In this document: positions 1 through 64,000 of the stretch, piece by piece
Numbering within the stretch: the first letter of the stretch is position 1
Layout of the letters: each line of letters opens with the position of its first letter
Source: a virus
Direction: 5' to 3' (one strand)
IMG/VR virus record: IMGVR_UViG_3300017963_000207
Coordinates: 1 to 64,000 of that record
Length of the DNA stretch: 64,000 nt
The notes under the pieces: generated by a model
The model's database searches: none
Seen by the model: only the letters and a program-made list of their open reading frames with translations
Told to the model about the DNA's origin: nothing
Position numbers and translations under genes: made by a program

Positions 1-109
1 CCACGCTCACGAAGCCGCGAGCATCCGTTGGGAGCGTCGTCGCATCCTTCAGCGCCACCTCAACCGAATCGGTCGAGTACAGGATCCTGGCTACAGTGTC
101 TGCGCTCAC
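1..109 (-). CDS. Structural protein, N-terminal 36 codons only (cut by window edge)
   Basis: Seen: a GTG at 109 begins an open frame running off the left edge (VSADTVARILYSTD..., LKDATTLPTDARGFVSV). An excellent ribosome site GGAGGA lies 7 nt upstream inside the end of the HNH gene, and the start overlaps that gene's stop as GTGA. The residue pattern resembles phage virion proteins, but the family is not recognised. Inferred role: tail or fibre component, because it follows baseplate and fibre genes on the same strand. The real length is unknown. Confidence 0.6.
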   Translation of the reverse strand, partial: MSADTVARILYSTDSVEVALKDATTLPTDARGFVSV

Positions 110-699
110 GCGATAGTCCTCCAAGACTCTCCGCGGAGTATCGCTCCAACAGTACCGTGGGTCACTCCGAACTCCGACCCAATAGCACGCTGAGACAAAC
201 CCGCGGCGGCAAGCTGCTTGATCCGGACCACGTCTCCAGACGTTAGCTTAGCACCACTATGGTCCTCCCCACGCCGAGTCCGCTCGGGGCACGTGTACCG
301 CCCATTCCGCCTACCATATGGACGCCGCTCAGGGTGCTTAACAAGACCGTTCCTAGCACCCCTAGCCACCGCCTCGGGACACGTCACACTACCATGCCGC
401 ATACCACGCGCTGTCCGCCCTTTTCGATCCCGATCTCGGTTGTTCTCTACCACCGTACCGACAAACAGATGAGCCGGATTAACGCACGAAGGGTTATCAC
501 ACGTGTGGCAAACACACAGACCGTTAGGAATATCCCCAAAGGTAAGAAACCAAGCCAAACGCGACGCTACCCAAACTTCCCCCTGATACCTAACAGACCC
601 GTACCCCTTCTTGCTACGAGCTGCCGTCCAGGGCCAGCAATCCTCCGGCGCCCCCCGTCGACACCTGGCCCAAAAATCCTCTGGAGTGCTACGCCTCAC
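106..699 (-). CDS. Free-standing HNH homing endonuclease
   Basis: 197 aa with a GTG start at 699. The HNH core CHTCDNPSCVNPAHL (residues 64-78) is the zinc/HNH_3 signature of phage homing endonucleases. It is followed by three HPE/CPE-type repeats rich in RG (about 99-147), likely DNA-contacting. A C-terminal helix-turn-helix (about 152-190, GLSQRAIGSEFGVTHGTV) is probably a site-recognition domain. The gene is wedged between two structural genes with GTGA overlaps at both ends, so it is translationally coupled and removes no coding capacity. Known for the family: such enzymes cut a homologous intergenic or coding target in related phages and spread their own gene by repair. Confidence 0.9.
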   Translation of the reverse strand: MRRSTPEDFWARCRRGAPEDCWPWTAARSKKGYGSVRYQGEVWVASRLAWFLTFGDIPNGLCVCHTCDNPSCVNPAHLFVGTVVENNRDRDRKGRTARGMRHGSVTCPEAVARGARNGLVKHPERRPYGRRNGRYTCPERTRRGEDHSGAKLTSGDVVRIKQLAAAGLSQRAIGSEFGVTHGTVGAILRGESWRTIA

Positions 700-1190
700 G
701 ATATCGCCCTAACCCGCGAAGTCTCGAAGATCCCACTATACGTGATAGTGTCTGTTATTGTCTCAACTACACTGCTGCCGTCCGTGTCATATACGCGCCA
801 TTGTATCGTATTGGTCGTCTTGTTGGCGTTATAGGTGATAGTCTTGTCGACGATCTTCTTTAGCTTTAAGCTGCTCTCCCACCACGTAACGGTCGTCGGG
901 AAGGGGTCAGCTGCCGGGAGAGTCTCACGGTAGGCGCCCGAGGTGAACCCACCGAACGGGCCACCCACCCCATCCGCAAGGTGGATGCCCTGGCGCAGCG
1001 TCTTATGCTCAGCCGCTGTGATGCCCCCACCACCGGAGCGCGGGTCATACTCTCCGGTGCTGTCGTAGAAGCTGAAGCGGCCGCCCACATAGCGAATCTC
1101 GCCCTCCGCCGTAGCGACCACGGTCGAGGCGGTGTAGATCGCTGTGTCCTCGTAGAGAGCCCCAGCGCGTCTATCCGGTGTTCTGCCCAT
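696..1190 (-). CDS. Virion-associated protein of unknown function
   Basis: 164 aa. The start overlaps the end of the upstream 258-aa gene by 20 nt, and the stop overlaps the HNH start. The sequence alternates short polar stretches with beta-prone segments (ITYNANKTTNTIQWRVYDTD, then ETITDTITYSG), as in small phage tail or fibre accessory proteins. There is no signal peptide or membrane segment. Its place after the fibre-like gene and before another structural gene suggests a tail-end component. It ends just where the HNH gene begins, so truncation by that insertion cannot be excluded. No family recognised. Confidence 0.65.
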   Translation of the reverse strand: MGRTPDRRAGALYEDTAIYTASTVVATAEGEIRYVGGRFSFYDSTGEYDPRSGGGGITAAEHKTLRQGIHLADGVGGPFGGFTSGAYRETLPAADPFPTTVTWWESSLKLKKIVDKTITYNANKTTNTIQWRVYDTDGSSVVETITDTITYSGIFETSRVRAIS

Positions 1191-1947
1191 CCTTCCCAGC
1201 CACCTTCCGAGCCGCCTTCCGGGGCCCCTTTTTGGCTACCCTCTTCGCTGCGCGCTTCCGAGGCGTACGCCCCTTAGCCTTGACAGCCCCTTCTGCCTCC
1301 TGCTCCCCCGACTCGGGCGGAGCCTCCTCCTTAACCGGCGGCACCAGCGCTCGGGCGTCAACATCCTCTTGCTCGCCCGAGGCTGGCTCCTGCTGCCCCT
1401 CTGCGGCCGGCGCAGGGATCGGGGCTGCCCCCGTCCGCCGAGCTTTTAGCGGCGCCGCTGGGCGCACACCAAGCGGCCTTCGAGCTGGGCCCTTAGCCTC
1501 CGAGGGGACCGCCTCCGGCGCACCGTCGGCACCCTCCACAACAGCGCCATCCTGCAGCGCCTGCTTAACGGCGGCCGCCTTGCTCTCCTCCGCCTCGCGC
1601 TTCTTGCGTAAGATCTCAGCATGGTTGTTGGCCTCATCTATTCGGCCCTCCTGGATGGGCCGCTGATCAGCCAGCTGCTTGTGCAGATGCTGTGTGAAGT
1701 GGACACAGGTCTGCAGATAACGGTGGACCTGCGGCGCAACCACCTCCTTGTCGATCTTCCCCTCATCAATATCGCGCTTAAAGCGCGCGTAAACATCCCG
1801 CTCGATGCTCGTCTTGAGAGTCTCCAAAGCGCTTAGGCCGCCCTCTATCCGATACAGCTCGATACCCAAAGCCTCCCACCGCTCGCGAACCTCCCTCTCC
1901 AGCTGCCCAAGCATAGCAGCCTTAAGCTCCGACTTCTCAACGCCCAT
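1171..1947 (-). CDS. Conserved-looking phage protein, helical N-terminus with basic tail
   Basis: 258 aa in two parts. Residues 1-125 are charged and helical (LREREVRERWEAL, heptad-like; possible coiled coil). Residues 126-258 are low complexity, Ala/Pro/Glu-rich, ending in a strongly basic Lys/Arg/Ala tail (TPRKRAAKRVAKKGPRKAAR) like histone-like or nucleic-acid-binding tails. A ribosome site AGGAGGTAGAG precedes the ATG. It lies downstream of the large fibre-like gene and overlaps the next gene. Function not recognised. A structural or tail-fibre assembly role is inferred only from location. Confidence 0.65.
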   Translation of the reverse strand: MGVEKSELKAAMLGQLEREVRERWEALGIELYRIEGGLSALETLKTSIERDVYARFKRDIDEGKIDKEVVAPQVHRYLQTCVHFTQHLHKQLADQRPIQEGRIDEANNHAEILRKKREAEESKAAAVKQALQDGAVVEGADGAPEAVPSEAKGPARRPLGVRPAAPLKARRTGAAPIPAPAAEGQQEPASGEQEDVDARALVPPVKEEAPPESGEQEAEGAVKAKGRTPRKRAAKRVAKKGPRKAARKVAGKDGQNTG

Positions 1948-1981
1948 TCTCTACCTCCTACGTCCAAAAGACAACACGCCC

Positions 1982-2000
1982 ACCTGCCATCGTAGCAGGT
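1982..2000. promoter_or_regulatory. Inverted repeat in the leader of the 258-aa gene
   Basis: ACCTGC and GCAGGT arms, 7 nt apart, in the 84-nt gap between the stop of the fibre-like gene and the start at 1947. It resembles in size and position the TACCTC/GAGGTA hairpins upstream of tail genes at 19427-22859. It could be a weak terminator, an RNA processing site or an operator. There is no T-run. Confidence 0.3.
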
Positions 2001-2031
2001 AGGCGCATCCTAACACAGCTGGCTCAGCCTA

Positions 2032-4020
2032 CTAGGTCAAGGCGCCCGTGATGAACATCTGGATCACATCAGCGTTTCCAGGCGACGCTAGCAACGGGAA
2101 CTCCGCGTAGAAACACCCATACTGCTGGTCCGGCGTGGCCGTCGCGGAGGGGTAGACATCGTTGTTTGCCGCCGCATCTGCACCGTTGCGCATCAGCTGG
2201 CCGTTGACGAAGATCTCAACGTCGTCCACAAAGGTCACGTTGCGGTAGTCAAGGAGATCTGCAGAGGTGTTCGCAGACCCTGGACCGTTCGGCCCTTCGA
2301 CCAGAGTGTCCGCGGCAATGTTGGAGGTCACCTCGGAAACGGCTCGGTGCCGGTTATCGTTCTCAGACGCCTGCACGATAGCGTTTAGCAGTGACACCTC
2401 GCCAAACGCCGTCTCATAGTCATCCCACTCTGTGCTGCTGTCCGATAGGACCAGGTCTGTGGTGTAGCCGGAGCCAGATTGCCACTGGTCAGTGACGACT
2501 AGCTGAGCGACACTAACAAGGTCTAGATCCCCCGATCCTCCGGAGGTCACCGTCAGCGCGCCGCCAGAGTCAATCTGATTGGCCGTCGTGCCGATGTTGA
2601 TGGTGGTACCGGCTGCACCCGTATCAAAGCTCGCACCGTTCAGGAAGTCGTTGTCGACCGCGTCAACGTCGAAGTTGTCAGTGTCCGCCCCAATCTGCAC
2701 CGTGCTGTTGCTGCCCGAGGAGCCCTCCGTGATGCCGAACAACACCGCCTCCGCGTCATCGCGAATCTGCCAGACAAGCCCCGAGCTCTCCAGGTCGAGG
2801 TAGGCGTTGTTAGTCAGATCAACAGGGGTCGTGCCCTGATTATCGTAGGCGTTCTGCCGCGTGGGTGTTACCGCTCCGCCACCGATGTCGATAGCCGCGC
2901 CACGCAGGAAGTCTTGCTCGTTCAGGTCCTGCAGCGCCTTGCGCTCGGTGTAGGTGTAGTTGATATCGTCCCCACCAATGTACTGGCCATCTACGATCTC
3001 CAGGTCGTCCGCCTCGTCGGTCAGAACCACGAAGGTGAGCTGCACCCGTGTGGGGGTCGTATCGGTGATGGTATGTCCATCTGTGTTCGACTCGGACTGA
3101 AACAGCGCCCAGATCTGCTTCCCGTTGGCCAATATCGGGTCGTGCGTATCAGCATCGACGATCTGCATCATATTCTTCGGGTTAACCGCAGAGCTGCCCG
3201 CCACCTCATCGAGCGTGGCCGTCCCGAAGGACGAGTTGTAGGCCACCACCGTCCCAAGGGTGGTTACAGCGCCTACGGCCGCGGTGGTCTGCGACGGCAG
3301 CTCGCCGGTGCCCAGGATAACCATATCACCTGCACCGCCCGAGAGCGTCGCGCCGGACCAGTTCAAAACTCCCCCCACATCCACAGGATCGGTAGTGCTG
3401 ACGGTATTGCCCGCCGTGCCGTACTTGATGGCCGTAGCAACAACCGTCGTGGCTGTATCCGTTGCCGTAACATACGCGTTGGCAACGGTACCCGTGCCGT
3501 AGTTCACCCCAGCCACGCCGTCGTCATTGATGGCCCTACGAAGGTTCTCCATAGAGGTCGCCTGCGATGCACCAATAAGCACCTCGTCGGCAGCACCGGT
3601 AAGCGTGGTCTTGTAAGTGTAGGTCTGCCCTCCAATCTGAACCTGGTCATTGTTGGACGGCGTGCCCGTGCTTGTCAGCGTCCCCGTCGCCTGCACAGCA
3701 GAGGGTACCGTGATGTCGGTCAGGTTCTGCACCCAACGCAAGATGCGCTTGCGCTCAAGATCGTGCAGGTCTTGGTTGGTCTCGTCGATACCTCGCTGCG
3801 CCCCGTTCTCGAAGGTGGTCGGGGCGGTAAGGTCCGCAAACCAGTCGTTGCCCGAGACCGACGTATTCAGAAAGCGGTTGAGCTGTGAGATGACACCACC
3901 GAGGAACTGCTCCATGTTCCAGGTCGTGGTCTCCATCGTCGAGCCCGCGGCCTTCTGGTCATCGAAGGTGTCGACGGTTTTGATCTGCGTTACAGGGCGA
4001 ATCCAGGATCGACCAGCCAT
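2032..4020 (-). CDS. Large tail fibre/adhesin-like structural protein
   Basis: 662 aa, Asp/Thr/Gly/Ala-rich and beta-rich. The N-terminal ~100 residues (TWNMEQFLGGVISQLNRFLN) look like an attachment domain. A central unit contains VQIGGQTYTYKTTL followed by a pattern ending in AIN, a beta-domain common in phage virion proteins; a related unit occurs in the sheath protein here. The middle has repeated IGTTANQIDSGG-type strands typical of trimeric fibre shafts. There is no enzyme motif. It directly follows the baseplate wedge gene, where phages place proximal fibre or fibre-attachment proteins. Receptor binding is inferred, not shown. Confidence 0.75.
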   Translation of the reverse strand: MAGRSWIRPVTQIKTVDTFDDQKAAGSTMETTTWNMEQFLGGVISQLNRFLNTSVSGNDWFADLTAPTTFENGAQRGIDETNQDLHDLERKRILRWVQNLTDITVPSAVQATGTLTSTGTPSNNDQVQIGGQTYTYKTTLTGAADEVLIGASQATSMENLRRAINDDGVAGVNYGTGTVANAYVTATDTATTVVATAIKYGTAGNTVSTTDPVDVGGVLNWSGATLSGGAGDMVILGTGELPSQTTAAVGAVTTLGTVVAYNSSFGTATLDEVAGSSAVNPKNMMQIVDADTHDPILANGKQIWALFQSESNTDGHTITDTTPTRVQLTFVVLTDEADDLEIVDGQYIGGDDINYTYTERKALQDLNEQDFLRGAAIDIGGGAVTPTRQNAYDNQGTTPVDLTNNAYLDLESSGLVWQIRDDAEAVLFGITEGSSGSNSTVQIGADTDNFDVDAVDNDFLNGASFDTGAAGTTINIGTTANQIDSGGALTVTSGGSGDLDLVSVAQLVVTDQWQSGSGYTTDLVLSDSSTEWDDYETAFGEVSLLNAIVQASENDNRHRAVSEVTSNIAADTLVEGPNGPGSANTSADLLDYRNVTFVDDVEIFVNGQLMRNGADAAANNDVYPSATATPDQQYGCFYAEFPLLASPGNADVIQMFITGALT

Positions 4021-4106
4021 ACTTTAGCGCTCCCTATCTGTTGGGTATTTGCCTAGCTGCTACGTCCTTCGAACCAACCTACGTCCGCTATCGCCATCGT
4101 ACACCA

Positions 4107-6374
4107 TCAGGAGGAGGTCTGCACTACCTCGGGCAATACCGTAACCGAGTCTGGAGTCTTGGTGATGACCTCAGACTCCTCAATGACCAGGTTGCCGTCA
4201 GAATCCAGCTTATCCGTCTGCAAGGTGCTGCTCAGTAAAGTAGTGTAGCCAGAGATCGTCACGTTGGCAAAGCTCACGCCCTCGACCGCTAGGATAACGT
4301 CCATCAGATCTGAGACGTAGAGGGACACCCCAAACTCCCTGTCCTTCAGCACGCCATCAATCGCAGTCTCCCCCGCTGTGCGCACCTGCTCAAGGGAGTA
4401 TCCGATATCCACCCCAACACGAGCGGTGATCCACGGGTATACCAGGAACTTCCCGCCCGAGACCACCTCCACGGTCTGCGTGACCTCCTTCCTAGCCGTA
4501 AGGTAGGTCTCAAGGGAGTCTATGAGCCCGTTGCTGGGCTCGGCGTAGAAGCCCGCCGCATCACGCGTGAGAACGGGGACCGTTACCAGGTTCGCCTTGC
4601 AATCGGCTGACAGGATCTTGTCCAGGTGCTCGTCTATGGTATCCAGAGCCAGCGTAACCGTCGCCGCAGCGTTGTTGGCCAAGGCCGGGTCGATGGTATC
4701 CGCAACGTCCGAGAGGGTTACCTGGAAGCTCTTAAACAGCCCTGTGCTGTCGGACGGCGTGGTGCTGTCGTAGTAGCCAATGACCACGTCCCCAGCAGCC
4801 CGCGCATCCTCCAGGCTCTTGAGGTAGCTGTCCGCACCGTCCAGCTGGATAGCCGTCTTCGAGAGCCCTATCTTATCTACCTCGTCCGTGATGAGGCCCC
4901 CGGCCGCCACCTGCGAATCCGCCGCTCCTCGCATCGTGGCGGTCTGAGAGATAATGTCATCCTGATGGCCGTCGATAGTGTCCAGGTAGACCTTCAAGGC
5001 ATCCTTGGTTGGGTCTGTCAGCTGATCTGCCCCCGTAGCGATCGCGTCAATAGCCGCCTTACCATCCGTCACCTCCACCTTGGCGGCATTAGCCGACACG
5101 TCCACATCCAGGGACAGGTTGCGGTTGCCGCGAATGCCCGAGATGATAGCCGTGTTGTTGGTGTCGATGGTGTTCATCGACGTGACGACGTTGTCGAGCG
5201 CCGTCGTGATGGTTGAGGAGTAGGAGAGCAGCAGGTTGAGCAGTCCCGTGGTAGCTGTGGTGGCCGCTGTTATCTCACCACGGATGATATCCGTCGCGCC
5301 CTCCAGGGCGCTTGTGATCTCCAGGATAGCGTCCTGCAGTACCAGGTCCGTCGCTGCCGACCGCGAGGAGATAGCCTTGGCCACCGCCACACGCCCATAT
5401 ACCGGGTCTGCATAGGAGCCCGCCAGCGCGTCGTAGTCCTCCCCGGTGACCGCCACCCGGCGGGAGTTAAACACCCGCCCGGCAAATGCCTTAGCGCGGT
5501 CGATGCTCTCCAGGTCATCACCGCCCGAGCTCTTGGCGCCATTGTTGATGGTCAGGTCAACCGTCTCCCCCACCACCACAAGCGGCGTGACCACGTCCTG
5601 GATCGTATCCTTGGCCACAATCCCCGCCTTCCCCGCAGTCGCAACATAGGTGACCTCAATCGAGGCGTTGGTAGCAGGGATATTGCCAGCCGAGCCGTCC
5701 CCAAAACGAAGGGTTGGAGGATCGTCGTTGTAGCCCACCTCGTACTGGTCGGTCTCGTCGAAGGTGAGGAAGTCCTCCTCATCCCAGCTCGCCCCATCGA
5801 CCTTCACCTCCACCGAGCCAGAGGCCACATACCGCTCATCAGGGACACGGCTCAGCTCGAAGACCTGGTTTGCTGTTCCGTCTGAGGTGAAGGTCTCAGT
5901 CGTGGTCTCACCCTCGTACACAGGGATGAGCTTGGATGTTCCTGCCGTCTGCTCTGCCGGGGAGAACTCGACGGCCTTTCCCGCCTCAAAGATAAGGTCG
6001 TTAGGCCCCTGAAACTGTAAGCCCTCGGTGATCTCCACCGTGAAGGTCTTCGCCACGGCCACACTGACCGTTAGGTCCGTGGAGGACGCCACCGCACCGC
6101 CCATTTTGTAGCCCAGCTGTCGACAGATACGCGAGACAGCCCTCCGGGTCCTAGCGGTCTCCAGGTAAACCTCAGTGGCTCGACGGTCGAGGTAGAAGCT
6201 GAGCGAGTCTAGACCAAAAGCGATGAGGTCCAGAAGCATCATCCCTAAGCTGGCCAGCGCGAAGTCGTTGTAATAGGCCGCAAACTTGACCTGCAGGCGC
6301 GCGCGGAGGTCGTCAACGTGGGAGTCGAAGTCGTAAGAAATAAAACGGACGCGGTTAATCGACGCGGTGGCCAT
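4107..6374 (-). CDS. Baseplate wedge protein, gp6/gpJ-like (Baseplate_J)
   Basis: 755 aa. The N-terminus (SYDFDSHVDDLRARLQVKF then LGMMLLDLIAFGLDSLSFYL) is characteristic of T4 gp6/P2 gpJ-type wedge proteins, which form the iris around the hub. A long helical insertion (about 340-620) separates the N-terminal region from the C-terminal part VGVDIGYSLEQV...GVSFANVTISGY. It follows the gp25-like gene, as in T4-type and P2-type clusters, though an endonuclease gene is inserted between them. The ATG at 6374 sits inside the endonuclease C-terminus with GGAG 7 nt upstream. The family is larger than P2 gpJ (~300 aa) and similar in size to T4 gp6. Confidence 0.9.
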   Translation of the reverse strand: MATASINRVRFISYDFDSHVDDLRARLQVKFAAYYNDFALASLGMMLLDLIAFGLDSLSFYLDRRATEVYLETARTRRAVSRICRQLGYKMGGAVASSTDLTVSVAVAKTFTVEITEGLQFQGPNDLIFEAGKAVEFSPAEQTAGTSKLIPVYEGETTTETFTSDGTANQVFELSRVPDERYVASGSVEVKVDGASWDEEDFLTFDETDQYEVGYNDDPPTLRFGDGSAGNIPATNASIEVTYVATAGKAGIVAKDTIQDVVTPLVVVGETVDLTINNGAKSSGGDDLESIDRAKAFAGRVFNSRRVAVTGEDYDALAGSYADPVYGRVAVAKAISSRSAATDLVLQDAILEITSALEGATDIIRGEITAATTATTGLLNLLLSYSSTITTALDNVVTSMNTIDTNNTAIISGIRGNRNLSLDVDVSANAAKVEVTDGKAAIDAIATGADQLTDPTKDALKVYLDTIDGHQDDIISQTATMRGAADSQVAAGGLITDEVDKIGLSKTAIQLDGADSYLKSLEDARAAGDVVIGYYDSTTPSDSTGLFKSFQVTLSDVADTIDPALANNAAATVTLALDTIDEHLDKILSADCKANLVTVPVLTRDAAGFYAEPSNGLIDSLETYLTARKEVTQTVEVVSGGKFLVYPWITARVGVDIGYSLEQVRTAGETAIDGVLKDREFGVSLYVSDLMDVILAVEGVSFANVTISGYTTLLSSTLQTDKLDSDGNLVIEESEVITKTPDSVTVLPEVVQTSS

Positions 6375-7392
6375 TAGATACTCCGGTAGTCAGCGCGGTC
6401 ACCTCGTCCCAGCCCCGCTGGAGACGTGAACGGACGACGCGATGGTTTATGCCTAGGCGCTCGGCCCACTCCTGAAGACACCGAGTCTCCCCACCCATAG
6501 CGATGAGACGATTGTTCCGCCGGTTGCGCTGCTGTGTCCGCGAAACGGCCCACCGGCAATTGTCTGGAGAGTAGCCCAGATCCGCGTCAATACGATCCAA
6601 TGAGTGCTTCGCAGAGGGCCTAGGACCCACATCCCCTAAAAAACACTCAAACGACCCCTCCCACTCCGAACATACCTGGACACCGCGACCACCGTACAGA
6701 GGAAAGTCCTTGTTGGTGGGGTTGAGGCAACGGTTCCGCATAAACAACCACGCCCGATATTCAGCTGGAAACTGCTTCCTGACCGAGACGCTTCGCTCGA
6801 AGGTTCCGTGTAACGGAGGGGTCTCTAGAGCCTTTTCAACCGACCACCCCGCTTGGAGCCTAGCCGCTACAGTAGTCGGAGCGAGCCCCGCCTCCCGAGC
6901 CAGCTGAGACAAACACTTGACCTCGCCCTTATACCTAAACTCTCGGTTAGACCTTATGTTCTGCGTCTGCTGTCTCCGAGAGGCCCACCGACAGTTGTCC
7001 GGCTCGTAGTGACCCGCAGAGTCAATACGGTCCAGCGTGGCCTCTGGATAGGGCTTGCGCCCCATGTCCGCCAAAAAGCCCTCGTAGGAGGCCGCCCAAC
7101 GTTCTGCTACGCACACGCGCCCGCGAGACAGCTTGGCTCGGCGCTTCATGAGCTGCCAAGCCCGATACTCGGGGACATCGAAAGACTCCCCATGCTTTCT
7201 CATCCCCTGACCGACGGTGATACACCCGCAGGACTGCGTATTACCGCTCCGCAGGCTGTCCGTGCGGACCTCCAATCTAGCGCCGCAATCACACAGTACT
7301 TCCCAAGCCGTACAAGGTCCCTGGTTGGGGGCGCGCTCCCCTACAAGTAGCCTACCAAACCGCTGCCCTGTAAGGTCCAACCGCGGAGGCAT
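6355..7392 (-). CDS. Free-standing homing endonuclease with duplicated HNH-type modules
   Basis: 345 aa. Two copies of a phage endonuclease module are visible: AEYRAWLFMRNRC with SLDRIDADLGYSPDNCRWA (second copy), and PEYRAWQLMKRRAK with TLDRIDSAGHYEPDNCRWA (first copy). Each copy is followed by an arginine-rich recognition segment with a helix-turn-helix-like stretch. The N-terminus has two Cys pairs (CDCGARLE, QSCGCITV), possibly zinc-binding. The gene is inserted between the gp25 and gp6 wedge genes and overlaps the gp6 start by 20 nt, so the gp6 ribosome site is inside it. The internal duplication suggests a single-chain enzyme with two half-sites (inference). Confidence 0.85.
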   Translation of the reverse strand: MPPRLDLTGQRFGRLLVGERAPNQGPCTAWEVLCDCGARLEVRTDSLRSGNTQSCGCITVGQGMRKHGESFDVPEYRAWQLMKRRAKLSRGRVCVAERWAASYEGFLADMGRKPYPEATLDRIDSAGHYEPDNCRWASRRQQTQNIRSNREFRYKGEVKCLSQLAREAGLAPTTVAARLQAGWSVEKALETPPLHGTFERSVSVRKQFPAEYRAWLFMRNRCLNPTNKDFPLYGGRGVQVCSEWEGSFECFLGDVGPRPSAKHSLDRIDADLGYSPDNCRWAVSRTQQRNRRNNRLIAMGGETRCLQEWAERLGINHRVVRSRLQRGWDEVTALTTGVSNGHRVD

Positions 7393-7443
7393 GGCTACTG
7401 CACCCCCACGTACCGAACCCTGTTTACGCTAGCTGTCGCCATC

Positions 7444-7851
7444 TTATACAACCCCTTGGTCGGCCGTCAGGGCCACCGTCACATTGTCCTGCTCTTGCGT
7501 AGCTATCACCACGTAGTTGATGGTGACGATCACCATATCCTCGTACTTCCCATCGCTGCTATCCTTCTCCACATCGATGCGCTGCACGATAACACGCGGC
7601 TCATACTTCGCGATGACGTTAGCAATGGACGCCCGAATAGCCGCAGCCATCAGCTCATTGTTGCTCTCGAACACATAGCTGTAGGCTCCCGACCCGAGAT
7701 CCGGACGCATTACCCGCTCCCCGTTACCCGTGATGATCAGCTGCGTTAGCGTGTCCTTGATCAAAGCATCGTCCACTGCCGGGGCTGGTAGCGCGCCATC
7801 CCCCACCGAGAAGGGGAATGCGATGCCTTTGTAGATGTTGGTAAGGGCCAT
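7444..7851 (-). CDS. Baseplate wedge protein gp25-like (GPW/gp25 family)
   Basis: 135 aa, the usual family size. It has the family hallmark of an N-terminal strand (GIAFPFSV), a helical segment with LIITGNGERVMRPDLGSG, then SNNELMAAAIRASIANVI and a final strand series (VIVTINYVVIAT). T4 gp25 and P2 gpW nucleate sheath polymerisation at the baseplate and share a fold with T6SS TssE. It lies between the Leu-Pro repeat gene and a homing endonuclease gene. ATG with AGGAGA nearby. Confidence 0.93.
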   Translation of the reverse strand: MALTNIYKGIAFPFSVGDGALPAPAVDDALIKDTLTQLIITGNGERVMRPDLGSGAYSYVFESNNELMAAAIRASIANVIAKYEPRVIVQRIDVEKDSSDGKYEDMVIVTINYVVIATQEQDNVTVALTADQGVV

Positions 7852-7868
7852 AGGTTCTCCTGATGGTA

Positions 7869-8246
7869 CTATGCCGCCGCGGCGAGGTCATCCGCAGGGC
7901 AGGTGGGACGCGAGGGCAGCGCCGGAAGCGACGGCAACGCTGGCAGACCAGGCAGCGAGGGGAGCCCCGGCAACGCCAAGCTAGGGAAGGGAATGGACGG
8001 GAAAGGTAGATCTGTCGTGGGAAGCGAGGGACGCGGCGGGAGGCTCGGAATAGCTGGCAGACCAGGCAGCGAGGGAAGCCCTGGCAACGCCAGACTAGGG
8101 AAGGGAATGGACGGGAACGGGAGGTCTATCGTAGGAAGCGACGGTAGCGGCGGGAGAGACGGTATTGCAGGAAGCCCTGGCAGCGACGGCAGCCCCGGCA
8201 AAGCTAGAGACGGGGGAAAGGGCGGCAGCGCGCAAAGAGAGGCCAT
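7869..8246 (-). CDS. Leu/Pro repeat protein beside the tail spike gene
   Basis: 125 aa, built almost entirely of LPSLPxLP-type repeats in a 38-residue period with an internal FPSIPFPSLALPG stretch and a short non-repetitive C-terminus (CPADDLAAAA). Proline every three residues predicts an extended, polyproline-like rod, not a globular fold. The start follows the spike gene by 3 nt, and the frame is retained through the repeats. Position between spike and gp25 suggests a baseplate or spike-associated element (inference). The complementary strand reads as Gly-rich collagen-like sequence, but that is a shadow of the same repeat. Confidence 0.65.
   Translation of the reverse strand: MASLCALPPFPPSLALPGLPSLPGLPAIPSLPPLPSLPTIDLPFPSIPFPSLALPGLPSLPGLPAIPSLPPRPSLPTTDLPFPSIPFPSLALPGLPSLPGLPALPSLPALPSRPTCPADDLAAAA
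7941..8168. repeat. 114-bp tandem repeat, two near-complete copies
   Basis: The sequence beginning TGGCAGACCAGGCAGCGAGG at 7941 recurs at 8055 with few changes, giving a period of 114 bp (38 codons). A decayed third copy follows to about 8230. It encodes the Leu/Pro repeats of the gene at 7869-8246. Confidence 0.9.
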
Positions 8247-8249
8247 CCA

Positions 8250-9221
8250 CTAGGTCCTCACCTTCACCGACCGCGAAGCCATCGTAGGCGGAGGAGGCGC
8301 CACCGGAGGTGATACTGGAGTCCCTGTAACAGGCACCACGATGTTGTGCACGTGTGCCGCGAGCCACGGTAGGAGCATGTCAGCTATCGCCACCCCCAAG
8401 GCCGCTGTATCGCCAAGGAACACCCCCCCACCCTTCAGGTTGATGTTGGGAGCGTTGATGTTGACGTTCTTGCTCGCAATGATGTTGACGTTGCCCGCAG
8501 CGTCCAACGAGATAGAGCTAGCCGGCGAGGCTGCATCCACCATCGAGATACCCGAGGGCCCGAGAGCCACATAGCCGCCACTCGCGTCCTGCAGTAAGAT
8601 CTCCTTCTTCTCAGTGTTGATGGTTATCAGCGCCCCGTCCGCATCCCGCAGCTGGATGGACTTCTCGTCAAAGGACAGCATGGAGAACTTGTCCCCAGCG
8701 GCTATCTCCTGAGCCACCTTGTCGGGGTCGGTCTTCGCCTCATCACCGTCAGCAATCTTGTGCCAGACCAGCCGCACCTTCTCGTCCCCTGCGGTGTCAT
8801 CAAACATCAGCAGATGCCCCGCGCGCGATCGGAAGCCGCGCTTCTGCGGCTTCCCGTCCACATAGCCTAGCTCCTTTGGCACTGGCGACGCCTTGTCGCT
8901 ATCGCTGAACCAGCCTCCCACATAGCCTTTCGGGGCACTCGGGTCCCCATTATCGAAGAACACGCGAACCACCGAACCGACCAGCGGGGGATTGAACCAC
9001 CCAAAGCGATCTCCGGTCACGTCCACCATCGGCGATACCCACACGTCCACCGCTGTCTTCTCATCGTGCCCTACCTGCGGGCAGCTGATCTGAATACGAC
9101 CCCGCTCCTTGGGGTCGTCATTACGCATCACAAGCGCCCGATAGGTGCTGTAGTACACCCGCAGCACATCCTCGATACCGTAGGCAATGACCGCCTCACG
9201 AAGCTCTTCCAACGTCATCAT
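8250..9221 (-). CDS. Baseplate central spike, gp5/gpV-like
   Basis: 323 aa. An N-terminal OB-fold segment (residues ~20-125, RGRIQISCPQVGHDEKTAVD, then GSVVRVFFDNGDPSAPKGYV) is typical of gp5/gpV/VgrG spikes. A linker and a C-terminal triple-stranded beta-helix-like region follow, with short INI/NIN strand repeats (NVNIIASKNVNINAPNINLK, ~240-260). The tip (VHNIVVPVTGTPVSPP) resembles spike ends that bind a PAAR-type tip. No lysozyme insertion is visible, so it is a simple puncturing spike. It lies between the hub gene and the Leu/Pro gene. Confidence 0.85.
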   Translation of the reverse strand: MMTLEELREAVIAYGIEDVLRVYYSTYRALVMRNDDPKERGRIQISCPQVGHDEKTAVDVWVSPMVDVTGDRFGWFNPPLVGSVVRVFFDNGDPSAPKGYVGGWFSDSDKASPVPKELGYVDGKPQKRGFRSRAGHLLMFDDTAGDEKVRLVWHKIADGDEAKTDPDKVAQEIAAGDKFSMLSFDEKSIQLRDADGALITINTEKKEILLQDASGGYVALGPSGISMVDAASPASSISLDAAGNVNIIASKNVNINAPNINLKGGGVFLGDTAALGVAIADMLLPWLAAHVHNIVVPVTGTPVSPPVAPPPPTMASRSVKVRT

Positions 9222-9226
9222 AGCTA

Positions 9227-10651
9227 CTAACCCTTCTTCGACTGCGTGCTGCTGCCGCCACTCCCTTCCTTAGCCGGCTGGTTGGACACCTGCCCCGCAG
9301 CCTTAGCAGCCTCCTTCAAAGCTGAGGTGTTATACCAAGCCTCAACGTTGGTCGAGAAACCACCGCTCCCCAAAGAGTGAGTGACCTTGAACACCCCATA
9401 CTTGTAATCATAGAGATTCTTACCCAAGCCCCTAACCTCAATACAGTTGCCGGGGAACAGGTCCGGAATACCCAGCGATCCGATCTCCACCTTTAGACCG
9501 CCTGCCCGCAGCTGCTGCTCCAGCTGCCCGAGAATCTTGGTTCGTATAGGCTCAAAGGTCTCGTCATCCACTCCGTCCACATTGTAGGTCTCGGCCCCCG
9601 CAAAGGTCCTGTCGTCCACGTCGGGGAAGAACGGCCCCACAGGTACCGCTCCCCCCGGCCCCGCTCTGTCCGGCGGCGGCGACGGGTCCGTTACCCCTTT
9701 TGCCCCTTTCTTCCCTCCCGCCTTTCGGTTGGCCTCCAGCTTCTTTTTCTTAGCTGCCGCCTCTGCATCAGAGATGCCCTTGACCACCGCCCCCCACAAC
9801 GACGTTGGGTAGTGAACCCCTGTGGTCGGAGAGTTAAAGGTGAGAACAGGATACACACCCTCCACAGGCCCCAAGGTCAACCCCTTCTTCCCAGACACGC
9901 TTCCGGGGTACATCACAAAGGCATGCGTCGGCTCCGCCGCCCACATCCCACTCCACGAGTAGAGCTTAAGCTTGGCAGGCTTCTGGGAGTCCTCCTGCTC
10001 AAACCTCATCCAGCAGCCCGCATCCCGCACGACCTTACGAATATTTACCCAATCCGTCACGTACGACGGTGCATAGCTCGGAAGAATCACGTCGTTTAAG
10101 GCGGCCCACGCGGGGGAGCCTTTCTCCACACCGCTCTTATCCAGGATGATCTTCCGCGGGTTGTTCTTGTCGGGACCTCGAAGAAGCTTGTCGATGATAC
10201 ACAGCCGGTTACCGGCCAGCTGCGTGCCGCTAGCAGACTGCCGTTGGGCGCTAAAGGCGAAGACCCCCGTACCTGTCAACGTGATGGACACCCCCTCTGG
10301 CGCTATGCTCACATCCGGCGTGGTCAGCAGCCCCGTGTAGACCGGCGAGAGCTTGGGGGCGCCCCCCTTCCCAATGTACCCAAACTGCACCTGCAGCGAT
10401 GACAGGCCATATTGGATCTTACGATCGGTCAGGAACTTGAGAATGTCCTGGTAGTTGGCGGCCAAGGTGGCCGTTATCTTTGGCATGAAGTTAGGCTGCA
10501 GCTCGATGGTGAGCTCTGTCAGCACCGGCAACGCAGGCAGGTCTCCCTTCCCGAATGAGTTGGTCCACAGCGGGATACGCTCCCCATCCGGGTTGACAAT
10601 GATCGCCATCATCACCGGGTTCGAGAAGTCGTAGACGGGAGAGTCGGGCAT
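9227..10651 (-). CDS. Baseplate hub protein, gp27/gpD-like
   Basis: 474 aa. It has the alternating beta-strand pattern of gp27/gpD hub proteins (LTELTIELQPNFMPKITATL; LQVQFGYIGKG; PVYTGLLTTPDVSI...VSITLTGTG). A Gly/Lys/Pro-rich linker (~300-345) precedes the C-terminal domain (IGSLGIPDLFPGNCIEVRGL), where hub proteins usually contain this 'p...G..i.v.G' strand pair. It lies immediately upstream of the spike gene and overlaps the gp53-like gene stop. Role: trimeric hub joining tube to spike. Confidence 0.82.
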   Translation of the reverse strand: MPDSPVYDFSNPVMMAIIVNPDGERIPLWTNSFGKGDLPALPVLTELTIELQPNFMPKITATLAANYQDILKFLTDRKIQYGLSSLQVQFGYIGKGGAPKLSPVYTGLLTTPDVSIAPEGVSITLTGTGVFAFSAQRQSASGTQLAGNRLCIIDKLLRGPDKNNPRKIILDKSGVEKGSPAWAALNDVILPSYAPSYVTDWVNIRKVVRDAGCWMRFEQEDSQKPAKLKLYSWSGMWAAEPTHAFVMYPGSVSGKKGLTLGPVEGVYPVLTFNSPTTGVHYPTSLWGAVVKGISDAEAAAKKKKLEANRKAGGKKGAKGVTDPSPPPDRAGPGGAVPVGPFFPDVDDRTFAGAETYNVDGVDDETFEPIRTKILGQLEQQLRAGGLKVEIGSLGIPDLFPGNCIEVRGLGKNLYDYKYGVFKVTHSLGSGGFSTNVEAWYNTSALKEAAKAAGQVSNQPAKEGSGGSSTQSKKG

Positions 10652-10971
10652 TAGAACACCGCATCCGTAAAAAGCCGCTGCTGCACATAGGTCTTCGACG
10701 GGATGCGCAGCACCGCCCCCTCATTCAACGCCGTAGGCACCAGCTCCAGATCGTTCGCGACCGCGATGACCCACCACAGCACCGCGTCCCCATAGAAGCG
10801 GTACGCTAGCAGATCAATACGATCCACCCCCGTCACCCGATAGAACTTGTCGTCGTCCTGCACGGGCACCTCGGGAAGCTCCTCGGGGCCGTCCCAAAAG
10901 GTGTACTCGTCGACATCCACCAGATCGTAGAACCTGAGCCGACTTGTCTGCTTTACCGTTGCCTCAGCCAT
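10651..10971 (-). CDS. gp53/LysM-like baseplate protein
   Basis: 106 aa. The core DRIDLLAYRFYGDAVLWWVI followed by ANDLELVPTALNEGAVLRIP is the T4 gp53-like/LysM-type tail protein signature found between tape measure and hub genes in contractile phages. Family members link baseplate wedge or hub components. The start lies two bases beyond the tape measure stop, and the end abuts the hub gene start, so these genes form one translation unit. Confidence 0.85.
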   Translation of the reverse strand: MAEATVKQTSRLRFYDLVDVDEYTFWDGPEELPEVPVQDDDKFYRVTGVDRIDLLAYRFYGDAVLWWVIAVANDLELVPTALNEGAVLRIPSKTYVQQRLFTDAVF

Positions 10972-10972
10972 G

Positions 10973-13900
10973 TCACACCATATCCCTGTACGGTAGCCAC
11001 GACGCCTCTACACCGCCCGCAGCCGCCGTCCGAACCGCTGCCATCCCTGGCGCCGGCTGCGGCGCCGCAGCCGGCGCCCTACGGGGCGCCATACCCCTCT
11101 TTATCTCCTGCAGCTCGTGCCGCATACCAAGGAAGATGTTGCGGGCCTCAGCGGTCCACCAGTCGGGCTGATTAACCGCGTCCCGAAGCGTCTTGGTGTT
11201 GATGTTGAGATCAACAGCGCCCGCGGTCTCGACCAGGTACCTAGAATCCCTCAGCCCTGTCTTGGCCTTGCTGACCGCGTCGGTCGCATCCAACGCTACA
11301 CCCATCGCGTGAGCAAGCTGATAGGCGTCCCCCTCCGCCACCCCTATCCCATGATGCGCGGCCCTCTCAACATCTCCGAACATCCCCTCAAACTCTGGCC
11401 CGATGCGCTTGCGGGCCGCCTTGGTGTACGTAAACAGCTTATCCAGAGACTCCTCAGCGTCTGTGTGAATAGAGTTCCCAAACGCCTTATCCGCCGCGGC
11501 CTTGAGATTCTCCATGACGATCACCAACGGCCCCATCGCCTTACCGATCTTATCCGCGATCTCCTGAAGAACCTTCTTCAGCGAATCACGGATGGTCTCG
11601 AACATCTCCTTGAAGTACGTCTTCGCGCCCTCCCACGTAGTCTTGATCAGCTTCCACGCATCTATCAGCGGGTCCGTTATGAACTTGATCGCCTTCTTAA
11701 CCAGAGGCTTCAGCTCCTTCTCCCACTTAGTGGGGTCAAACATCGTCGTAAAGAAGCCGACCAGCTTATCCCACAGCGTCTTCTTACCCTCCTTCGGCAC
11801 CAGGAAGTCGAAGGCCCCTAAGATCGTCTTCTTAACCTTCTTAAAGACGTTCTCCACGGCGGTTTGAACAGTCTTAAACGCATCCTCAAGCCCCTTCTTC
11901 GAGTCGGTCCAGATCCTCTTGACGCCGTCGAGCGCCTGTTGCGCCTTAGTCTCCGCGGCCTTCCACATCCCAACCGCCGCCTTCTTGAGTAACCCCCACT
12001 GCGTCCCAAACCACTTAAAGAGCTTGCCTGCCGTGGCCTTGATGGCCTTCCAGGTGTCCGCGAAGAACCCCACAGCCTTGTCGAGGTCAGCCTTGATATC
12101 AGTGCTGATCGAGTTACCGAACAGGTTATCGACCCATGTCTCGATGGTATCGAATACCTCGTCGACCTTCGTATTGAAGTTGTCGAAGTAGCCGATAATG
12201 TCCGAGATCACGGTGTCAACGGTGGACCCCACGTCGCCAAACACACCCTTAAAGAACTTCTTGACCCCGTCCCAGATAGGCTTGACGTGCACGTTCCAGG
12301 TGTCGATGAGCGCCTTCTCTATCGGGTCCCAGTAGGGCTTGATGACGCCCCACAGAGCCGCGAAGATGGCCTGGAAGGCTCCCTTGATACCCTCCCAAAC
12401 CGGCTTGATATGCTTCTCCCAGACCGCAATCGCCTTGTCCTGGATGAATACCCAGGCCGCGGCCGCCTCGGCTACGAGATCTGCCCAGATGACCTTAAAG
12501 AAGGTCTTGAGGTCGTTCCAAGCGCTCTCTATCTCGCGCCAGGCGGCCGTAGCGGCGCCCGCGAGGAGCTTCCAGCCGATGATGAGCACACGGTGGATAA
12601 TATTGCCTATCGACTCCAGCACCTTCCAGACCGCTACGGCGCCGATCTTGATAACGCCCCAGATGGGCTCGACCACCACCCACAGCGCCTTGAAGCCCAC
12701 CACCAGGCCGTCCCAGATAACCCCCGCAACGAACTTGAGAACAGTCCACCACACCTTGATACCCTCCCAGAAGACCGAGAGGATTGGCTCGGTAATGGCC
12801 CACCACACCTTGAAGCCGAGCACTAGGAGGTCCACGACCGGCTTGGCGGCCTTCCAGACCTTATCAAAGGCAACGCCAAGACGATCCATGATGCCCGGCC
12901 CCTCCTGCATCTTGGCCCACGCCTTCTTGACGTTCTCCCACATCTTGGTCAGCACTGGCCCGACAACAGCCCACATAGCCTGGAAGCCCTTGACCAGGTG
13001 CGTGCCCACCCAGATGACCACGTCCCAGAGGACGCCAAGGACAAACTTGAACCCCTTCCACCAGAGCGAAAGGATGGGCTTAGCTATCGTCCAGAACGTG
13101 TTCCAGCCGAGGATGAGACCATCAAAGATAAGGTCGACAACGACCCCAAGAACCTTCTGAACCGTCTGCAGAGCACTGACGATCCCGTCAAAGATAGGCA
13201 ACGCCTCGGGCAGGTGCTTAGCTATCAGCTCCCGAATCTTCCCCAGCATACCCATGAGAAGGCTGCCCACCATCTCGCCCAAGGCACCAACCGCCTTGCG
13301 GAGCGCAGCCAGCAACATGGGGACACCCTTGATGATTAGGTCCGGGACCGTGGTAACAAACCAGTTCCAGATCTTCGGCCCCCATTCCGCGAGCTTATCA
13401 ACAATCCAGGCCCCAAGACCCGCTAACCACTTCTTAGCCTTCTCTACAAACGCCTCGGTCTTCGCAGGCGCCAGCATAAAGCCAGCAGTCAACGCCGCCA
13501 GCGCCGCCACCAACGCAATAATCGCGCCCTTCACCGAGAAGATGGTGCTAATCACCGTGCTCAGCGCGCCCCCCACCGCCTTGGCGATGACCACCACGGT
13601 GCCCCAGTTGGCTACGAGGGAGACAGCCGCCGAGACTAACCCCCCGATCGCACTGATGACCCCCCCGATAATCTTCCCGATAGGAAGAAAGGCCGACAGG
13701 GCAAAAGCACCAATAATGCCACTAGACGCCCCCTTGAACGTCCCGGCAGCCTTCTCCTTAAAGGACTTGCTCGGGTCCGCCCATAGGTCCGTCATCCCCT
13801 TCCACCACTCGGCAAAATAGTTCTTGGCTGCCTCCTTAGCCATCCCCAGGCCCGCCTTGATAGCGTTGCCAATCGCGCCGCCGATCTTCTTAGCCGCTGA

Positions 13901-16453
13901 CGCCCCCTCAGCAGACGACGGGTCAAAGCCCTTGGTCAGCCCCGCAAAGACGCCCTTAGCTAGGTCAACAAGCGCCGGCAAGAGCTTGGTGGTAACGAGC
14001 CCACGGAGCTTCTTAACAGCCGCTACGATGGCTCCACCGAGCGCCGCAGCAACCCGCGACGTAGCCTTAAGCCCCTCCGGGCCCTTCGGATCAAACTGGC
14101 CTGTGAGGCCCAACCAAAAAGCCTCGGCGACCCTAACGAAGCCGGCTCCCAGCTTCAGAACAGACTTCTTGAGGGACTTGAGCACGCTCCCCCACGTCTT
14201 GCTCCACTTGACGCCCTTGAAAGCCTCCTCCATCTCGCCGGCGAATCCCTCAATACTCTTTGCCGCCTTGTCTATCTCGCCGGGGAGCTTCTTTGCGAAC
14301 TTCTCTACATCCTCACCTATCGCGTTGAAGGCGTCCCCCCACGTCTTACCCTTACCCAGACTCTTCTTGACCTTGTACAGATAGCTGAGGAAAACCGTCA
14401 GCGCGACAGCCGCGGCACCTATCACCGCTCCTAGAGGTCCGAAGGCTACCGCCAGCACCCCGATGCCTGCACCTACCGGAGCCAGCGTCTTCAGCAGCAT
14501 GCCGAGGATGTGCACGAAGGGCTGCAGGAACTCAGGCAGCAGCCCCTTGGCGCCAAGCGCATGCATGTCCGCAAACATACCCAGGAGCACCTTGGTGGGC
14601 CCCTGAGCACCCTTCATCGCCTTCTGCATCTGCCCCATGGTCTTGGTGGTGTTCTTGACGAAGGCTTGGCGCCCCTTCCCCATCGCGCGGAACGCTGTCT
14701 CAAACTGTTGCTCCGCCATCTCGAACGCCTCTTGCAGCGTCCGCCCCGCGCTAAAACCCTCCTTCTGCAGCTGCCCGAGAGATGCAGTCGAGTTCATCGT
14801 CGACGCCATCATCTTCATCGTGCCTTCATCTGCCTCCTGTAAGAAGCGGATGAAGGCGCTGGAGTCAAAACCCTCAACGCCTTCCAGACGCCCACGGATG
14901 AACTCCAAAGCCTGCCCTACATCCCCTCCGCTCTCCTTAGTAGCCTTGAGCAGCTGATAGAGGCCCTGCACCATCCCTGCTGGCCCGTGCTGCATGAGAT
15001 CAAAGGTGTCGCCCATGTTAATACCCATATGGGCGAACCTCTGCATAAGCTCGGGGATGTCCTCAGCAGCAGCCACGCGCAGATTCTGGAATTGCTTCTG
15101 GGCCGAAACCATCGACTTGGCCAAGCCCATTGCAACCTCTGGAGCCTCCTCCATCCTCCCCGTAGCCTTCGCCATCGCGGCGCCTAATGCTGCCGTCTGC
15201 TTTGCGAACGACGCCAACTGCTTCGGCTGCAGGTTCATCCCCATCAGCGCCGCCTTATCCGAGAGAGTCGTGATCATCTCGGGCAGCTTACCCAAGGACT
15301 CCCCCACATTACCCGATACACGCCCCATCTCAATAAAGGTGGCGGTCACCCCCTTTATGTCCTCCCCCGACATATGAAGCTTGTGCATCTGCTCCATCAT
15401 GTGGGCGTATTGCTTAGCACTCAGCCCTGTAACATCCGCAAGCGCTGCTAGGTCCTTCGCTGACTTGATATTTGTGTGCCGAAGCATCTCCGCGCTCTTG
15501 CGCCAGCCGACGATCGCCTCGGTAGCCTCCCCGGCCCCGATATTCAAAGCGATCGCCATCCCCCCAGCCTGCTTGGTTACCGCGCGCAGCTCCTTTCCCG
15601 TGAGCCCTAGATTGACCGCCGTCTTCTTTGACTCCTTGGCCATCGCGACGCCCTGAGCCTCAAGACTGTTGGTCAGGTTGAGCGCATCGCCCTGCAGCGC
15701 CTGCAGCGATGATCGAAACTTGTCGAGGGTCCGAGAGGACAGGCCGCTGATAAACTCCCTTAGCTTGTTAACGTTGAGCGACTCCCCCATCTTGCGGATA
15801 GAGTCTCGGACAAAACCAAAGCCCCCCTGGATAGTGGTCAGCGTCTTCTCGATCTTCTCTCCGATCTGCTTAAAACGCTCAGCATACTGGGAAAGCTTAT
15901 CCGTCGACTCGTTCTGCTTCTCCGCGACATCCTCCGCCGCCTTCCCGACATCATCCAAAGCCTTCGTGGCAGGCTCGACCGACTTAACATACTTATCCCA
16001 CAAGCTAGTCAGCCGCGAGGTAACAGGCTGTGCCGCCTCAAGGATCCCGCGAAAGCTCTCCCCCACCCCAGCTATGCGCCCTTTAACCGACTCGACCGCC
16101 GGCCCCAACGTCGCATCCCAGGCCATCGACACAGCCTTCATGCCGCTCTCGAACGTGTCCTCCAACGGCTTGAAGTGCTCACGCAGGCTATCCACACTAG
16201 CCGCAGCGTTCTCGTATTGGGCAGCAAACGAGCGGCTCCAGCGATCAACCGTGGCAGCCGTTCGGTCCATCTCCCCAATCACACCATCCAACGCTTTATT
16301 GACACCAGCTGCAGCAGGCTGAGCAACCTTGTTGACCTCACCGATGCCCCGGACGATGCCCGTGAAGCCAGAGGTGACCGACTTCTGCATCTTCTCTAGC
16401 CCCATATCCTTGGCGCCGAAGGAAAATCCAAGCCCGAGGAAATTCAAACCCAT
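10973..16453 (-). CDS. Tail tape measure protein
   Basis: 1826 aa, the longest simple ORF in the tail cluster. N-terminal coiled-coil (about 1-260), then a tape-measure helical core (GMAIALNIGAGEATEAIVGW..., MLRHTNIKSAKDLAALADV), hydrophobic stretches (GIGVLAVAFGPLGAVIGAAA near 690; several around 940-1060), and a long middle with repeated Trp-rich helices (WKAAKPVVDLLVLGFKVWW type). The length sets tail length; by the usual ~1.5 A per residue the tube would be about 270 nm (inference). It follows the frameshifted chaperone genes, the canonical position. GAGGG lies 5 nt before the ATG. A plus-strand endonuclease gene starts 35 nt upstream. Confidence 0.95.
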   Translation of the reverse strand: MGLNFLGLGFSFGAKDMGLEKMQKSVTSGFTGIVRGIGEVNKVAQPAAAGVNKALDGVIGEMDRTAATVDRWSRSFAAQYENAAASVDSLREHFKPLEDTFESGMKAVSMAWDATLGPAVESVKGRIAGVGESFRGILEAAQPVTSRLTSLWDKYVKSVEPATKALDDVGKAAEDVAEKQNESTDKLSQYAERFKQIGEKIEKTLTTIQGGFGFVRDSIRKMGESLNVNKLREFISGLSSRTLDKFRSSLQALQGDALNLTNSLEAQGVAMAKESKKTAVNLGLTGKELRAVTKQAGGMAIALNIGAGEATEAIVGWRKSAEMLRHTNIKSAKDLAALADVTGLSAKQYAHMMEQMHKLHMSGEDIKGVTATFIEMGRVSGNVGESLGKLPEMITTLSDKAALMGMNLQPKQLASFAKQTAALGAAMAKATGRMEEAPEVAMGLAKSMVSAQKQFQNLRVAAAEDIPELMQRFAHMGINMGDTFDLMQHGPAGMVQGLYQLLKATKESGGDVGQALEFIRGRLEGVEGFDSSAFIRFLQEADEGTMKMMASTMNSTASLGQLQKEGFSAGRTLQEAFEMAEQQFETAFRAMGKGRQAFVKNTTKTMGQMQKAMKGAQGPTKVLLGMFADMHALGAKGLLPEFLQPFVHILGMLLKTLAPVGAGIGVLAVAFGPLGAVIGAAAVALTVFLSYLYKVKKSLGKGKTWGDAFNAIGEDVEKFAKKLPGEIDKAAKSIEGFAGEMEEAFKGVKWSKTWGSVLKSLKKSVLKLGAGFVRVAEAFWLGLTGQFDPKGPEGLKATSRVAAALGGAIVAAVKKLRGLVTTKLLPALVDLAKGVFAGLTKGFDPSSAEGASAAKKIGGAIGNAIKAGLGMAKEAAKNYFAEWWKGMTDLWADPSKSFKEKAAGTFKGASSGIIGAFALSAFLPIGKIIGGVISAIGGLVSAAVSLVANWGTVVVIAKAVGGALSTVISTIFSVKGAIIALVAALAALTAGFMLAPAKTEAFVEKAKKWLAGLGAWIVDKLAEWGPKIWNWFVTTVPDLIIKGVPMLLAALRKAVGALGEMVGSLLMGMLGKIRELIAKHLPEALPIFDGIVSALQTVQKVLGVVVDLIFDGLILGWNTFWTIAKPILSLWWKGFKFVLGVLWDVVIWVGTHLVKGFQAMWAVVGPVLTKMWENVKKAWAKMQEGPGIMDRLGVAFDKVWKAAKPVVDLLVLGFKVWWAITEPILSVFWEGIKVWWTVLKFVAGVIWDGLVVGFKALWVVVEPIWGVIKIGAVAVWKVLESIGNIIHRVLIIGWKLLAGAATAAWREIESAWNDLKTFFKVIWADLVAEAAAAWVFIQDKAIAVWEKHIKPVWEGIKGAFQAIFAALWGVIKPYWDPIEKALIDTWNVHVKPIWDGVKKFFKGVFGDVGSTVDTVISDIIGYFDNFNTKVDEVFDTIETWVDNLFGNSISTDIKADLDKAVGFFADTWKAIKATAGKLFKWFGTQWGLLKKAAVGMWKAAETKAQQALDGVKRIWTDSKKGLEDAFKTVQTAVENVFKKVKKTILGAFDFLVPKEGKKTLWDKLVGFFTTMFDPTKWEKELKPLVKKAIKFITDPLIDAWKLIKTTWEGAKTYFKEMFETIRDSLKKVLQEIADKIGKAMGPLVIVMENLKAAADKAFGNSIHTDAEESLDKLFTYTKAARKRIGPEFEGMFGDVERAAHHGIGVAEGDAYQLAHAMGVALDATDAVSKAKTGLRDSRYLVETAGAVDLNINTKTLRDAVNQPDWWTAEARNIFLGMRHELQEIKRGMAPRRAPAAAPQPAPGMAAVRTAAAGGVEASWLPYRDMV

Positions 16454-16488
16454 GACGCCCTCAAAGTTTCTGTGCTAGAGTTAGCTTT

Positions 16489-17271
16489 ATGCGGAAGTAC
16501 CGTAGCACCCCCAAGCTTACAGAAAAACAAGTAGAAGAGATACGAAGAAGGGCCGCTGAAGGAGAGAAGGGTAAGGACCTTGCGGAGAAGTTTAGTATAT
16601 CTCGTGGAGCCGTGTCCCTGATACTCCGAGGTCTCACCTGGCCAGACGTCCCTGGCCCGCTCAAGCGCGTCCGACCACGTACCCAAACCGACACGAAACG
16701 CGAACGTGTCGAGCTCTGGCGCCCTGTCCCTGGGTACGAAAACCTCTACAGTGCCTCGAACCTCGGCAACATCCGCATCGAGGTCACACGCCACAACATC
16801 CGCGCGGGTACACACCTCCGACAGACCCGCGACCGCGACGGCTACCTGACTGTCACCCTCACTGACACGAAGAGCCCCAGGGCATGTCGCGTGTCGCTGC
16901 TGGTCCTCGCGGCCTTTGTCGGACCCCGCCCCGCGGGCCTGGAGACCAACCACAAGGACGGTGATCGTCAGAACAACGCGTTGAGCAACCTGGAATACGT
17001 AACCAAGGCTGAGAACATCAAACACGCTGTCGAGGTGCTCGGTAGTGACCGCAAGGGGATCAACAACCCTTCGGCGAAGCTTGGCGAGCCGGAGGTCTTG
17101 GAGCTGCGCCGCCGCGCGGCCACCGGCGAACCCTACACCACCCTTGGAAAAGCCTTCGGCATCACAAGCGTGATGGCCCGGAAGATAGCCACCGGCGAGT
17201 GCTGGGAGCACGTGGGAGGCCCCCGGACAACCAAGCGCAAGCTGGGGCGGCCGCCCCAGAGGCACCCCTAA
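16489..17271 (+). CDS. HNH homing endonuclease with NUMOD4 domain, the only plus-strand gene
   Basis: 260 aa. An N-terminal HTH (~8-50, KDLAEKFSISRGAVSLILRG) is followed by a NUMOD4 motif (LWRPVPGYENLYSASNLGN, ~77-95), an HNH_3 core (NHKDGDRQNNALSNLEYVT, ~164-182) and a second C-terminal HTH (~200-240). It is inserted between the tape measure and chaperone genes in the opposite orientation to all others, so it needs its own promoter. The 35-nt divergent gap and a weak AGAGTTAG ribosome site are all that is visible. Typical intergenic homing element. Confidence 0.9.
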   Translation: MRKYRSTPKLTEKQVEEIRRRAAEGEKGKDLAEKFSISRGAVSLILRGLTWPDVPGPLKRVRPRTQTDTKRERVELWRPVPGYENLYSASNLGNIRIEVTRHNIRAGTHLRQTRDRDGYLTVTLTDTKSPRACRVSLLVLAAFVGPRPAGLETNHKDGDRQNNALSNLEYVTKAENIKHAVEVLGSDRKGINNPSAKLGEPEVLELRRRAATGEPYTTLGKAFGITSVMARKIATGECWEHVGGPRTTKRKLGRPPQRHP

Positions 17272-17348
17272 GCATCCCAGGTTGTTTAAGGGCATTTTTC
17301 GCTCACCTCTTGTCTTATCACGAACCGTGTGGCCACGACAACGTAGCT

Positions 17349-17364
17349 GCGACCACGTGGTCGC
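17349..17364. repeat. 16-bp perfect palindrome GCGACCACGTGGTCGC between convergent genes
   Basis: It lies in the 98-nt gap (17272-17369) between the plus-strand endonuclease and the frameshifted chaperone end. The 14-bp core CGACCACGTGGTCG also occurs at 34603 and 50796. As RNA it would form an 8-bp stem without loop, so a protein-binding DNA site is as likely as a terminator. The rest of the gap shows nothing else recognisable. Confidence 0.6.
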
Positions 17365-17369
17365 GGCTG

Positions 17370-18337
17370 CTAGCGGCGCCGAGCGCGCATCTTAGCCGCC
17401 TCGGCCTCTTGCCGCCTTCGCCGTTTGTCCTCTAAGTCTAGCTTCTTACGAACAAGCCTCCTGCGTCTAGTAGTTGGGATGCTCATGTAGTCCTGATAGG
17501 ACCCATGCCACACCTCCATCAGGTAGAAGATCTCTTCTTCGAGGCCCTCAGCACCGAGGACGGGAAGAAAAAACCCGCCTGGCTAACGTCCAGCTCCTCC
17601 TCAAACTCTAACCCACACTCGGGGCAGACCATCTCCAGAGAGGTATCCACACCCCCCTCAATATCCTCAAAGGCATCCCGCAGGGCGTTGCGGTCGCGAA
17701 GCCCGAGAGCCTGGACCATAGGCAACGTCGGCGGAGCCTCGTTGAGCATCTCCAGGCGCTGCAGAATGCCGAGCGACATAGCCTGCTTGGTGTTAGCGGC
17801 CTCCGCCAGGACCTCCTCGTCACGCCCTAGCAACGGGCGGTACCGCGCCACCTTGCCCGATGGGAGAGTAATGTCGTAGATGCGCTTCTTGGGGTTTGGC
17901 ATAGGCTTCACCTCAAGATCGGCTAGGTCCAACGTGAACAGCCCGCTGTACTTGCACTCCTCAGACGGACACTTCCCCCGGAAGGGGTAGGCATCTCCCA
18001 AGGATGTGCGACGAATCGCAAACATCAGGAAGATGCGGTCACCCACCGTCAGCTCGCCGGCAATGCCCGAGAGAGTCTTATTGTCCGTTATCGTGCCCAG
18101 CCGCGTCGTGCATGCTGAGATGAGCTTCCCTACCTTCTTGTGGCCCGGTACTGCCTTGGAGGCGAGCATGTCCTCCTCGTGCCCCGTAATCTCCCTTACA
18201 TCCACATCAACGTGGAGTACCCCCTCGGGGTCCAGATACCCGCAGGGCAACGTAAACATCCCAACGGAGCTTTTAGGCTCCTCCTGCTGTGCCTGCTGGA
18301 CCGCCTCCAGCACCTGGTCTCGTCCTTGATCTACCAT
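17370..18337 (-). CDS. Tail assembly chaperone, -1 frameshift fusion product (gpG-T type)
   Basis: Ribosomes shifting -1 at T TTT TTC (17573-17567) leave the 272-aa frame after codon 257 and read 65 more codons to TAG at 17370, giving 322 aa. The extension reads EGLEEEIFYLMEVWHGSYQD then YMSIPTTRRRRLVRKK and a basic helical tail. This is the pattern of the T/E' part of tail chaperones (FYL..h...sY.d...lP...R..l). Known: lambda G/GT, P2 E/E' and many myophages use this device just upstream of the tape measure gene, which is the arrangement here except for the inserted endonuclease. The extension has no start codon or ribosome site of its own. Confidence 0.85.
17519..18337 (-). CDS. Tail assembly chaperone, unshifted product (gpG type)
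   Basis: 272 aa. The zero-frame product ends 16 codons after the slippery site. Two Cys pairs (CPSEEC at ~124-129 and CPECGLEFEEEL near 240) suggest a zinc site, an addition to the minimal chaperone. The body (GRDEEVLAEAANTKQAMSLG..., ALRDAFEDIEGG) is helical. Role inferred from family and place: binds the tape measure protein and tube subunits during tail assembly. It starts 13 nt after the end of the RHH gene. Confidence 0.8.
   Translation of the reverse strand: MVDQGRDQVLEAVQQAQQEEPKSSVGMFTLPCGYLDPEGVLHVDVDVREITGHEEDMLASKAVPGHKKVGKLISACTTRLGTITDNKTLSGIAGELTVGDRIFLMFAIRRTSLGDAYPFRGKCPSEECKYSGLFTLDLADLEVKPMPNPKKRIYDITLPSGKVARYRPLLGRDEEVLAEAANTKQAMSLGILQRLEMLNEAPPTLPMVQALGLRDRNALRDAFEDIEGGVDTSLEMVCPECGLEFEEELDVSQAGFFFPSSVLRASKKRSST
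17567..17573 (-). other. Programmed -1 ribosomal frameshift site T TTT TTC
   Basis: In the zero frame the codons are GGT TTT TTC, so the heptamer T TTT TTC fits X XXY YYZ exactly. The -1 frame is open beyond it for 65 codons and encodes the chaperone-type C-terminus. No obvious downstream pseudoknot was worked out. Confidence 0.85.
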
Positions 18338-18350
18338 CGTCCCTTCCTAT

Positions 18351-18974
18351 CTAGTGCGCCCCAGCGCGATCTTTCAGTAAGCTGTCAGCCTCCTCCTCGT
18401 ACAGCCGGATAAGGGCCTTGAGGGAGTCTGTAACCGTAAGTCCTCGGGAGTTTACAAGCACCTTGAAGGTGGCATACGCCTGCCGGTCCACCCACACGTT
18501 GACCTTCACATCCGCACCCACGTCCTGCCAGCTGACAAGGTCATCAAAGCGCTCGGTGTCCCGCACGTACATCGACATGAGATAGCGCACCAGCGCCCCA
18601 GCGCTCCTGAAGCCGTTCAAGGCTTTGATCTTGTCGTACATCCGCCGGCTAACCCAGAAGTTCACCGGGCGCCGGGCCTCGCCGTTCGAGGTTGCCCGAG
18701 AGACCGCATCCCTCGCCATCTCGCACGCTCGGCACAGCACGCGGCCGTTGTCGATTGTGAGCTGGCCTCCGGCCTCCACCGGCACCAGCATTATCACCCG
18801 CAGCTTATGCTTTCCGCCGCAGTTAGAGCAGCAGTCCCGAGTATTCACGAGCACCTGCTTCTCCCACTCGGCCCGCAGCTGTCCGGGGGTCATCTTCGCC
18901 GGGTCGAGCCCCTTCAGAAACTCGATGTGCTCCTCCACCCCTACCTGAACCTTCGGCTCCTCATCCTTAGACAT
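18351..18974 (-). CDS. DNA-binding protein: degenerate HNH-type zinc module plus two RHH-like domains
   Basis: 207 aa. Residues ~48-88 look like an HNH zinc module (CCSNCGGKHKLRV... then DNGRVLCRACEMARDA) with both CxxC pairs kept. The expected DHI/HH catalytic histidine position reads VIMLVP, so nuclease activity is unlikely. Two ribbon-helix-helix-like units follow: VNFWVSRRMYDKIKALNGF (~103) and VNVWVDRQAYATFKVLVNS (~159), each strand then two helices, like CopG/Arc. A transcription or packaging regulator is inferred. It sits between a small tail gene and the chaperones. Confidence 0.7.
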   Translation of the reverse strand: MSKDEEPKVQVGVEEHIEFLKGLDPAKMTPGQLRAEWEKQVLVNTRDCCSNCGGKHKLRVIMLVPVEAGGQLTIDNGRVLCRACEMARDAVSRATSNGEARRPVNFWVSRRMYDKIKALNGFRSAGALVRYLMSMYVRDTERFDDLVSWQDVGADVKVNVWVDRQAYATFKVLVNSRGLTVTDSLKALIRLYEEEADSLLKDRAGAH

Positions 18975-19390
18975 TACCCTCTCCTTTGATCAAAAAGGCG
19001 GCGAAGCTCGGGTGGCTGCTCCTCAGCGGGCACGTCCCGCACCTTGCGAATATCCGTCCCCCGCAACCGCACCCACTCCCACGCAACCTCAGCCGAGCAC
19101 GCATCCAGATCCAACGGCAGACTAAACACCTCATCAAACGCCGCGGTCACGCACCGCGCGCGGCCTGCGGGGGTGTACATCCACACGTCCACCACGGTGG
19201 CCTCGATCAGATACGACGCCAACGTCCGCACGTCCGCCTTGTGCGCGGCCCCAATCCAGATATCCCCGTCGAAGATGTCACTGAACACCACCGACGCGCT
19301 AAACCACTCATCCACCGACTCGTCATAGCCGAGAGCGCAGAGCGCGAAGCGGTGGCTAAGATACACGTCGGTCACACGTGACCTTGCCAT
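18974..19390 (-). CDS. Unknown protein in tail cluster
   Basis: 138 aa. It begins MARSRVTDVYLSHRFAL and has a mixed alpha/beta pattern with many aromatics (WMYTPAGRARC, VAWEWVRLRG). There is no Cys cluster, membrane segment or known motif. Stop and next start overlap at 18974. The 91-nt leader contains two TACCTC/GAGGTA inverted repeats and an AGGAAAGGA-type ribosome site. Possibly a tail terminator or chaperone accessory by place only. Confidence 0.6.
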   Translation of the reverse strand: MARSRVTDVYLSHRFALCALGYDESVDEWFSASVVFSDIFDGDIWIGAAHKADVRTLASYLIEATVVDVWMYTPAGRARCVTAAFDEVFSLPLDLDACSAEVAWEWVRLRGTDIRKVRDVPAEEQPPELRRLFDQRRG

Positions 19391-19426
19391 ACCCTTGGTC
19401 CTTTCCTGTAGTGTGTACCTGGAGGT

Positions 19427-19444
19427 TACCTCACCTTTGAGGTA
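19427..19444. promoter_or_regulatory. Inverted repeat TACCTCA-CCTT-TGAGGTA
   Basis: Perfect 7-bp arms, 4-nt spacer, in the leader of the gene starting at 19390. First of four related elements (19427, 19461, 22118, 22840), all in intergenic leaders of tail genes. Hairpin in RNA or operator in DNA. Confidence 0.6.
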
Positions 19445-19460
19445 GGGCCAAGCGCGAAAG

Positions 19461-19479
19461 CTACCTCAGCATCGAGGTA
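19461..19479. promoter_or_regulatory. Inverted repeat CTACCTC-N6-GAGGTA
   Basis: Second copy of the element, 17 nt from the first, same leader. The arms TACCTC and GAGGTA match the copies at 22118 and 22840. There is no T-run on the minus strand side, so a simple terminator is not favoured. Confidence 0.55.
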
Positions 19480-19481
19480 AG

Positions 19482-19703
19482 CTACCTGCGCCGTCGGCGC
19501 AGCCGCTGGAGCTGCTCCTCTACACGCCGAAGCAGCTCCTCATCCTCCTCGTCTCCATCGGCATCGGGGTAGGAGGGAAAGGTACGACGGAGGGGCGTCC
19601 CCAACGGGACCGTATAACCTCCAGCGCTACCCGACGTGGTCTGCTCATCACTCCGCTTTCCGCGGCCCAGAAGGGACAGTAAGGCGGCTTTTGCAATAGC
19701 CAT
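19482..19703 (-). CDS. Small basic-tailed protein
   Basis: 73 aa (MAIAKAALLSLLGRGKRSDE..., then a Glu/Asp stretch and a final Arg run RLRRRRR). Unknown. It could be a short linker or connector protein. The ribosome site is weak, so the call rests mainly on the intact frame between two real genes and the leader motifs on its downstream side. Confidence 0.5.
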   Translation of the reverse strand: MAIAKAALLSLLGRGKRSDEQTTSGSAGGYTVPLGTPLRRTFPSYPDADGDEEDEELLRRVEEQLQRLRRRRR

Positions 19704-19765
19704 AGGCTCAGGGTACCCCAGAGCAGTAAGGACGTCTAGGAGGCGCCTAGGCGCCGAGACGACGC

Positions 19766-20479
19766 CTACCCACCAAGGGTGATCTCCTCAAACATATCAA
19801 CCGCGAGCTCTAGCTCCGCGACATGGACAGCGGATGAGTCGCCAGCCATGTCGGTACCTGCCTTGTACCGGACGGGTATAGCCCCCTGCAGCACATAGGC
19901 CCGCGCAGGGACGCGAATAGCAAACTGAAAAGGGCCGACGTTGGTAGTAAGGGCTGTTGCGGCCGCCAGGCCCACCGAGGCAGCTACCCCTGCTGCCAGC
20001 TGGATGGGGTTGACCCCTCCAACACCCGCGGCCATCACCGCCAGCCCGGCCACCCCGCCCAGCTCCGTCACCGCTACCAGGGGGTTGTCACTTATCCCCG
20101 AGCTAGCAAAGAACTGGATGAGCATCAGCGTGCGCCGAGGCGTAGGACCGGCATCCCCAAGCCCAATGGGCGCAAACGACGTGCTCGTCATATCCCCCGA
20201 GATTGAGGCTATGATCCAGCGCCAAAAGTCGTTGTCGTAGAAGAACACCCCGCGGCTAAGAGTGATGTTGCCGATGCTCCCCCGCCTCACCACCTTACGC
20301 GTAAAGTACCAGTTGCCCTCGTTTACGTCCTGGGTCTCCAGCGATATCTCGGGCGCCGTTATCGCCGAGAAACCAAACAGAGGCGTAAGTATGGGCATAC
20401 CCATCGTGTCGCTCGGCCCGACATCCATAAGCCAGAAGCAGTGGCTCTGTAAAGGATCACCGAATTTAGTCCTAGGCAT
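19766..20479 (-). CDS. Tail tube protein, T4 gp19-like (paralogue 1)
   Basis: 237 aa. FWLMDVGPSD, PLFGFSAITAPEISLETQDV and NITLSRGVFFYDNDFWRW match the phage_T4_gp19 tail tube family. An Ala/Gly-rich insertion (VAGLAVMAAGVGGVNPIQLA, ~125-165) enlarges it. The first 13 codons repeat, with synonymous changes, a fragment at 21370-21420, showing that this gene was split by the LAGLIDADG endonuclease gene upstream and given a new 5' end. ATG at 20479 overlaps the endonuclease stop; GAGGGAGAG precedes it. Confidence 0.88.
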   Translation of the reverse strand: MPRTKFGDPLQSHCFWLMDVGPSDTMGMPILTPLFGFSAITAPEISLETQDVNEGNWYFTRKVVRRGSIGNITLSRGVFFYDNDFWRWIIASISGDMTSTSFAPIGLGDAGPTPRRTLMLIQFFASSGISDNPLVAVTELGGVAGLAVMAAGVGGVNPIQLAAGVAASVGLAAATALTTNVGPFQFAIRVPARAYVLQGAIPVRYKAGTDMAGDSSAVHVAELELAVDMFEEITLGG

Positions 20480-21353
20480 GTCTCTCCCTCAGCTCCACGA
20501 AACGCCAATACTTCCGACCTCCCCGGATGCTACTAGGAACACCACCCCATAGCCACCTACCCAAGCCCACCGCTTGTGACCCATACACCCCAACCACGTA
20601 TACCGGAGGCCCTCCTGGGCGCCGCACGGCCTCTTGTAGATTCCCACGCGTCCCTGTCACCTCCCGAACCACTCGCAAAAGCTCCTCCATGAACAGCCTA
20701 CTGGCCGATGTCGCACGAAGCGTCACCCTCCTCTGGCCATTTGCGGTGCTCTCACTCACACACCCATCCGCCTCCCAGAAACCCCGCACGAAGTGAGACC
20801 TCAGCCCAGAGGGGAGGCTTCCGGGCCACCGCATGTCGTGAGTCTTAGCAGGCCCCAACCCAAAAACCTCCAAAGACTGCGCGAAGCGCACATTGTGAAA
20901 ACGCACGGCATGGCAGCCCCCCGTTAAACACCTAATGCGGTGGTCCGCACCAAGGACGGCACAGACCTTCTCACACACATCCAGGTCTCCCGCCAGCTCC
21001 ACCCCGTAGACCCGCCCCTTACGTCGACACACACAACCGTCGCCGTAAAGAAGACCGAGAACCCAGGCCCCGGCTGGTGTAAGAGCCCCTCGGAAGTAGC
21101 CCTCGTTCATGTGGTAGCGCCGTCGCCGGTCCCCGTCCCGAGAGGCATTGCGAGCCCCCGTGCGATACGCACGCCGAAGCCCCGCACTCTTCGAAAGCTT
21201 TATCCCCGCTGCACGGGCCCACGACCGCACAGCCCCAGCCGACGCCCCCACGGAGGCCGCCACCTCCACGGGAAAGCCTCCCTCCTGCAGCAACCGCACC
21301 GCCTGCTCCCTAACCTCGACAGGATAGCCCATAGCCAACTGTAACGTGGCCAC
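20472..21353 (-). CDS. LAGLIDADG homing endonuclease inserted in the tail tube gene
   Basis: 293 aa from a GTG at 21353 (an ATG at 21332 is possible). An N-terminal transposase-type HTH (~10-55, REQAVRLLQEGGFPVEVAAS) is followed by two LAGLIDADG helices: AWVLGLLYGDGCV (~97) and HFVRGFWEADGCV (~187). The two copies indicate a monomeric enzyme. Its 5' flank holds a remnant of the tail tube start and its 3' end overlaps the regenerated tail tube start, so the target was about codon 13 of that gene (inference). Mobility by homing. Confidence 0.88.
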   Translation of the reverse strand: MATLQLAMGYPVEVREQAVRLLQEGGFPVEVAASVGASAGAVRSWARAAGIKLSKSAGLRRAYRTGARNASRDGDRRRRYHMNEGYFRGALTPAGAWVLGLLYGDGCVCRRKGRVYGVELAGDLDVCEKVCAVLGADHRIRCLTGGCHAVRFHNVRFAQSLEVFGLGPAKTHDMRWPGSLPSGLRSHFVRGFWEADGCVSESTANGQRRVTLRATSASRLFMEELLRVVREVTGTRGNLQEAVRRPGGPPVYVVGVYGSQAVGLGRWLWGGVPSSIRGGRKYWRFVELRERHA

Positions 21354-21369
21354 TACCCTGTATCAACAT

Positions 21370-21420
21370 CTAAGGGCCAACATGAGCTTGTAACGGGTCC
21401 CCAAACTTCGTCCTGGGCAT
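21370..21420 (-). pseudogene. Orphaned 5' fragment of the tail tube gene
   Basis: ATG with GAGGAGCT ribosome site; reads MPRTKFGDPLQAHVGP then stop. The first 11 residues are identical to the intact tail tube protein, yet 8 of those 11 codons differ at the third base. It may still be translated as a 16-aa peptide. It marks the original start of the tail tube gene before endonuclease insertion. Confidence 0.8.
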
Positions 21421-21512
21421 AGCTCCTCGACGTTCAAACGCGTAAGAGGCCACCAGCGCGAGGCGCAGGTAGCCTCACGACCGGACACACATTGACCCCG
21501 CTAACGCTGCGA

Positions 21513-22094
21513 CTACGCCGCAGCGTTACCCCGCACCGTCATACGCTCGACGGTTATGGTCATCTCAGCAACTGCGATGTCGCTGGAGGTTGCATCCAGG
21601 TCAGAGGAGGGCTTGCAGGAGGACGGAAAGCAATTCCACAGCTGGTATTGCTTCGCCCCTACCAAGGAGTCCACGTCAACCACCGTCGTCCCCACAGACG
21701 GTAGGTAATCACTGCGGTGGTAGTGGTTGATAGTCACATCCCCGCGGTAATTAGCCCCCACCGCCGCCTCGGAGCCCTCAACGCATGAGAGGGCCCAATC
21801 CCACATAGCCGTATCCAGCCGAACCACGCCCCGGCTGAGAGTGCAATCACCCACCGTGGGGTTGCCGGGGAACTTCATCGGGTAGATGTACGTGCCCTCC
21901 TTATACTCGACGGCCTCGATCGAGATATCCGGAATAGAGCAGGCTGTGAAGCCCGCCTGCGGACGTGCCTGGGTCCCTGCAGGCTCCTCGGGACCGCTCC
22001 GCGTGCCGGGGACAAGTGGGTCCACCTGCTCTGAGTTGGCCACGGTCACGTGGAACCGCATATTGTGTAGGAAGTCTGATGATGCTGGTCGCAT
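21513..22094 (-). CDS. Tail tube protein, T4 gp19-like (paralogue 2)
   Basis: 193 aa. The family pattern recurs: MRFHVTVANSEQVDP, FTACSIPDISIEAVEYKEGT, then DCTLSRGVVRLDTAMWDWAL. It is shorter than paralogue 1 and ends ELTV-like (AVAEMTITVERMTVRG). Two tube-family genes side by side may make tube and tail-end (terminator or initiator) rings; which is the major tube is unknown. The leader contains a CTACCTC-A-GAGGTAG hairpin. Confidence 0.85.
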   Translation of the reverse strand: MRPASSDFLHNMRFHVTVANSEQVDPLVPGTRSGPEEPAGTQARPQAGFTACSIPDISIEAVEYKEGTYIYPMKFPGNPTVGDCTLSRGVVRLDTAMWDWALSCVEGSEAAVGANYRGDVTINHYHRSDYLPSVGTTVVDVDSLVGAKQYQLWNCFPSSCKPSSDLDATSSDIAVAEMTITVERMTVRGNAAA

Positions 22095-22117
22095 GTGTTC
22101 TCTCCTATTTCCCGAGT

Positions 22118-22132
22118 CTACCTCAGAGGTAG
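22118..22132. promoter_or_regulatory. Perfect inverted repeat CTACCTC-A-GAGGTAG
   Basis: Third copy of the tail-leader element, 7-bp arms with a 1-nt centre, 23 nt before the start of the second tube gene. The tight centre favours a DNA operator over an RNA hairpin. Confidence 0.6.
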
Positions 22133-22182
22133 AGTAAGCGGTAGTCTAACCGGCCTCTGCGACCCGCACCAGATCTAAGACC

Positions 22183-22794
22183 CTACAGCTCGGGACGGAT
22201 GGTAAGCACAAGCTCACCCCCCACTCCGTCGTCGGAGCGGCGCACGAAAAGGCCCTTCGTAGGCCCCGGTGTAGCAATTGCTGTAGCTATCTCCACATTA
22301 GGTGAGCGCCCGATAGCGGCCGCTGTGGTCGAAGCTAGTAGAGTACCAGCACCGCCTGGCTCATCCCTTACCTCGACCGATGCTGCTCCCACGGCCACCG
22401 CAATGTACGCCACCATGTCCAGAACCCGCATCTTAAACGGAAGGGCCCCCACCGGGTAAACCTCCACATCGTCAGGAGCACCCCCACCACCCGCAGCAAA
22501 AGCCTTGTAGATCACCGCAAGACCCGCCACAGGCACCGCCGGGTCCACCGGCGCAAGGTCTCCTGCCTCCACCGAGGCAGGAGGTGCCTGCAGGCCCGAC
22601 CCCACCTCATCAGCATCATAGGCGACCGAGAGCGTCACCTTGCCCGCAGCCATTGCGGCCTGAAGCGACCGCATCGCAGACAGCTCGGAGGCCGCTCGCT
22701 CGATCTCCTTCGATTCACCAACCGCAATAGAGGTGTACAGGTCCCGAAGATACACGTCCTCCGTGGACACGTTCGTGATGTTCAACGTCGCCAT
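22183..22794 (-). CDS. Structural protein with 'N..G-DLYTSIAVGES' N-terminal domain
   Basis: 203 aa. The N-terminal ~65 residues (NVSTEDVYLRDLYTSIAVGE... MAAGKVTLSVAYD) form a small beta-domain also recognisable at the start of the 116-aa and, more weakly, the 292-aa and 139-aa genes. The C-terminal part is Ala/Val/Gly-rich and beta-prone, with EVRDEPGGAGTLLAS. Probably a decoration or fibre-type virion protein. Leader with inverted repeat at 22840. Confidence 0.65.
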   Translation of the reverse strand: MATLNITNVSTEDVYLRDLYTSIAVGESKEIERAASELSAMRSLQAAMAAGKVTLSVAYDADEVGSGLQAPPASVEAGDLAPVDPAVPVAGLAVIYKAFAAGGGGAPDDVEVYPVGALPFKMRVLDMVAYIAVAVGAASVEVRDEPGGAGTLLASTTAAAIGRSPNVEIATAIATPGPTKGLFVRRSDDGVGGELVLTIRPEL

Positions 22795-22839
22795 GTTTGT
22801 CCCGTCGTCCTTTCTACAACCCTCGTCCTATCATAAACC

Positions 22840-22859
22840 CTACCTCACTGTCGAGGTAG
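22840..22859. promoter_or_regulatory. Inverted repeat CTACCTC-ACTGTC-GAGGTAG
   Basis: Fourth copy, 7-bp perfect arms, in the 75-nt leader between the 292-aa gene stop and the 203-aa gene start. Same consensus and orientation context as the copies at 19427-22132. Confidence 0.6.
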
Positions 22860-22869
22860 AGTACACCCA

Positions 22870-23748
22870 CTAGGACAGAGTATGCGAATGCGCTGTCTGC
22901 GTAGGCGTCATTGAATAGCGGTAAAAGAAGTCGTAGACATGCGCACCGTTAGGAGCCGTCGTGGGATTGATACTCTTAGCAGTAGTATCTACACCTGCGA
23001 CTGTCTCATCCGCCGCATCTACCACGGTCTTTGCAACAGCAAATGATGCGGCGGCTAAGGGCACGGGCATACCTAACGCAGAGCCTACTCCCACACTAAC
23101 CAGGTCGGCCCCAGTTGCACCAGCCAACCCAACAATGGTCGCCGATGTGATCGTCGCATAGGCATAGGTGGTATCCTTGGTAGCCGTTCCCCCAGTAAGG
23201 TCCACCGACTCATTGATGGCATCCCCACCAGCCCCCACTCCAACGATATCCAAAGTCCCTGCGGTTACGGAGGCATCTGCGTCAACGATGTCCACCTGCA
23301 GCTTTCGAGGGTAGTCCGGCTGTCCCGCAAGTACCTGAGCCCCATCGGCCATTGCTACCTGCGCTACAATGCTCACCAGCTCAGCTGCTATAGGCGCATC
23401 AATGTGAGCCGGACTAGCCATCAACAACGGTTGGTTGACTGCCGTCTGGTTATCCACTGCGAGCGCATCAGAACCACCAGCCGCATGCGTCGACTTGTGC
23501 AATCCGGGTGCAGGACCCTCAACAGTAAGGGTACCTACTGCATACTCGGGATCGCTAGTCCACTCATACACAAGCGTACCTGCACGCTGGGCCTCCAACG
23601 CCGTGTAATCAGGCCCTGTGAGCCCTCTAAGCTCCGACGTCACGTCAACCCGAGTTGGCGGGGTAGTGCTCGCAGGAATTGTCCGAGCAGGATTACCAGC
23701 AGCAAGAACCACCGGCGCACCCGTTAAATTGTAAACATAAAGTGCCAT
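22870..23748 (-). CDS. Structural protein, beta-rich, likely virion surface
   Basis: 292 aa. It contains GLHKSTHAAGGSDALAVDNQ, a HxxTHxxGGxDAL phrase frequent in phage tail and fibre proteins. Three Thr/Val/Ala-rich beta segments follow (VDIVDADASVTAGTLDIVGV; TKDTTYAYATITSATIVGL), then an aromatic C-terminus (YDFFYRYSMTPTQTAHSHT). No enzyme motif. It sits with related small proteins just below the sheath gene. Confidence 0.7.
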   Translation of the reverse strand: MALYVYNLTGAPVVLAAGNPARTIPASTTPPTRVDVTSELRGLTGPDYTALEAQRAGTLVYEWTSDPEYAVGTLTVEGPAPGLHKSTHAAGGSDALAVDNQTAVNQPLLMASPAHIDAPIAAELVSIVAQVAMADGAQVLAGQPDYPRKLQVDIVDADASVTAGTLDIVGVGAGGDAINESVDLTGGTATKDTTYAYATITSATIVGLAGATGADLVSVGVGSALGMPVPLAAASFAVAKTVVDAADETVAGVDTTAKSINPTTAPNGAHVYDFFYRYSMTPTQTAHSHTLS

Positions 23749-23789
23749 ATCGCCCCTTTGTTAGCTCTAGGTTAGAGTTAGACCCCAGC

Positions 23790-24140
23790 CTAAGTGATGA
23801 CGCCTGCCGCGTCCCGCCAATTCGTGCCGTCAGTCCAGTTGAGGGCCTGGTCGTCAGTGTTCCAGATGGCCGAGTAGATCGGGAAGGCTGATGCAGCAGG
23901 GCGCCCTACGTTGCTATAGGCACCCACCACGTGCCCACCACCAAAGCCGCCATCGTCGCCCGTCTCCGTGGCAAAGGTCAAAGTGATGTCCCCTGCAATG
24001 ATCTTCTTGTTTAGCTCCAGGTCTCCCCGAAGATCCTCTAACGTCCGCGAAGCCGTCACAGACTCCCCAGCATCCAGCTGCTTGTACAGCTGGCTGATGA
24101 AGGTCTGCGTGCTACCTGCGTTGGTGAAGGTTACTAGCAT
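23790..24140 (-). CDS. Small structural protein, related N-terminal domain
   Basis: 116 aa. The N-terminus (VTFTNAGSTQTFISQLYKQL... AGDITLTFATETG) parallels that of the 203-aa gene, while the C-terminus (YSAIWNTDDQALNWTDGTNW) looks like a short fibre-type module. AGTGACAC-type leader, moderate ribosome site. Virion component by context. Confidence 0.65.
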   Translation of the reverse strand: MLVTFTNAGSTQTFISQLYKQLDAGESVTASRTLEDLRGDLELNKKIIAGDITLTFATETGDDGGFGGGHVVGAYSNVGRPAASAFPIYSAIWNTDDQALNWTDGTNWRDAAGVIT

Positions 24141-24269
24141 GTGTCACTCCAGCTTGTGTGTGATCGCACCCACACACGCGGGCGCGTAGTCCGGCACTAA
24201 TCTACCTCATCTCCAGCCTAGCACACCAGCTTTTGATCCCCCAAGCCTCCTGTAACCGCCCGAAAGACC

Positions 24270-24596
24270 CTACTCAACGCGTATCAGGCTGCTGAAGCTC
24301 GACGTATGGTGTGGCTTGGCAATAATGGTATCCAGCCGCTCCGGCCACTGCTGGTTAATCCGGCCGTTCGCCTTCAGGTGCTTGGCTATCTTGGCCGCCT
24401 CCTCGGGCGAGAAAGGCTCATAGCGCGTGATATCCGCGTACTTCCGGTTGATGCGCTTGACACTCACGGAGCGATCACCCACCAGCTTGCGGATATCCTT
24501 CCGGAGCTGCGCCACGTCTGCCTTCGTCGCCCAGCTCAGCGCCTCACCCAGCTCCCGCCGAATATCCTCAAGCAGCCTGTTTAGCTCTCTGTTCAT
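24270..24596 (-). CDS. Small helical protein, paralogue of next upstream gene
   Basis: 108 aa, starting MNRELNRLLEDIRRELGEAL. The 125-aa gene upstream starts MNRAINHLLEQVLAELSEAE, a clear paralogue at the N-terminus. Both contain KRINRKY/YKRIASR-type basic segments. GAGGAAGCG precedes the ATG. The leader repeats 25 bp of the endonuclease 3' end. Function unknown. Confidence 0.6.
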   Translation of the reverse strand: MNRELNRLLEDIRRELGEALSWATKADVAQLRKDIRKLVGDRSVSVKRINRKYADITRYEPFSPEEAAKIAKHLKANGRINQQWPERLDTIIAKPHHTSSFSSLIRVE

Positions 24597-24601
24597 CGCT
24601 T

Positions 24602-24626
24602 CCTCACGCAGCCTTCAACGACGCCA
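24602..24626. repeat. 25-bp direct repeat, copy 1
   Basis: CCTCACGCAGCCTTCAACGA followed by CGCCA; matches 25021-25045 with one mismatch. Here it is non-coding leader; in copy 2 it encodes the last residues of the endonuclease (ASLKAA, stop). Confidence 0.85.
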
Positions 24627-24635
24627 CCAGTCATC

Positions 24636-25013
24636 TCACCTAACAATACTAAATCCTGCAGCGCGCGATCGCGAACGCCGCGCAACAGGCGTGAACGGTT
24701 TCACATAGTCTCCTCCCCCCCGCGCAGCCCGCGCCCCCTCAAACTCTAGACTCTTCCCACCAAACCACTCCGCAACCGTCCGCGGATAACGCTTGATAAG
24801 GCTACGTATGCGCGCCACTGGTAGGGGACAGCGAGACGCTATCCGCTTGTACTCCATCGAGGACGGCGCCTGACCACCATAAGCGACACGGATGAGGCGC
24901 TTAACCTCGTCCTCAATCTCCTGAAGGTCCTCAACGTCCGCAATTAGAACCTTCTCCGCTTCGCTAAGCTCCGCCAGCACCTGCTCCAAGAGATGGTTGA
25001 TCGCTCTGTTCAT
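24636..25013 (-). CDS. Small helical/basic protein, tandem paralogue
   Basis: 125 aa. Helical N-terminus similar to the 108-aa gene, and a basic C-terminal half (FTPVARRSRSRAAGFSIVR) that may bind nucleic acid. GAGGTAGGAAG ribosome site. Probably duplicated together with its leader; the repeat at 24602/25021 marks the unit. Function unknown. Confidence 0.6.
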   Translation of the reverse strand: MNRAINHLLEQVLAELSEAEKVLIADVEDLQEIEDEVKRLIRVAYGGQAPSSMEYKRIASRCPLPVARIRSLIKRYPRTVAEWFGGKSLEFEGARAARGGGDYVKPFTPVARRSRSRAAGFSIVR

Positions 25014-25020
25014 CTTCCTA

Positions 25021-25045
25021 CCTCACGCAGCCTTTAACGACGCCA
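25021..25045. repeat. 25-bp direct repeat, copy 2 (endonuclease 3' end)
   Basis: Second copy of the repeat at 24602. It covers the stop codon and final six codons of the endonuclease gene and the start of the 125-aa gene leader. Confidence 0.85.
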
Positions 25046-26207
25046 GCTTATCACGGAACGCCGTCACTCGCTCCGCCTGGCGATGATCAGCATACCACGG
25101 CTCTACGAGCCCCATACCCACCATCTCGCCCGGCCCTAGCACCTCCAGCGGCAGCTCGGGGTACTGCATCGCCAGCAGCTCCAGCCGCTCCTTCGTCGGA
25201 TCGTCCAGCCACCCGTGCACCTCAACGAGCTCTAGGAGCTCCCCCTCGGGGCCCAGCACGAAGAAGTCAGGCGTGTACTTGCGCCGGCGCCCGAGAGGGT
25301 AGCTGTGCTGCTCATATTCCCAATCCTTCCCCTCCTCATCGAGCTTCTTGGCGTACGCCACCTCCCAGCTGCTCTTAAACAGCCACCGGCGCCCCTTGCG
25401 GTCCACATGCGGGGTCACCCGGTACTTGCTCCAGCCCGTGCGTATGCGCGCGCCCGCGCGCTTGAGGGCATCACCTATACAAGCTGTCGACACACCGTAG
25501 AGCTTAGCGAGCGCCCGATAGTCCTCACCTCCCTCGTACAGCTTCACGGCCTCAACTACCTGCGCCTCACTAAGCTTCAACCGCTTAGACTTACGCTTCA
25601 ACCCAAGCTCCTTGACAGCCGCGGAGATGTCCCTCGTCGACACCCTCAACAGCTTGGCCATGGCCCGAGAGGTTAGGTCCTGCTCATACAGCTCGGCCAC
25701 CTTTGCCTGGAGCTGCGCCTTAGTCAACCCACTGCGATTGCCCTTACCCCTAACCTTCTTACCTGCGCGACGCACAAGCCCAAGAATCGTGTCGTTATCC
25801 ACCCCCAGGGAAGACGCGATCTCGTAGGAGCCCTCACCCTTCACATAACGCGCGACAGCTTCGCGCTCTTGCGTGGCCGACAGCCCCGTAGCCTTTCCAG
25901 GCTTGCGCACAACAACCCCCTCCCGCCGCAGGAGACTGTTCACCGCGGTCTTGGACACCCCATAGGCGTGCCCTATCTCCTCAGTACTGTCCCCTCCTCG
26001 GTACAGCTCCACAATCTCACACCGCTGCTGCTCCGTAAGCGCCAGCTGACGTCCAACCCGCAGAGTGACCCCAGAAACGCGAAGGAGCTTGGCGATGGTG
26101 GGGTAGCTGACCCCATATAGCTCGCCAAGCTCCTTGCCTGTCTTACCGCCCTCATACAGGCGGACAATGTCCGCCTGCTGCTCCGCCGTCCATTCCTTTT
26201 TGCTCAT
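25023..26207 (-). CDS. Endonuclease with five tandem HTH units and a PD-(D/E)XK-type domain
   Basis: 394 aa. Five helix-turn-helix units of ~48-50 residues follow each other (QADIVRLYEGGKTGKELGEL; CEIVELYRGGDSTEEIGHAY; EAVARYVKGEGSYEIASSL; KVAELYEQDLTSRAMAKLL; VEAVKLYEGGEDYRALAKLY). They precede a nuclease domain: FKSSWEVAYAKKLDEEGK, then RKYTPDFF ... ELVEVHGW, where PD and E-V-H fit a PD-(D/E)XK core with His in place of Lys. The repeats would read a long DNA site. Free-standing homing enzyme inserted below the sheath gene. Two TTGCAA-centred palindromes lie directly upstream of its start and may be an operator or its target. Confidence 0.82.
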   Translation of the reverse strand: MSKKEWTAEQQADIVRLYEGGKTGKELGELYGVSYPTIAKLLRVSGVTLRVGRQLALTEQQRCEIVELYRGGDSTEEIGHAYGVSKTAVNSLLRREGVVVRKPGKATGLSATQEREAVARYVKGEGSYEIASSLGVDNDTILGLVRRAGKKVRGKGNRSGLTKAQLQAKVAELYEQDLTSRAMAKLLRVSTRDISAAVKELGLKRKSKRLKLSEAQVVEAVKLYEGGEDYRALAKLYGVSTACIGDALKRAGARIRTGWSKYRVTPHVDRKGRRWLFKSSWEVAYAKKLDEEGKDWEYEQHSYPLGRRRKYTPDFFVLGPEGELLELVEVHGWLDDPTKERLELLAMQYPELPLEVLGPGEMVGMGLVEPWYADHRQAERVTAFRDKLASLKAA

Positions 26208-26245
26208 ACTTGCAAGGTAGCAGGCTAACCACCACCTTGCAAGGT
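26208..26245. promoter_or_regulatory. Pair of TTGCAA-centred palindromic sites
   Basis: ACTTGCAAGGTA (26208-26219) and the perfect 12-mer ACCTTGCAAGGT (26234-26245), centres 27 bp apart, fill the 48-nt gap between sheath stop and endonuclease start. The spacing of about 2.5 helical turns and the neighbouring five-HTH protein suggest autoregulation or a recognition site (inference). Confidence 0.5.
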
Positions 26246-26255
26246 TTTGATACCA

Positions 26256-29200
26256 TCAGGCCGCGAGGGTTGCTTGCTGGAAGCGGAATCGGACGAATTC
26301 TGCTGGTCTGTTTGGCGCGGCGCCGACATCGATGATGACCTGACCCGCCTCGATGGTGGAGGTGGTGTTGTTGGTATCATCTACGATGACGAAGTAGGCT
26401 TCTGACGGGCTATTGCCGTAGAAGAGGCCACCGGTGTAGAGGCCATTCATAAAGCCGTCGATCTGCGCCTTGATACGAGACCACAGGCCGGCGCCGTTGT
26501 TCTCGAAGACGATCCACGCCGTCGCGTTGTAGATGCTCTTCTCCATGAACATGAACAGGCGTCGCGCGTGGACGTAGCGCCACTCAGACTCCTGCGCGAT
26601 GGTCCGACAGCCCCAAACGGCGAGGCCGGTCTGAGTCGAGCTGATGAGCGGGTTGATCTTGTTTGGATAGACGTAATCGCGCTCGCCCTGGGTTGAGATG
26701 TACTCCAGGCCGGTCAGCCAGTTAAGTGCCCCGTCGACGGTACCGGCTGGAGCCTTACCGACGCTCTTGCTAGAGTCGGTGCGGGCGTAGATACCTGCCA
26801 CGTGACCCAGAGGCGGCATCGTGAGCGTGCGGCCATCAGCGAGGGGGTCGGCGATCTTAATCCACGGCCAGTACAGCGCGGCCCACTTCGAAAAGCGGCC
26901 GAGGTCGTACCTGAACCAGTCGACGGCCTCCTGCGGGTCAGAGCCTACGGGCACCGTGATAATGATGAAGCGGTCGCCCCCGGAGGGGAGGTAGGAGCGA
27001 GACGCGGCATAGTCCAGCAGGTCACCGGTCACGGTCACATCACCGGCAAAGTCGGGGATGATAACCTGGAGCAGCTCATCGACCTCGTCGAGAGCGTAGA
27101 GCCCCTGCTTGGTCGATTGCAGCAGCGGATTGGTGAACTGCGACCGCGAATAGGTGCTCGTGGTGAAGGTCCCGTCGCTTCCGGCGAGATAGTGGACCAC
27201 GGGTGTGGCCGCCATGTCGGTGAAGCGCTTGTTGGCGTCCCCAAACAGCTCCTCGCGCTCCGTCTCCTCGGGCTCGGCGTAGTAGGTAATCTTGATCAAG
27301 GACCCACCAGCTAAGTTGGCAGATGTCTTGAAGTTAGCATAGCCTGTGGAGTAACTGATGGTATTGGGGTCGAGGTCCTCACCGCCAGCGGTCACAATGG
27401 TGGCATAGGCCGGGTCCACATCACCCGTCAGGTTGCCCGAGCCGTCATCTGTGATCTCCAAAGCTGCCTGGTCCGCTCCACCCGACATCCCCGAGGTCGC
27501 CCACAGGACTATAGTCGCGATGACCGAGGTAATGGTTTGGTTGCCCGCCGACGTCTCCTGGTCATGATAGAGGTCAACCTGTCCTGCCGTCAAAGCACCA
27601 GCGTAGATAAGCAACGTCGCGCCCACACCATTGATGCCTGCTGCTATCGAGTCGCGAACATCGTCCGCTGTAGTGTCCGCGGAGATATCGATCTCCACGT
27701 TTCCTGGAGACGGGGTGTGCGTACCCGTGACATCGAACTCAAAGGTGGTCGGAGAGTTGATCCCATCGTTCAGAGTAAAGGTGTCGCCATCCGCAAAGTT
27801 GGTCTGAACGTCCGTGGTGATCGTCCCGGTAGCTACTGCGCCTGCCGCAGTAGCAGTGATAGTGACAGCGCGCGCACCGAGATCATACAAGGCAACATAG
27901 GTAGGCCGAAGCAGCGTCCCGCCAAAGGTGCCGTTGTCCGTGGTCGTCTCATCGTCGCCGCCGCCGAAGTTGTACTCGACCTGGAGGCCGTCAAGGGAGC
28001 CGGGATAGACGTCGTTGCCAGGAGTGTTGACTGAGATCAGGTCCGAGAGCTCATTGACCACATCGGGGAAGTACTCGGTGGAGGTACTGTCGGTGAAGTC
28101 CAGAGCCTCGTAGGACTCGGTAACCTCATAGGCCCCAACAGCGTCGTTGTACTGCAGGACCGAGAAGTCGTGCCGGCTGTAGGACTGCGTCGAGACGGTG
28201 TAGTAGTCGGCGTTGCCAGTAACCTGCACCTTCATCTCGTTGGCCCAGGCCCCGTTGGAGATGGGGTCTAGGTTCCACGCCTGATAGTAATAGGTTGCCA
28301 AGATGGGCGCCCCATCGTGCGGGGTAGATGCTGCAGTCGTGGTGAAGGAGTAATCCCCATCATTGTAGTCGATGGTCCCCGCGCTCGCGATTGAGCCGAT
28401 GACCACATCGTTGAGAGCCCCAGCGCCATCGTCGCTGATCTGCCACGTGGTCGTGGTGGGCGTAAAGTCCCCCGTGAGATTGGTACCATCACCAGCAAGA
28501 ACAATCCGCTCCGAGCCCGCAAAGAGAACCGAGCCGAAGCCTGTGGCAAAGTCAAACACGCAGACAGACCCAGCTGTGCTGGTCACCGTGCCCACAGTGC
28601 CCGAGGTAGGAGCAGGCACCGTCAGAGTGGACGGTGTAGACCCATCCGGATCAAAGTTGAGCACGAAGTCCGCGGACGGATCGACCACGAACTGCTCCAT
28701 ATCCCCTTCGGTCAGAGCAGGCAGCGAGGCGGGGTTAACCCTAAATTCATACGCCTGAACGGGAGTGGTCCCATCCTGCGTGACATCGCCCGAGTCGTCC
28801 CGGTTGCGCAGATTCTCAGTGGTAACAGCCGTACCAGCCGCACGCCACCGGATATTGATGCCCACGTTGGTCCCTGTCGGGCCGTTGTAGGCAATGATGG
28901 TGGTGTTCAGCGCAGCGCCTCCGGCGGGCGTGAAAACTCCCGTGGACGAGACATAGGAGAACGTGGTCGAGCTGCCATCACCCTCATTCATCCAGCCGTT
29001 GTAGACCTTGCTCATAATGTCGGCGTCTGCCTCGACACTGTCCGAGGGGACGACGCGGACCACGAAGCAGCGCTTGCCGCCGTTGGCGAAGAAGGCCAAG
29101 ACGGAGTGGCCGGTGAAGGTGTTAGCGTTCAGCTCGCCAAACTTGGAGTAGAACTGATCGACGCTGGTTACTAGGGTGGCCTCATCAGTCGGACCCTTGG

Positions 29201-29306
29201 GGGTAAAGCCGACGATAGCCATGTTTGATGTTGAGACCGCCTGCACCACCTGGGTAGCTGACGGAACCTCCTCGATGAAGACTCCTGGACTTAGATACTC
29301 AGCCAT
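26256..29306 (-). CDS. Tail sheath protein (large form)
   Basis: 1016 aa, well above T4 gp18 (659 aa). The N-terminus YLSPGVFIEEVPSATQVVQA and GFTPKGPTDEATLVTSVDQF are sheath hallmarks. The C-terminal core (NWLTGLEYISTQGERDYVYP; ALYWPWIKIADPL; RLFMFMEKSIYNATAWIVFE) is the polymerising domain. Between them (~120-700) lie inserted beta-domains, including two with the DDGxG...YxxGxxxF...YY pattern also seen in the capsid protein, and one with an AIN-type unit as in the fibre gene. These would decorate the tail surface. The start overlaps the endonuclease stop by 8 nt. Confidence 0.95.
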   Translation of the reverse strand: MAEYLSPGVFIEEVPSATQVVQAVSTSNMAIVGFTPKGPTDEATLVTSVDQFYSKFGELNANTFTGHSVLAFFANGGKRCFVVRVVPSDSVEADADIMSKVYNGWMNEGDGSSTTFSYVSSTGVFTPAGGAALNTTIIAYNGPTGTNVGINIRWRAAGTAVTTENLRNRDDSGDVTQDGTTPVQAYEFRVNPASLPALTEGDMEQFVVDPSADFVLNFDPDGSTPSTLTVPAPTSGTVGTVTSTAGSVCVFDFATGFGSVLFAGSERIVLAGDGTNLTGDFTPTTTTWQISDDGAGALNDVVIGSIASAGTIDYNDGDYSFTTTAASTPHDGAPILATYYYQAWNLDPISNGAWANEMKVQVTGNADYYTVSTQSYSRHDFSVLQYNDAVGAYEVTESYEALDFTDSTSTEYFPDVVNELSDLISVNTPGNDVYPGSLDGLQVEYNFGGGDDETTTDNGTFGGTLLRPTYVALYDLGARAVTITATAAGAVATGTITTDVQTNFADGDTFTLNDGINSPTTFEFDVTGTHTPSPGNVEIDISADTTADDVRDSIAAGINGVGATLLIYAGALTAGQVDLYHDQETSAGNQTITSVIATIVLWATSGMSGGADQAALEITDDGSGNLTGDVDPAYATIVTAGGEDLDPNTISYSTGYANFKTSANLAGGSLIKITYYAEPEETEREELFGDANKRFTDMAATPVVHYLAGSDGTFTTSTYSRSQFTNPLLQSTKQGLYALDEVDELLQVIIPDFAGDVTVTGDLLDYAASRSYLPSGGDRFIIITVPVGSDPQEAVDWFRYDLGRFSKWAALYWPWIKIADPLADGRTLTMPPLGHVAGIYARTDSSKSVGKAPAGTVDGALNWLTGLEYISTQGERDYVYPNKINPLISSTQTGLAVWGCRTIAQESEWRYVHARRLFMFMEKSIYNATAWIVFENNGAGLWSRIKAQIDGFMNGLYTGGLFYGNSPSEAYFVIVDDTNNTTSTIEAGQVIIDVGAAPNRPAEFVRFRFQQATLAA

Positions 29307-29856
29307 TACTCACCTCCTCCAGCACCGCACGACCGGAGTCAAACTTCTTCACGTTACTCAACTTCGAGCACTGCTCACGCAGGTGCTCCACCTTGTCCGG
29401 GAAAAGCCTCAACCACCCTTTACGACCCAACAGCTCATCAGTCGCAAAGACCAGGATGGCGCGCCAAATCTCAAAATCCTCTACCTTCTTGCTCTGTAGA
29501 GGGAACCTCTCGAAGTGGGGCACGACCGAAGCCACAAGCTCCCTTGGGTCTCGCACCTGAAAAAGGAACTGCGGGTTGACCTGCTTCCTCTTCCTATTGG
29601 AGGGGTACTTAGCAGTGTCTCGATAGGTTATCCGACCGCACCCAAAGTACTCCTTCAACTTTAAGAGAACCTCTGCGTCATCCGCTCGCAGCGCTACCGC
29701 GTAGCGGATGTCCAGCTCCACACAATCGACCAGGGAACCCTTCTTGGTGCGCTTGGGTCTGAAGTTCAGGCCCGCATAGAAAGTGGCCTCCCCATCGGAA
29801 AGACCCGTCACCCACCACCCATATATGGGCGGTGACCGCTCGGCTTTGTCTGCCAT
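29299..29856 (-). CDS. Free-standing LAGLIDADG homing endonuclease
   Basis: 185 aa. YGWWVTGLSDGEATFYAGL (~12-30) is a LAGLIDADG_1 motif (TGLSDGEA). VDCVELDIRYAVALRADD, YFGCGRITYRD, then FQVRDPRELVASVVPHFERF match the usual strand and helix order. Only one motif is visible, so it probably acts as a dimer. It sits directly upstream of the sheath gene, whose ATG overlaps its end. Spread by homing into this locus. Confidence 0.9.
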   Translation of the reverse strand: MADKAERSPPIYGWWVTGLSDGEATFYAGLNFRPKRTKKGSLVDCVELDIRYAVALRADDAEVLLKLKEYFGCGRITYRDTAKYPSNRKRKQVNPQFLFQVRDPRELVASVVPHFERFPLQSKKVEDFEIWRAILVFATDELLGRKGWLRLFPDKVEHLREQCSKLSNVKKFDSGRAVLEEVSNG

Positions 29857-29887
29857 GGTGTGTTACCTCCTACAGGTCGCGGCGCTG

Positions 29888-30307
29888 TTAGGTCGATTTA
29901 CGCCTGCGACGGCTCTTTGTCTTTGTGGACGTGCCCGCTGTGGAAGGCTTCGGCTCAGGAGCTGCGGGTGCTGGCTCCGGGGCCTCATCCTTGGCGATCG
30001 CCATGGTCTTCGCCTCTTCTACCGTAAGCGCTGGAGGCGCTCCGGAAACCTCTTTTTTGGGTCGCGCTGGCGCCTTCTTGGGCGCAGGCGCCTTTTTAGG
30101 AGCCGGCTTAGGCTCCGGCAACGGTGCTTTAGGGACAGGCTCAGGCTGTCGGTATAGCTGCCCCTTCCGGACGGCCCGGACCACACTCGCACAGGTCTGC
30201 TGCTTGCCCGTCAGCTCGACCCACGAGTTGCCCGGCACCGAGACCGAAACCCCTCCCGGCAAGGTTAGAGGGAGATTGCCCCGTCCGCGGTTGTAATACT
30301 TGGCCAT
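29888..30307 (-). CDS. Small structural protein with Pro/Lys/Ala tail
   Basis: 139 aa. The N-terminal ~50 residues (LPLTLPGGVSVSVPGNSWVE, then VVRAVRKGQLYR) have the same short beta-domain layout as the tail genes at 22183 and 23790. The rest is a Pro/Lys/Ala linker with repeats APKKAPAPKKAPA and a basic end (KSRRRRKST). GGAGAGAG ribosome site. Likely virion accessory; the disordered tail may contact DNA or other subunits (inference). Confidence 0.65.
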   Translation of the reverse strand: MAKYYNRGRGNLPLTLPGGVSVSVPGNSWVELTGKQQTCASVVRAVRKGQLYRQPEPVPKAPLPEPKPAPKKAPAPKKAPARPKKEVSGAPPALTVEEAKTMAIAKDEAPEPAPAAPEPKPSTAGTSTKTKSRRRRKST

Positions 30308-30329
30308 GTGTGCTCTCTCCGCTGTAAGG

Positions 30330-31094
30330 TTACAGCTCCTTAAGGCTTACGGTCAATGTTGGAGGCTGGGTTACGGTACGGTGTACCGCTGGGCTGAACA
30401 GATCAAGCTCCGCCTCCACACGAAGACTAAGAGCTAGCCCTATGATCCGGTCAGCGATCTCCGAGTGCTCGTCCAGCACTGAGGTCCCCTGCATAAAGGT
30501 ATTGTAGTACCGCGGGTCGCCCAGGCTGTCATGGACCTCCACCTTACCATAGTGCCCGTAGGTTTTCAGGATCTCGTGGAAGACGAGCTGAACCTGCCCC
30601 CGCTGCCCGATTGCACCCCGATAGTGCGCGACCGCAGAGATCGTATAGGAGATGTCGAAGGGAGTTGCTTGGAAGCCCACCTCCATCCGGTCGTGGCCCT
30701 CGCGGCCCGAGAACACCGTATCATCTGTGGGCAGCTTAACCTTTAGGGCCTCCCGCGGAGGCGTTACATAGGTCTGCTTCGAGGGATGCCAGCGCTCCAT
30801 CGCCTGCGCGATGTCATCACGACGAATAAGCACCATCGGGACCACATAGGACTTGTACTCGTCCTCCGGCCACGAGAAGGTCACCAGCACCCCCGGACGG
30901 CCGGGAGGTGCGTCCACCCCGTCAACCGTTAGCCAATATCGTTGATCCTGGACGAAAGCCCCCAAGGTCTCCACGATACCCTGGTCGAAGTCCCGCAGAC
31001 CCACCGTCCCGGTTTGATCTTCCCCCCACCTCCGGCGCTCGGCCGCCTCACGCTGTGCAGGCGGGAGAGGCTCCTCTAGAACTTTATCAGCCAC
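30330..31094 (-). CDS. Tail completion/terminator candidate
   Basis: 254 aa from a GTG with an ideal AAGGAGG site 5 nt upstream. Mixed alpha/beta: VLVTFSWPEDEYKSYVVPMV, DISYTISAVAHYRGAIGQRG, ILKTYGHYGKVEVHDSLGD. The arrangement (strand pairs, a central helix, position just before sheath) fits tail terminator or head-tail joining proteins, but no family is certain. Confidence 0.6.
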   Translation of the reverse strand: MADKVLEEPLPPAQREAAERRRWGEDQTGTVGLRDFDQGIVETLGAFVQDQRYWLTVDGVDAPPGRPGVLVTFSWPEDEYKSYVVPMVLIRRDDIAQAMERWHPSKQTYVTPPREALKVKLPTDDTVFSGREGHDRMEVGFQATPFDISYTISAVAHYRGAIGQRGQVQLVFHEILKTYGHYGKVEVHDSLGDPRYYNTFMQGTSVLDEHSEIADRIIGLALSLRVEAELDLFSPAVHRTVTQPPTLTVSLKEL

Positions 31095-31127
31095 GTGACC
31101 TCCTTACCCCACAGCATACCACCTTCC

Positions 31128-31958
31128 TCAAGGTTGCACCTTCACCCCAAGCTTGTCCTGGAAGGCCACCAGCTTAGTAGCCTCCCCCACCCCAATCGAG
31201 CGGGGCGCTGCGTCCGGCCAACCGCGCCATCCCCCGAAGGACGGATCTACCAGAGATCTCCTAAGCACCTCGTTCGATCTCAGAATAGCCTTAACCCCCC
31301 CACGCTGGAGACTAGCAAGCATGGGGCGCCAGTGCGCCTTGCTGTCACCTCCTCCTAGACCAAACTCTAGACGCGCTGCATCCAAAGCCGCCGCCGGAAG
31401 AGCACGCAATCCCCGCGCCGGTGCTGTGTCGCGCTCCCGACGTATACGACGCTGCCCCGCCTTCCGAAGAAGCGGCTCCCACTCCGAACGATCCCGACGA
31501 CGGTTGGCCTCCACCCGGCCCACAACCTTCTTCCCCACCCGTTGCGATATCATCTTAGCGTCGCGTCGGCTAGGGCGGTAGGGTAGCGTGCTGGCCGTCC
31601 ACGGGCTAAAACGCTCCAGCACCAGAACCGCATCAGGCGTCCGGCGACTACCGCGACGGGGCCGCACATAAAGCAGCACCTCGACTGCATCGACCTTACG
31701 CACACGAGCCTCCCGAGGGGAGATGTGGACCGCATAGGCCGCCTCACCGTCCGACAGACCAGAAACCTCTGAGACCTGCAGGCCCTCCCTATAAGCCTTG
31801 TAGGCCGCCTTGGTGGGGATCCGGCCTACAAGGTCCTCATAAGCCCACTGCGCAGCCAGACGCACAAACTGAGCTCGAACCTTCCGGGTACGGGCTGGCC
31901 ACATCTTAAGAAGCTTTAGGATCTCCCTGGTACCCTGCGTAGCCTCAACCCTCAGCAT
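31128..31958 (-). CDS. Head-tail joining protein candidate, basic
   Basis: 276 aa, very Arg/Lys-rich. The start (VEATQGTREILKLLKMWPAR, VRAQFVRLAAQWAYEDLVGR) resembles minor tail/HK97 gp10-like proteins. A basic middle follows (RRDAKMISQRVGKKVVGRVE). It overlaps the previous gene's stop by 14 nt with GAGGG before the ATG. Role inferred from cluster position only. Confidence 0.6.
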   Translation of the reverse strand: MLRVEATQGTREILKLLKMWPARTRKVRAQFVRLAAQWAYEDLVGRIPTKAAYKAYREGLQVSEVSGLSDGEAAYAVHISPREARVRKVDAVEVLLYVRPRRGSRRTPDAVLVLERFSPWTASTLPYRPSRRDAKMISQRVGKKVVGRVEANRRRDRSEWEPLLRKAGQRRIRRERDTAPARGLRALPAAALDAARLEFGLGGGDSKAHWRPMLASLQRGGVKAILRSNEVLRRSLVDPSFGGWRGWPDAAPRSIGVGEATKLVAFQDKLGVKVQP

Positions 31959-32436
31959 CGTCGCCCTCGTCAGACGGCCTGCCTAGTATCTCCTCGGGCC
32001 TGAACTCGTAACCTAACCGATCTGCCCACTCCTTCTCAGTGCGCAGTATCTCCCCAGCCAACGTGCCCGCAGGCGGCAGCTGAAACCCGTTCGTCTTGGG
32101 CTTCTCGCGCAGACGACGCCGCATCTCCGAGTCTTGCAGCCACCGAACATGCTCATCGCAGACTCCGATCGTCCGAGACCAGGCCGAGCTGCGCAGCCTG
32201 TTGGTGGCCGCGCCCCCACAGACGAAGCAGAAGCGCTGAAAAGCCTCGGCGGTAAGGATGCCCCGGTAGTCGCTGAAACAGTCGCCCGAGAGAGGCGAGC
32301 CACACGGCCGTGGCGCGAGGCACCGGTCCCCTGGGATACCCCTCTCGCGCGCCTCCCAGTAGCGCTCACAGGACGCGCAGACCGCCGACAGGCCGCTCGC
32401 GCTGGCGGCCTTCATCATCGCGACCGTGATCGGCAT
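31945..32436 (-). CDS. Cysteine-rich probable zinc protein
   Basis: 163 aa. Seven Cys residues lie in the first 100 residues, including CASCERYW (~20), CFVCGGAATNRLRS (~70) and a later C-x-x-H (GVCDEHVRW), giving one or two zinc sites. The C-terminal region is charged (LGYEFRPEEILGRPSDEGDD). Similar 'CxxC...CxxH' phage proteins occur beside connector genes; function unknown. Confidence 0.6.
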   Translation of the reverse strand: MPITVAMMKAASASGLSAVCASCERYWEARERGIPGDRCLAPRPCGSPLSGDCFSDYRGILTAEAFQRFCFVCGGAATNRLRSSAWSRTIGVCDEHVRWLQDSEMRRRLREKPKTNGFQLPPAGTLAGEILRTEKEWADRLGYEFRPEEILGRPSDEGDDAEG

Positions 32437-32621
32437 TACGTAGGAGCCTCCACCTCAATGATGGTCTCCCCCTCCGACGATATCGGCAGGTGAACCTCCT
32501 CACCAGGATTGACAGGCTGCTGGGGATCCTCCTCTGTTGCACGGACCCATATCACGCGCTCCCCCTCGTTGCGCAGCCGGCTACCGTTGAGCAGGCGGAA
32601 CCTGTCAAAGTGGATAGGCAT
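32436..32621 (-). CDS. Small phage protein
   Basis: 61 aa. The ATG at 32621 is chosen because AGGAGG lies 7 nt upstream; an earlier in-frame start at 32690 would overlap the previous gene. Sequence: MPIHFDRFRLLNGSRL... then a beta-strand series (ERVIWVRATEED, EVHLPISSEGETIIEVE). Unknown; single-domain beta protein. Confidence 0.65.
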   Translation of the reverse strand: MPIHFDRFRLLNGSRLRNEGERVIWVRATEEDPQQPVNPGEEVHLPISSEGETIIEVEAPT

Positions 32622-32631
32622 TGAAAACCTC

Positions 32632-33216
32632 CTACGTCTGATTGAATAGGCGCCGCTCCGGCGTGAACTCCGTCCGGCGCTTGATGTCACATCGAAACCC
32701 TACAAACTCGGCGTTGTCGTTGACGTGGCCATCCTCTACGACCCCGATAATGTCGTAGTAGTAGCCAGCGTTGGGAATGCCGCCTTCCATCCCCTGTGCG
32801 AAGGCGTTGAAGTGCGGGAAGTCCCAGACCCGGACAACATCCCCTTCCTTGGGGGACTCGGGCATATCCGCATCCTCGACGCTCAGGCGGGCGATCCACA
32901 CCTGTCCCGTCCAATAGACCCTGTTCCCCTCCTCTCGCACCTCGTAGGTTTGCTCCGGCCAGGTAAGAAAGGCCCTGAGCTCGAACGGCCCGTGCCAGTC
33001 GCGCTCAATAGGCTCGTTGTAAAGGGGGTCCAGGTTAGCTCCGCTCAGATTCTGGCTCCAATACAGGATGGTGGTCCCCTCGGCCTCGGTCGACTCCTGC
33101 GCCCAGAGGGCGTCCAGCTCCATGTTCTCCTTCTCAAGGCTGAACTCGCCGGCTGGCTTAACATCGCAGCTAGCGTTCGGACGATACGGCTCAACCTTGG
33201 CGCACTTGTCAACCAT
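32632..33216 (-). CDS. Connector-region structural protein
   Basis: 194 aa. Early AMELD-type helix, then beta-rich: TTILYWSQNLSGANLDPLYN, GPFELRAFLTWPEQTYEVRE, GDVVRVWDFPHFNAF, YYDIIGVVEDGHVNDNAEFV. Such proteins (Trp/Tyr-rich, ~190 aa) recur next to neck genes in large myophages, but no precise family is claimed. Start at 33216. Confidence 0.6.
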   Translation of the reverse strand: MVDKCAKVEPYRPNASCDVKPAGEFSLEKENMELDALWAQESTEAEGTTILYWSQNLSGANLDPLYNEPIERDWHGPFELRAFLTWPEQTYEVREEGNRVYWTGQVWIARLSVEDADMPESPKEGDVVRVWDFPHFNAFAQGMEGGIPNAGYYYDIIGVVEDGHVNDNAEFVGFRCDIKRRTEFTPERRLFNQT

Positions 33217-33241
33217 GGGGACCCCTTCACATCATCGGCAG

Positions 33242-33988
33242 CTACGCCGTCATAAACATCATCGGCATACCCAGCTGAATGATGTCCTCCTCCAGCTTCT
33301 CCATCTCCTCGCGGGCCTCATCCAGCAGCTTGTCCCCATCCAGATTGCGGGAGCCCTGCGCTCCGTTGTAGCTGTCGTACTTCGACCGAACGCGTCCGAG
33401 GTCCGCTTTAGCGAAGGCCAGCGCGCGGCGCTTTATCAGATCGTGGTCTATCTCCGGCAGCTGGTCGATGGCAAAAACCGAGGTCTTGAACATGTAGATG
33501 ACACGCCGAGCATACTGCGGGGTGGGGGAGAAGTAGAGCTGGCGGTTGTACTGCCGCCAATCTAGATCAGCTCCCAGCACCCTCTTAGCCGTCTCGATGT
33601 ACTGCAGCGTCTGGACATAGCTAGAGTACAGACCGACACTTTGCGGAGCCGCAAAGACGTCGTAAGGTATCTCCTCATTCATCAGCAGAAAAGGTGAGAA
33701 GATCGTCGTGATGTCCTGAGAGGGGGTCTCAAACGCCACGTCAATAACGAAGTCCACCTCATCCGGGAGCGGGTAGTCGGGCTGCCCCGAGACGATGTTA
33801 ATGAGCCCTTGCTTAATCAGCCCCTTCTTCGCGGCAAACCAGCGCTTGGCGCTCGCGATGGCATCATCTAAGTTGCACTGCGTCAGCTCGACCTTCCACT
33901 GGGGAGCACCGAGACGGCGCAGGATCCACTTAGATAGCGCCTCCTCATCCATAAGCTGGGAGCGGAACGCTGGCGAGCTAGCAGTCAC
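33242..33988 (-). CDS. Neck/head-completion protein candidate
   Basis: 248 aa. The N-terminus (MDEEALSKWILRRLGAPQWK then VELTQCNLDDAIASAKRWFA) and GQPDYPLPDEVDFVIDVAFE, with VIYMFKTSVFAIDQLPEIDH and a helical end, follow the pattern of neck/connector proteins in T4-type phages (gp13-like role). It lies downstream of the capsid gene and two small genes. Function by family resemblance and position. Confidence 0.65.
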   Translation of the reverse strand: MTASSPAFRSQLMDEEALSKWILRRLGAPQWKVELTQCNLDDAIASAKRWFAAKKGLIKQGLINIVSGQPDYPLPDEVDFVIDVAFETPSQDITTIFSPFLLMNEEIPYDVFAAPQSVGLYSSYVQTLQYIETAKRVLGADLDWRQYNRQLYFSPTPQYARRVIYMFKTSVFAIDQLPEIDHDLIKRRALAFAKADLGRVRSKYDSYNGAQGSRNLDGDKLLDEAREEMEKLEEDIIQLGMPMMFMTA

Positions 33989-33997
33989 GGCTCACCT

Positions 33998-34168
33998 CTA
34001 GCCCAGCAAAGGGGTGCCGGGAGGAGCTGGAACCTCGGTAAGCAGCCGACAGCCTCGCTGGTCCTGCACCTCGTTAAAACCACATTCGGTGCACCGCACC
34101 TTCTTCGTCTTACCGTCAGGGCTCAGAGACTCCTGAATTAAGCGCTTACCGCACTTAGGGCACTTCAT
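33998..34168 (-). CDS. 56-aa zinc ribbon protein
   Basis: Short gene starting ATG at 34168 with AGGAGG 9 nt upstream: MKCPKCGKRLIQESLSPDGK, then RCTECGFNEV. Two CxxC pairs 22 residues apart form a zinc ribbon. It ends at TAG 33998, just before the neck gene. Its start overlaps the stop of the 107-aa gene. It may bind nucleic acid or stabilise a connector; unknown. Confidence 0.8.
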   Translation of the reverse strand: MKCPKCGKRLIQESLSPDGKTKKVRCTECGFNEVQDQRGCRLLTEVPAPPGTPLLG

Positions 34169-34488
34169 GTTTTCTTCCTCCTACGTATATCGGCCCGTTT
34201 CTTAATCTTATCCGAATACGTCCCGGTGCCCAACGTCCCCGTTACGTTATCCTCCTCCTTCTCCAGTGCTGCCTCCTCTGGCGCCTCTGTCGAGGCGAGC
34301 TTCGGAGAGGCCCCCACAGTCTTAACCGGCGCCCTGTCATTCACCTTGCGCGGCTCGACGATCTCCAACAACGAGGGGTAATAGACGAGATACTGCTCCC
34401 CCTCCAAGATCCGACCAGGCCCTACCCGACCCACACCGGGAATAAATACTATGTCCAGGTCAGCCCTCTTCTGAAACCTCGGCATCAT
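34165..34488 (-). CDS. Small protein with N-terminal SH3-like strand pattern
   Basis: 107 aa: DIVFIPGVGRVGPGRILEGE then YLVYYPSLLEIVEPRKV (a beta-domain often beside capsid genes), followed by a disordered Glu/Ala/Lys tail. Overlaps the acidic gene by 29 nt. Virion accessory by place. Confidence 0.6.
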   Translation of the reverse strand: MMPRFQKRADLDIVFIPGVGRVGPGRILEGEQYLVYYPSLLEIVEPRKVNDRAPVKTVGASPKLASTEAPEEAALEKEEDNVTGTLGTGTYSDKIKKRADIRRRKKT

Positions 34489-34969
34489 CTACTGTCTCCT
34501 TGTCGTCCGTCTCTACCACAACCCCGTCGTCTCCACCCTCCAGCACATCGTCCTCGCTAGCTGCGGGGGCCTCCGCAGGCTCAAGGGCCTCCGCAGGCTC
34601 AGCGACCACGTGGTCGTCTGACTCCTCGGGACCCTCCACCTCTACCTCGACCTCGGTTGGCCCACCATCCTCCGTGAGCGTGCAACAGAGCACCTCCGCC
34701 GCCTCAATAACCCCCTCGAACGAGTCCCGCAGAAGCTTCAACGCCCCCGCAAGCCGCTCTGCGGCTGCCCTCTGAGCCTCCGTAGTCCGTAAGGGGGGTA
34801 ACACCTCCACAGGCTCTGCGGGCTCTTGTGGAGCGTCCTGGACCGCCTGCGGAGCATCGTCCTCCCCAAGCTCCGGCGCCTCCGCGTCGTCAATGTCCTG
34901 CGGAACCATCAAAGGTTCCTCCAGGCCCAGCCCTGCCAGCTCCTGGGCAATCTGCTCTGCCCTGTCCAT
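34460..34969 (-). CDS. Acidic low-complexity protein
   Basis: 169 aa from the ATG at 34969, which has GGAGG 6 nt upstream; an upstream in-frame start is less likely. It is strongly acidic (VEVEVEGPEESDDHVVAEPA, EGGDDGVVVETDDKET). A helical middle (ERLAGALKLLRDSFEGVIEA) contains a CC pair. Possibly a scaffold- or capsid-associated disordered protein. One copy of the CGACCACGTGGTCG palindrome lies inside, reading DHVV. Confidence 0.6.
   Translation of the reverse strand: MDRAEQIAQELAGLGLEEPLMVPQDIDDAEAPELGEDDAPQAVQDAPQEPAEPVEVLPPLRTTEAQRAAAERLAGALKLLRDSFEGVIEAAEVLCCTLTEDGGPTEVEVEVEGPEESDDHVVAEPAEALEPAEAPAASEDDVLEGGDDGVVVETDDKETVDDAEVSEEG
34603..34616. repeat. 14-bp palindrome CGACCACGTGGTCG, copy 2
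   Basis: Perfect palindrome inside the acidic gene, identical core to 17350 and 50796. Confidence 0.7.
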
Positions 34970-34997
34970 ACCGCACCTCCGTCCAATGAATAACCCC

Positions 34998-35010
34998 GCC
35001 GCACAGCGGC
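34998..35010. terminator. Short GC hairpin GCCGC-ACA-GCGGC
   Basis: 5-bp stem, 3-nt loop in the 199-nt gap (34970-35168) between the capsid gene stop and the acidic gene start. No T-run, so it is a weak terminator or processing site. Confidence 0.35.
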
Positions 35011-35045
35011 CGTCCACTAAAGCTTATGCTACCCCATAACACGCC

Positions 35046-35079
35046 AAGCCACCACACCGCGCAAACAGCATGGTGGCTT
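35046..35079. terminator. Hairpin AAGCCACCA-N16-TGGTGGCTT below the capsid gene
   Basis: 9-bp perfect arms. It lies 90-120 nt after the capsid stop on the minus strand, where phages often attenuate or stabilise the very abundant capsid mRNA. No T-run follows. The remaining gap shows no gene. Confidence 0.5.
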
Positions 35080-35168
35080 GAAAGACGAGCAACGAGGGCA
35101 ACGTGCAGCAGGCCACGGGTAGAGCATACCCACGGCACTGCTAAGAGCCTACCTGTTTCCGCAGAGGC

Positions 35169-36677
35169 TTACAGGTTAAGGATACGGATGCTCCCGTAGT
35201 ACTCCGGACGAAGCAGCTTGCTCGCGTAGCGGGTCCGAAGGCCCTTGCGGAAGCTGAAGTCGTTCGGGTCGAGGAAGGTGGGCGTCACCTGCAACGGGAT
35301 GTACGGGGCCCAGACAAAGCCGCTGTCCAGGTAGCTGTCACCCTTGAGGCCGACGAGCATCTGGTCAGAGGTAAAGAAGGGATCCTCGTAGACCCACCAT
35401 TTATTCATGAGGGTTCCGACCTTATAGATCGAGAACTGCCCATGCTGGGTGAGCGGTCGGGGAAGGTCCTCGGGATCAGTCGGGCTCATACCGCGCGCCC
35501 ACAGAGGCCGGAAGTCGCCGTGCGTGGTCAGCTGGGTGAGCAGCGCTGAGATCTCAGGGCTGGTGACAATCCAGTTGGCCGGTGCGCGGAGGGTCCGCTT
35601 GTGGATGAGGTTACTAACCGTACTGATCGTGGTGATGAGCGCCCGCAGGTGGTCCAGCTCACTGATGCCTGCCGGCGGGACGCGGTCGAAGGTGCCCGTG
35701 GTCGTGGTAGCCGACTGGAAGAGCGCCTGGATAATCTCCCTATCGATCTCAAGAGCAATCTCCTGAGCGATAGCCGACACCATCTCGGTCTCTGCGTCGA
35801 TACCATGAAATGCCCGCAGGTCCTCAGCAGCCTCGGCGGACCACAGCGCCTTAAGGCGTCGCGGCACAGCCTCCACAGGAGCCTTTTTCACATCCAGGTT
35901 GATCTGCGGGATCTTGGTGTTCAGCTCACCGTCGTAGTAGTAGAACGCCTTGACCTGGTTCCCCGTGGCCGGGATGTTCTGGAACTTGAACGCCGTGATA
36001 GCGCCGTTCGAGTAGTTGATAGAGCCACCTACCGAGCCACCAGTAGGCACGAAGGTGAAGCCTCCAGCCCCATCATCCGTCGCCTCCTGGACCGTCGCAC
36101 CGGTGGTGGCGTTGATCTCACGAATGATTACACTGTAACCCTTCGAGGCATCCAGCGGCCGCACAGGATTGAAGGCCAAGGTGCAGGTCATGACGGCGCC
36201 GCCTCCACCGTAGTTGATGCCGTCACCCGTGACGCAGATCTCGCCGTTGATGTACTCCGAGGAGTAATCACGGTCGAAGTCTCGGGGGAACACCGCCCCG
36301 GCTGTGGTCGCCCCCTTGGTGGTGCCGTACACATAGTCGAGGAAGAAGACTGCCCCGACGGGTGCCGTCATCGGCTGAACAGAGACGATCTCGTTGGCAA
36401 TAAGATTCGGGAATACCCGGCGCAAAACAGGAAAGATAAACTTGGTGAACGACCCGACGTTCACCGTGCGAGTCTCCTCGTTTAGACCCTTAAGGTAATC
36501 CGCCTGGTTCTCCATAAGGATGGCAGTTACCCCGAGCGTGTAACGCTCCTGGTCAGTCCTGTCTGGCATTCCCTCCAGGAACTCTCGCCACTTCCGGACC
36601 AGCGCGCCAACGTACGATTTGTCGGCGATCGTCCGACGAGAATCCTCGCTAAGGATTTGTCGAGCTTCAGTGCCCAT
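35169..36677 (-). CDS. Major capsid protein, T4 gp23-like
   Basis: 502 aa. Helical N-terminus (delta-like, LVRKWREFLEG) and HK97-fold hallmarks: TKFIFPVLRRVFPNLIANEI, VSVQPMTAPVGAVFFLDYVY, then C-terminal EIALEIDREIIQAL, NWIVTSPEISALL, YKVGTLMNKWWVYEDPF. An inserted beta-domain (~150-290, DDGAGGFTFVPTGG... SINYSNGAITAFKF) shares its pattern with the sheath insertions. It is probably cleaved near the N-terminus by the protease encoded upstream (family knowledge); a cleavage site was not assigned. Directly downstream of the scaffold gene. Confidence 0.93.
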   Translation of the reverse strand: MGTEARQILSEDSRRTIADKSYVGALVRKWREFLEGMPDRTDQERYTLGVTAILMENQADYLKGLNEETRTVNVGSFTKFIFPVLRRVFPNLIANEIVSVQPMTAPVGAVFFLDYVYGTTKGATTAGAVFPRDFDRDYSSEYINGEICVTGDGINYGGGGAVMTCTLAFNPVRPLDASKGYSVIIREINATTGATVQEATDDGAGGFTFVPTGGSVGGSINYSNGAITAFKFQNIPATGNQVKAFYYYDGELNTKIPQINLDVKKAPVEAVPRRLKALWSAEAAEDLRAFHGIDAETEMVSAIAQEIALEIDREIIQALFQSATTTTGTFDRVPPAGISELDHLRALITTISTVSNLIHKRTLRAPANWIVTSPEISALLTQLTTHGDFRPLWARGMSPTDPEDLPRPLTQHGQFSIYKVGTLMNKWWVYEDPFFTSDQMLVGLKGDSYLDSGFVWAPYIPLQVTPTFLDPNDFSFRKGLRTRYASKLLRPEYYGSIRILNL

Positions 36678-36725
36678 GTGTTATCTCTCCTTGATTGTTC
36701 TCTCGTTACTCGCTTGTTAACGCGC

Positions 36726-38327
36726 CTACCCAGTCCGTCGCGCGCCGCCCATGCCCGACAGCGCCCGCAAGGTGCTTAGGTTCACACCCAGACCGTTGTA
36801 GTCATCCTCAGTCCGCCTCTTGCGGCGCGGCGCCTCCTCCTCTAACGGAGTGCTACCGCGGCCGCCTTCTGTCAGCCGTCGAACACGTGCCCTCACGTCC
36901 TCAAGATCGTGCGTGTCCTTGGCCGGGGCGTCCTGGCCGTGCTCCTCGATAATGTCGTCCACCTCCTCCTTGGAGGTTGCCTTGGACGCCTCGATGAGCC
37001 TCCTAATCTGCTTCTTGTGGGGGTGGCCTTCGGTTCGCTGCTCAGCGTACAGCTGCACCCCCAAAAGGCTGTTGGCCTCCAGAGCCTTCTCCAACGCCTC
37101 GGTGAGCTTGTCGATATCCGAGGTTAGCTCCTTCTCGATACGCTCGGCCCGTTGGCGCTCCGTCGCAGCAACAGCTTCAATCTCTGCCTGCCGCTTCCGC
37201 AGCTCCTCCTTCCGAGCCTCCTCAGCAGCCTCTCGCGCCGCCATCTCATCCAGGATAGCGCCCAGCTTGGCCTTGAGGTCCTCCGCCGCCTCGTACTGAG
37301 TAAGATCGCCTAGCAGCTTCAGAATAGCCTGCTTGTCTGGATTGCCCGACAGAGAGCGCTCCAGATAGAACTTGTAGCCGGCCTCCTTGGCCAGCTTTGC
37401 CAGGCGCTCTACCTGTCGCTCGCTCTCCTGAAGCTTTGCCTCGGTCTCCCGAAGCTTCAGCTCCAACGCGGCTGCGCGCTCATCTGGTGTAGGCACCGTA
37501 ATAAACGGCTGAATGACCGACACAATCTGCTCAAGCGCCGAGCGTGCCCCAGCAACAGCTGGATCGGCCTCCAGCTCAGCACGAATACGCTCCCTAGCGG
37601 CGGCCGACATCTCCCCTAGATTCGAGATAATGTCCTGCTCAAAGCGCTTCTTCAGCTCGCGCTCATCCTCATCCGCCTGGGCCTCCTGCCTCACCCGCTC
37701 AGCAAAGCGCTTGGCCTTCTCGCGGTCCTCCGCTTGCTGGATCTCTTTTCTGCTCCTCAGCTCTTTATCCACGTCCTCACCAACCACCTTCGGATATGCC
37801 GACGTATCTGCAGGCTCCGCCACAAAGTCGAACGTCACGAGATTATAGTCCTCTTGAACTATCTCCTCACCCTTTTGATTCGTCTTAGTTGATCCGTAGC
37901 CTCGCGAGGACACCCCAACCTGGCAGCCTGAGCGCAGCAACGCCTGCAGGTCCTTCCCGCGCCCGGTGTCCAAGGCCATCGCCTCACCAATCACCTTGCC
38001 GTTGGAGTCGATCGAAAGCGAGGTAATGATATGAGAGGTCCGCGAGAGGCTGGTGCGCCCATCGGTGGGGTGGTCCAGCTCCCCATACAGACGCCGCTCA
38101 TCCATAGCCGAGGCAAGCTTCTTGATCTCACGCTCCCAGAGGGTCTTAGGGTAGACGCGCTTATTCTCCGTAGCCGCGCCACTCCGTGCAAACTCCCCTC
38201 GGACAACAACCTGACCGCCCGCCGAGCCGTCCTCAATCAGCTGTAGTCGGATCGGTAGGGTATCCTTTAACCACTGCTGGCCGGGACCTAGCTTGACGGT
38301 GTCCTCCGATAGCTGCCCAGTATTCAT
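36726..38327 (-). CDS. Prohead protease fused to internal scaffold
   Basis: 533 aa from the ATG at 38327 (AAGGTG upstream; a GTG at 38342 is possible). The N-terminal ~180 residues form a T4 gp21-type serine protease: RLYGELDHPTDGRT carries the His, GCQVGVSSRGYGS the Ser, and EAMALDTGRGKDLQALL lies between. The rest is a long Glu/Lys/Arg coiled coil (~195-480, ELKKRFEQDIISNLGEMSAA...) like the T4 gp22 core scaffold. In T4 these are separate genes. The C-terminus (NGLGVNLSTLRALSGMGGA) likely binds capsid. ATGA overlap with the 60-aa gene. Confidence 0.85.
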   Translation of the reverse strand: MNTGQLSEDTVKLGPGQQWLKDTLPIRLQLIEDGSAGGQVVVRGEFARSGAATENKRVYPKTLWEREIKKLASAMDERRLYGELDHPTDGRTSLSRTSHIITSLSIDSNGKVIGEAMALDTGRGKDLQALLRSGCQVGVSSRGYGSTKTNQKGEEIVQEDYNLVTFDFVAEPADTSAYPKVVGEDVDKELRSRKEIQQAEDREKAKRFAERVRQEAQADEDERELKKRFEQDIISNLGEMSAAARERIRAELEADPAVAGARSALEQIVSVIQPFITVPTPDERAAALELKLRETEAKLQESERQVERLAKLAKEAGYKFYLERSLSGNPDKQAILKLLGDLTQYEAAEDLKAKLGAILDEMAAREAAEEARKEELRKRQAEIEAVAATERQRAERIEKELTSDIDKLTEALEKALEANSLLGVQLYAEQRTEGHPHKKQIRRLIEASKATSKEEVDDIIEEHGQDAPAKDTHDLEDVRARVRRLTEGGRGSTPLEEEAPRRKRRTEDDYNGLGVNLSTLRALSGMGGARRTG

Positions 38328-38509
38328 CAATGCACCTTCCACCTAAACTTACCCTTAAAGGGAGTTGCCCATATCTCTGAGGGGAACCTCTTCTTCCTGA
38401 CCTTGCGTTTCTTCCTCTTGTTGGGTGGGTTCTTTACATCCTTCTCAAAGCCTACCAGCTCTAGCCGTCCAGATCGATAGGCAGTGCGACGATGACGCCA
38501 CGCCTCCAT
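38327..38509 (-). CDS. 60-aa basic protein coupled to the protease gene
   Basis: Very Lys/Arg-rich (NPPNKRKKRKVRKKRF). Its TGA overlaps the protease ATG as TGATG, so translation is coupled. The ribosome site is weak. Small basic proteins occur in T4-type prohead cores; that role here is inferred. Confidence 0.6.
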   Translation of the reverse strand: MEAWRHRRTAYRSGRLELVGFEKDVKNPPNKRKKRKVRKKRFPSEIWATPFKGKFRWKVH

Positions 38510-38526
38510 CTGGGCCGCTAGCCGCC

Positions 38527-39291
38527 CTAGCTCTTCCTCCCACGCCGACGGAGAGCACTTAGCGGCCTCTGAGCTTTTCCCGACTTGCGCCTCTCGGCCA
38601 CACGTTGCCGCACCGCCTCCAGACGCTCCTGGGCGCGCAAAACTCCCTCGTCTACCTCCAGCCCCTCGACCTCAAACTCGTCGTCGTCCTCATCGTCCAT
38701 CTCCCCAAGCTCGTCCTCATCATCGTCGAACTCGGTCACGGGAGCTTTCATCTCGACGTCTAGCTCGTCGTCGTCCTCATCGTCCATCTCCTCCAGCTCC
38801 ACGCCGGTTATATCGCTATAGAGCTGCAGCGCATCCAGGAGGTCCGACATGTAGCTTTCAAAGGTGCGCTTCACCTTGCGCTCAGGCACCGGGCCGCGGT
38901 TCTTCTCCAGCCAGAGCGTCCGATCAGCAGCCTTCTCGGCAAGCTGCTCCATCAGGTGGCCCGCCTCCACCAGCGTGTCCTCGTCGAGCGTGGCCCCCAT
39001 CTGCGCAAAACGCTCGGACAGGGTGGACGCGATCACAGCCACGTTGGCAAAGCCCTTGATACGCTCCCGCTCGGCCGGAGGCCGCACCTTGTCGACAACG
39101 TCTGCGACATCCTCCAACAGACGGCTGGCACGACGCTCTACCGAAGGCGTAGTAGGCCGCTGCCCGCGCTTGCGGCGCAGCGCCCCAGACCTCTCCGGCG
39201 ATGCGTCCTCGACGCAAACCTCCTCCTTTCGGATAAGGCCAATCGCCTGCAGGTCCTCCTCCAACGATGTAATCACTACTGGCTTTCGCAT
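38527..39291 (-). CDS. Head-core-region protein, paralogue A (MRKPVVITSLEEDL family)
   Basis: 254 aa from the ATG at 39291 (ribosome site GGTAGGATC); an upstream in-frame ATG at 39504 would run through the neighbouring gene. It shares MRKPVVITSLEEDLQ, KGFANVAVIA-TLSERF and LLDALQLY-DIT with the next upstream gene. It carries an acidic double repeat (EEMDDEDDDELDVE / GEMDDEDDDEFEVE) and a basic end. The place between portal and protease suggests a prohead core or portal-assembly protein. Confidence 0.7.
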   Translation of the reverse strand: MRKPVVITSLEEDLQAIGLIRKEEVCVEDASPERSGALRRKRGQRPTTPSVERRASRLLEDVADVVDKVRPPAERERIKGFANVAVIASTLSERFAQMGATLDEDTLVEAGHLMEQLAEKAADRTLWLEKNRGPVPERKVKRTFESYMSDLLDALQLYSDITGVELEEMDDEDDDELDVEMKAPVTEFDDDEDELGEMDDEDDDEFEVEGLEVDEGVLRAQERLEAVRQRVAERRKSGKAQRPLSALRRRGRKS

Positions 39292-39325
39292 GATCCTACC
39301 TCTCCTACAAGCCCCTAGCCCTACT

Positions 39326-39784
39326 CTAGTCCTCGTCCCAATCCACCCCACCAACATCACCCGCATCTGGCCCGGCGGTGATGTCGTTGTATAGCTGCAG
39401 CGCGTCGAGAAGCTTGGCCATGAACATCTTGAATAGCTGGTTGATCTCCTCGTCGTCCGTCGGTCCCTGCTCCTGCAACGATAGCGCCTGCGTAGACGCC
39501 TCATCAGCCAGGTCCTCTAGAACAGCGCTAACCTGGCATAGCGCCTCCTCACCAAGCTCGCGGCAAAAACCTCCGAAACGCTCGGATAGAGTGCCCGCGA
39601 TCACAGCCACGTTGGCGAAGCCCTTAACCACCTCATCATCCCGACTAAGCGACTTGCCCATTGCGTCAGGGTAGCTACTCTCCCCCAAAACCTCTCGCGC
39701 CTCCACCTTCGGGTCCTTCCGCGGCAGAAGACCGATAATCTGGAGGTCCTCCTCAAGCGAGGTGATTACAACTGGTTTTCTCAT
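39326..39784 (-). CDS. Head-core-region protein, paralogue B
   Basis: 152 aa, starting MRKPVVITSLEEDLQIIGLL, a tandem duplicate of the 254-aa gene without the long acidic/basic C-terminus (it ends GGVDWDED). Shared helical core (KGFANVAVIAGTLSERFGGF; MAKLLDALQLYNDITAG). Unknown role; probably prohead core. Confidence 0.7.
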   Translation of the reverse strand: MRKPVVITSLEEDLQIIGLLPRKDPKVEAREVLGESSYPDAMGKSLSRDDEVVKGFANVAVIAGTLSERFGGFCRELGEEALCQVSAVLEDLADEASTQALSLQEQGPTDDEEINQLFKMFMAKLLDALQLYNDITAGPDAGDVGGVDWDED

Positions 39785-39797
39785 GAGCTGTACTCTC

Positions 39798-40754
39798 CTA
39801 AGCGTTTAGCCCTTCGCGCAGGCGCTGAGCCATCGTCACCGCAAAACGGCCCGCTAGCTCATAATCTTGTAACCCTTCGGCTATCGTATCGTGGAACCGC
39901 CCCAGGCAGTCAACCCCGGACAGCGTGGTGGTTGCCCTCACGATCGACTCGTGAAGGTTGCAGAGGTCTCCTACAAGGTCCTCGGTGAAAAGCTTCAAGG
40001 TGGACAGCGCAGCACCGCCACCATTAAAACCATCGAACTCTATCACAGTTTGAAGCTCAGCGTTACTAAGCTCAACAAGATCTCGGAGGGACTCCACCCG
40101 GTCACCTAGCGCCCGCAAGCCCCGGCGAACCAGCTCCGCAAAGCGTGGGTGATCCTCTACAGCCACCGGCGCGCGACCGCTGTACAGCCTCTCGAACCTC
40201 GGCTGCAGCTGTGCCGACTCCAGCTCCCGAACAGCCTCGGCCCCTAGCTCCGCACGAATAGCATCCCGACGCGCCCCCAATAGATCACGCCAAGGACTGT
40301 CCGACACGATGCTGCTAAGGAGCGCTCTAACCTCCCCCCAATCGTCCTTTTGCTCTCCCTCTCCAACGTACGGGGCCACGTCCGCGATTATCTCTGCCGC
40401 CTCCGCGCGACGCCCGGCCCGCCAAGCCTCCACCGCAGTGCTCACCTGCTCCCGAACGTACTCGCGCACACGATCGCCGCGATAGATAGGAACCGCCGCG
40501 GGAGCAGTACCCGTCAACCTGACAGAGCCCTCACCATCCGGCTCGAAGCTCGCCCGAGCAACCCGACCGTCCTCCGAGAGCACCAGGACCTCACCAGGAA
40601 AGGTGCCCACCACACGAACGCCAACAGGCGATCCGAATATCTTCTCAGACTGCTCTTGAACCATAGCCTCAACCACAGCAACGACATGCTCGTAGCTGCC
40701 ACGGGCAAGCGCTCGAAGAGCTTTGATCGGAATGAAGCAACGTTCTGCCGGCAC
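39798..40754 (-). CDS. Unknown protein downstream of portal
   Basis: 318 aa from a GTG at 40754 with GGGAGG 8 nt upstream. Mixed: AERCFIPIKALRALARGSYE, YIRGDRVREYVREQVSTAVE-like helices, and a C-terminal helical part with LRDLVELSNAELQTVIEFDG, which recalls DELVGLSNDELRRFKGF in the 107-aa gene above the portal. No domain identified. Own promoter candidate upstream (40769-40798). Confidence 0.65.
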   Translation of the reverse strand: MPAERCFIPIKALRALARGSYEHVVAVVEAMVQEQSEKIFGSPVGVRVVGTFPGEVLVLSEDGRVARASFEPDGEGSVRLTGTAPAAVPIYRGDRVREYVREQVSTAVEAWRAGRRAEAAEIIADVAPYVGEGEQKDDWGEVRALLSSIVSDSPWRDLLGARRDAIRAELGAEAVRELESAQLQPRFERLYSGRAPVAVEDHPRFAELVRRGLRALGDRVESLRDLVELSNAELQTVIEFDGFNGGGAALSTLKLFTEDLVGDLCNLHESIVRATTTLSGVDCLGRFHDTIAEGLQDYELAGRFAVTMAQRLREGLNA

Positions 40755-40768
40755 GATGACTGCCTCCC

Positions 40769-40798
40769 AAACTACCTGTACCTTACAATTCCTGTCAA
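40769..40798 (-). promoter_or_regulatory. Promoter candidate TTGACA-18-TAGTTT
   Basis: A perfect -35 hexamer with 18-nt spacing to a weak -10, in the 58-nt gap between the portal stop and the 318-aa gene. It could drive the head-core genes separately from terminase/portal. Confidence 0.4.
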
Positions 40799-40812
40799 CA
40801 CTACGGCCACCC

Positions 40813-43800
40813 CTAGCCCTGAGAAGATCTAGTCAGCTCTTGAACGAGCCCTCTTAACTGCTTTAGCGAACGCCGTAGCACCTCATCACCCTGAAGCAAA
40901 CGATCCAGCTTATCTCCTGCCCGACGCTCTGCCGCCCGACCCCCACCCGCCAGAAGCTGCTGCTCCAACGAGGGGGTCCGAGAGCTGTGCAAACTACGGC
41001 CGGCTCGCCGGTGCTTACCGTTACCGTTAGAGGGGGCCTTAAGCGCCGGTTGATCGGCTCCCTCCATAGGAGCTTCCAACGCCGCCGCAGCGGCATCTGC
41101 CTTAGCGGACCACACGGTCTCGTCCCTAACGTCTGACTCGCGCTGCTGGTAGATGAGCTTGATAGCGTCGTCGCTGAGGTCGAAGACCTCCTTGTAGATC
41201 CACTCTAGCGAGACGAACTCCCTCATCCGCGAAGCGAGGTCTGCCTGAGCGTTCCGGACCTCCAGCTGCGCTAGCTCATAGATCGAGCTAGGCACCGTCA
41301 TGTGCACCTCGTAGTCGTACGCTTGAGGGTCCATCCCCAGCGCCGCCATGTGCACCCGACAGACCTTCCCGAGCCCATTGCGCAGCTCGCGCTGGATACG
41401 AAGGACCGTCCGAGCAAACCTAACGTCCTCGCTGCTCAGCACCGCTCGGGCCGTGTTATCGTCCTGCTGCAGATACGCTTTCGGGATCTTGATGGCCGAG
41501 AACATCTTCCCCTGGAAGTACTCAATGTCATCCATATGCTGCCACTGAGGGCCCGAGAGAACATCGATCCGGGTCCCCTCCTGCCCCTGCCGCGTAGGCA
41601 AGAAGAAGTCCTCATCCTGGCTCAAAGCGTCAAAGCTGAAGTCCAGCTTGCCCGTGGTCGGATTGACAAAGCGGCGCTTCTTGTACTGCTGACGGACCCG
41701 GTTCACATAGGCCAGCGCCTCGGCCGGCGGGAGGTTGCCTACGTCGACGTAAAAGGCGAAACGCTCCGGCGCCCGCGTAAGCCGGTACAGCAACGCCGAA
41801 TCCTCCAGCAGCATAAGCCGCTTCCATATCCAGCGAGCCGCCTCCAACACAGAATTGTGCACCACCAACCCATCAGCAACGAAGTTGTGCTCTCTGTCAG
41901 CCACCTCGATGTCGTAGACGAGCTCTTCTCCATCGGGCTCGATACTGACCACCTCCTCGGACGCAAAGTCCCCAGCAGCAAGCGGTGCCTCACGAAAGTA
42001 GAGCTGGTAGGACGGCCCCGTGTTTATCTCACGCCCTCCAATAACTGGGCGCTCCTCCCGTTTACGAGATCGAATGTTACCAGAGGTCCACCCTAGCCCA
42101 TCTACCAGATTCTTCAGGTCTCTGAGCAACGCCTCATTGCACAGCTCTATGTGAAAGTAGGGTTCCGGTCCTTGATGCGTCTCCCAGCCATCCGCATCGA
42201 CGAATCCCCTCACGAACTCCGCGCGCAGCTCCTCCGGTAGCACAAACACCCACGAAGGCACACGCTTGTGGTGAGCCCCTCCAACCCAACCGAAGCGCTG
42301 AAACACCTCAGCAAGAACGCGGCTGTGAACCGTACAGCTGCCTCCGGACCGAGAGGAACCAAGACCCATCTCGTCGAACATACGCTCGTAACGCGCATTG
42401 ATGGCATCGTGCTCGCCAAGAGCAAAGCCGACCTCGTTATCCCTAACCCAGCCATCCCCCAACATGAACCCGAACAGTCGGCAGAACGAGGCATCTACAA
42501 AGTCCGACAGCCTAGGGATCTTGTGAGCACCGTCATAGGACCTAACCGTGTAGGACCCATCAAAAAGAGGGAGACCCAGCGATGAAAAAAGATCGCGCAA
42601 CAACGACTTAGGTACAGAGGACCTACCTTCTAACAGATCCTCTAGAGTACCCCTAGACACCCCAACCGACGATGCCTTGGCGCGCAAACCCTCATCACGA
42701 GGTCCGTAGGCAGAACGCCGTACAAATGAACGCAGCGCCGCTGCCCCCCGAGGCGTCAGCGTTACCCGACACGTCTCAGTGTCCTCACTCAGGAGAATAC
42801 CCAACGGCTGCGCCCCCGACAGGTAGGGCTGACGCGCTGCGGCAACAAGCCTATCTCCCGGCTTCACCTCGGACACGGGCAACCAAGCGTTCTGATTACC
42901 CTTCCGAGCCCCCTCCACCAACACCGGATGATTCGCAGTCAACCGCAACGACCTGTGCTTCGTCGAGAGACGGTACACCGGCTTAGACCCATTACACACG
43001 TGATCTAGAACCTTAGTAGTCCGCAGCATTCCAGCATGCCGCGAAAACACTCGATCTCCGGGAACGACATCTCGTATCTCGACTAGACCCCTTGTCGTCC
43101 AGACCCTGGATTCCCCTGTTAAACAGCTCCCATACACGCTGCGGCGATGCTTACCACGCAGACGGAAGTGCACCACCTCCCAATCCTCTAGAGCAGCTAG
43201 CTGCTCATCCTGATTGCCCCCGTCCATCTGATGCTGCTTCGAATACTCCTGCGCAATCAGCGCGGTACGGGTGGCCAAGATCTGCCGAAAATCCTCGGGT
43301 GAGTTGTGAACAACCACCCCATCTGCCACGAAGTTATGAGCATCGTCCTCAACCTCCAGATCAAAAACCTCCTCGTCACCATGGTAGGACACCTCTAGCA
43401 CCGTCTCAGCCACCAAAGGCTCCGCGAAGCGCTCGTCGGTAAAGGATACCGTATAGCAAGGCTGCTGCGTCTGAATGACCTTCCCTTTGACCACCGTGCC
43501 CGGCTCGCGCGTGCGTGAGGAGATGTTCCCACAGACGTAGCCCAAACCGTCGATCAAGTTCTTGAGGTCCCGCGCAAGGTCGTAGTTGGCTATCTCAAAG
43601 AAGTGCCGAAGCTTCCGACGGGGTTGCTTGTTGACCCACCCATCCGCGTCCAAGAACCCTCGCAAAAACGCCTCTCGGTGGTCTTCAGGCAGCGTGTAGA
43701 CCCACGCGGGTACTCGCTTCTTATCAAACCCATCAATCCACCCTAAAGCCGGCAGCAGGCGCCAGAGCTGGACGGAGCACACAACGGTCTCCTCGCCCAC

Positions 43801-44976
43801 CACCGCACCATCGGACCGAACCTGCTTTACCCTAGGGTCGAGCCCCAAAGCTGCTAGAAGATTGTCGTACAGCTCGTTCTGCTCCGGGTATTCTCCACGA
43901 GCATAGGCCACTCGGCCCTCCGCCTCTGACTTCGACCGCCACCCATCTCCCAGCAGAAACCCTAGTAGACGGCAGAAGCCCGCTGACGGCCTCTCAGGGA
44001 GCTGTAGCTGACGCGGGGTGCCCTGGTCCCCCCAAGGCACCTCAAACGGGCTCTCGGCCCACAGGGACGACCACTCAGGAATCTCTCCCGCAGGCATCCG
44101 CGTACTCACAACAATCTTTGATGTCCGAGAGTAATCAATGTTCCGCTTCTTGCCGCGGTACCTAACAATCCGCAGGTCCTTCACCCGAACCCACTCCCGC
44201 GACCCGTCGAGCCTCTGGGCCAACACCGGGTGATCTTCCGTCAGAAAGACCTCGCGGTGTCTTGTGCGGACCTTGTAAACCTTCTTGGTGCCGTTGACGT
44301 GAAGCTGTTTGACAGGCAGAAGAGCAGGCTTACCGTCGCTGCACCCCAGCACGGAGCCGCGCTCGAAGGCTTGAATCTCCGTCAGACCACGGTCGGTCCA
44401 AACGCGTGAGCCGTGTGCGAGGCAATACCCAAAACGCCCTTTGAAGTCCTGGATGAACCCGTAAAGCTCCCCACGCGGCCCCTCAATACGCCGCACAGTC
44501 GGAGGAGGTAGGTAGTTAAAACCCACCACGCCGTCAGCCGTCACCAGCAGCTCCTCGAAGTCATTACCGTACTTGATCAGCGTCCGAGCTATCTCCCATA
44601 TCTCCTCATCCAAGCGCAGTTGCTTGTTGAGCAGATCGTTGAGCATGTTGGCGATGTTCTGGTTTGACGACGTGACCCACACCGTACGATTCAGCTGCGT
44701 GTCGGGCTGCGTGCTATCATCCGCAAAGACGTCGATGGCCGCCGACAGCTCAGGATAATCATCCATCTCCTCATAGTCGGCATAGCGAGACAGCAGATCT
44801 TGCTCCAGGCGCAGGTAGTCCGCGAGGACCTCGTAGCCATACGCTTGCAGAATGTCATAGCCGCTGCCGGGGTAGCCCGCCGCCGTGGCACCTTTCGCGA
44901 GCTGGACCGCAACCTGCTCCTTGTCCTTGGTCCACGCCTGGCGAATGCGATTGGCTATGTTGCTAAAGAACCCCAC
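40813..44976 (-). CDS. Portal protein (T4 gp20-like) with two inteins
   Basis: 1387-aa precursor; exteins total 589 aa (1-184, 559-617, 1042-1387). Extein motifs: GYDILQAYGYEVLADYLRLE, TLIKYGNDFEELLV, WEVVHFRLRGKHRRSVYGS, then YRLTRAPERFAFYVDVGNLP, YFQGKMFSAIKIPKAYLQQD and the basic end, all T4-type portal features. The portal is the dodecameric DNA gate and head starting point. Inteins sit after Y184 and S617; both leave Ser as +1. Start GTG at 44976 with AGGTG 7 nt upstream. A 380-nt structured leader precedes the gene. Confidence 0.93.
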   Translation of the reverse strand: MGFFSNIANRIRQAWTKDKEQVAVQLAKGATAAGYPGSGYDILQAYGYEVLADYLRLEQDLLSRYADYEEMDDYPELSAAIDVFADDSTQPDTQLNRTVWVTSSNQNIANMLNDLLNKQLRLDEEIWEIARTLIKYGNDFEELLVTADGVVGFNYLPPPTVRRIEGPRGELYGFIQDFKGRFGYCLAHGSRVWTDRGLTEIQAFERGSVLGCSDGKPALLPVKQLHVNGTKKVYKVRTRHREVFLTEDHPVLAQRLDGSREWVRVKDLRIVRYRGKKRNIDYSRTSKIVVSTRMPAGEIPEWSSLWAESPFEVPWGDQGTPRQLQLPERPSAGFCRLLGFLLGDGWRSKSEAEGRVAYARGEYPEQNELYDNLLAALGLDPRVKQVRSDGAVVGEETVVCSVQLWRLLPALGWIDGFDKKRVPAWVYTLPEDHREAFLRGFLDADGWVNKQPRRKLRHFFEIANYDLARDLKNLIDGLGYVCGNISSRTREPGTVVKGKVIQTQQPCYTVSFTDERFAEPLVAETVLEVSYHGDEEVFDLEVEDDAHNFVADGVVVHNSPEDFRQILATRTALIAQEYSKQHQMDGGNQDEQLAALEDWEVVHFRLRGKHRRSVYGSCLTGESRVWTTRGLVEIRDVVPGDRVFSRHAGMLRTTKVLDHVCNGSKPVYRLSTKHRSLRLTANHPVLVEGARKGNQNAWLPVSEVKPGDRLVAAARQPYLSGAQPLGILLSEDTETCRVTLTPRGAAALRSFVRRSAYGPRDEGLRAKASSVGVSRGTLEDLLEGRSSVPKSLLRDLFSSLGLPLFDGSYTVRSYDGAHKIPRLSDFVDASFCRLFGFMLGDGWVRDNEVGFALGEHDAINARYERMFDEMGLGSSRSGGSCTVHSRVLAEVFQRFGWVGGAHHKRVPSWVFVLPEELRAEFVRGFVDADGWETHQGPEPYFHIELCNEALLRDLKNLVDGLGWTSGNIRSRKREERPVIGGREINTGPSYQLYFREAPLAAGDFASEEVVSIEPDGEELVYDIEVADREHNFVADGLVVHNSVLEAARWIWKRLMLLEDSALLYRLTRAPERFAFYVDVGNLPPAEALAYVNRVRQQYKKRRFVNPTTGKLDFSFDALSQDEDFFLPTRQGQEGTRIDVLSGPQWQHMDDIEYFQGKMFSAIKIPKAYLQQDDNTARAVLSSEDVRFARTVLRIQRELRNGLGKVCRVHMAALGMDPQAYDYEVHMTVPSSIYELAQLEVRNAQADLASRMREFVSLEWIYKEVFDLSDDAIKLIYQQRESDVRDETVWSAKADAAAAALEAPMEGADQPALKAPSNGNGKHRRAGRSLHSSRTPSLEQQLLAGGGRAAERRAGDKLDRLLQGDEVLRRSLKQLRGLVQELTRSSQG
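41854..43125 (-). mobile_element. Portal intein 2 with in-frame LAGLIDADG endonuclease
   Basis: 424 aa (residues 618-1041). Block A CLTGESRVWTTRGLVEIRDV; block B LRLTANHPVLVE; LAGLIDADG helices LFGFMLGDGW and FVRGFVDADGW; block F/G ending EHNFVADGLVVHN before Ser+1. Complete, expected to splice. Clearly related to intein 1 of the same gene (LKNLVDGLGWTSGNIRSRKR versus LKNLIDGLGYVCGNISSRTR). Confidence 0.93.
43303..44424 (-). mobile_element. Portal intein 1 with in-frame LAGLIDADG endonuclease
   Basis: 374 aa (residues 185-558). Block A CLAHGSRVWTDRGLTEIQAF; block B EVFLTEDHPVLAQ; helices LLGFLLGDGW and FLRGFLDADGW; end AHNFVADGVVVHN before Ser+1. Complete. Only 59 extein residues separate it from intein 2, with which it shares ancestry. 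Confidence 0.93.
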
Positions 44977-45356
44977 GGGCTACACCTACGCTTCTACCGT
45001 TCCGCCAAGCTTACCAAAACCAGAGGCTTCGTGTTGGCTTCCTACCCAAGCAGCAGTTTCACCTGGTCCGCACGGACCAAGCCAGCGCTTCCGCGGCGAT
45101 AGGCTATCCCCCTCGAACTGAGGGTTCACTTTAACCTGATAGGTGAAAGACTTTGCCGACCTAGCTTGGTTCTCGCTACCAACGGTCAGACTACCTCTTC
45201 CCTCTCTAAAGGTTTTACTCCGCCCAAGATTCAGGGCAGAAACCGTGGAACCTTCACTTCTCAAAGAGTTGCCCACAGAAAACCACACTCTCCTTAGATC
45301 GTCAAGCCTACCTTCTACCCTACGGCAACACCGACCAGATTCCTAGCACGTAACAC
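44977..45356 (-). ncRNA. Structured non-coding region between terminase and portal, candidate RNA
   Basis: 380 nt without a convincing gene; it contains one 100-codon ORF with no protein-like character. Many nested stems fit one RNA on the minus strand: TTTCACCT/AGGTGAAA (45141-45148 with 45057-45064, 8 bp) enclosing TGGTCC/GGACCA and CCCTC/GAGGG; GGTTTT/AAAACC (45211-45216 with 45279-45284) enclosing TCTGCCC/GGGCGGA and GTGG/CCAC; and GACC..TTGGT/ACCAA..GGTC at 45158-45187. GTAGGTGT occurs at both ends as a direct repeat, as after an insertion. No group I or group II catalytic core, tRNA, RNase P or tmRNA motif was recognised. It could be a long portal leader, a packaging-type RNA or a small mobile RNA element. 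Confidence 0.45.
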
Positions 45357-45680
45357 CTACCCCACCCAGCCATCGCCTATCATCCGATCGACAACCGCCT
45401 GAGCCTTCGGCCCGATAGACAGCTTTAGCACCGCCTGGCGCGCGGCGCGCCAGTGCGCCGCAACGTGCTTGAGCAGCGTGTCAGGCTCCATAGGCACCGC
45501 ACGGTGGAGCGTTAGCCGAAAGCCCTTGAAACGGCGGAGCTCGTCATTGGACAACCCCACTAGCTCGTCCGTCTCGTCCACGCCGTCAACCAACGTAATA
45601 AGGCTCTGAAGGTCCGCATGCTCGGGACCCGTCAGCGCCTCCCTCATCTCCGTAATAAGCCTCTGAAGCCTTGTAGACAC
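45357..45680 (-). CDS. Small helical protein between terminase and portal
   Basis: 107 aa from a GTG at 45680 with AGGAGG 5 nt upstream; the longer frame to 45761 overlaps the terminase gene and is not needed. Helical: STRLQRLITEMREALTG, VDETDELVGLSNDELRRFKG, RMIGDGWVG at the end. The phrase LVGLSNDELRR resembles LVELSNAELQT in the 318-aa gene below the portal. Unknown; packaging or portal partner by place. Confidence 0.65.
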   Translation of the reverse strand: MSTRLQRLITEMREALTGPEHADLQSLITLVDGVDETDELVGLSNDELRRFKGFRLTLHRAVPMEPDTLLKHVAAHWRAARQAVLKLSIGPKAQAVVDRMIGDGWVG

Positions 45681-45715
45681 CTTAACCTCCTGAACGACCG
45701 CGTGGTCGCATCCTA

Positions 45716-48700
45716 TCAGAAAACGCCGTCTGAGCCCCAGCCTGAGCCACCACGGCCCCATCCAGGCGAGCCCATACCGCCACCCAAGATCGGTGGGAGC
45801 ACGTTCGGCTGCTGCCCGACCGGAAGCTGGGCCGCCGGTGGATAAAAGCGACCACTGTCGACGTGCCGGCCCGATAGACGACGCGCCGCGGCTGCGTGCT
45901 GCTGCTCCTCCATCCAGACGTCGGCCGAGGCCATCGCGCCGCGGAGCACAGGGAGCGGCTGCGTGGCCTGATGCTGCGACAGAGTGTAGATACAGCCCGC
46001 CAGGGCATCGCTCGTATCCTTAGAGCCCTTCTTGGGATGATCGACGCGCTGGCGCTTTGCGTCCAGCTCCAGCTCCCGCAGCTCTTTGAACACCGTAGGG
46101 TAACGATAGATGTTAATCCGATCCTCATAAAAAGCCGTCTTGAGCGCCTCGTACGGGTCCATCTTCGTGTCGACCGAGAGATGCTCCGCCGCATACCCCT
46201 TCTGCTTCAGCTGCTGTAACGCGTCGATCGACTGCCATGTATCCTGAGTAACCAGGGTGATAATGAAACCGTGAGCACTAAGCTCATAGACGAGGCGCCG
46301 CAGGTCGCCGAGCACAATCTCGTCCCCCACTGGAGGGACGATGCGCAGAATAACATCGACAAAGTAGATCGGCTGCCGCTCCTGGAATACCTCCCCGTCC
46401 TCCGCACGGCGCAGTACGTCCTTCCAGCCGCTGATATGAGCCATACAGAAGCCCACCGAATCCTTACGATAGGCAGGGTCGATGTGGATGTGCCGCGCCG
46501 CCTTGGGGTTGACAATCGGCGTCAGGGACTCGTGAGTGTAGCCCGAGAAGTCCCGCATCTGCGTCTTACGTACGAGGTTTTCCCAGATGAACGTCCCCGG
46601 CTTGGAGGGGTCGTATACCTCCACGCTGAAGGGATGCTGCCGCGTGTCGTCAAAGACAAGCTTCTCGCGACGCTGAACAAAGGGGCTAACTGCAACGGTC
46701 GACACCCCCGCGATATCTCTTATGCTGCCTTCAAGGTCACGCTCGAAGTCCGACTTGAAGTCGACGGGGACCGCTACCAACGTGACGCCGTCAGGCACCC
46801 CGTCCCGCTCCAACCTGCTCTCCTCCCCCTCGTCCAGGATACGCGAGGGTATCTGCTCATTACCGCACAGCACATAGAAGCGCTCGGGGCTAAAGTGGTC
46901 CGCGGGCTTTGAATCCCACAGCGCGTAATCTCGGACCATCACCCGCGGGTCCTCCTTAGCTTCCCGAATGCGCCGCGCCGTGAAGTCATCCGCGGTCTTC
47001 TTTGACGAAACGAGGAAGATCTTCCCGAGCACACGGCCGCCCCGGCCGAAGCGGGATTTCATGCGGCGCTTGAGACCGTTGTAGATCATCTCCGCGTGGT
47101 CCACAGCCCCCATCCGTGGGTCTATCTTGCGCCCCTTGCTAAGGAAGTTGCTGTTGTGAACGAGCACCCCGTCCCCTATGAAGACCTCACATCCTGGGAC
47201 GCAAATGTCGTAGGTAGGGAGCATTCCCAGCCCTCTCTTGGACACGACGCGGGCCACAGTAAACGCTCGTCCCATACCTCGTATACCCACCCCTGACGAG
47301 CGCAATACGCCCGTACCGCTCCCATCTTCGCCTTCTCCTTGGGGTTGGATATGTAGCCTCTGGGCTTCACCTCGACGACCAGCGTGCGGCCGTCGCTCAG
47401 CTCGACCACGTAATCCGGCACAGTGTTGCGTCGCTTGTCCTCCCAAAGGTACGGCACCGACAGCTTCTCGTAACGGTAAGCGGCTACATCCGAACGCCCC
47501 TCCAATATCTCCACCGCTCGAAGCTCCCACAGCGAACGAAAGCCCAGCAAACCCGCCTTCGTCGTCTCGACACGGCCTAGATACCTCCAATCTCCCTTCT
47601 TCAGGCGCCAGACGCTTGACGCCGATATCTTGGCCCGTGTCTCCTCCGAATGCGTGTAGTCCCGAGTGCGGTTGTATTCGATCAAACGCCGCTTGAACGC
47701 TTCCGTATGCATAGGTTTGCCCCGCCGCGCCTCTGACATTTTGCGTCGCGCCTCCGCCGAGGGGCGCCTCCCAGTCGCAGCCTCTCGCAACCGCTGCTTG
47801 TGCTCCTCTGACAGAGGCTTGCCGTAGTTGGGGTTGTCCTCCCCCACCATTGGCGGCGGTGGTCGCAAGTTGCTGTCTCCAGCGGCCCAACGCTCCTTCA
47901 TCGCCCGCGACACTTTGGAACGCGCCTCGTCCGACATCACCTTCCCTCGGTTTCCCTCTCCTATCTTGCGCTTGGTCTCCTCCGTGTGCTTCCAACCAGT
48001 CCTCTTCCTCCGCGCCTCCGCCATCTTGCGCTTTGCTTCCGCCGTATGCTTGCGCCCATGAAACGGGTTCTTTGAGCCCGTCCGCTGCTTGGCTATCTCC
48101 GATAAGCGTCTCTTTTGATCCTCCGAAAGCTTCTGACCTTTCCTCGGCATATGTGACAACCTCCTCACCCGGAAGTATATCACGCATTAACTTGAAGCCT
48201 AGAACCCCGTCACGGCCTAGCACAGCCACCGGATGCCTCCACGACGCGCGCAGACGTTGCCCCCCGTCAAGCTCTACCTCAAAGCACTCCTGGACCGTCG
48301 AACGCTTGATATACGCATCAGCCTCCACTGGGCAGCCCCCCTCTACCGACAGCAACCTAAAGGGCAACCGCAGCGGCCCACAAGACTCATAAAGAGCCTC
48401 CGCAGTGGCCACCCGACCCCCTGGAAGCGACACCAAGGTATCAGCGCACACGCACTCATCCACTAAGGCCCCGAGGGTGTTCAAACCCAATGCGGAGGTG
48501 TCCGTGGTGGCCCGAGCTGCCAGCCACACGTTGTTGGGGAACCTGAACTCCTTCCGCGTAGCCTTGTACGGGAAGTGCTCCGCAAAGTAAGGGCTAGCTT
48601 TGAGCTTCGTCGCAATGTTCTCAAAGGCGACCTTCATCGCCAGGCCCTCATTGACGCTCAAGCACACGATCGAGATGTCGGTGTCCGGCGCCAGCCCAAG

Positions 48701-49126
48701 AGAGGCGTGAGGGTCGCGGAGGCAGGATAGCTCGTAGAGCATACGGCAGACTGCTACGGACGCTGAAAAGGTCTTTCCCCCTCCGATCGCCCCCGTAAAG
48801 ATGACCTCTTCGTAGTCGCCCCCCTCAAAGAGCTCCTCCATGTCCGAGAGCCATCTGGGATACAGCACGCTGCAGGTGTTGCCGAGGTAGTAGTCATCCT
48901 TGACGAAGGTCGCGATATCCACGGGAGGATGCTTGAACTCGGCCTCGCTCACGATATCGATTAGGGGGCGGTCGCCCTCGCTACGCTCCTCCTCGACCTC
49001 CGTCAACAGCACCATCAAGGCTGCGCGCTCATCCGGGCTTAGCGCTGCTAGCTCCTGCCGTAGGTCGGCCTCGTCCTCCTCAGCCGTACGCTTGCTGAAG
49101 ATCCGACCACCGCGGTTTACGAGCAC
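45716..49126 (-). CDS. Terminase large subunit with one intein
   Basis: 1136-aa precursor; exteins 702 aa (1-224, 659-1136). ATPase: Walker A TGAIGGGKTF (~121), Walker B LGALVDE (218-224) interrupted right after DE by the intein, then SSKKTADDFTARRI (motif III-like). C-terminal RNase H-type nuclease: HIHIDPAYRKDSVGF (Asp), FIITLVTQDTWQSIDAL and a late KKGSKDTSDALAG Asp. Gly/Pro-rich tail. GTG start with GGAGG, overlapping the upstream gene by 10 nt. Packages DNA through the portal encoded two genes on. Confidence 0.95.
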   Translation of the reverse strand: MLVNRGGRIFSKRTAEEDEADLRQELAALSPDERAALMVLLTEVEEERSEGDRPLIDIVSEAEFKHPPVDIATFVKDDYYLGNTCSVLYPRWLSDMEELFEGGDYEEVIFTGAIGGGKTFSASVAVCRMLYELSCLRDPHASLGLAPDTDISIVCLSVNEGLAMKVAFENIATKLKASPYFAEHFPYKATRKEFRFPNNVWLAARATTDTSALGLNTLGALVDECVCADTLVSLPGGRVATAEALYESCGPLRLPFRLLSVEGGCPVEADAYIKRSTVQECFEVELDGGQRLRASWRHPVAVLGRDGVLGFKLMRDILPGEEVVTYAEERSEAFGGSKETLIGDSQAADGLKEPVSWAQAYGGSKAQDGGGAEEEDWLEAHGGDQAQDRRGKPREGDVGRGAFQSVAGDEGALGRWRQQLATTAANGGGGQPQLRQASVRGAQAAVARGCDWEAPLGGGATQNVRGAAGQTYAYGSVQAAFDRIQPHSGLHAFGGDTGQDIGVKRLAPEEGRLEVSRPCRDDEGGFAGLSFAVGASSGGDIGGAFGCSRLPLREAVGAVPLGGQATQHCAGLRGRAERRPHAGRRGEAQRLHIQPQGEGEDGSGTGVLRSSGVGIRGMGRAFTVARVVSKRGLGMLPTYDICVPGCEVFIGDGVLVHNSNFLSKGRKIDPRMGAVDHAEMIYNGLKRRMKSRFGRGGRVLGKIFLVSSKKTADDFTARRIREAKEDPRVMVRDYALWDSKPADHFSPERFYVLCGNEQIPSRILDEGEESRLERDGVPDGVTLVAVPVDFKSDFERDLEGSIRDIAGVSTVAVSPFVQRREKLVFDDTRQHPFSVEVYDPSKPGTFIWENLVRKTQMRDFSGYTHESLTPIVNPKAARHIHIDPAYRKDSVGFCMAHISGWKDVLRRAEDGEVFQERQPIYFVDVILRIVPPVGDEIVLGDLRRLVYELSAHGFIITLVTQDTWQSIDALQQLKQKGYAAEHLSVDTKMDPYEALKTAFYEDRINIYRYPTVFKELRELELDAKRQRVDHPKKGSKDTSDALAGCIYTLSQHQATQPLPVLRGAMASADVWMEEQQHAAAARRLSGRHVDSGRFYPPAAQLPVGQQPNVLPPILGGGMGSPGWGRGGSGWGSDGVF
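47153..48454 (-). mobile_element. Terminase intein with no in-frame endonuclease
   Basis: 434 aa (residues 225-658). Block A CVCADTLVSLPGGRVATAEA; block B LRASWRHPVAVL (Ser where Thr is usual); then KLMRDILPGEEVV; the end TYDICVPGCEVFIGDGVLVH-N before Ser+1. Between about residue 327 and 617 the frame is open but reads only Gly/Ala/Gln/Arg-rich low complexity, because the DNA there encodes a PD-(D/E)XK endonuclease in the +1 frame. The real splicing domain is about 140-150 aa. An in-frame ATG at 47275 would give a 41-aa C-part of split-intein size, so trans-splicing is a formal alternative. Confidence 0.9.
47176..48150 (-). CDS. PD-(D/E)XK homing endonuclease with NUMOD3-like repeats, nested in the terminase intein in the +1 frame
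   Basis: 324 aa from ATG 48150, with GAGGAGG 9 nt upstream (that DNA reads GEEVV in the intein). Basic NUMOD3-like repeats (NPFHGRKHTAEAKRKMAEAR, GWKHTEETKRKIGEGNRGK, NYGKPLSEEHKQRLREA, PSAEARRKMSEARRGK, THSEETRAKISAS) precede the nuclease domain: GFRSLWELRAVEIL, then NTVPDYVVELSDGRTLVVEV and KPRGY, i.e. PD...EVK. It is translated separately from the intein. Its last ~16 codons overlap intein block F. Protein-like composition is in this frame, not the intein frame. Probably mobilises the intein. Confidence 0.88.
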   Translation of the reverse strand: MPRKGQKLSEDQKRRLSEIAKQRTGSKNPFHGRKHTAEAKRKMAEARRKRTGWKHTEETKRKIGEGNRGKVMSDEARSKVSRAMKERWAAGDSNLRPPPPMVGEDNPNYGKPLSEEHKQRLREAATGRRPSAEARRKMSEARRGKPMHTEAFKRRLIEYNRTRDYTHSEETRAKISASSVWRLKKGDWRYLGRVETTKAGLLGFRSLWELRAVEILEGRSDVAAYRYEKLSVPYLWEDKRRNTVPDYVVELSDGRTLVVEVKPRGYISNPKEKAKMGAVRAYCARQGWVYEVWDERLLWPASCPREGWECSLPTTFASQDVRSS

Positions 49127-49830
49127 GACGCCTCCGAAGGCTCCGAGTCCACAACCTCGGCCTTGGCCTCAATAACCTCGGGCTCATCCGCTACACGGGC
49201 GAGCTTGCTCGCAAGCCCCAACAGCTTGCGGCGCTTCTCCGGGTTGGCGAGCACCTTAGCTACCTTGGGATCCCCTAGCCGGTCCTCCACGTGGGCAGTG
49301 ATGTGGGCCTCGACATCAATCTTCCCCAGCTGCCGCTCATTGAGCCCCAGGTCCATCTTAAGCTGCGCGATGCTTGTCAGGATCTCGCGGGCCGCCCGTA
49401 TCTCCTGCGTCATCGACGGGAATAGCTTGTTGATGGTCTTCTCGTTCTCGTACTCAATGCCTATCCGCTCCATCTGGACGGCATAAAGCAACCAAAGCTC
49501 GTCGAGCTCATCTAGCCCCTCCGCGACACGCAGCGCTGCCTGCTCAAAGCAGAGCGGCATACGCCCCTTGATGAGCTGCGCAGAGGGAATCGTCGTCCGA
49601 TAGCGACGCAGCATCGACACCAACCCCTCGCGGCTGGCGTCGGTGTATTCGTGGCGCTCCTCCTGAATGAACTCCGCTATCTTCCGGTCGCTCCACCCAT
49701 CAAGGAACAGCTGATGCATCTCATCAAAGCACTTGAGCGCACGGAGCTTCGGGAAGTTGGTAGCGCGCCTGGTCGGCTTAATCTGAAAAGCCGCTGGCCG
49801 ACGCTTGCGGCCGTTCTTCTTAGCAGTCAC
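49117..49830 (-). CDS. Terminase small subunit candidate
   Basis: 237 aa from a GTG with GGAGGC. Basic N-terminus (KKNGRKRRPAAFQIKPTRR), then an HTH-like stretch (FLDGWSDRKIAEFIQEERHE), helices with REILTSIAQLKMDLGLNERQ, and an acidic C-terminus. HTH plus helical oligomerisation region directly upstream of, and overlapping, the large subunit is the small terminase pattern. Larger than many (usually 150-180 aa). No family-specific motif, so assigned from architecture and place. Confidence 0.7.
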   Translation of the reverse strand: MTAKKNGRKRRPAAFQIKPTRRATNFPKLRALKCFDEMHQLFLDGWSDRKIAEFIQEERHEYTDASREGLVSMLRRYRTTIPSAQLIKGRMPLCFEQAALRVAEGLDELDELWLLYAVQMERIGIEYENEKTINKLFPSMTQEIRAAREILTSIAQLKMDLGLNERQLGKIDVEAHITAHVEDRLGDPKVAKVLANPEKRRKLLGLASKLARVADEPEVIEAKAEVVDSEPSEASCS

Positions 49831-49884
49831 GCCTCCAGCTTATCACGTTCAAACGCGATAGCCTAACCGCGCGAGATCGTTAGG

Positions 49885-49923
49885 TGCCTCGGGCGGGAGT
49901 CGAACCCACACCCGACCAATCAG
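49885..49923 (-). tRNA. tRNA 3' half (T arm and acceptor strand only)
   Basis: T arm GTGGG-TTCGACT-CCCGC followed by CCGAGGC and discriminator A. No 5' partner lies beside it, but CCGAGGC is the exact complement of GCCTCGG at 50504-50510, the start of an orphan 5' half. Probably the second piece of one broken tRNA gene. Follows tRNA-Leu(UAA) directly. No CCA is encoded. Confidence 0.6.
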
Positions 49924-50008
49924 TGCCCAAGCTGGGAATCGAACCCAGACGCCTCTACGAGACAACGGGTTTTAAACCCGTCCCGACTACCAATTACGGC
50001 ACTTGGGC
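49924..50008 (-). tRNA. tRNA-Leu (UAA)
   Basis: 85 nt. Acceptor GCCCAAG/CTTGGGC, anticodon stem ACGGG/CCCGT with loop TTTAAAA (anticodon UAA), long variable arm (class II) and T arm CTGGG-TTCGATT-CCCAG. Discriminator A; CCA not encoded. The 5' end overlaps the 3' end of the HNH gene by 15 nt. Confidence 0.93.
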
Positions 50009-50437
50009 TAGAAACTGCGCGCGAGGACGAGCCCCGCAAGAATAAACCTGCCTTCTCCTACTCCACTTACCAGAGCAAGACTTGCTACAAAATGGCCCCG
50101 CCTTACCCTGCTTCCTATTCGAGCGGACCACACGTGCCGGTTTAGTTCCTTGTCCCCCACACTCAGGACAAGCAAAAACCACAAGCTCCTCGGACCTCGC
50201 ATGCTCTCGCGCGTGGTCCCCACGAGAGATAACCTCCAGATTACCCAACGCATTGTTGGCTCTGTTTCCATCCCTGTGATGAACACACTCCCAACTCTCC
50301 AGCTTACGGCCCAGATGCGCCTCCATAACCTCCCGATGCTCTAGAACACTACGCTTAGTACCATCCGACAATCTCTCGACCCTCATTCGGTACCCCTTCA
50401 TGTTATACCAACCAGACCTCCACGCAACTTCAACCAT
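49994..50437 (-). CDS. HNH homing endonuclease inside the tRNA cluster
   Basis: 147 aa (ATG 50437; ATG 50401 equally possible). HNH_3 core WECVHHRDGNRANNALGNLE (~49-68), then a zinc ribbon (CPECGGQGTKP, then FCSKSCSGKWSRRRQ). Lies between the two halves of a broken tRNA, running into tRNA-Leu at its 3' end. Known: HNH genes often lodge in phage tRNA arrays. Confidence 0.9.
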   Translation of the reverse strand: MVEVAWRSGWYNMKGYRMRVERLSDGTKRSVLEHREVMEAHLGRKLESWECVHHRDGNRANNALGNLEVISRGDHAREHARSEELVVFACPECGGQGTKPARVVRSNRKQGKAGPFCSKSCSGKWSRRRQVYSCGARPRAQFLAQVP

Positions 50438-50462
50438 AACGATGGTTTAACACTGTCTCTAC

Positions 50463-50510
50463 CCACAGACCACTAGAACCTGCCGCCTCTACCAGCTGGG
50501 CTACCGAGGC
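50463..50510 (-). tRNA. tRNA 5' half, interrupted
   Basis: GCCTCGG acceptor strand, TA, D arm GCCC-AGCTGGTAGA-GGC, then GCAGGTTCTAG, where an anticodon loop should be, without a matching 3' stem. It fades out at TGGTCTGTGGGT, a phrase also found at the start of the 3' half at 49885-49923 (TGGTC..TGTGGGT). The two halves share acceptor complementarity and this junction sequence. The loop could carry UCU or CUA; identity not assigned. Confidence 0.55.
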
Positions 50511-50517
50511 TCACAGG

Positions 50518-50592
50518 TGCCCGAGAGAGGATTCGAACCTCCAACCTCGTCGTCCTAAGCGACGCGCCTCTACCTGGTTGGGCTACTCGGGC
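50518..50592 (-). tRNA. tRNA, anticodon UAG (Leu by anticodon, short variable loop)
   Basis: 75 nt. Acceptor GCCCGAG/CTCGGGC, D arm with GG, anticodon stem CGTCG/CGACG, loop CTTAGGA (UAG), variable loop AGGTT only 5 nt, T arm GGAGG-TTCGAAT-CCTCT. Structure is complete. Leucine tRNAs normally have a long variable arm, so the amino acid is uncertain. Confidence 0.85.
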
Positions 50593-50595
50593 TAG

Positions 50596-50670
50596 TGGTC
50601 AGAGGGGGATTCGAACCCCCAACCTTCGGCCCCTCAAGCCGACGCCTCTGCCTAGTTGGGCTACCTGACC
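50596..50670 (-). tRNA. tRNA, anticodon GAG (Leu by anticodon, short variable loop)
   Basis: 75 nt. Acceptor GGTCAGG/TCTGACC, anticodon stem TCGGC/GCCGA, loop TTGAGGG (GAG), variable loop AGGTT, T arm GGGGG-TTCGAAT-CCCCC. Same class I shape as its neighbour, 3 nt away. CCA not encoded. Confidence 0.85.
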
Positions 50671-50685
50671 GATACACATGTCTGC

Positions 50686-50715
50686 GCCCGTCCACCACCT
50701 CCCGGCGGGACGGGC
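50686..50715. terminator. Hairpin GCCCGTCC-N14-GGACGGGC upstream of the tRNA cluster
   Basis: 8-bp perfect GC stem in the gap between the accessory genes and the first tRNA (50671-50784). Without a T-run; more likely a processing or partial termination structure. Nothing else is recognised in this gap. Confidence 0.45.
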
Positions 50716-50784
50716 CGTCAAAGCAACAGGTGTAGTCGGCGAGACATCACCGCCTAGACTGCCACAGAAGCCCATCTATGACAA

Positions 50785-51024
50785 CTACTCAGGAACGACC
50801 ACGTGGTCGCCGCCCCCAACCTCTGGGAAGTACGCTTCATAGCCAGTCGGAGTAGGTGCAGATCTAACCACGTAAGGCATCCCACAGCCACCGCAATGAG
50901 ACAGCTCGCGCGTCTGCCCACAGCCAGGCACCGCCACACGCCCTCGGCAATGAGGACAGTAGATGTCGATCTTAGCACAGCAGCCCATCCGCTCAACCGC
51001 CAGCACCTCGACAACCCGGCCCAT
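50785..51024 (-). CDS. 79-aa zinc ribbon protein
   Basis: MGRVVEVLAVERMGCCAKID, then CPHCRGRVAVPGCGQTRELS and HCGGCGMPYVV: a CxxC...C..CxxC zinc ribbon. Its ATG adjoins the stop of the 68-aa gene. The C-terminus GGGDHVVVPE contains the CGACCACGTGGTCG palindrome. Unknown function; one of several small zinc proteins here. Confidence 0.75.
   Translation of the reverse strand: MGRVVEVLAVERMGCCAKIDIYCPHCRGRVAVPGCGQTRELSHCGGCGMPYVVRSAPTPTGYEAYFPEVGGGDHVVVPE
50796..50809. repeat. 14-bp palindrome CGACCACGTGGTCG, copy 3
   Basis: Perfect copy at the 3' end of the 79-aa gene, also reading DHVV. See copies at 17350 and 34603. Confidence 0.7.
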
Positions 51025-51231
51025 CTAACCGTCCTCCAGATCACGACGCCGCCCATCATCCAGCTTGCGGGCCTCCGCAAGGAGAAAGCGCTTGCGGTCC
51101 TCCTTGCTCATGCTCCGGGTCAGACCAAACAGGTCCGTCACCACCCCCAAGCACCACTGATAGCTCGGCTTGCCCGGCAGGTTGCGCTGCACATGCCTGG
51201 CGTACGCCTTCAAAGGATGACCCTTACTCAT
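51025..51231 (-). CDS. 68-aa helical basic protein
   Basis: MSKGHPLKAYARHVQRNLPG, then CLGVVTDLFGLTRSMSKEDR, ending charged (DDGRRRDLEDG). AGGTGAG ribosome site. Stop abuts the next start. No family recognised. Confidence 0.65.
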   Translation of the reverse strand: MSKGHPLKAYARHVQRNLPGKPSYQWCLGVVTDLFGLTRSMSKEDRKRFLLAEARKLDDGRRRDLEDG

Positions 51232-51258
51232 CTCACCTCCCCAACAAAGCTCCAGCAG

Positions 51259-51450
51259 TCACCGTCTGCGCCCCTTACGGCGCAGCTCCTGGCTCCTCGG
51301 ACTAGTAACCCTCCCCTCCCACTCGTGAGCACACCCCAAACACCGCAGGTTAGCCCTAGCGTTCATGTCGTAGGTGTCTGGGTTAAGCACCTCTATCACC
51401 TCCACACGCCAACTACCGCACTTCTCGCACACTGTCCTACGCTCTGCCAT
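51259..51450 (-). CDS. 63-aa zinc ribbon protein
   Basis: ATG 51450 chosen because GGTGGTGAG precedes it. CEKCGSWRVEVIEVLNP, then LRCLGCAHEWEGRV: two CxxC pairs, ribbon type, with a basic end (RRKGRRR). Overlaps the stop region of the 249-aa gene. Confidence 0.7.
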   Translation of the reverse strand: MAERRTVCEKCGSWRVEVIEVLNPDTYDMNARANLRCLGCAHEWEGRVTSPRSQELRRKGRRR

Positions 51451-51451
51451 C

Positions 51452-52201
51452 TCACCACCCCAGCAACGTGCGCGCCGCAACCGCCTCACCGATACGGCGA
51501 TCCACCTCCCTCAGCGGCTCGTCCAGCTCCTCCCACGGGACCAACCAATGCGACTTGGGGGTGGGCTGCTCCTTGGCCCACGCAACCCACGTCTCTCGGA
51601 CCAACCGACCCAGCTCCTCGCGGTCGCCCAAGCCCGAGATGATGTTCCGGGTAAGCAGCCCTCTGGATAGCAGCCTGATATCCTTCTCCGGTGGCGCTGT
51701 GTGGTCCCCGTTATCCCAGAAGACGATGACGTCCCCAGATAGAAAATGCTTCGTCAGATTCTCCCCCACCATCAAGGCTACCCCCCGCCGCCCGTCATGC
51801 CCAACAACCACCGCCTGCGACAGCTCCCCCGAAAGAAGCTCCTCCAGCTGCGCCCCGTTGACGAGACGCCCGGACTCCGCCCGCGCCTCACCCTGCAAGC
51901 GCTCCCGCGTCCGCTGGACAAGCTCCATAGCCTCCTGCGGGGATAGGTCCCCAACGTCCACGTACTGCACACACGGAGCAGCCCGTAAAGGCGCGTCTTC
52001 GCCCGAGGACGGCTCCTCCGCCGCTTTCTCCAGCTCAAAGCGGTGCCAGTCCCTAAGCCGGCACAAGGCCGCCAGAGGCGAATCTGCGTCTGGACGCTCC
52101 GGCCTCAGCTCCCCCAGATACCCCACATCGCCGACCCGCTCCACCTCCTCCAGCAAATCCAACGCCGCTCTTATGAAACCTCGCACAACCTTGCTAGCCA
52201 T
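51452..52201 (-). CDS. 249-aa accessory protein
   Basis: N-terminal helices (RAALDLLEEVERVGDVGYLG), an amphipathic middle (SPQEAMELVQRTRERLQGEA), and a C-terminal segment (ETWVAWAKEQPTPKSHWLVP, WEELDEPLREVDRRIGEAV) resembling small W/ELDE/READR modules in phage proteins. Function unknown. No Shine-Dalgarno at the ATG, while TTGACA-17-TACCGT lies directly before it, so the mRNA may be leaderless. Confidence 0.65.
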   Translation of the reverse strand: MASKVVRGFIRAALDLLEEVERVGDVGYLGELRPERPDADSPLAALCRLRDWHRFELEKAAEEPSSGEDAPLRAAPCVQYVDVGDLSPQEAMELVQRTRERLQGEARAESGRLVNGAQLEELLSGELSQAVVVGHDGRRGVALMVGENLTKHFLSGDVIVFWDNGDHTAPPEKDIRLLSRGLLTRNIISGLGDREELGRLVRETWVAWAKEQPTPKSHWLVPWEELDEPLREVDRRIGEAVAARTLLGW

Positions 52202-52207
52202 AACACG

Positions 52208-52236
52208 ACGGTACTATATAGCTGGAGGATTGTCAA
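52208..52236 (-). promoter_or_regulatory. Promoter candidate TTGACA-17-TACCGT at a gene start
   Basis: -35 at 52236-52231, spacer 17, -10 at 52213-52208. The expected +1 falls on the A of the ATG at 52201, which lacks a ribosome site. Overlaps the stop codon of the 69-aa gene. Confidence 0.5.
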
Positions 52237-52423
52237 GAACCTGGGTCGGGGAGAGAGGCACCAAACGAACGACCGCACATACCCGCTCGGGGACGACGGA
52301 CACTGTCACTGACCGCACCAGGTAGCTAGTGCCCTTGTGCTCCACCGCCGTCCCTGTATGGGGGGGCTCCCGCGTGAATATTCGAGCGAGCCGCTCGCTG
52401 CCCAGATAGTAGCAGGTCTCCAC
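52214..52423 (-). CDS. 69-aa beta-rich protein
   Basis: METCYYLGSERLARIFTREP, then a strand pair TSYLVRSVTVSVVPERVCAV. Starts 4 nt after the previous stop. Unknown. Confidence 0.6.
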   Translation of the reverse strand: METCYYLGSERLARIFTREPPHTGTAVEHKGTSYLVRSVTVSVVPERVCAVVRLVPLSPTQVLDNPPAI

Positions 52424-52426
52424 AGC

Positions 52427-52648
52427 CTAACCTCCCGACGCGGGCTCAAGAGTGCCGGTCCACCCGTTCTTGGCGGTCCAGCGGAAGCCCGACTCCTCCC
52501 CATCCACCAGCACGACGCGCGCGAAGCTCGCCACCCCGTCCTCGCCCTCACGGAGGCGCACCTCCGACAACGACAAGCGGTCTCGGTGTATGTCCGCGAC
52601 CACTGCCAGCTCGTCCAACGCCTTCTCCGTCGTCAAGCTTTTAACCAT
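52427..52648 (-). CDS. 73-aa protein
   Basis: ATG 52648 chosen for the GGAGGTGGAG site; a longer frame to 52828 would overlap the zinc gene. MVKSLTTEKALDELAVVADI, then ASFARVVLVDGEESGFRWTA and an aromatic end. Unknown beta-rich protein. Confidence 0.65.
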   Translation of the reverse strand: MVKSLTTEKALDELAVVADIHRDRLSLSEVRLREGEDGVASFARVVLVDGEESGFRWTAKNGWTGTLEPASGG

Positions 52649-52838
52649 CTCCACCTCCGTCCTCAGATGCACACAAAGGGCACCCTGGTGAGCCGCAGCA
52701 CTCTCGCACCGCAAGACTCTCGGGGTCCTCCTCGTACCAGCTGTCACCACAATCCAAGCAGCGCCACTCAAAGCGCAGCGGGGCAACGTACTGCACGCCG
52801 CCGGTCTTCTCTCGACGCTTGTGCTCACAACTCACCAC
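52641..52838 (-). CDS. 65-aa double zinc-binding protein
   Basis: GTG start. CEHKRREK, CLDCGDSWYEED, then ECCGSPGCPLCASEDGG: at least two Cys clusters. The start overlaps the terminase paralogue stop. Small regulator or nucleic-acid binder by type. Confidence 0.65.
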   Translation of the reverse strand: MVSCEHKRREKTGGVQYVAPLRFEWRCLDCGDSWYEEDPESLAVRECCGSPGCPLCASEDGGGDG

Positions 52839-53746
52839 ACCACTCCAGCAAGGTCCCGAAGGCTCCCCTCCAGGTCCCGCTCAAACTCGCCCCTAAGCTC
52901 AGCAGGAACATCCACCCAACCAGCTCGAACGTCGTCCACCCTCAACGAGAGCACCTCGTCCTCCTTCACGATCTTAGGGGGCTCTTCCCCAGACCCCCGT
53001 CGCACAAAGAAGCGCGCTGAGCCAAAGCGCTCCAGCTGAGAATCCCACAAGGCATAGTCCCGGACAAGCACAGCAGGATCATCTACAACCTCGCGCAGAC
53101 GCTGAGTCAGAAAGGCGCCCCCATCCCGCTTTGACGAGGTAAGAAACACCTTCCCGCGACCGGCCGCTCCAAAGCGCGACCTAACACGGCGGCGCAGACC
53201 CAAGTAGACCTTTCTAAGATCCTTGGCCGTAAACTTCGAGGTGACGGGAGCCTCCACTAGCACTCCCAACAAGTTGCGCCCTAGACTAGTCCCCGAGGAC
53301 AGCGCGCCGGCCGTTACACAGATGTCCGAGGGGAATCGCAGCTCGCCTGGTCGCTCCTCGTGAGGAAACGTCTCACAGAAGTAGGGGCTGCTCCGGAGCA
53401 TGCGCGCAACACCCCCGAGGATGACATCAGACGCAAACGCCGGGCTAACGCTAAGACACCCCAGCGAAACGACTGACCCCGACCCAAGCCCGAGAGACGC
53501 CTGCGGGTCTCGGAGGCGCGACAGCTCGTAGAGCATACGGCAAAGAGCCGCCGACGCGGCAAACGTCTTCCCCGAGCCCAGTCCCCCCGTGAATATCACC
53601 TCGTCGAACGGCCCGCGGAAAACCTCCTGGAGGTCCGACAGCCACTGAGGATACAAACCCACACCGCCTAAGTAACGCTCGTCCCTAAAGAACGTTTCAA
53701 CGTCCACCAGCTCCTGCTTGTAGGTACCTTCGCTGTCAGCCCTCAC
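52832..53746 (-). CDS. Truncated terminase-like ATPase paralogue
   Basis: 304 aa, aligned over its length with the ATPase half of the large terminase here: TGGLGSGKTF/TGAIGGGKTF (Walker A), RMLYELSRLRDPQASLGL/RMLYELSCLRDPHASLGL, VLVRDYALWDSQ/VMVRDYALWDSK, FERDLEGSLRDLAG/FERDLEGSIRDIAG. It ends there, with no nuclease domain and no intein. Walker B reads GVLVEAP where the terminase has GALVDES, so the catalytic Asp-Glu pair is altered. Probably binds ATP but may not hydrolyse it; decoy, regulator or decaying copy (inference). GTG start with GGAGGAGG. Confidence 0.82.
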   Translation of the reverse strand: MRADSEGTYKQELVDVETFFRDERYLGGVGLYPQWLSDLQEVFRGPFDEVIFTGGLGSGKTFAASAALCRMLYELSRLRDPQASLGLGSGSVVSLGCLSVSPAFASDVILGGVARMLRSSPYFCETFPHEERPGELRFPSDICVTAGALSSGTSLGRNLLGVLVEAPVTSKFTAKDLRKVYLGLRRRVRSRFGAAGRGKVFLTSSKRDGGAFLTQRLREVVDDPAVLVRDYALWDSQLERFGSARFFVRRGSGEEPPKIVKEDEVLSLRVDDVRAGWVDVPAELRGEFERDLEGSLRDLAGVVW

Positions 53747-54150
53747 TCGACCTCCTCCTGAACCCCCTTAGCAAAGTTGGCATCGTCCACCACACACCCC
53801 AGAGTCGGATGGCCCCGCAAAGGCGCCGCGGCGCCTCCATCCTGGCGAGCATACTCAACCCGGAAAGCGCGATCACGCGCAGCCAGATGCCCCGCAAAGC
53901 CCTCGTGAGTCCGAGAGCGCACAACGTCCGAGGGTATCTTGTAGGGCGACGGCGTGGCCGGGACAGTGATTGTCCAACCGTCGGGGTCCAGCCGAGCCTC
54001 TACCCACTGCGGGTCCTGATAACCGGGCGGTACCAACTGCCCGGTGTCCAGAACAGCCTCGTCCCCGTTCTCAAAGCGACACCTAAGCTTGTCCGCCTCC
54101 ACCGCCACCGCAGTCATCGTTAAAAAGCTGCAATCAAAGTTGTGGTTCAT
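53743..54150 (-). CDS. Small accessory protein
   Basis: 135 aa from an ATG at 54150; a longer frame to 54231 and an inner ATG at 54117 are possible. Beta-prone N-terminus (NFDCSFLTMTAVAVEADKLR, CRFENGDEAVLDTG), then RTHEGFAGHLAARDRAFRVE and an acidic end. Reminiscent of small beta-barrel (DUF2442-like) proteins, not certain. ATGA overlap with the terminase paralogue. Confidence 0.6.
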   Translation of the reverse strand: MNHNFDCSFLTMTAVAVEADKLRCRFENGDEAVLDTGQLVPPGYQDPQWVEARLDPDGWTITVPATPSPYKIPSDVVRSRTHEGFAGHLAARDRAFRVEYARQDGGAAAPLRGHPTLGCVVDDANFAKGVQEEVE

Positions 54151-54199
54151 CCCAGATATCCCGCGTACAGCTGCTCCCTGCTCAATACACAGCCAAGGG

Positions 54200-54526
54200 C
54201 TACGAGCACCACCCCCCAAAGAACTCCCCATCCAGCGTCATCATGATGCCCGTCCCTTCCTCATCCCCGTCCTTTAGAAGGTCTCTCATAGCCAAGATGC
54301 TGCCATCCTCATACCGGTAAAGGCGAACCGCAGAAAGCGTGAGGCGATGACGCAGCTCCGCAGGGAGACCCCAATCATCCGAGTGGTGCAACGCCCACCA
54401 AACCATATCCGAAAGATCCAGATTAGCGCGGGCCTTGATGCCCACACGCTCCAGCGCGTCCAACAGCTCCTCGCGAATCGCCTCGTCCAACCTGGTGTTA
54501 CCCTTACCATCGTCCGTATAAAACAC
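54200..54526 (-). CDS. 108-aa accessory protein
   Basis: MFYTDDGKGNTRLDEAIREE, then a helix EELLDALERVGIKARANLDL and a beta part (SAVRLYRYEDGSILAMRDLL, GTGIMMTLDGEFFGGW). AGGAGA ribosome site. First gene after the polymerase in transcription order. Unknown. Confidence 0.65.
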   Translation of the reverse strand: MFYTDDGKGNTRLDEAIREELLDALERVGIKARANLDLSDMVWWALHHSDDWGLPAELRHRLTLSAVRLYRYEDGSILAMRDLLKDGDEEGTGIMMTLDGEFFGGWCS

Positions 54527-54560
54527 TGTCGTCTCCTTCTAGAAGCTTAGTGAGGCGCCC

Positions 54561-57500
54561 TCAATGAGCTGCCCATGACCTGCCAGTATCTCCCTCAGCG
54601 ACGCACGGAACTGATCGCATCATCGGCTGAATGCCCTCAATCATCGCCTGCTCCACCTCCAGCTTCACCTGCGCCACGAGCTCCTCGTCATCGTCACACT
54701 CGACCACGATCTCGTCGTGCACCATGTGAACCATCTTGGCCCGAGAGCCGAAGCGCTTCAGGCGGAAGTACACGTTGCGTAGGGAGCGCTTGAGGCCGTC
54801 GGCCCCCGAGCCTTGGATCGGGGTGTTCCCTGTTATGAACACATGCCCACTACGCCGAGCCACGAAGAAGGTATTAGGAACAATTGGGCACCATATCCCG
54901 AAAACACCCTTGAGCTGCCTCACATGCTTCTTAAGCACCTGCGCCTTGTCGCGGTTGAGCACAGTAACCTGCCAGTGCTCCGTCCCCTTGGGAACATTCT
55001 TAAGCTTGGGCGACCTCGGCCTGTACTTCCGCATATCGCGCTTCTTGATGGAGCCCACGTAACCGCAAAGCGTGCAGAGAATCTGGAAAACTTCTGCTCC
55101 CTCTCGGGAACGGCTGACAAAGGCCGTCTTATCGCTACGCCACCCATCCCCACCGATCATGGTTTGGAGCAGTAGACGACACTGCCGAGCCGTAAGCAGA
55201 TTAAGAAGGTCCATGGTCAAAACACGGCCGGGGCAGAGCTGCACCAAAACCTCATTCAGAGGGTGCCGAAAGTACCACATACGCCCCCCCGCTTCCCCAT
55301 TCTCGCTCTTCGAGTACCTCATCCCCAATCTACCCAGAAGCGCCTCAATACAAGCCACCTTATAAGGGTTAGCCCGCACACTCTGATAGAGCTTCAAGGA
55401 CACCCCACTAGGCTTAGGACCACGCTTTCCGGGACGGTCGTAGACCCTACGGGTCTTCTGAATACCGCCGTCCGTCAACCACCAACCAGCAAGCTCCACA
55501 AAGTCGTCCGACAGGAGGCTACTCTCGGGCCCTTCGTACCGACCGGTGCGATGGATGCGATCGTCACCATGACGCGAGAGTGTTGATGTCCGTCGCTCCA
55601 TGTCCTTTCGGGCGCCCTTGTTGTAGACAAGCCAACGATGGTCCGCTGTGGACACCGCATGAAACGACTTTGACTTGAACTCCGTAAGCTCCCTCTCCAC
55701 AGGCTCAAACACCCTTAAGTCCGTAGGAGCCTGCCACTCTAAGGCACCTGTTTTTGGGTTCTTGGTCAGAATCTCGTCGCCCAGAGCAAGATCCGGCCCT
55801 CTGACCCACCCCCGGCGTGTGAGCGCCTCCGTTTCAAAGTCTAGGCAGTTGAAGTACTCATTGCGCGCCGTCTCGGGGTCGAGGTAGCGCCGACGGCCCC
55901 ACAGGGTGCGGGCATAGGGGACACGCTTCGCATCACGCAGAGAGCGCTCCTGCCACGCGCGCACGCGCGGGTAGCCGTCAAAGTAACGCTTGATGAACTT
56001 GTTGGCCTGCGCCTCTGTGATCGTCACCCCGTAGTTAGCCTGGGAGTACACGACCAGCTTCGCAGCTCCTAGCCCGTAGATGAGCCCGAAGTTGACCGGC
56101 TTCGCCGCCTGGCGCTGCGCCTTGGTCACCTCATCGTAGGGAACTCCCGCGACGATGCTAGCCGTCCGACGGTGCGCATCCTCCCCCCGAAGGTAGATAC
56201 CAATAAGCACAGGGTCCTGCGTCACCTCCGCAGCAAGACGGAGCTCTATCTGTGAGTTATGACTAACAAAGCCGTCGCTGATATAGGTCACGGGACCAGG
56301 GACCGACAGGTCATAGACATCCTCCTCACCATCAAGCTCTATCGAGTCCACCGCATCGAAGAACGTCCCGTCCTCCACCGTCCGGCTCAACCCCAGCTCC
56401 CGATAAACCTCCGGGTGCTCCTCGCGCAGCTTCACAGCCACCAGAAAGCTGACAGACCGCCCCAGAGACGCCGTGTTGTTGAGCAATCTCCGTACCTCCC
56501 CCTCCAGCCTCAGCTCCCTAACACGCTCCTGCATATTAGGCACAGAGCCCACCGTCGGAGATACGGGACCACGCCCTATCAAGCCCGACAGCTTCCCCTG
56601 CTTGCGCCACGAGAAGAACCCCACAGTCTCCACAAACCTAGAGAGGAACAACCGGGGGACACGCAGCGACCAGCCCACATAACGACGCCCCTCCCCATGC
56701 CGCTCCTTGCGCCGAGTAGACAACACCCCCAGAGCCAGGAGCAGCTGTTGGACCTCAACAATAAGACGCCTGCGGGAGGAGACCAGCTTCACGTGGTCCC
56801 CCCCAGCACTACCGTCCGCCTCAAAGAGGCCCCGCAAAAAGGCGCCCACCACACGCGGCGGAGAGGACCAAAGAAACCCAGGCACAGCCCCCTTTGAAAC
56901 GCCTAAAGCTACAAACCAGTCGCGAAGCTGCTTGCGATTGACGTGCGTCTCAATGACGCCACGATACTCCTTGACATGTAGATCACGAAGCCCGAACAGC
57001 TCCTCACACAGCCCCAGCAGACGCTCATGGACCGCCGGGTCCTTAGCGTTTACCACCCACCGAAGATAGTTGGACCCTAGATTCCCGTCCCCCACAAAGT
57101 AACCAACAAAGAAAGCCAAGTCCTCAGAGACCTCCCCAGGAACACGAACCTCCTTGCTGTTGACGCCACCAGAAGGCTTAGGCGGCAGCACAACCTTCGA
57201 CGAAGCCTCCGACAAACCCCGGCCGGATTGCACAGCCACGTAGTCCGACGGCCCTATCTCATGTAGACGCTTCCAAACATAGGCTCCCTCACGGTCAAGG
57301 ACTCTAATACGGTGAAGAGACGTAGCACGCAGCTCGTAGCCAAGCTTCGTCCGAATCCGATAGACAGACTGGACCCCTTTAGAGATACGGTCGCTCACTC
57401 GATGCTTCGTCCCGTCCTCCACCAAGACCTCAGCACCTACGGCAACATTCTCCACCGGCACCAAACCCTCCGATGTCGCCACGCGCGTCCCCCCCACGAC

Positions 57501-59435
57501 GCAATAGTCGGTAACGATTAGTATTCGGCCATCGCCCGGTCTGAAGCAATCACGGTACTCAAAAGCGCGAGGAATCTGCTGCAGGTTTGGCGATCGGCTA
57601 TTATGAGAGAAGACCCCACAAGCCTCATAGCTCTCATCTACGGCGACGGTAATGTCATAGACCTCACGACTTCCGCAAGCGTAGACTTCCTCAATTGTAA
57701 CGTCTTGCTGTCCTTCAGCTGCCTGTAGTGAATAGCCTTGTGGCCTGAGTGAGTCACCAGCGCGAGGTTGTGCAGATCGTTGTTCTTCGGATCCCCGTCT
57801 ATGTGATGGACCGTCAAGTGCTCGGGAATCTCCCCCAAGCCCAACGCTTCGGCCATCACCACGCGATGAACGAATCGCCTCTTGCCATTGTGCAGGCAAG
57901 TCAGATACCCATAGCCGTCGTCGCACAACCCCTTCCAGTTGTGGTGTTGCTCCCCCTTCTTGCCCCACATAGGATTCTGCTCCCCCGTCTTTGATGCCGA
58001 GTAACGCAGAGCTGCTAACGCCTTGCGCTCGGCCTCCGGCATACACGATCGTACCACATGCGACACGTTGTGAAACGTAGTCCCCAGCCTCTCGGCAACC
58101 TCTGTAAGCTTCAACATCTCCGGGCTCCGGTACAGTTCCAGAACATCCCGACGATTCTTCGCGTCCCCTGTCCAAGTCTTTGATACACTCATCTACCATA
58201 CTCCGAACAGACTTCCACTCACCAGTAGAGAGTAGCAATCTGTGGGAGCCCGTGCACTTCAAAACCTCCCCGTTACTAAAACGTACCGAATATATCCTCT
58301 CGGGTTTAAGCCTCCAATGGTTGATGACGGGCTGCCAACGCTCCTTGTGGGTCCATACCTGGTCACCGACAGAGACATCCTCCATCCGCTTCATACCCTC
58401 AGTGGTCCGGATAAGTGTCTCCCCCACTACGCAGCTGTATCGGCCAGCTCCAGTTAGCGGCCAGAAGTCCGTATGGATACGACCCGTCTTCGGATTGATG
58501 TTCTCCAGGTAGTCAGGACCGAAGGAGTCGACACGCTTCGATATCTTGCGGTACTCGATGAAGAGCGGGAAGACCTTATGCTTTGTCGCGATCATCGCAA
58601 TGAGGTCTGACGCCGTGCTCGTCAGACCAAGATTAAGCGGCTTACCGTTCGGCTTGGTCAGCGAGTTAAAGCTCGCGAGCACCTGCTGCGGCGAGCGGTA
58701 GTTGAAGCCCGAGGGAATGCCCGGCAGGCTCAGCAGCCCCTTCGGATGCGGCAGCATCACATCCAGCTTATTGCGCAGCTCCTCTAGCTTACGCTTGTTG
58801 GCCTCCGCTACCTTGAGCCACATCTCGCTATCCAACCGAAAGCCGTTCAGCTCTATCTCCGCCTCGGCGAGAGGGGCCCCGAACTCGATCAAGGCTATAC
58901 GGTTGAGCCCTGCCTTGGCCAGCTTCGGCTTGAGCGCGTCCCGCAGCTCTAGGAGGTACGTCACATCCTCCGCCGCATAGTCTAGCTGCTCTTCCCCAAG
59001 CTCGGCCGCCGACCAGTCCGACCCTCCCATGTCCCCTGTCCCTGGCTCTACCTTGAGCTCTCGGGCATACAGGTCATAAAGGTTGTTCCCCAAAAAGCGG
59101 CCATTGTGGATAATCGCAGAGGCCCGAAAGGTATCGAACACAGGCCACAATTCAATACCGTGGTGAAAGAGTAGCCACTTCTGCTCAAACTTCGCGTTCT
59201 GGATCACCTTAATGGCGGAGCCCTTCAGCGCCTCCACCAACGGCCCCATAGTGCACGTCTTGAACAGGTCAATGACGTAGATACCCTGCCCTGTGTTGAG
59301 CTGCAGCAGCCGTATCTTCCCGTCGCGCGGGTCCAAGGAGGTGGTCTCAATGTCGAGACCCACCACCTTGGCGTTGTCGACCTCGTTGGCTATGGCCCCT
59401 AACCGCTCCGCAGAGGTGACGTATTCATAGCTCAT
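54561..59435 (-). CDS. Family A DNA polymerase (PolA-like) with three inteins
   Basis: 1624-aa precursor; exteins 589 aa. 3'-5' exonuclease at the N-terminus (VGLDIETTSLDP, exo I; IQNAKFEQKWLL, exo II; DYAAEDVTYLL, exo III). Polymerase motifs: TGAGRYS|SRSPNLQQIP (intein 1 after S334), LIVTDY|SQIELRLAA, motif A (intein 2 after Y644), KAQRQAAKPVNFGLIYG, motif B intact, N|TPIQGSGADGLK (intein 3 after N1196), VHDEIVVE, motif C. All inteins sit in the active site region. No 5'-3' exonuclease domain. ATGA-coupled to the winged-helix gene. Replicates the phage genome. Confidence 0.95.
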   Translation of the reverse strand: MSYEYVTSAERLGAIANEVDNAKVVGLDIETTSLDPRDGKIRLLQLNTGQGIYVIDLFKTCTMGPLVEALKGSAIKVIQNAKFEQKWLLFHHGIELWPVFDTFRASAIIHNGRFLGNNLYDLYARELKVEPGTGDMGGSDWSAAELGEEQLDYAAEDVTYLLELRDALKPKLAKAGLNRIALIEFGAPLAEAEIELNGFRLDSEMWLKVAEANKRKLEELRNKLDVMLPHPKGLLSLPGIPSGFNYRSPQQVLASFNSLTKPNGKPLNLGLTSTASDLIAMIATKHKVFPLFIEYRKISKRVDSFGPDYLENINPKTGRIHTDFWPLTGAGRYSCVVGETLIRTTEGMKRMEDVSVGDQVWTHKERWQPVINHWRLKPERIYSVRFSNGEVLKCTGSHRLLLSTGEWKSVRSMVDECIKDLDRGREESSGCSGTVPEPGDVEAYRGCREAGDYVSQRVACGTIVYAGGRAQGVSSSALLGIKDGGAESYVGQEGGATPQLEGVVRRRLWVSDLPAQWQEAIRSSRGDGRSVGLGGDSRALDGPSHRRGSEEQRSAQPRAGDSLRPQGYSLQAAEGQQDVTIEEVYACGSREVYDITVAVDESYEACGVFSHNSRSPNLQQIPRAFEYRDCFRPGDGRILIVTDYCVVGGTRVATSEGLVPVENVAVGAEVLVEDGTKHRVSDRISKGVQSVYRIRTKLGYELRATSLHRIRVLDREGAYVWKRLHEIGPSDYVAVQSGRGLSEASSKVVLPPKPSGGVNSKEVRVPGEVSEDLAFFVGYFVGDGNLGSNYLRWVVNAKDPAVHERLLGLCEELFGLRDLHVKEYRGVIETHVNRKQLRDWFVALGVSKGAVPGFLWSSPPRVVGAFLRGLFEADGSAGGDHVKLVSSRRRLIVEVQQLLLALGVLSTRRKERHGEGRRYVGWSLRVPRLFLSRFVETVGFFSWRKQGKLSGLIGRGPVSPTVGSVPNMQERVRELRLEGEVRRLLNNTASLGRSVSFLVAVKLREEHPEVYRELGLSRTVEDGTFFDAVDSIELDGEEDVYDLSVPGPVTYISDGFVSHNSQIELRLAAEVTQDPVLIGIYLRGEDAHRRTASIVAGVPYDEVTKAQRQAAKPVNFGLIYGLGAAKLVVYSQANYGVTITEAQANKFIKRYFDGYPRVRAWQERSLRDAKRVPYARTLWGRRRYLDPETARNEYFNCLDFETEALTRRGWVRGPDLALGDEILTKNPKTGALEWQAPTDLRVFEPVERELTEFKSKSFHAVSTADHRWLVYNKGARKDMERRTSTLSRHGDDRIHRTGRYEGPESSLLSDDFVELAGWWLTDGGIQKTRRVYDRPGKRGPKPSGVSLKLYQSVRANPYKVACIEALLGRLGMRYSKSENGEAGGRMWYFRHPLNEVLVQLCPGRVLTMDLLNLLTARQCRLLLQTMIGGDGWRSDKTAFVSRSREGAEVFQILCTLCGYVGSIKKRDMRKYRPRSPKLKNVPKGTEHWQVTVLNRDKAQVLKKHVRQLKGVFGIWCPIVPNTFFVARRSGHVFITGNTPIQGSGADGLKRSLRNVYFRLKRFGSRAKMVHMVHDEIVVECDDDEELVAQVKLEVEQAMIEGIQPMMRSVPCVAEGDTGRSWAAH
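54825..55847 (-). mobile_element. DNA polymerase intein 3, in-frame LAGLIDADG, unusual G-N end
   Basis: 341 aa (residues 1197-1537). Block A CLDFETEALTRRGWVRGPDL; block B HAVSTADHRWLVY; endonuclease helices LAGWWLTDGG and LLQTMIGGDGW; end FFVARRSGHVFITGN before Thr+1. The penultimate residue is Gly where His is usual, so splicing chemistry may be slower or use another residue (inference). Inserted in the N^TPIQG motif. Confidence 0.88.
56256..57503 (-). mobile_element. DNA polymerase intein 2, in-frame LAGLIDADG
   Basis: 416 aa (residues 645-1060). Block A CVVGGTRVATSEGLVPVENV; block B YELRATSLHRIRVL; helices FFVGYFVGDGNL and FLRGLFEADGSA; end VYDLSVPGPVTYISDGFVSH-N before Ser+1. Inserted in polymerase motif A, next to the catalytic Asp. 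Complete. Confidence 0.92.
57600..58433 (-). mobile_element. DNA polymerase intein 1 with no in-frame endonuclease
   Basis: 278 aa (residues 335-612). Block A CVVGETLIRTTEGMKRMEDV; block B EVLKCTGSHRLLLS; then STGEWKSVRSMVDE; C-terminal REVYDITVAVDESYEACGVF-SHN before Ser+1. The stretch between (~416-600) is open but low complexity (GGAESYVGQEGGATPQLEG), the shadow of an HNH gene in the +1 frame. The splicing part alone is about 115 aa. No start codon is seen near the C-terminal block, so the precursor must be read straight through. Confidence 0.9.
57638..58192 (-). CDS. HNH homing endonuclease nested in polymerase intein 1 in the +1 frame
   Basis: 184 aa from ATG 58192, with GGAG 8 nt upstream. 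N-terminal HTH (EVAERLGTTFHNVSHVVRSC), then NPMWGKKGEQHHNWKGLCDD, and the HNH_3 core HLTVHHIDGDPKNNDLHNLA (~124-143). It ends at 57638; its last ten codons overlap intein block F (REVYDITVAV). Separate translation unit inside the polymerase gene. The intein frame across it is open but not protein-like. Confidence 0.9.
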   Translation of the reverse strand: MSVSKTWTGDAKNRRDVLELYRSPEMLKLTEVAERLGTTFHNVSHVVRSCMPEAERKALAALRYSASKTGEQNPMWGKKGEQHHNWKGLCDDGYGYLTCLHNGKRRFVHRVVMAEALGLGEIPEHLTVHHIDGDPKNNDLHNLALVTHSGHKAIHYRQLKDSKTLQLRKSTLAEVVRSMTLPSP

Positions 59436-60361
59436 CCTACCGGCTCACTGCTGACGGCTTCTTTGCCCCCGTCCGTCGCCCGATAGGTCCCCTTCCCTAC
59501 CTTCTCGACCAGCGAGCCTCGCACCAGACGCCGCAGAGCGTTTCGCACCCAGCTGTTCGCCTGCCGGCTCGGAACACCCTCAAACACCTCCGCCATCGCC
59601 TTCAGAGTCCGCGGATCGCCCCCGGACAAGGTGCCCAGCACGATCACCTCCTTGGGGTTGAGGTCCGCCGCCTCCAGCTGAAGCGGCTTACCGCTCTGCC
59701 CCGAGGCCGCCTTCTTACCGTTACCCTTTCGAGATGTCTTCTTTGCCTTCGCCTTGGCAGCCTTCGCCTTAGCCGCCTTCGCCTTGGCCTTTGCACGCAG
59801 ACGCCCTCTAGGGCGTGCCTTCCCATTCCCCTTGGCACGTCGGCGCGGCCTAGGCTGCGGGGGCCCCTCTACCTCCTCCACCACAGGCTGTGCACCATCC
59901 GCAACAGTGGCCGCAGCGGGCCCTGGTGCGGCTGCTGGCGCGGCAGGCGGCTCGGGCTCGGGTGCGGCCACCTTCGGCGCGGCTGCTGGCGCGGCAGGCG
60001 GCTCGGGCTCGGGTGCGGCCACCTTCGGCGCGGCTGCTGGCGTGGCAGGCGGCTCGGGCTCGGGTGCGGACACCTTCGGCTCAGCCGTAGGCGTTGGGGG
60101 GGGCACCTCCTTCTCGGGGAGTGCCGTTGCAGCCTCAACAAGCATCACCACATCAAAGGTCTGCGCATCAACCAGCTGGATGGTGGCCTTCTCCCCCTCC
60201 TTGACCACTCGACAAAGACGCCCCTCCTCGCGCCCAACCTCCTTAGCCTTAACCAGCTTTCTCGTCGTGGGGTGGAACTCCTGCACCATCTTCACAGTGA
60301 CCTCGCGGTAGAGTCCCTCACCACACTGTACCGCTACGCGGCGCGTGGTCTCTCGTTCCAT
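59432..60361 (-). CDS. Winged-helix protein with Pro/Ala repeat linker, upstream of DNA polymerase
   Basis: 309 aa from the ATG at 60361 with AGGAGG; an earlier in-frame start is weaker. Beta N-terminal domain (GLYREVTVKMVQEFHPTTRK), then a 17-residue repeat AAPEPEPPAAPAAAPKV x3, a basic Lys/Ala/Arg stretch (KAKAKAAKAKAAKAKAKKTS), and a C-terminal winged helix (~245-305, NPKEVIVLGTLSGGDPRTLK, SWVRNALRRLVRGSLV). ATGA overlap with the polymerase. DNA-binding regulator or replication accessory, driven by the promoter at 60419-60447 (inference). Confidence 0.75.
   Translation of the reverse strand: MERETTRRVAVQCGEGLYREVTVKMVQEFHPTTRKLVKAKEVGREEGRLCRVVKEGEKATIQLVDAQTFDVVMLVEAATALPEKEVPPPTPTAEPKVSAPEPEPPATPAAAPKVAAPEPEPPAAPAAAPKVAAPEPEPPAAPAAAPGPAAATVADGAQPVVEEVEGPPQPRPRRRAKGNGKARPRGRLRAKAKAKAAKAKAAKAKAKKTSRKGNGKKAASGQSGKPLQLEAADLNPKEVIVLGTLSGGDPRTLKAMAEVFEGVPSRQANSWVRNALRRLVRGSLVEKVGKGTYRATDGGKEAVSSEPVG
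59928..60080. repeat. 51-bp tandem repeat, three copies
   Basis: Units begin at 59928, 59979 and 60030 with GCGGCTGCTGG, period 51 bp (17 codons), encoding the Pro/Ala linker of the winged-helix protein. Copies are nearly identical, so recently expanded or converted. Confidence 0.9.
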
Positions 60362-60418
60362 AGATCCTCCTGTCGACTCGCCGTGGTTGTGCGGCAAGTC
60401 TACCCATTAGCACAGGAG

Positions 60419-60447
60419 ATCGTAACAGGCCGAGAGCTTATTGTCAA
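60419..60447 (-). promoter_or_regulatory. sigma70-like promoter TTGACA-17-TACGAT
   Basis: Perfect -35 at 60447-60442, 17-nt spacer, -10 TACGAT at 60424-60419, then a ~50-nt leader with AGGAGG before the winged-helix gene. Best promoter seen in the window; likely early/middle transcription of the polymerase operon by host RNA polymerase. Confidence 0.65.
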
Positions 60448-60454
60448 GGGGCGA

Positions 60455-60895
60455 TCACCGGCTAGCAGCAGCAATTATCTCTGCAGCCTCCTCACGCCAG
60501 CTCTGAGTGACGATGTCCAGGTTCATCGCGGTCTGCAAGGTGCCCGTGTCCGAATACGCCTCGCCTTGCACCTTGCTTATCTCACCAGCCGCCATCTTCT
60601 GGCGCCAGATATTGATGGTGAGTGGCGAGAAGGTGAAAAATATTGGTGGTGTGGTGTCAGTCGGCCTCTCAGCGGACTCCACCACAATCGTACCGTCGGG
60701 GCGCTCCTCCACGATATCCCCTACCACCGAGGAACCTCCCATCCCCGCGCCCGACAGATTCAGATACCTGTACCGGGCCTGACGGCCTCCAGGGTAGACG
60801 TCGAAGCCCTCCACCACACCCGCGACGACCTCCCCTTCGTAGGGCTCGATGCCCGTGTAGGAGAGCACATAAACCTTCTCCAGATCAAATCCCAT
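60455..60895 (-). CDS. Unknown protein downstream of the kinase-like gene
   Basis: 146 aa: MGFDLEKVYVLSYTGIEPYE, GRQARYRYLNLSGAG, GTIVVESAERPTDTTPPIFF, then a helical end (SWREEAAEIIAAASR). Starts 4 nt after the kinase-like gene stop. No family recognised; small beta/alpha protein. Confidence 0.6.
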   Translation of the reverse strand: MGFDLEKVYVLSYTGIEPYEGEVVAGVVEGFDVYPGGRQARYRYLNLSGAGMGGSSVVGDIVEERPDGTIVVESAERPTDTTPPIFFTFSPLTINIWRQKMAAGEISKVQGEAYSDTGTLQTAMNLDIVTQSWREEAAEIIAAASR

Positions 60896-60899
60896 CGTC

Positions 60900-63800
60900 C
60901 TACTCCATCAGAAGGGGCTCGACATACTTCCTGTACATCTCCCCAAGGTTGCGCTCCTCAACCACAAAGTCCTCAATCGGTACCCCGTTGCAAACATTGA
61001 TGCCCGCTGCGCGGCACTTCTCAATAATGACCTGCCTGTACGTCTTCCCGTGGTAGGGGTCGGATATGTCAGTGACCGTACCAGAGCAGGTTATCCGGAG
61101 AATGCTCCGAACCGGGATACCGTAGCGGACCGCAGACTCCGTGGTCTTGTTCTGCGCCGACGTCTCAAGGTCGTTTATCGCGCCCTCGATGTTCAAACGC
61201 TCCCGCCAATACATACCATCCTTCGGACCCGACCGTTGCGGCGCCGTTATCCCAAAGTCGTCGCCGATCAGAAAGTAATAATCTAAGCGGCCGATCTCCC
61301 GCGGGTGGATGAGCGCCTGAGCACCTCCTCTCGATGCCCAAGGCATACCCGCGCCGGACCCCGCATTAGACGAAAGCTTCTTCTTCGTGACGATGTAGTT
61401 GAGCGCCTGGTCCGCTCCCCCCGTCTTCGTATCATCGTTCTCAGACGTCGCCCCAACGCGCCCAATACCCTGCGTAGCCCGCTGATTCGCGCTGATAATC
61501 CCAGCAGTCAGAATCGAGTGCACAAACTCGTAGTTGATGCCCTGCACGGCAAAGCGATAGCCCTGCTCATATAGGCGCTTATAGCGTCCCTTGTCGACGA
61601 AGCAGGTGTAGCCGGGAAACACCTCCTCCTCGACAACCTCGTTCAAGTTAACATCCACGCCCGATGCCGCAATGAACTCCTTGATCTTCGCAGGCGTCTT
61701 CAGCTCCTTCGGCATCGTCGCCCCGTAATAGCTGTCCGACAGCGCATCTGCCGTCTGAGGTGCGACAGACCAGAGCACCTGCATCAGCTTGCGATACTCC
61801 TTCTCCTCTGGCGTAGCATTGCGCAGCAGCTCCCCAGACAGACCAGGCTTTACCGCCTCCAGAAGACGCTTCAGCGCCTCGTGAGGCGTCTCGCCCGCCT
61901 TCGGGCGCACGCGTGCCCACACACCACCCTGCCACGCATAGCAACCCTGCTTCATCCAGTAGCCTGGGACCTTAAGCTTGTCGCCGACCTCTAGGTCCCC
62001 TGTGGGCCTGTTGTTCCGTAGGCGTAGCGCCTGCTCCGTCGTGTTGTGCTGGCGCGCAACATACTGCCAAGCAGTAAGCGACACCTTGGGGGCGCCCCAG
62101 ACACCCGCGTTGATAATGTCGGTACCCTCCCGCCCAAAGTCCGACGCCTTAACCTTGTGGTTCTTCTCTTTGATCCGGTCTGCCTTCGCGATATGAAGCT
62201 CCGAGCCCTGGTCCGACCAGTACACAGTAGTGATTGGTTGGCTATGATGCTGTCCAGTCGCCACAAAGGCATCCAAGCTGTCGTCAAAGTTGTTCGGAGG
62301 CGTTGGGGCGGCTGACAGGCGGAAGCTGCCGTCCGTGCCGCCATGCCCCGTAAGCAGCTCTCCCCACACGTTAGGCCGCAGCTTGAGAGCAAACTCGTAG
62401 TAGAGCCCCTGAGTATCTTTCCACTTCCTAACGGTAAGATTGTTGCCCTCGACCGCTGCACCATCCGACTCGAAGCGCACACCAGAACGCCCGAGGTTCA
62501 TCTTGTGCACCTCCGCGAGGTCTGCCGCGTTAGCCCTGGCGGGCGGATGGGCAATATCGTCCGGGAAGTACAAAGGTACCGGCGGGGTCGGACCTACCGG
62601 AGACGTCACATTGAACGGCTCGACCGGAACATCCATCTTCACGGAGGCTCCCTCAAAGGCCGCCTTGTCGATTAGAACGTGCGTGTAGTAGCTGCCCGTT
62701 ACAAGGCCGTGCGCCGTATCGTACGAGATACCCAGCTCCGTACAGATATCCTTGAGCCGCTGCTTCGGGTCCGGCGCATCATTAGTGATGCACAGCAGCA
62801 GCTTCGACGGCTCGGTGTTGTGCTGCTTGGTCTTGACAGTAACGCCGAGATCACTCCCTTGCTTGGTCAGATACTCGGAGGATGAGAAGGTCTTCTCAAT
62901 AACAGAGGGGCCCTCGACGGGCTCGTCAGGCACCTGCCAGCCGCCTGCAAAGGTGAATTGCCCTGTGTCCTTCTTCCCCGTCCGCTCGCGGTACATGAGC
63001 GTGATGAAGGTCTCAAAGTCCCTCCGCAGATCAAGCTTTCGGCGGCGCGCCCGCTGGAGGAACTTGCGCTGCTCCGCCGGCTTGCCGGGCCAATACGACT
63101 CCGCATAGGGGCGCAGCATCTTGATAAACTTCGCCGTGGGGATGGCCTGCAGCTTCATAACGGTTTTCTCGATCCTACTTAGATCGAGATCGAAGTCATT
63201 ATTCCGCCACCCTACCCACAGCTTGTTGTAGACACTCCCAACGTTGTTGGGGTCGTACTTCCCAGTTAGCTCATCCTTACCCAGGAACAGGTAGCATTGC
63301 TCCTTATCGACACCCTGCACCGTGCCGTCCGCCAGACGGATAAACTGCCCCCCATGATTGTCGTTCTGCGACATCAGCCAATCGACCACCTGCTCCTGAA
63401 CGAGGTAAGAGCGGTCTGCCGCCGATAGCTCCGTAGCCGGGTGCTTGTATTGCTGCTCCAAGGTGGGGTTGGTGCTGTCCAGCTCTACTAGCGGCTGCAG
63501 CGTGCCCACGTGGCCGCGAAGCTTGATCACCCCGACGGGGATAGCATCTGGGTTGACCGTCTTGGCCACCTCGTAGAATATCTGCTGAGCTGCTGCCGCG
63601 AAGGGTTTGATCTCCTTGTTCCAACCCTTTGTGATGGCCGGCTTGAACATCCACCGCTTACCGGTCTTCTTATCGGTGTAGATGTATTTCTCGCCCGCGC
63701 CGCCGAGGATGCTCTTGGCGCTCTTCCCCTCGTCTAGGTCCTTCTTCTTAGGCAGCTGCGGCAGCTTCGGCATCGCCAGGACGACCTCCTCAGCTGACAG

Positions 63801-64000
63801 GGAGACCGGCGGCAATGCCGTGGAAGGCCCAGGCTCAGGGAGAACCTCGGGCAGCGGGTAGGTAGCTGTGGGTCCTGGAGGCGGCGCAGAGACTGGTACC
63901 TCTTCCCCGGCCTCATCCGTCACATCCTTGTAGTTGCCCGTGCTGACAATGTGCAGCTTAACCTTCGCCGGCTTGGTCGGGTCCGCCGTGTCGTAGATGG
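60900..64000 (-). CDS. Giant kinase-like/LysM protein, 5' end cut by the window
   Basis: The frame runs open through the right edge (KVKLHIVSTGNYKD precedes the GTG at 63923), so the start is outside; about 1033 codons are present. Pro-rich linker, then a HipA/PI3K-like kinase fold: glycine loop ILGGAGEKYIY, Lys in WMFKPA, and the active site WLMSQNDNHGGQF with GVDKEQC near 63380-63290. Middle beta region, LysM-like unit (AWQYVARQHNTTEQALRLRN, ~61960-62070), then a C-terminal domain (YEFVHSILTAGIISANQRAT; GGADQALNYIVTKKKLS) of uncertain type, possibly ADP-ribosyltransferase-like. May be a virion-borne effector that modifies host proteins (inference). Confidence 0.7.
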   Translation of the reverse strand, partial: IYDTADPTKPAKVKLHIVSTGNYKDVTDEAGEEVPVSAPPPGPTATYPLPEVLPEPGPSTALPPVSLSAEEVVLAMPKLPQLPKKKDLDEGKSAKSILGGAGEKYIYTDKKTGKRWMFKPAITKGWNKEIKPFAAAAQQIFYEVAKTVNPDAIPVGVIKLRGHVGTLQPLVELDSTNPTLEQQYKHPATELSAADRSYLVQEQVVDWLMSQNDNHGGQFIRLADGTVQGVDKEQCYLFLGKDELTGKYDPNNVGSVYNKLWVGWRNNDFDLDLSRIEKTVMKLQAIPTAKFIKMLRPYAESYWPGKPAEQRKFLQRARRRKLDLRRDFETFITLMYRERTGKKDTGQFTFAGGWQVPDEPVEGPSVIEKTFSSSEYLTKQGSDLGVTVKTKQHNTEPSKLLLCITNDAPDPKQRLKDICTELGISYDTAHGLVTGSYYTHVLIDKAAFEGASVKMDVPVEPFNVTSPVGPTPPVPLYFPDDIAHPPARANAADLAEVHKMNLGRSGVRFESDGAAVEGNNLTVRKWKDTQGLYYEFALKLRPNVWGELLTGHGGTDGSFRLSAAPTPPNNFDDSLDAFVATGQHHSQPITTVYWSDQGSELHIAKADRIKEKNHKVKASDFGREGTDIINAGVWGAPKVSLTAWQYVARQHNTTEQALRLRNNRPTGDLEVGDKLKVPGYWMKQGCYAWQGGVWARVRPKAGETPHEALKRLLEAVKPGLSGELLRNATPEEKEYRKLMQVLWSVAPQTADALSDSYYGATMPKELKTPAKIKEFIAASGVDVNLNEVVEEEVFPGYTCFVDKGRYKRLYEQGYRFAVQGINYEFVHSILTAGIISANQRATQGIGRVGATSENDDTKTGGADQALNYIVTKKKLSSNAGSGAGMPWASRGGAQALIHPREIGRLDYYFLIGDDFGITAPQRSGPKDGMYWRERLNIEGAINDLETSAQNKTTESAVRYGIPVRSILRITCSGTVTDISDPYHGKTYRQVIIEKCRAAGINVCNGVPIEDFVVEERNLGEMYRKYVEPLLME

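Follow-up and report, generated by a model that had tools for sequence, protein, structure and literature searches.

The 64-kb stretch of DNA analyzed here (hereafter the window) comes from an uncultured tailed phage and quite likely contains homing-endonuclease cassettes, which insert at the 5' end of essential virion genes and bring a replacement start along. Putative endonuclease genes were recognized at the starts of essential virion genes in at least two cases, namely the tail tube and the baseplate wedge gene, and probably in a third one, the tail sheath gene (Table 1). In all three, the endonuclease gene lies on the same strand as its target and provides it, within its own 3' end, with a new ribosome site and a new start codon. 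The endonuclease frame terminates inside this new start, at a stop codon to which the start contributes a third-position T, and the target gene is then intact, beginning with the same or nearly the same protein written in other codons. The native start remains upstream as a short open frame at the tube and wedge genes and is apparently fused to the endonuclease at the sheath gene. Since the endonuclease stop is located within the new start and the new ribosome site within the endonuclease gene, at least the first codons of the target must move together with the endonuclease; the codons of the tube and wedge fragments would not create the endonuclease stop.

Table 1. Positions of the target genes, native start fragments and putative endonuclease genes in the window.
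Feature	Position	Strand	Description
tubeA, upstream tube paralogue	21513..22094	-	PF06841, E 1.5e-18
Tail tube gene 5' fragment	21370..21420	-	MPRTKFGDPLQAHVGP, then stop; 16 codons; GAGGAG just ahead (about 21423-21428)
Free-standing LAGLIDADG endonuclease gene	20472..21353	-	293 aa; GTG start; N-terminal helix-turn-helix
Intact tail tube gene tubeB	19766..20479	-	237 aa; PF06841, E 4.9e-11; start resupplied, synonymously recoded
Baseplate wedge gene 5' fragment	7395..7442	-	MATASVNRVRYVGVQ, then stop; 12-codon wedge start
Free-standing HNH endonuclease gene	6355..7392	-	345 aa; two HNH-like repeats; phrog_3377, E 3.6e-86
Intact baseplate wedge gene	4107..6374	-	resupplied start MATASINRVRFISYD; phrog_219, E 5.8e-32
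LAGLIDADG_1 endonuclease gene	29299..29856	-	185 aa; PF00961, E 2.2e-11
Tail sheath gene	26256..29306	-	resupplied start ATG GCT GAG; phrog_23, E 6.9e-53

On the minus strand, the tube locus reads tubeA, start fragment, LAGLIDADG gene and tubeB. The fragment from 21420 (ATG CCC AGG ACG AAG TTT GGG GAC CCG TTA CAA GCT CAT GTT GGC CCT TAG) and the intact tubeB from 20479 (ATG CCT AGG ACT AAA TTC GGT GAT CCT TTA CAG AGC CAC...) both begin with MPRTKFGDPLQ, as an initial annotation of this DNA had noted, and a comparison codon by codon confirmed that 8 of these 11 codons differ, at third positions only; codons 12 and 13 encode A versus S and H in both copies. As 20 of the 90 possible single changes in this stretch are synonymous, eight synonymous differences out of eight would arise by random mutation with a chance of about 6e-6, so that neutral decay of a fresh copy does not account for them. 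The ribosome site ascribed to the fragment is present as well, although unusually close, ending 2 nt before the ATG. In a screen of the window and about 55 relative loci for duplicated N-termini, which gave 90 matches as compared to 43 in the reverse-strand control, the tube match over 12 residues scored 57, the control maximum being 32. Moreover, an assembly artefact is disfavored by two further IMG/VR records, in which the DNA of the tube region recurs with 100% identity across 12,711 bases. A shared, synonymously differing N-terminus alone is not diagnostic, since the tandem paralogues at 39326-39784 and 38527-39291 agree in their first 15 residues, use different codons at 8 of these 15 positions, and have no endonuclease gene in between. 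The codon usage of the new tube start lies at the 1.4th percentile of gene-body stretches, a value that carries little weight because other starts of this phage are equally unusual.

The tube endonuclease gene matches PF14528 (E 3.9e-9) and phrog_4645 (E 5.8e-25), and two LAGLIDADG-type motifs with acidic residues (GAWVLGLLYGDG and SHFVRGFWEADG) are found in its product. It starts 16 nt past the stop of the fragment and ends inside the new tube start with an overlap of 8 nt, where recoding of CCC AGG to CCT AGG creates TAG in the endonuclease frame. Stop codons close both the fragment and the LAGLIDADG frame, leaving no in-frame splicing element, and no group I or group II intron matched the insert even at E 5. 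The gene is a predicted free-standing one, located in neither an intron nor an intein, in line with the initial proposal that an endonuclease can reside inside an essential gene without either.

The wedge gene, found by the same screen with a score of 46, allows the best-informed comparison. Here, the ATG of the HNH gene lies 2 nt past the stop of the fragment, and at its other end this gene overlaps the new wedge start by 20 nt; its stop is located there, as recoding of GTA/GTC AAC to ATT/GTT AAC gives TAA in the endonuclease frame. An HNH homologue with 69% identity to that of the window occupies the same wedge site in the relative G007 (IMGVR_UViG_3300017963_000239), whereas the relatives L104 and L105 feature wedge genes without an HNH gene, i.e., empty alleles; the wedge proteins of G007, L104, and L105 are 73, 72, and 70% identical to that of the window. 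Codons 8-11 read AGR GTN MGG TAC in L104 and L105 as well as in the two fragments, and CGY GTY CGT TTT, including one Tyr to Phe exchange, after the HNH gene in both carriers. Over these codons, the two new starts agree with each other at 10 of 12 nt, and with the native-type sequences at only 5-7 of 12. In both fragments, 14 of the 15 nt directly ahead of the insertion are those of an empty allele (window versus L105, G007 versus L104), as compared to about 7 of 15 in both new starts, and at codons 8-12 the native remnant is closer to the relatives than the inserted copy. Over the first 36 nt, the new start shows 10 mismatches to L104, which is ordinary for this gene (p 0.55), and the wedge claim therefore rests on codons 8-11. 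Between window and G007, the HNH genes share 67% and the wedge genes 70% nucleotide identity; the two carriers may represent two insertions, or one old insertion with a loss in L104.

An alternative option, which we consider unlikely, is a duplication of the start within the own lineage followed by recoding in place, with nothing imported; selection could have acted against a cleavage site restored by the duplicate, or against identical direct repeats, through which the insert can be deleted. Such a scenario would fit residue 3 of the wedge protein, which is lineage-specific: fragment and new start both have T in the window and both have L in G007, so that either the donor shared residue 3 or the start was recoded in place. 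It would also fit the G007 changes, which crowd at the insertion (7 of 12 nt in codons 8-11 versus 3 of 21 in codons 1-7), and the near-identical repeats over the first 41 nt at the locus L069 (see below), as expected soon after a duplication. In the window, however, changes are spread across the entire start in both genes; in either carrier, endonuclease and new start must move together, as the frame of the former terminates within the latter; and the occurrence of CGY GTY CGT TTT in two phages, Tyr to Phe included, points to a common cassette. The initial annotation had offered import from a diverged relative and recoding against cleavage as alternatives. This interpretation was supported, but the wedge gene shows that both are largely one thing, because its new start overlaps the endonuclease frame and must travel with the endonuclease, and because its codons 8-11 depart in the same manner from fragments and empty alleles in two phages. 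The layout itself proved real at the tube gene, but its restriction to this gene was too narrow, as it recurs at the wedge and, abbreviated, at the sheath.

It is rather improbable that the fragments are instead functional leader peptides, selected to couple or limit endonuclease translation. The wedge fragments of window and G007 do keep 11 of 12 residues despite differences at 13 of 36 nt, and the endonucleases start just past the fragment stops at both wedge and tube, but two recent independent insertions account for this preservation equally well, the G007 fragment is nearly the empty allele of L104 (identical at 33 of 36 nt), and coupling needs no particular peptide sequence.

Relatives of the tube locus were reached through the sheath gene and through an alignment of tubeB relatives, which retrieved 44 viral loci, two identical records among them. 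In 40 relative loci, several of which are near-duplicates so that the independent lineages are fewer, tubeA lies directly upstream of tubeB, mostly with a spacing of 20-270 nt and with no endonuclease in between; L040, L065, and L069 have wider gaps containing other genes. The tube LAGLIDADG gene is optional, being absent at the same site in relatives, and from these 40 empty sites it follows that its insertion is derived. The tube starts of the relatives are too diverged to favor either the fragment or the intact copy as the native one (9 versus 10, with 5 ties). That the fragment is left over from a third tail tube paralogue with a conserved N-terminus, the reading which the initial annotation had set against its own, is hardly credible: identical N-termini that differ synonymously do occur in other paralogues of this phage with no intervening endonuclease, but no additional tube gene separates tubeA from tubeB in any of the 40 loci, residues 4-7 (TKFG) are highly variable among relatives, so that their identity implies recent shared ancestry, and the wedge gene has the same layout without such a paralogue family nearby. 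Direct searches with the tube and LAGLIDADG proteins returned only identical copies of the same virus, and a scan of host genomes yielded one short contig and no host. In G007, some 44 kb separate tubeA (at 3.4 kb) from tubeB (at 48.0 kb), which follows a tRNA gene, so that the tail module is broken at the same tubeA-tubeB junction.

The sheath, which was found by inspection, is the weakest of the three cases, as it is based on a short stretch, with only 8 nt of the native start left. The LAGLIDADG_1 gene begins at CTGTAGGAGGTAACACACC ATGGCAGA, the new sheath ribosome site (GGAGGAGG) lies inside its 3' end, and the sheath restarts at 29306 with an overlap of 8 nt, in which GCT GAG gives the TGA stop of the endonuclease. 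Across the genome of 112,880 bases, the 10-mer CTGTAGGAGG has a single occurrence, namely at the start of the LAGLIDADG_1 gene, and it constitutes the sheath ribosome site in L015 and L016, both of which are without endonuclease and have the same upstream gene. Judged from this sequence, the LAGLIDADG_1 gene apparently took over the native sheath ribosome site and start. Close to the sheath, two different small proteins (24270-24596 and 24636-25013, minus strand) have a common N-terminal tag of about 19 residues (MNKRINRLLEGIRRELGEA), which is found at four starts in L016 (12830-15000, plus strand) and is reminiscent of capsid-targeting sequences. The gene beside the sheath (25023-26207, minus strand) is preceded by a repeated CCTTGCAAG motif; its product combines several helix-turn-helix repeats with a C-terminal domain that shows a weak match to Phage_endo_I.

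For the cassette as proposed here, the enzyme would cut the endonuclease-less allele near the insertion point, and repair from a carrier would copy the endonuclease gene plus the overlapping recoded start. The fragment would then represent the original start of the recipient, retained both as left arm of the homing site and as translation start of the endonuclease. The rebuilt gene would regain the cleavage site unless recoded, and new starts would therefore keep the protein and not the codons; in other words, recoding would prevent renewed cutting, which the recoded start probably escapes. As a second possible reason, recoding avoids long direct repeats, which would allow deletion of the insert. 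The recoding also predicts the recognition site, namely the differing third positions and, in the wedge gene, AGR GTN MGG TAC, as well as self-immunity.

An independent case of the same layout was observed at tubeB of L069 (4182-5022), where a start fragment is followed by a 218-residue ORF of no known family and the intact tubeB; fragment and intact start align over 106 nt with small deletions. The insert gave no family match and a predicted structure too poor for interpretation (mean pLDDT of 36), and it may represent an undescribed mobile gene. In the cultured Pectobacterium phage CB7, the ribosome site of the DNA polymerase gene is occupied by an HNH gene, which overlaps the polymerase start by 23 nt. 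A comparison to PcCB7V (L138, L141) showed a left flank with near identity, followed by a diverged allele of the polymerase 5' end, which supports the import of a diverged 5' end with the endonuclease, though there is no fragment. Among 12 endonuclease loci of known phages and 50-kb stretches of CB7, ICP1, and SP-15, no second arrangement of fragment, endonuclease and intact gene was found. The tape measure gene of L058 was considered as a fourth case and rejected, its match score of 26 being close to chance: a LAGLIDADG relative (8078-9100, 33% identical) lies just ahead of this gene, and the candidate start fragment upstream (MGYGFS versus MGLGFS) is near chance level.

Further mobile elements and duplications were noted apart from these loci. 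The T4-like portal gene (40813-44976, minus strand) appears to hold two full inteins with LAGLIDADG domains (PF14890 and PF14528, two stretches each), and the terminase gene (45716-49126, minus strand) contains an insert of about 445 residues resembling a degenerate intein (weak PF14890) with no recognized endonuclease domain. A 304-residue paralogue of the terminase ATPase half (52832-53746, minus strand; about 49% identity) is without this insert and ends ahead of the nuclease half. On the opposite strand, a NUMOD4/HNH endonuclease gene (16489-17271, plus strand) lies between the baseplate hub and tape measure genes. The tandem paralogues mentioned above (minus strand) share MRKPVVITSLEEDLQ as their N-terminal 15 residues, possibly a targeting signal, and are about 40% identical beyond. 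In L067 (5600-7100), a tandem duplication spans the tubeB 3' end and the start of the next gene, with MKLDHVIENLKS at 5686 and 6477 and the first copy running into another protein.

The arrangement would allow an endonuclease to enter an essential phage gene without intron, intein or split protein, by bringing along a substitute for the part that it displaces. Two, probably three, cases with different nuclease families in one 64-kb window suggest that this is no one-off, and the pattern is probably under-recorded, as gene callers tend to drop short fragments and may misplace starts. More tentatively, start capture could be general among phage homing endonucleases, an extension that we regard as possible rather than likely: the unrelated LAGLIDADG_3, LAGLIDADG_1, and HNH families would have seated themselves independently at the start codons of late virion genes, being expressed from the native ribosome site and carrying the recoded start as built-in immunity, and repeated homing would swap the starts of virion proteins among phages.

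Free-standing homing endonucleases are described for T4-like phages, where, e.g., mobE of Aeh1 splits nrdA (PMC2988022). As in that set, intronless endonuclease genes lie here beside or inside essential phage genes, with host-gene promoters and overlapping frames. The T4 examples are, however, mostly located between genes, and mobE in nrdA as well as mobA in the topoisomerase gene split the protein in two (PMC2988022), whereas here it stays whole because the start is resupplied. The HNH gene of CB7 is similar in that it lies at the ribosome site of an essential gene, overlaps its start and is followed by a diverged 5' end, but it was inserted upstream of the start codon and, unlike in the window, left no fragment. 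In the literature searched, mostly outside subscription journals, no phage precedent for a resupplied start was found. Mitochondrial introns of Tremella carry N-terminal duplications, so that N-terminal gene parts are likewise duplicated and exchanged via an inserted mobile element (PMC7315562); in contrast to these, no intron was detected here, and the inserted element is a gene of the operon with a reading frame that extends into the new start. The nearest precedent are the mORFs of fungal mitochondria, reported for atp6 of Allomyces and for atp6, atp9, cox2, and nad3 of Glomus, which replace the 3' (C-terminal) end of a gene with the endonuclease downstream, and for which expression was tested (PMC3630166). 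There, too, an endonuclease resides in an essential gene with no need for an intron or intein, a foreign, largely synonymous copy of the displaced end restores the gene in frame, and the native end is left as a remnant matching relatives (PMC3630166). Unlike in the mORFs, replacement affects the 5' end in each of the three window cases, with ribosome site and start codon taken over, and the targets are phage virion genes. The proposed phage arrangement is the mirror image of the mORF trick in fungal mitochondria.
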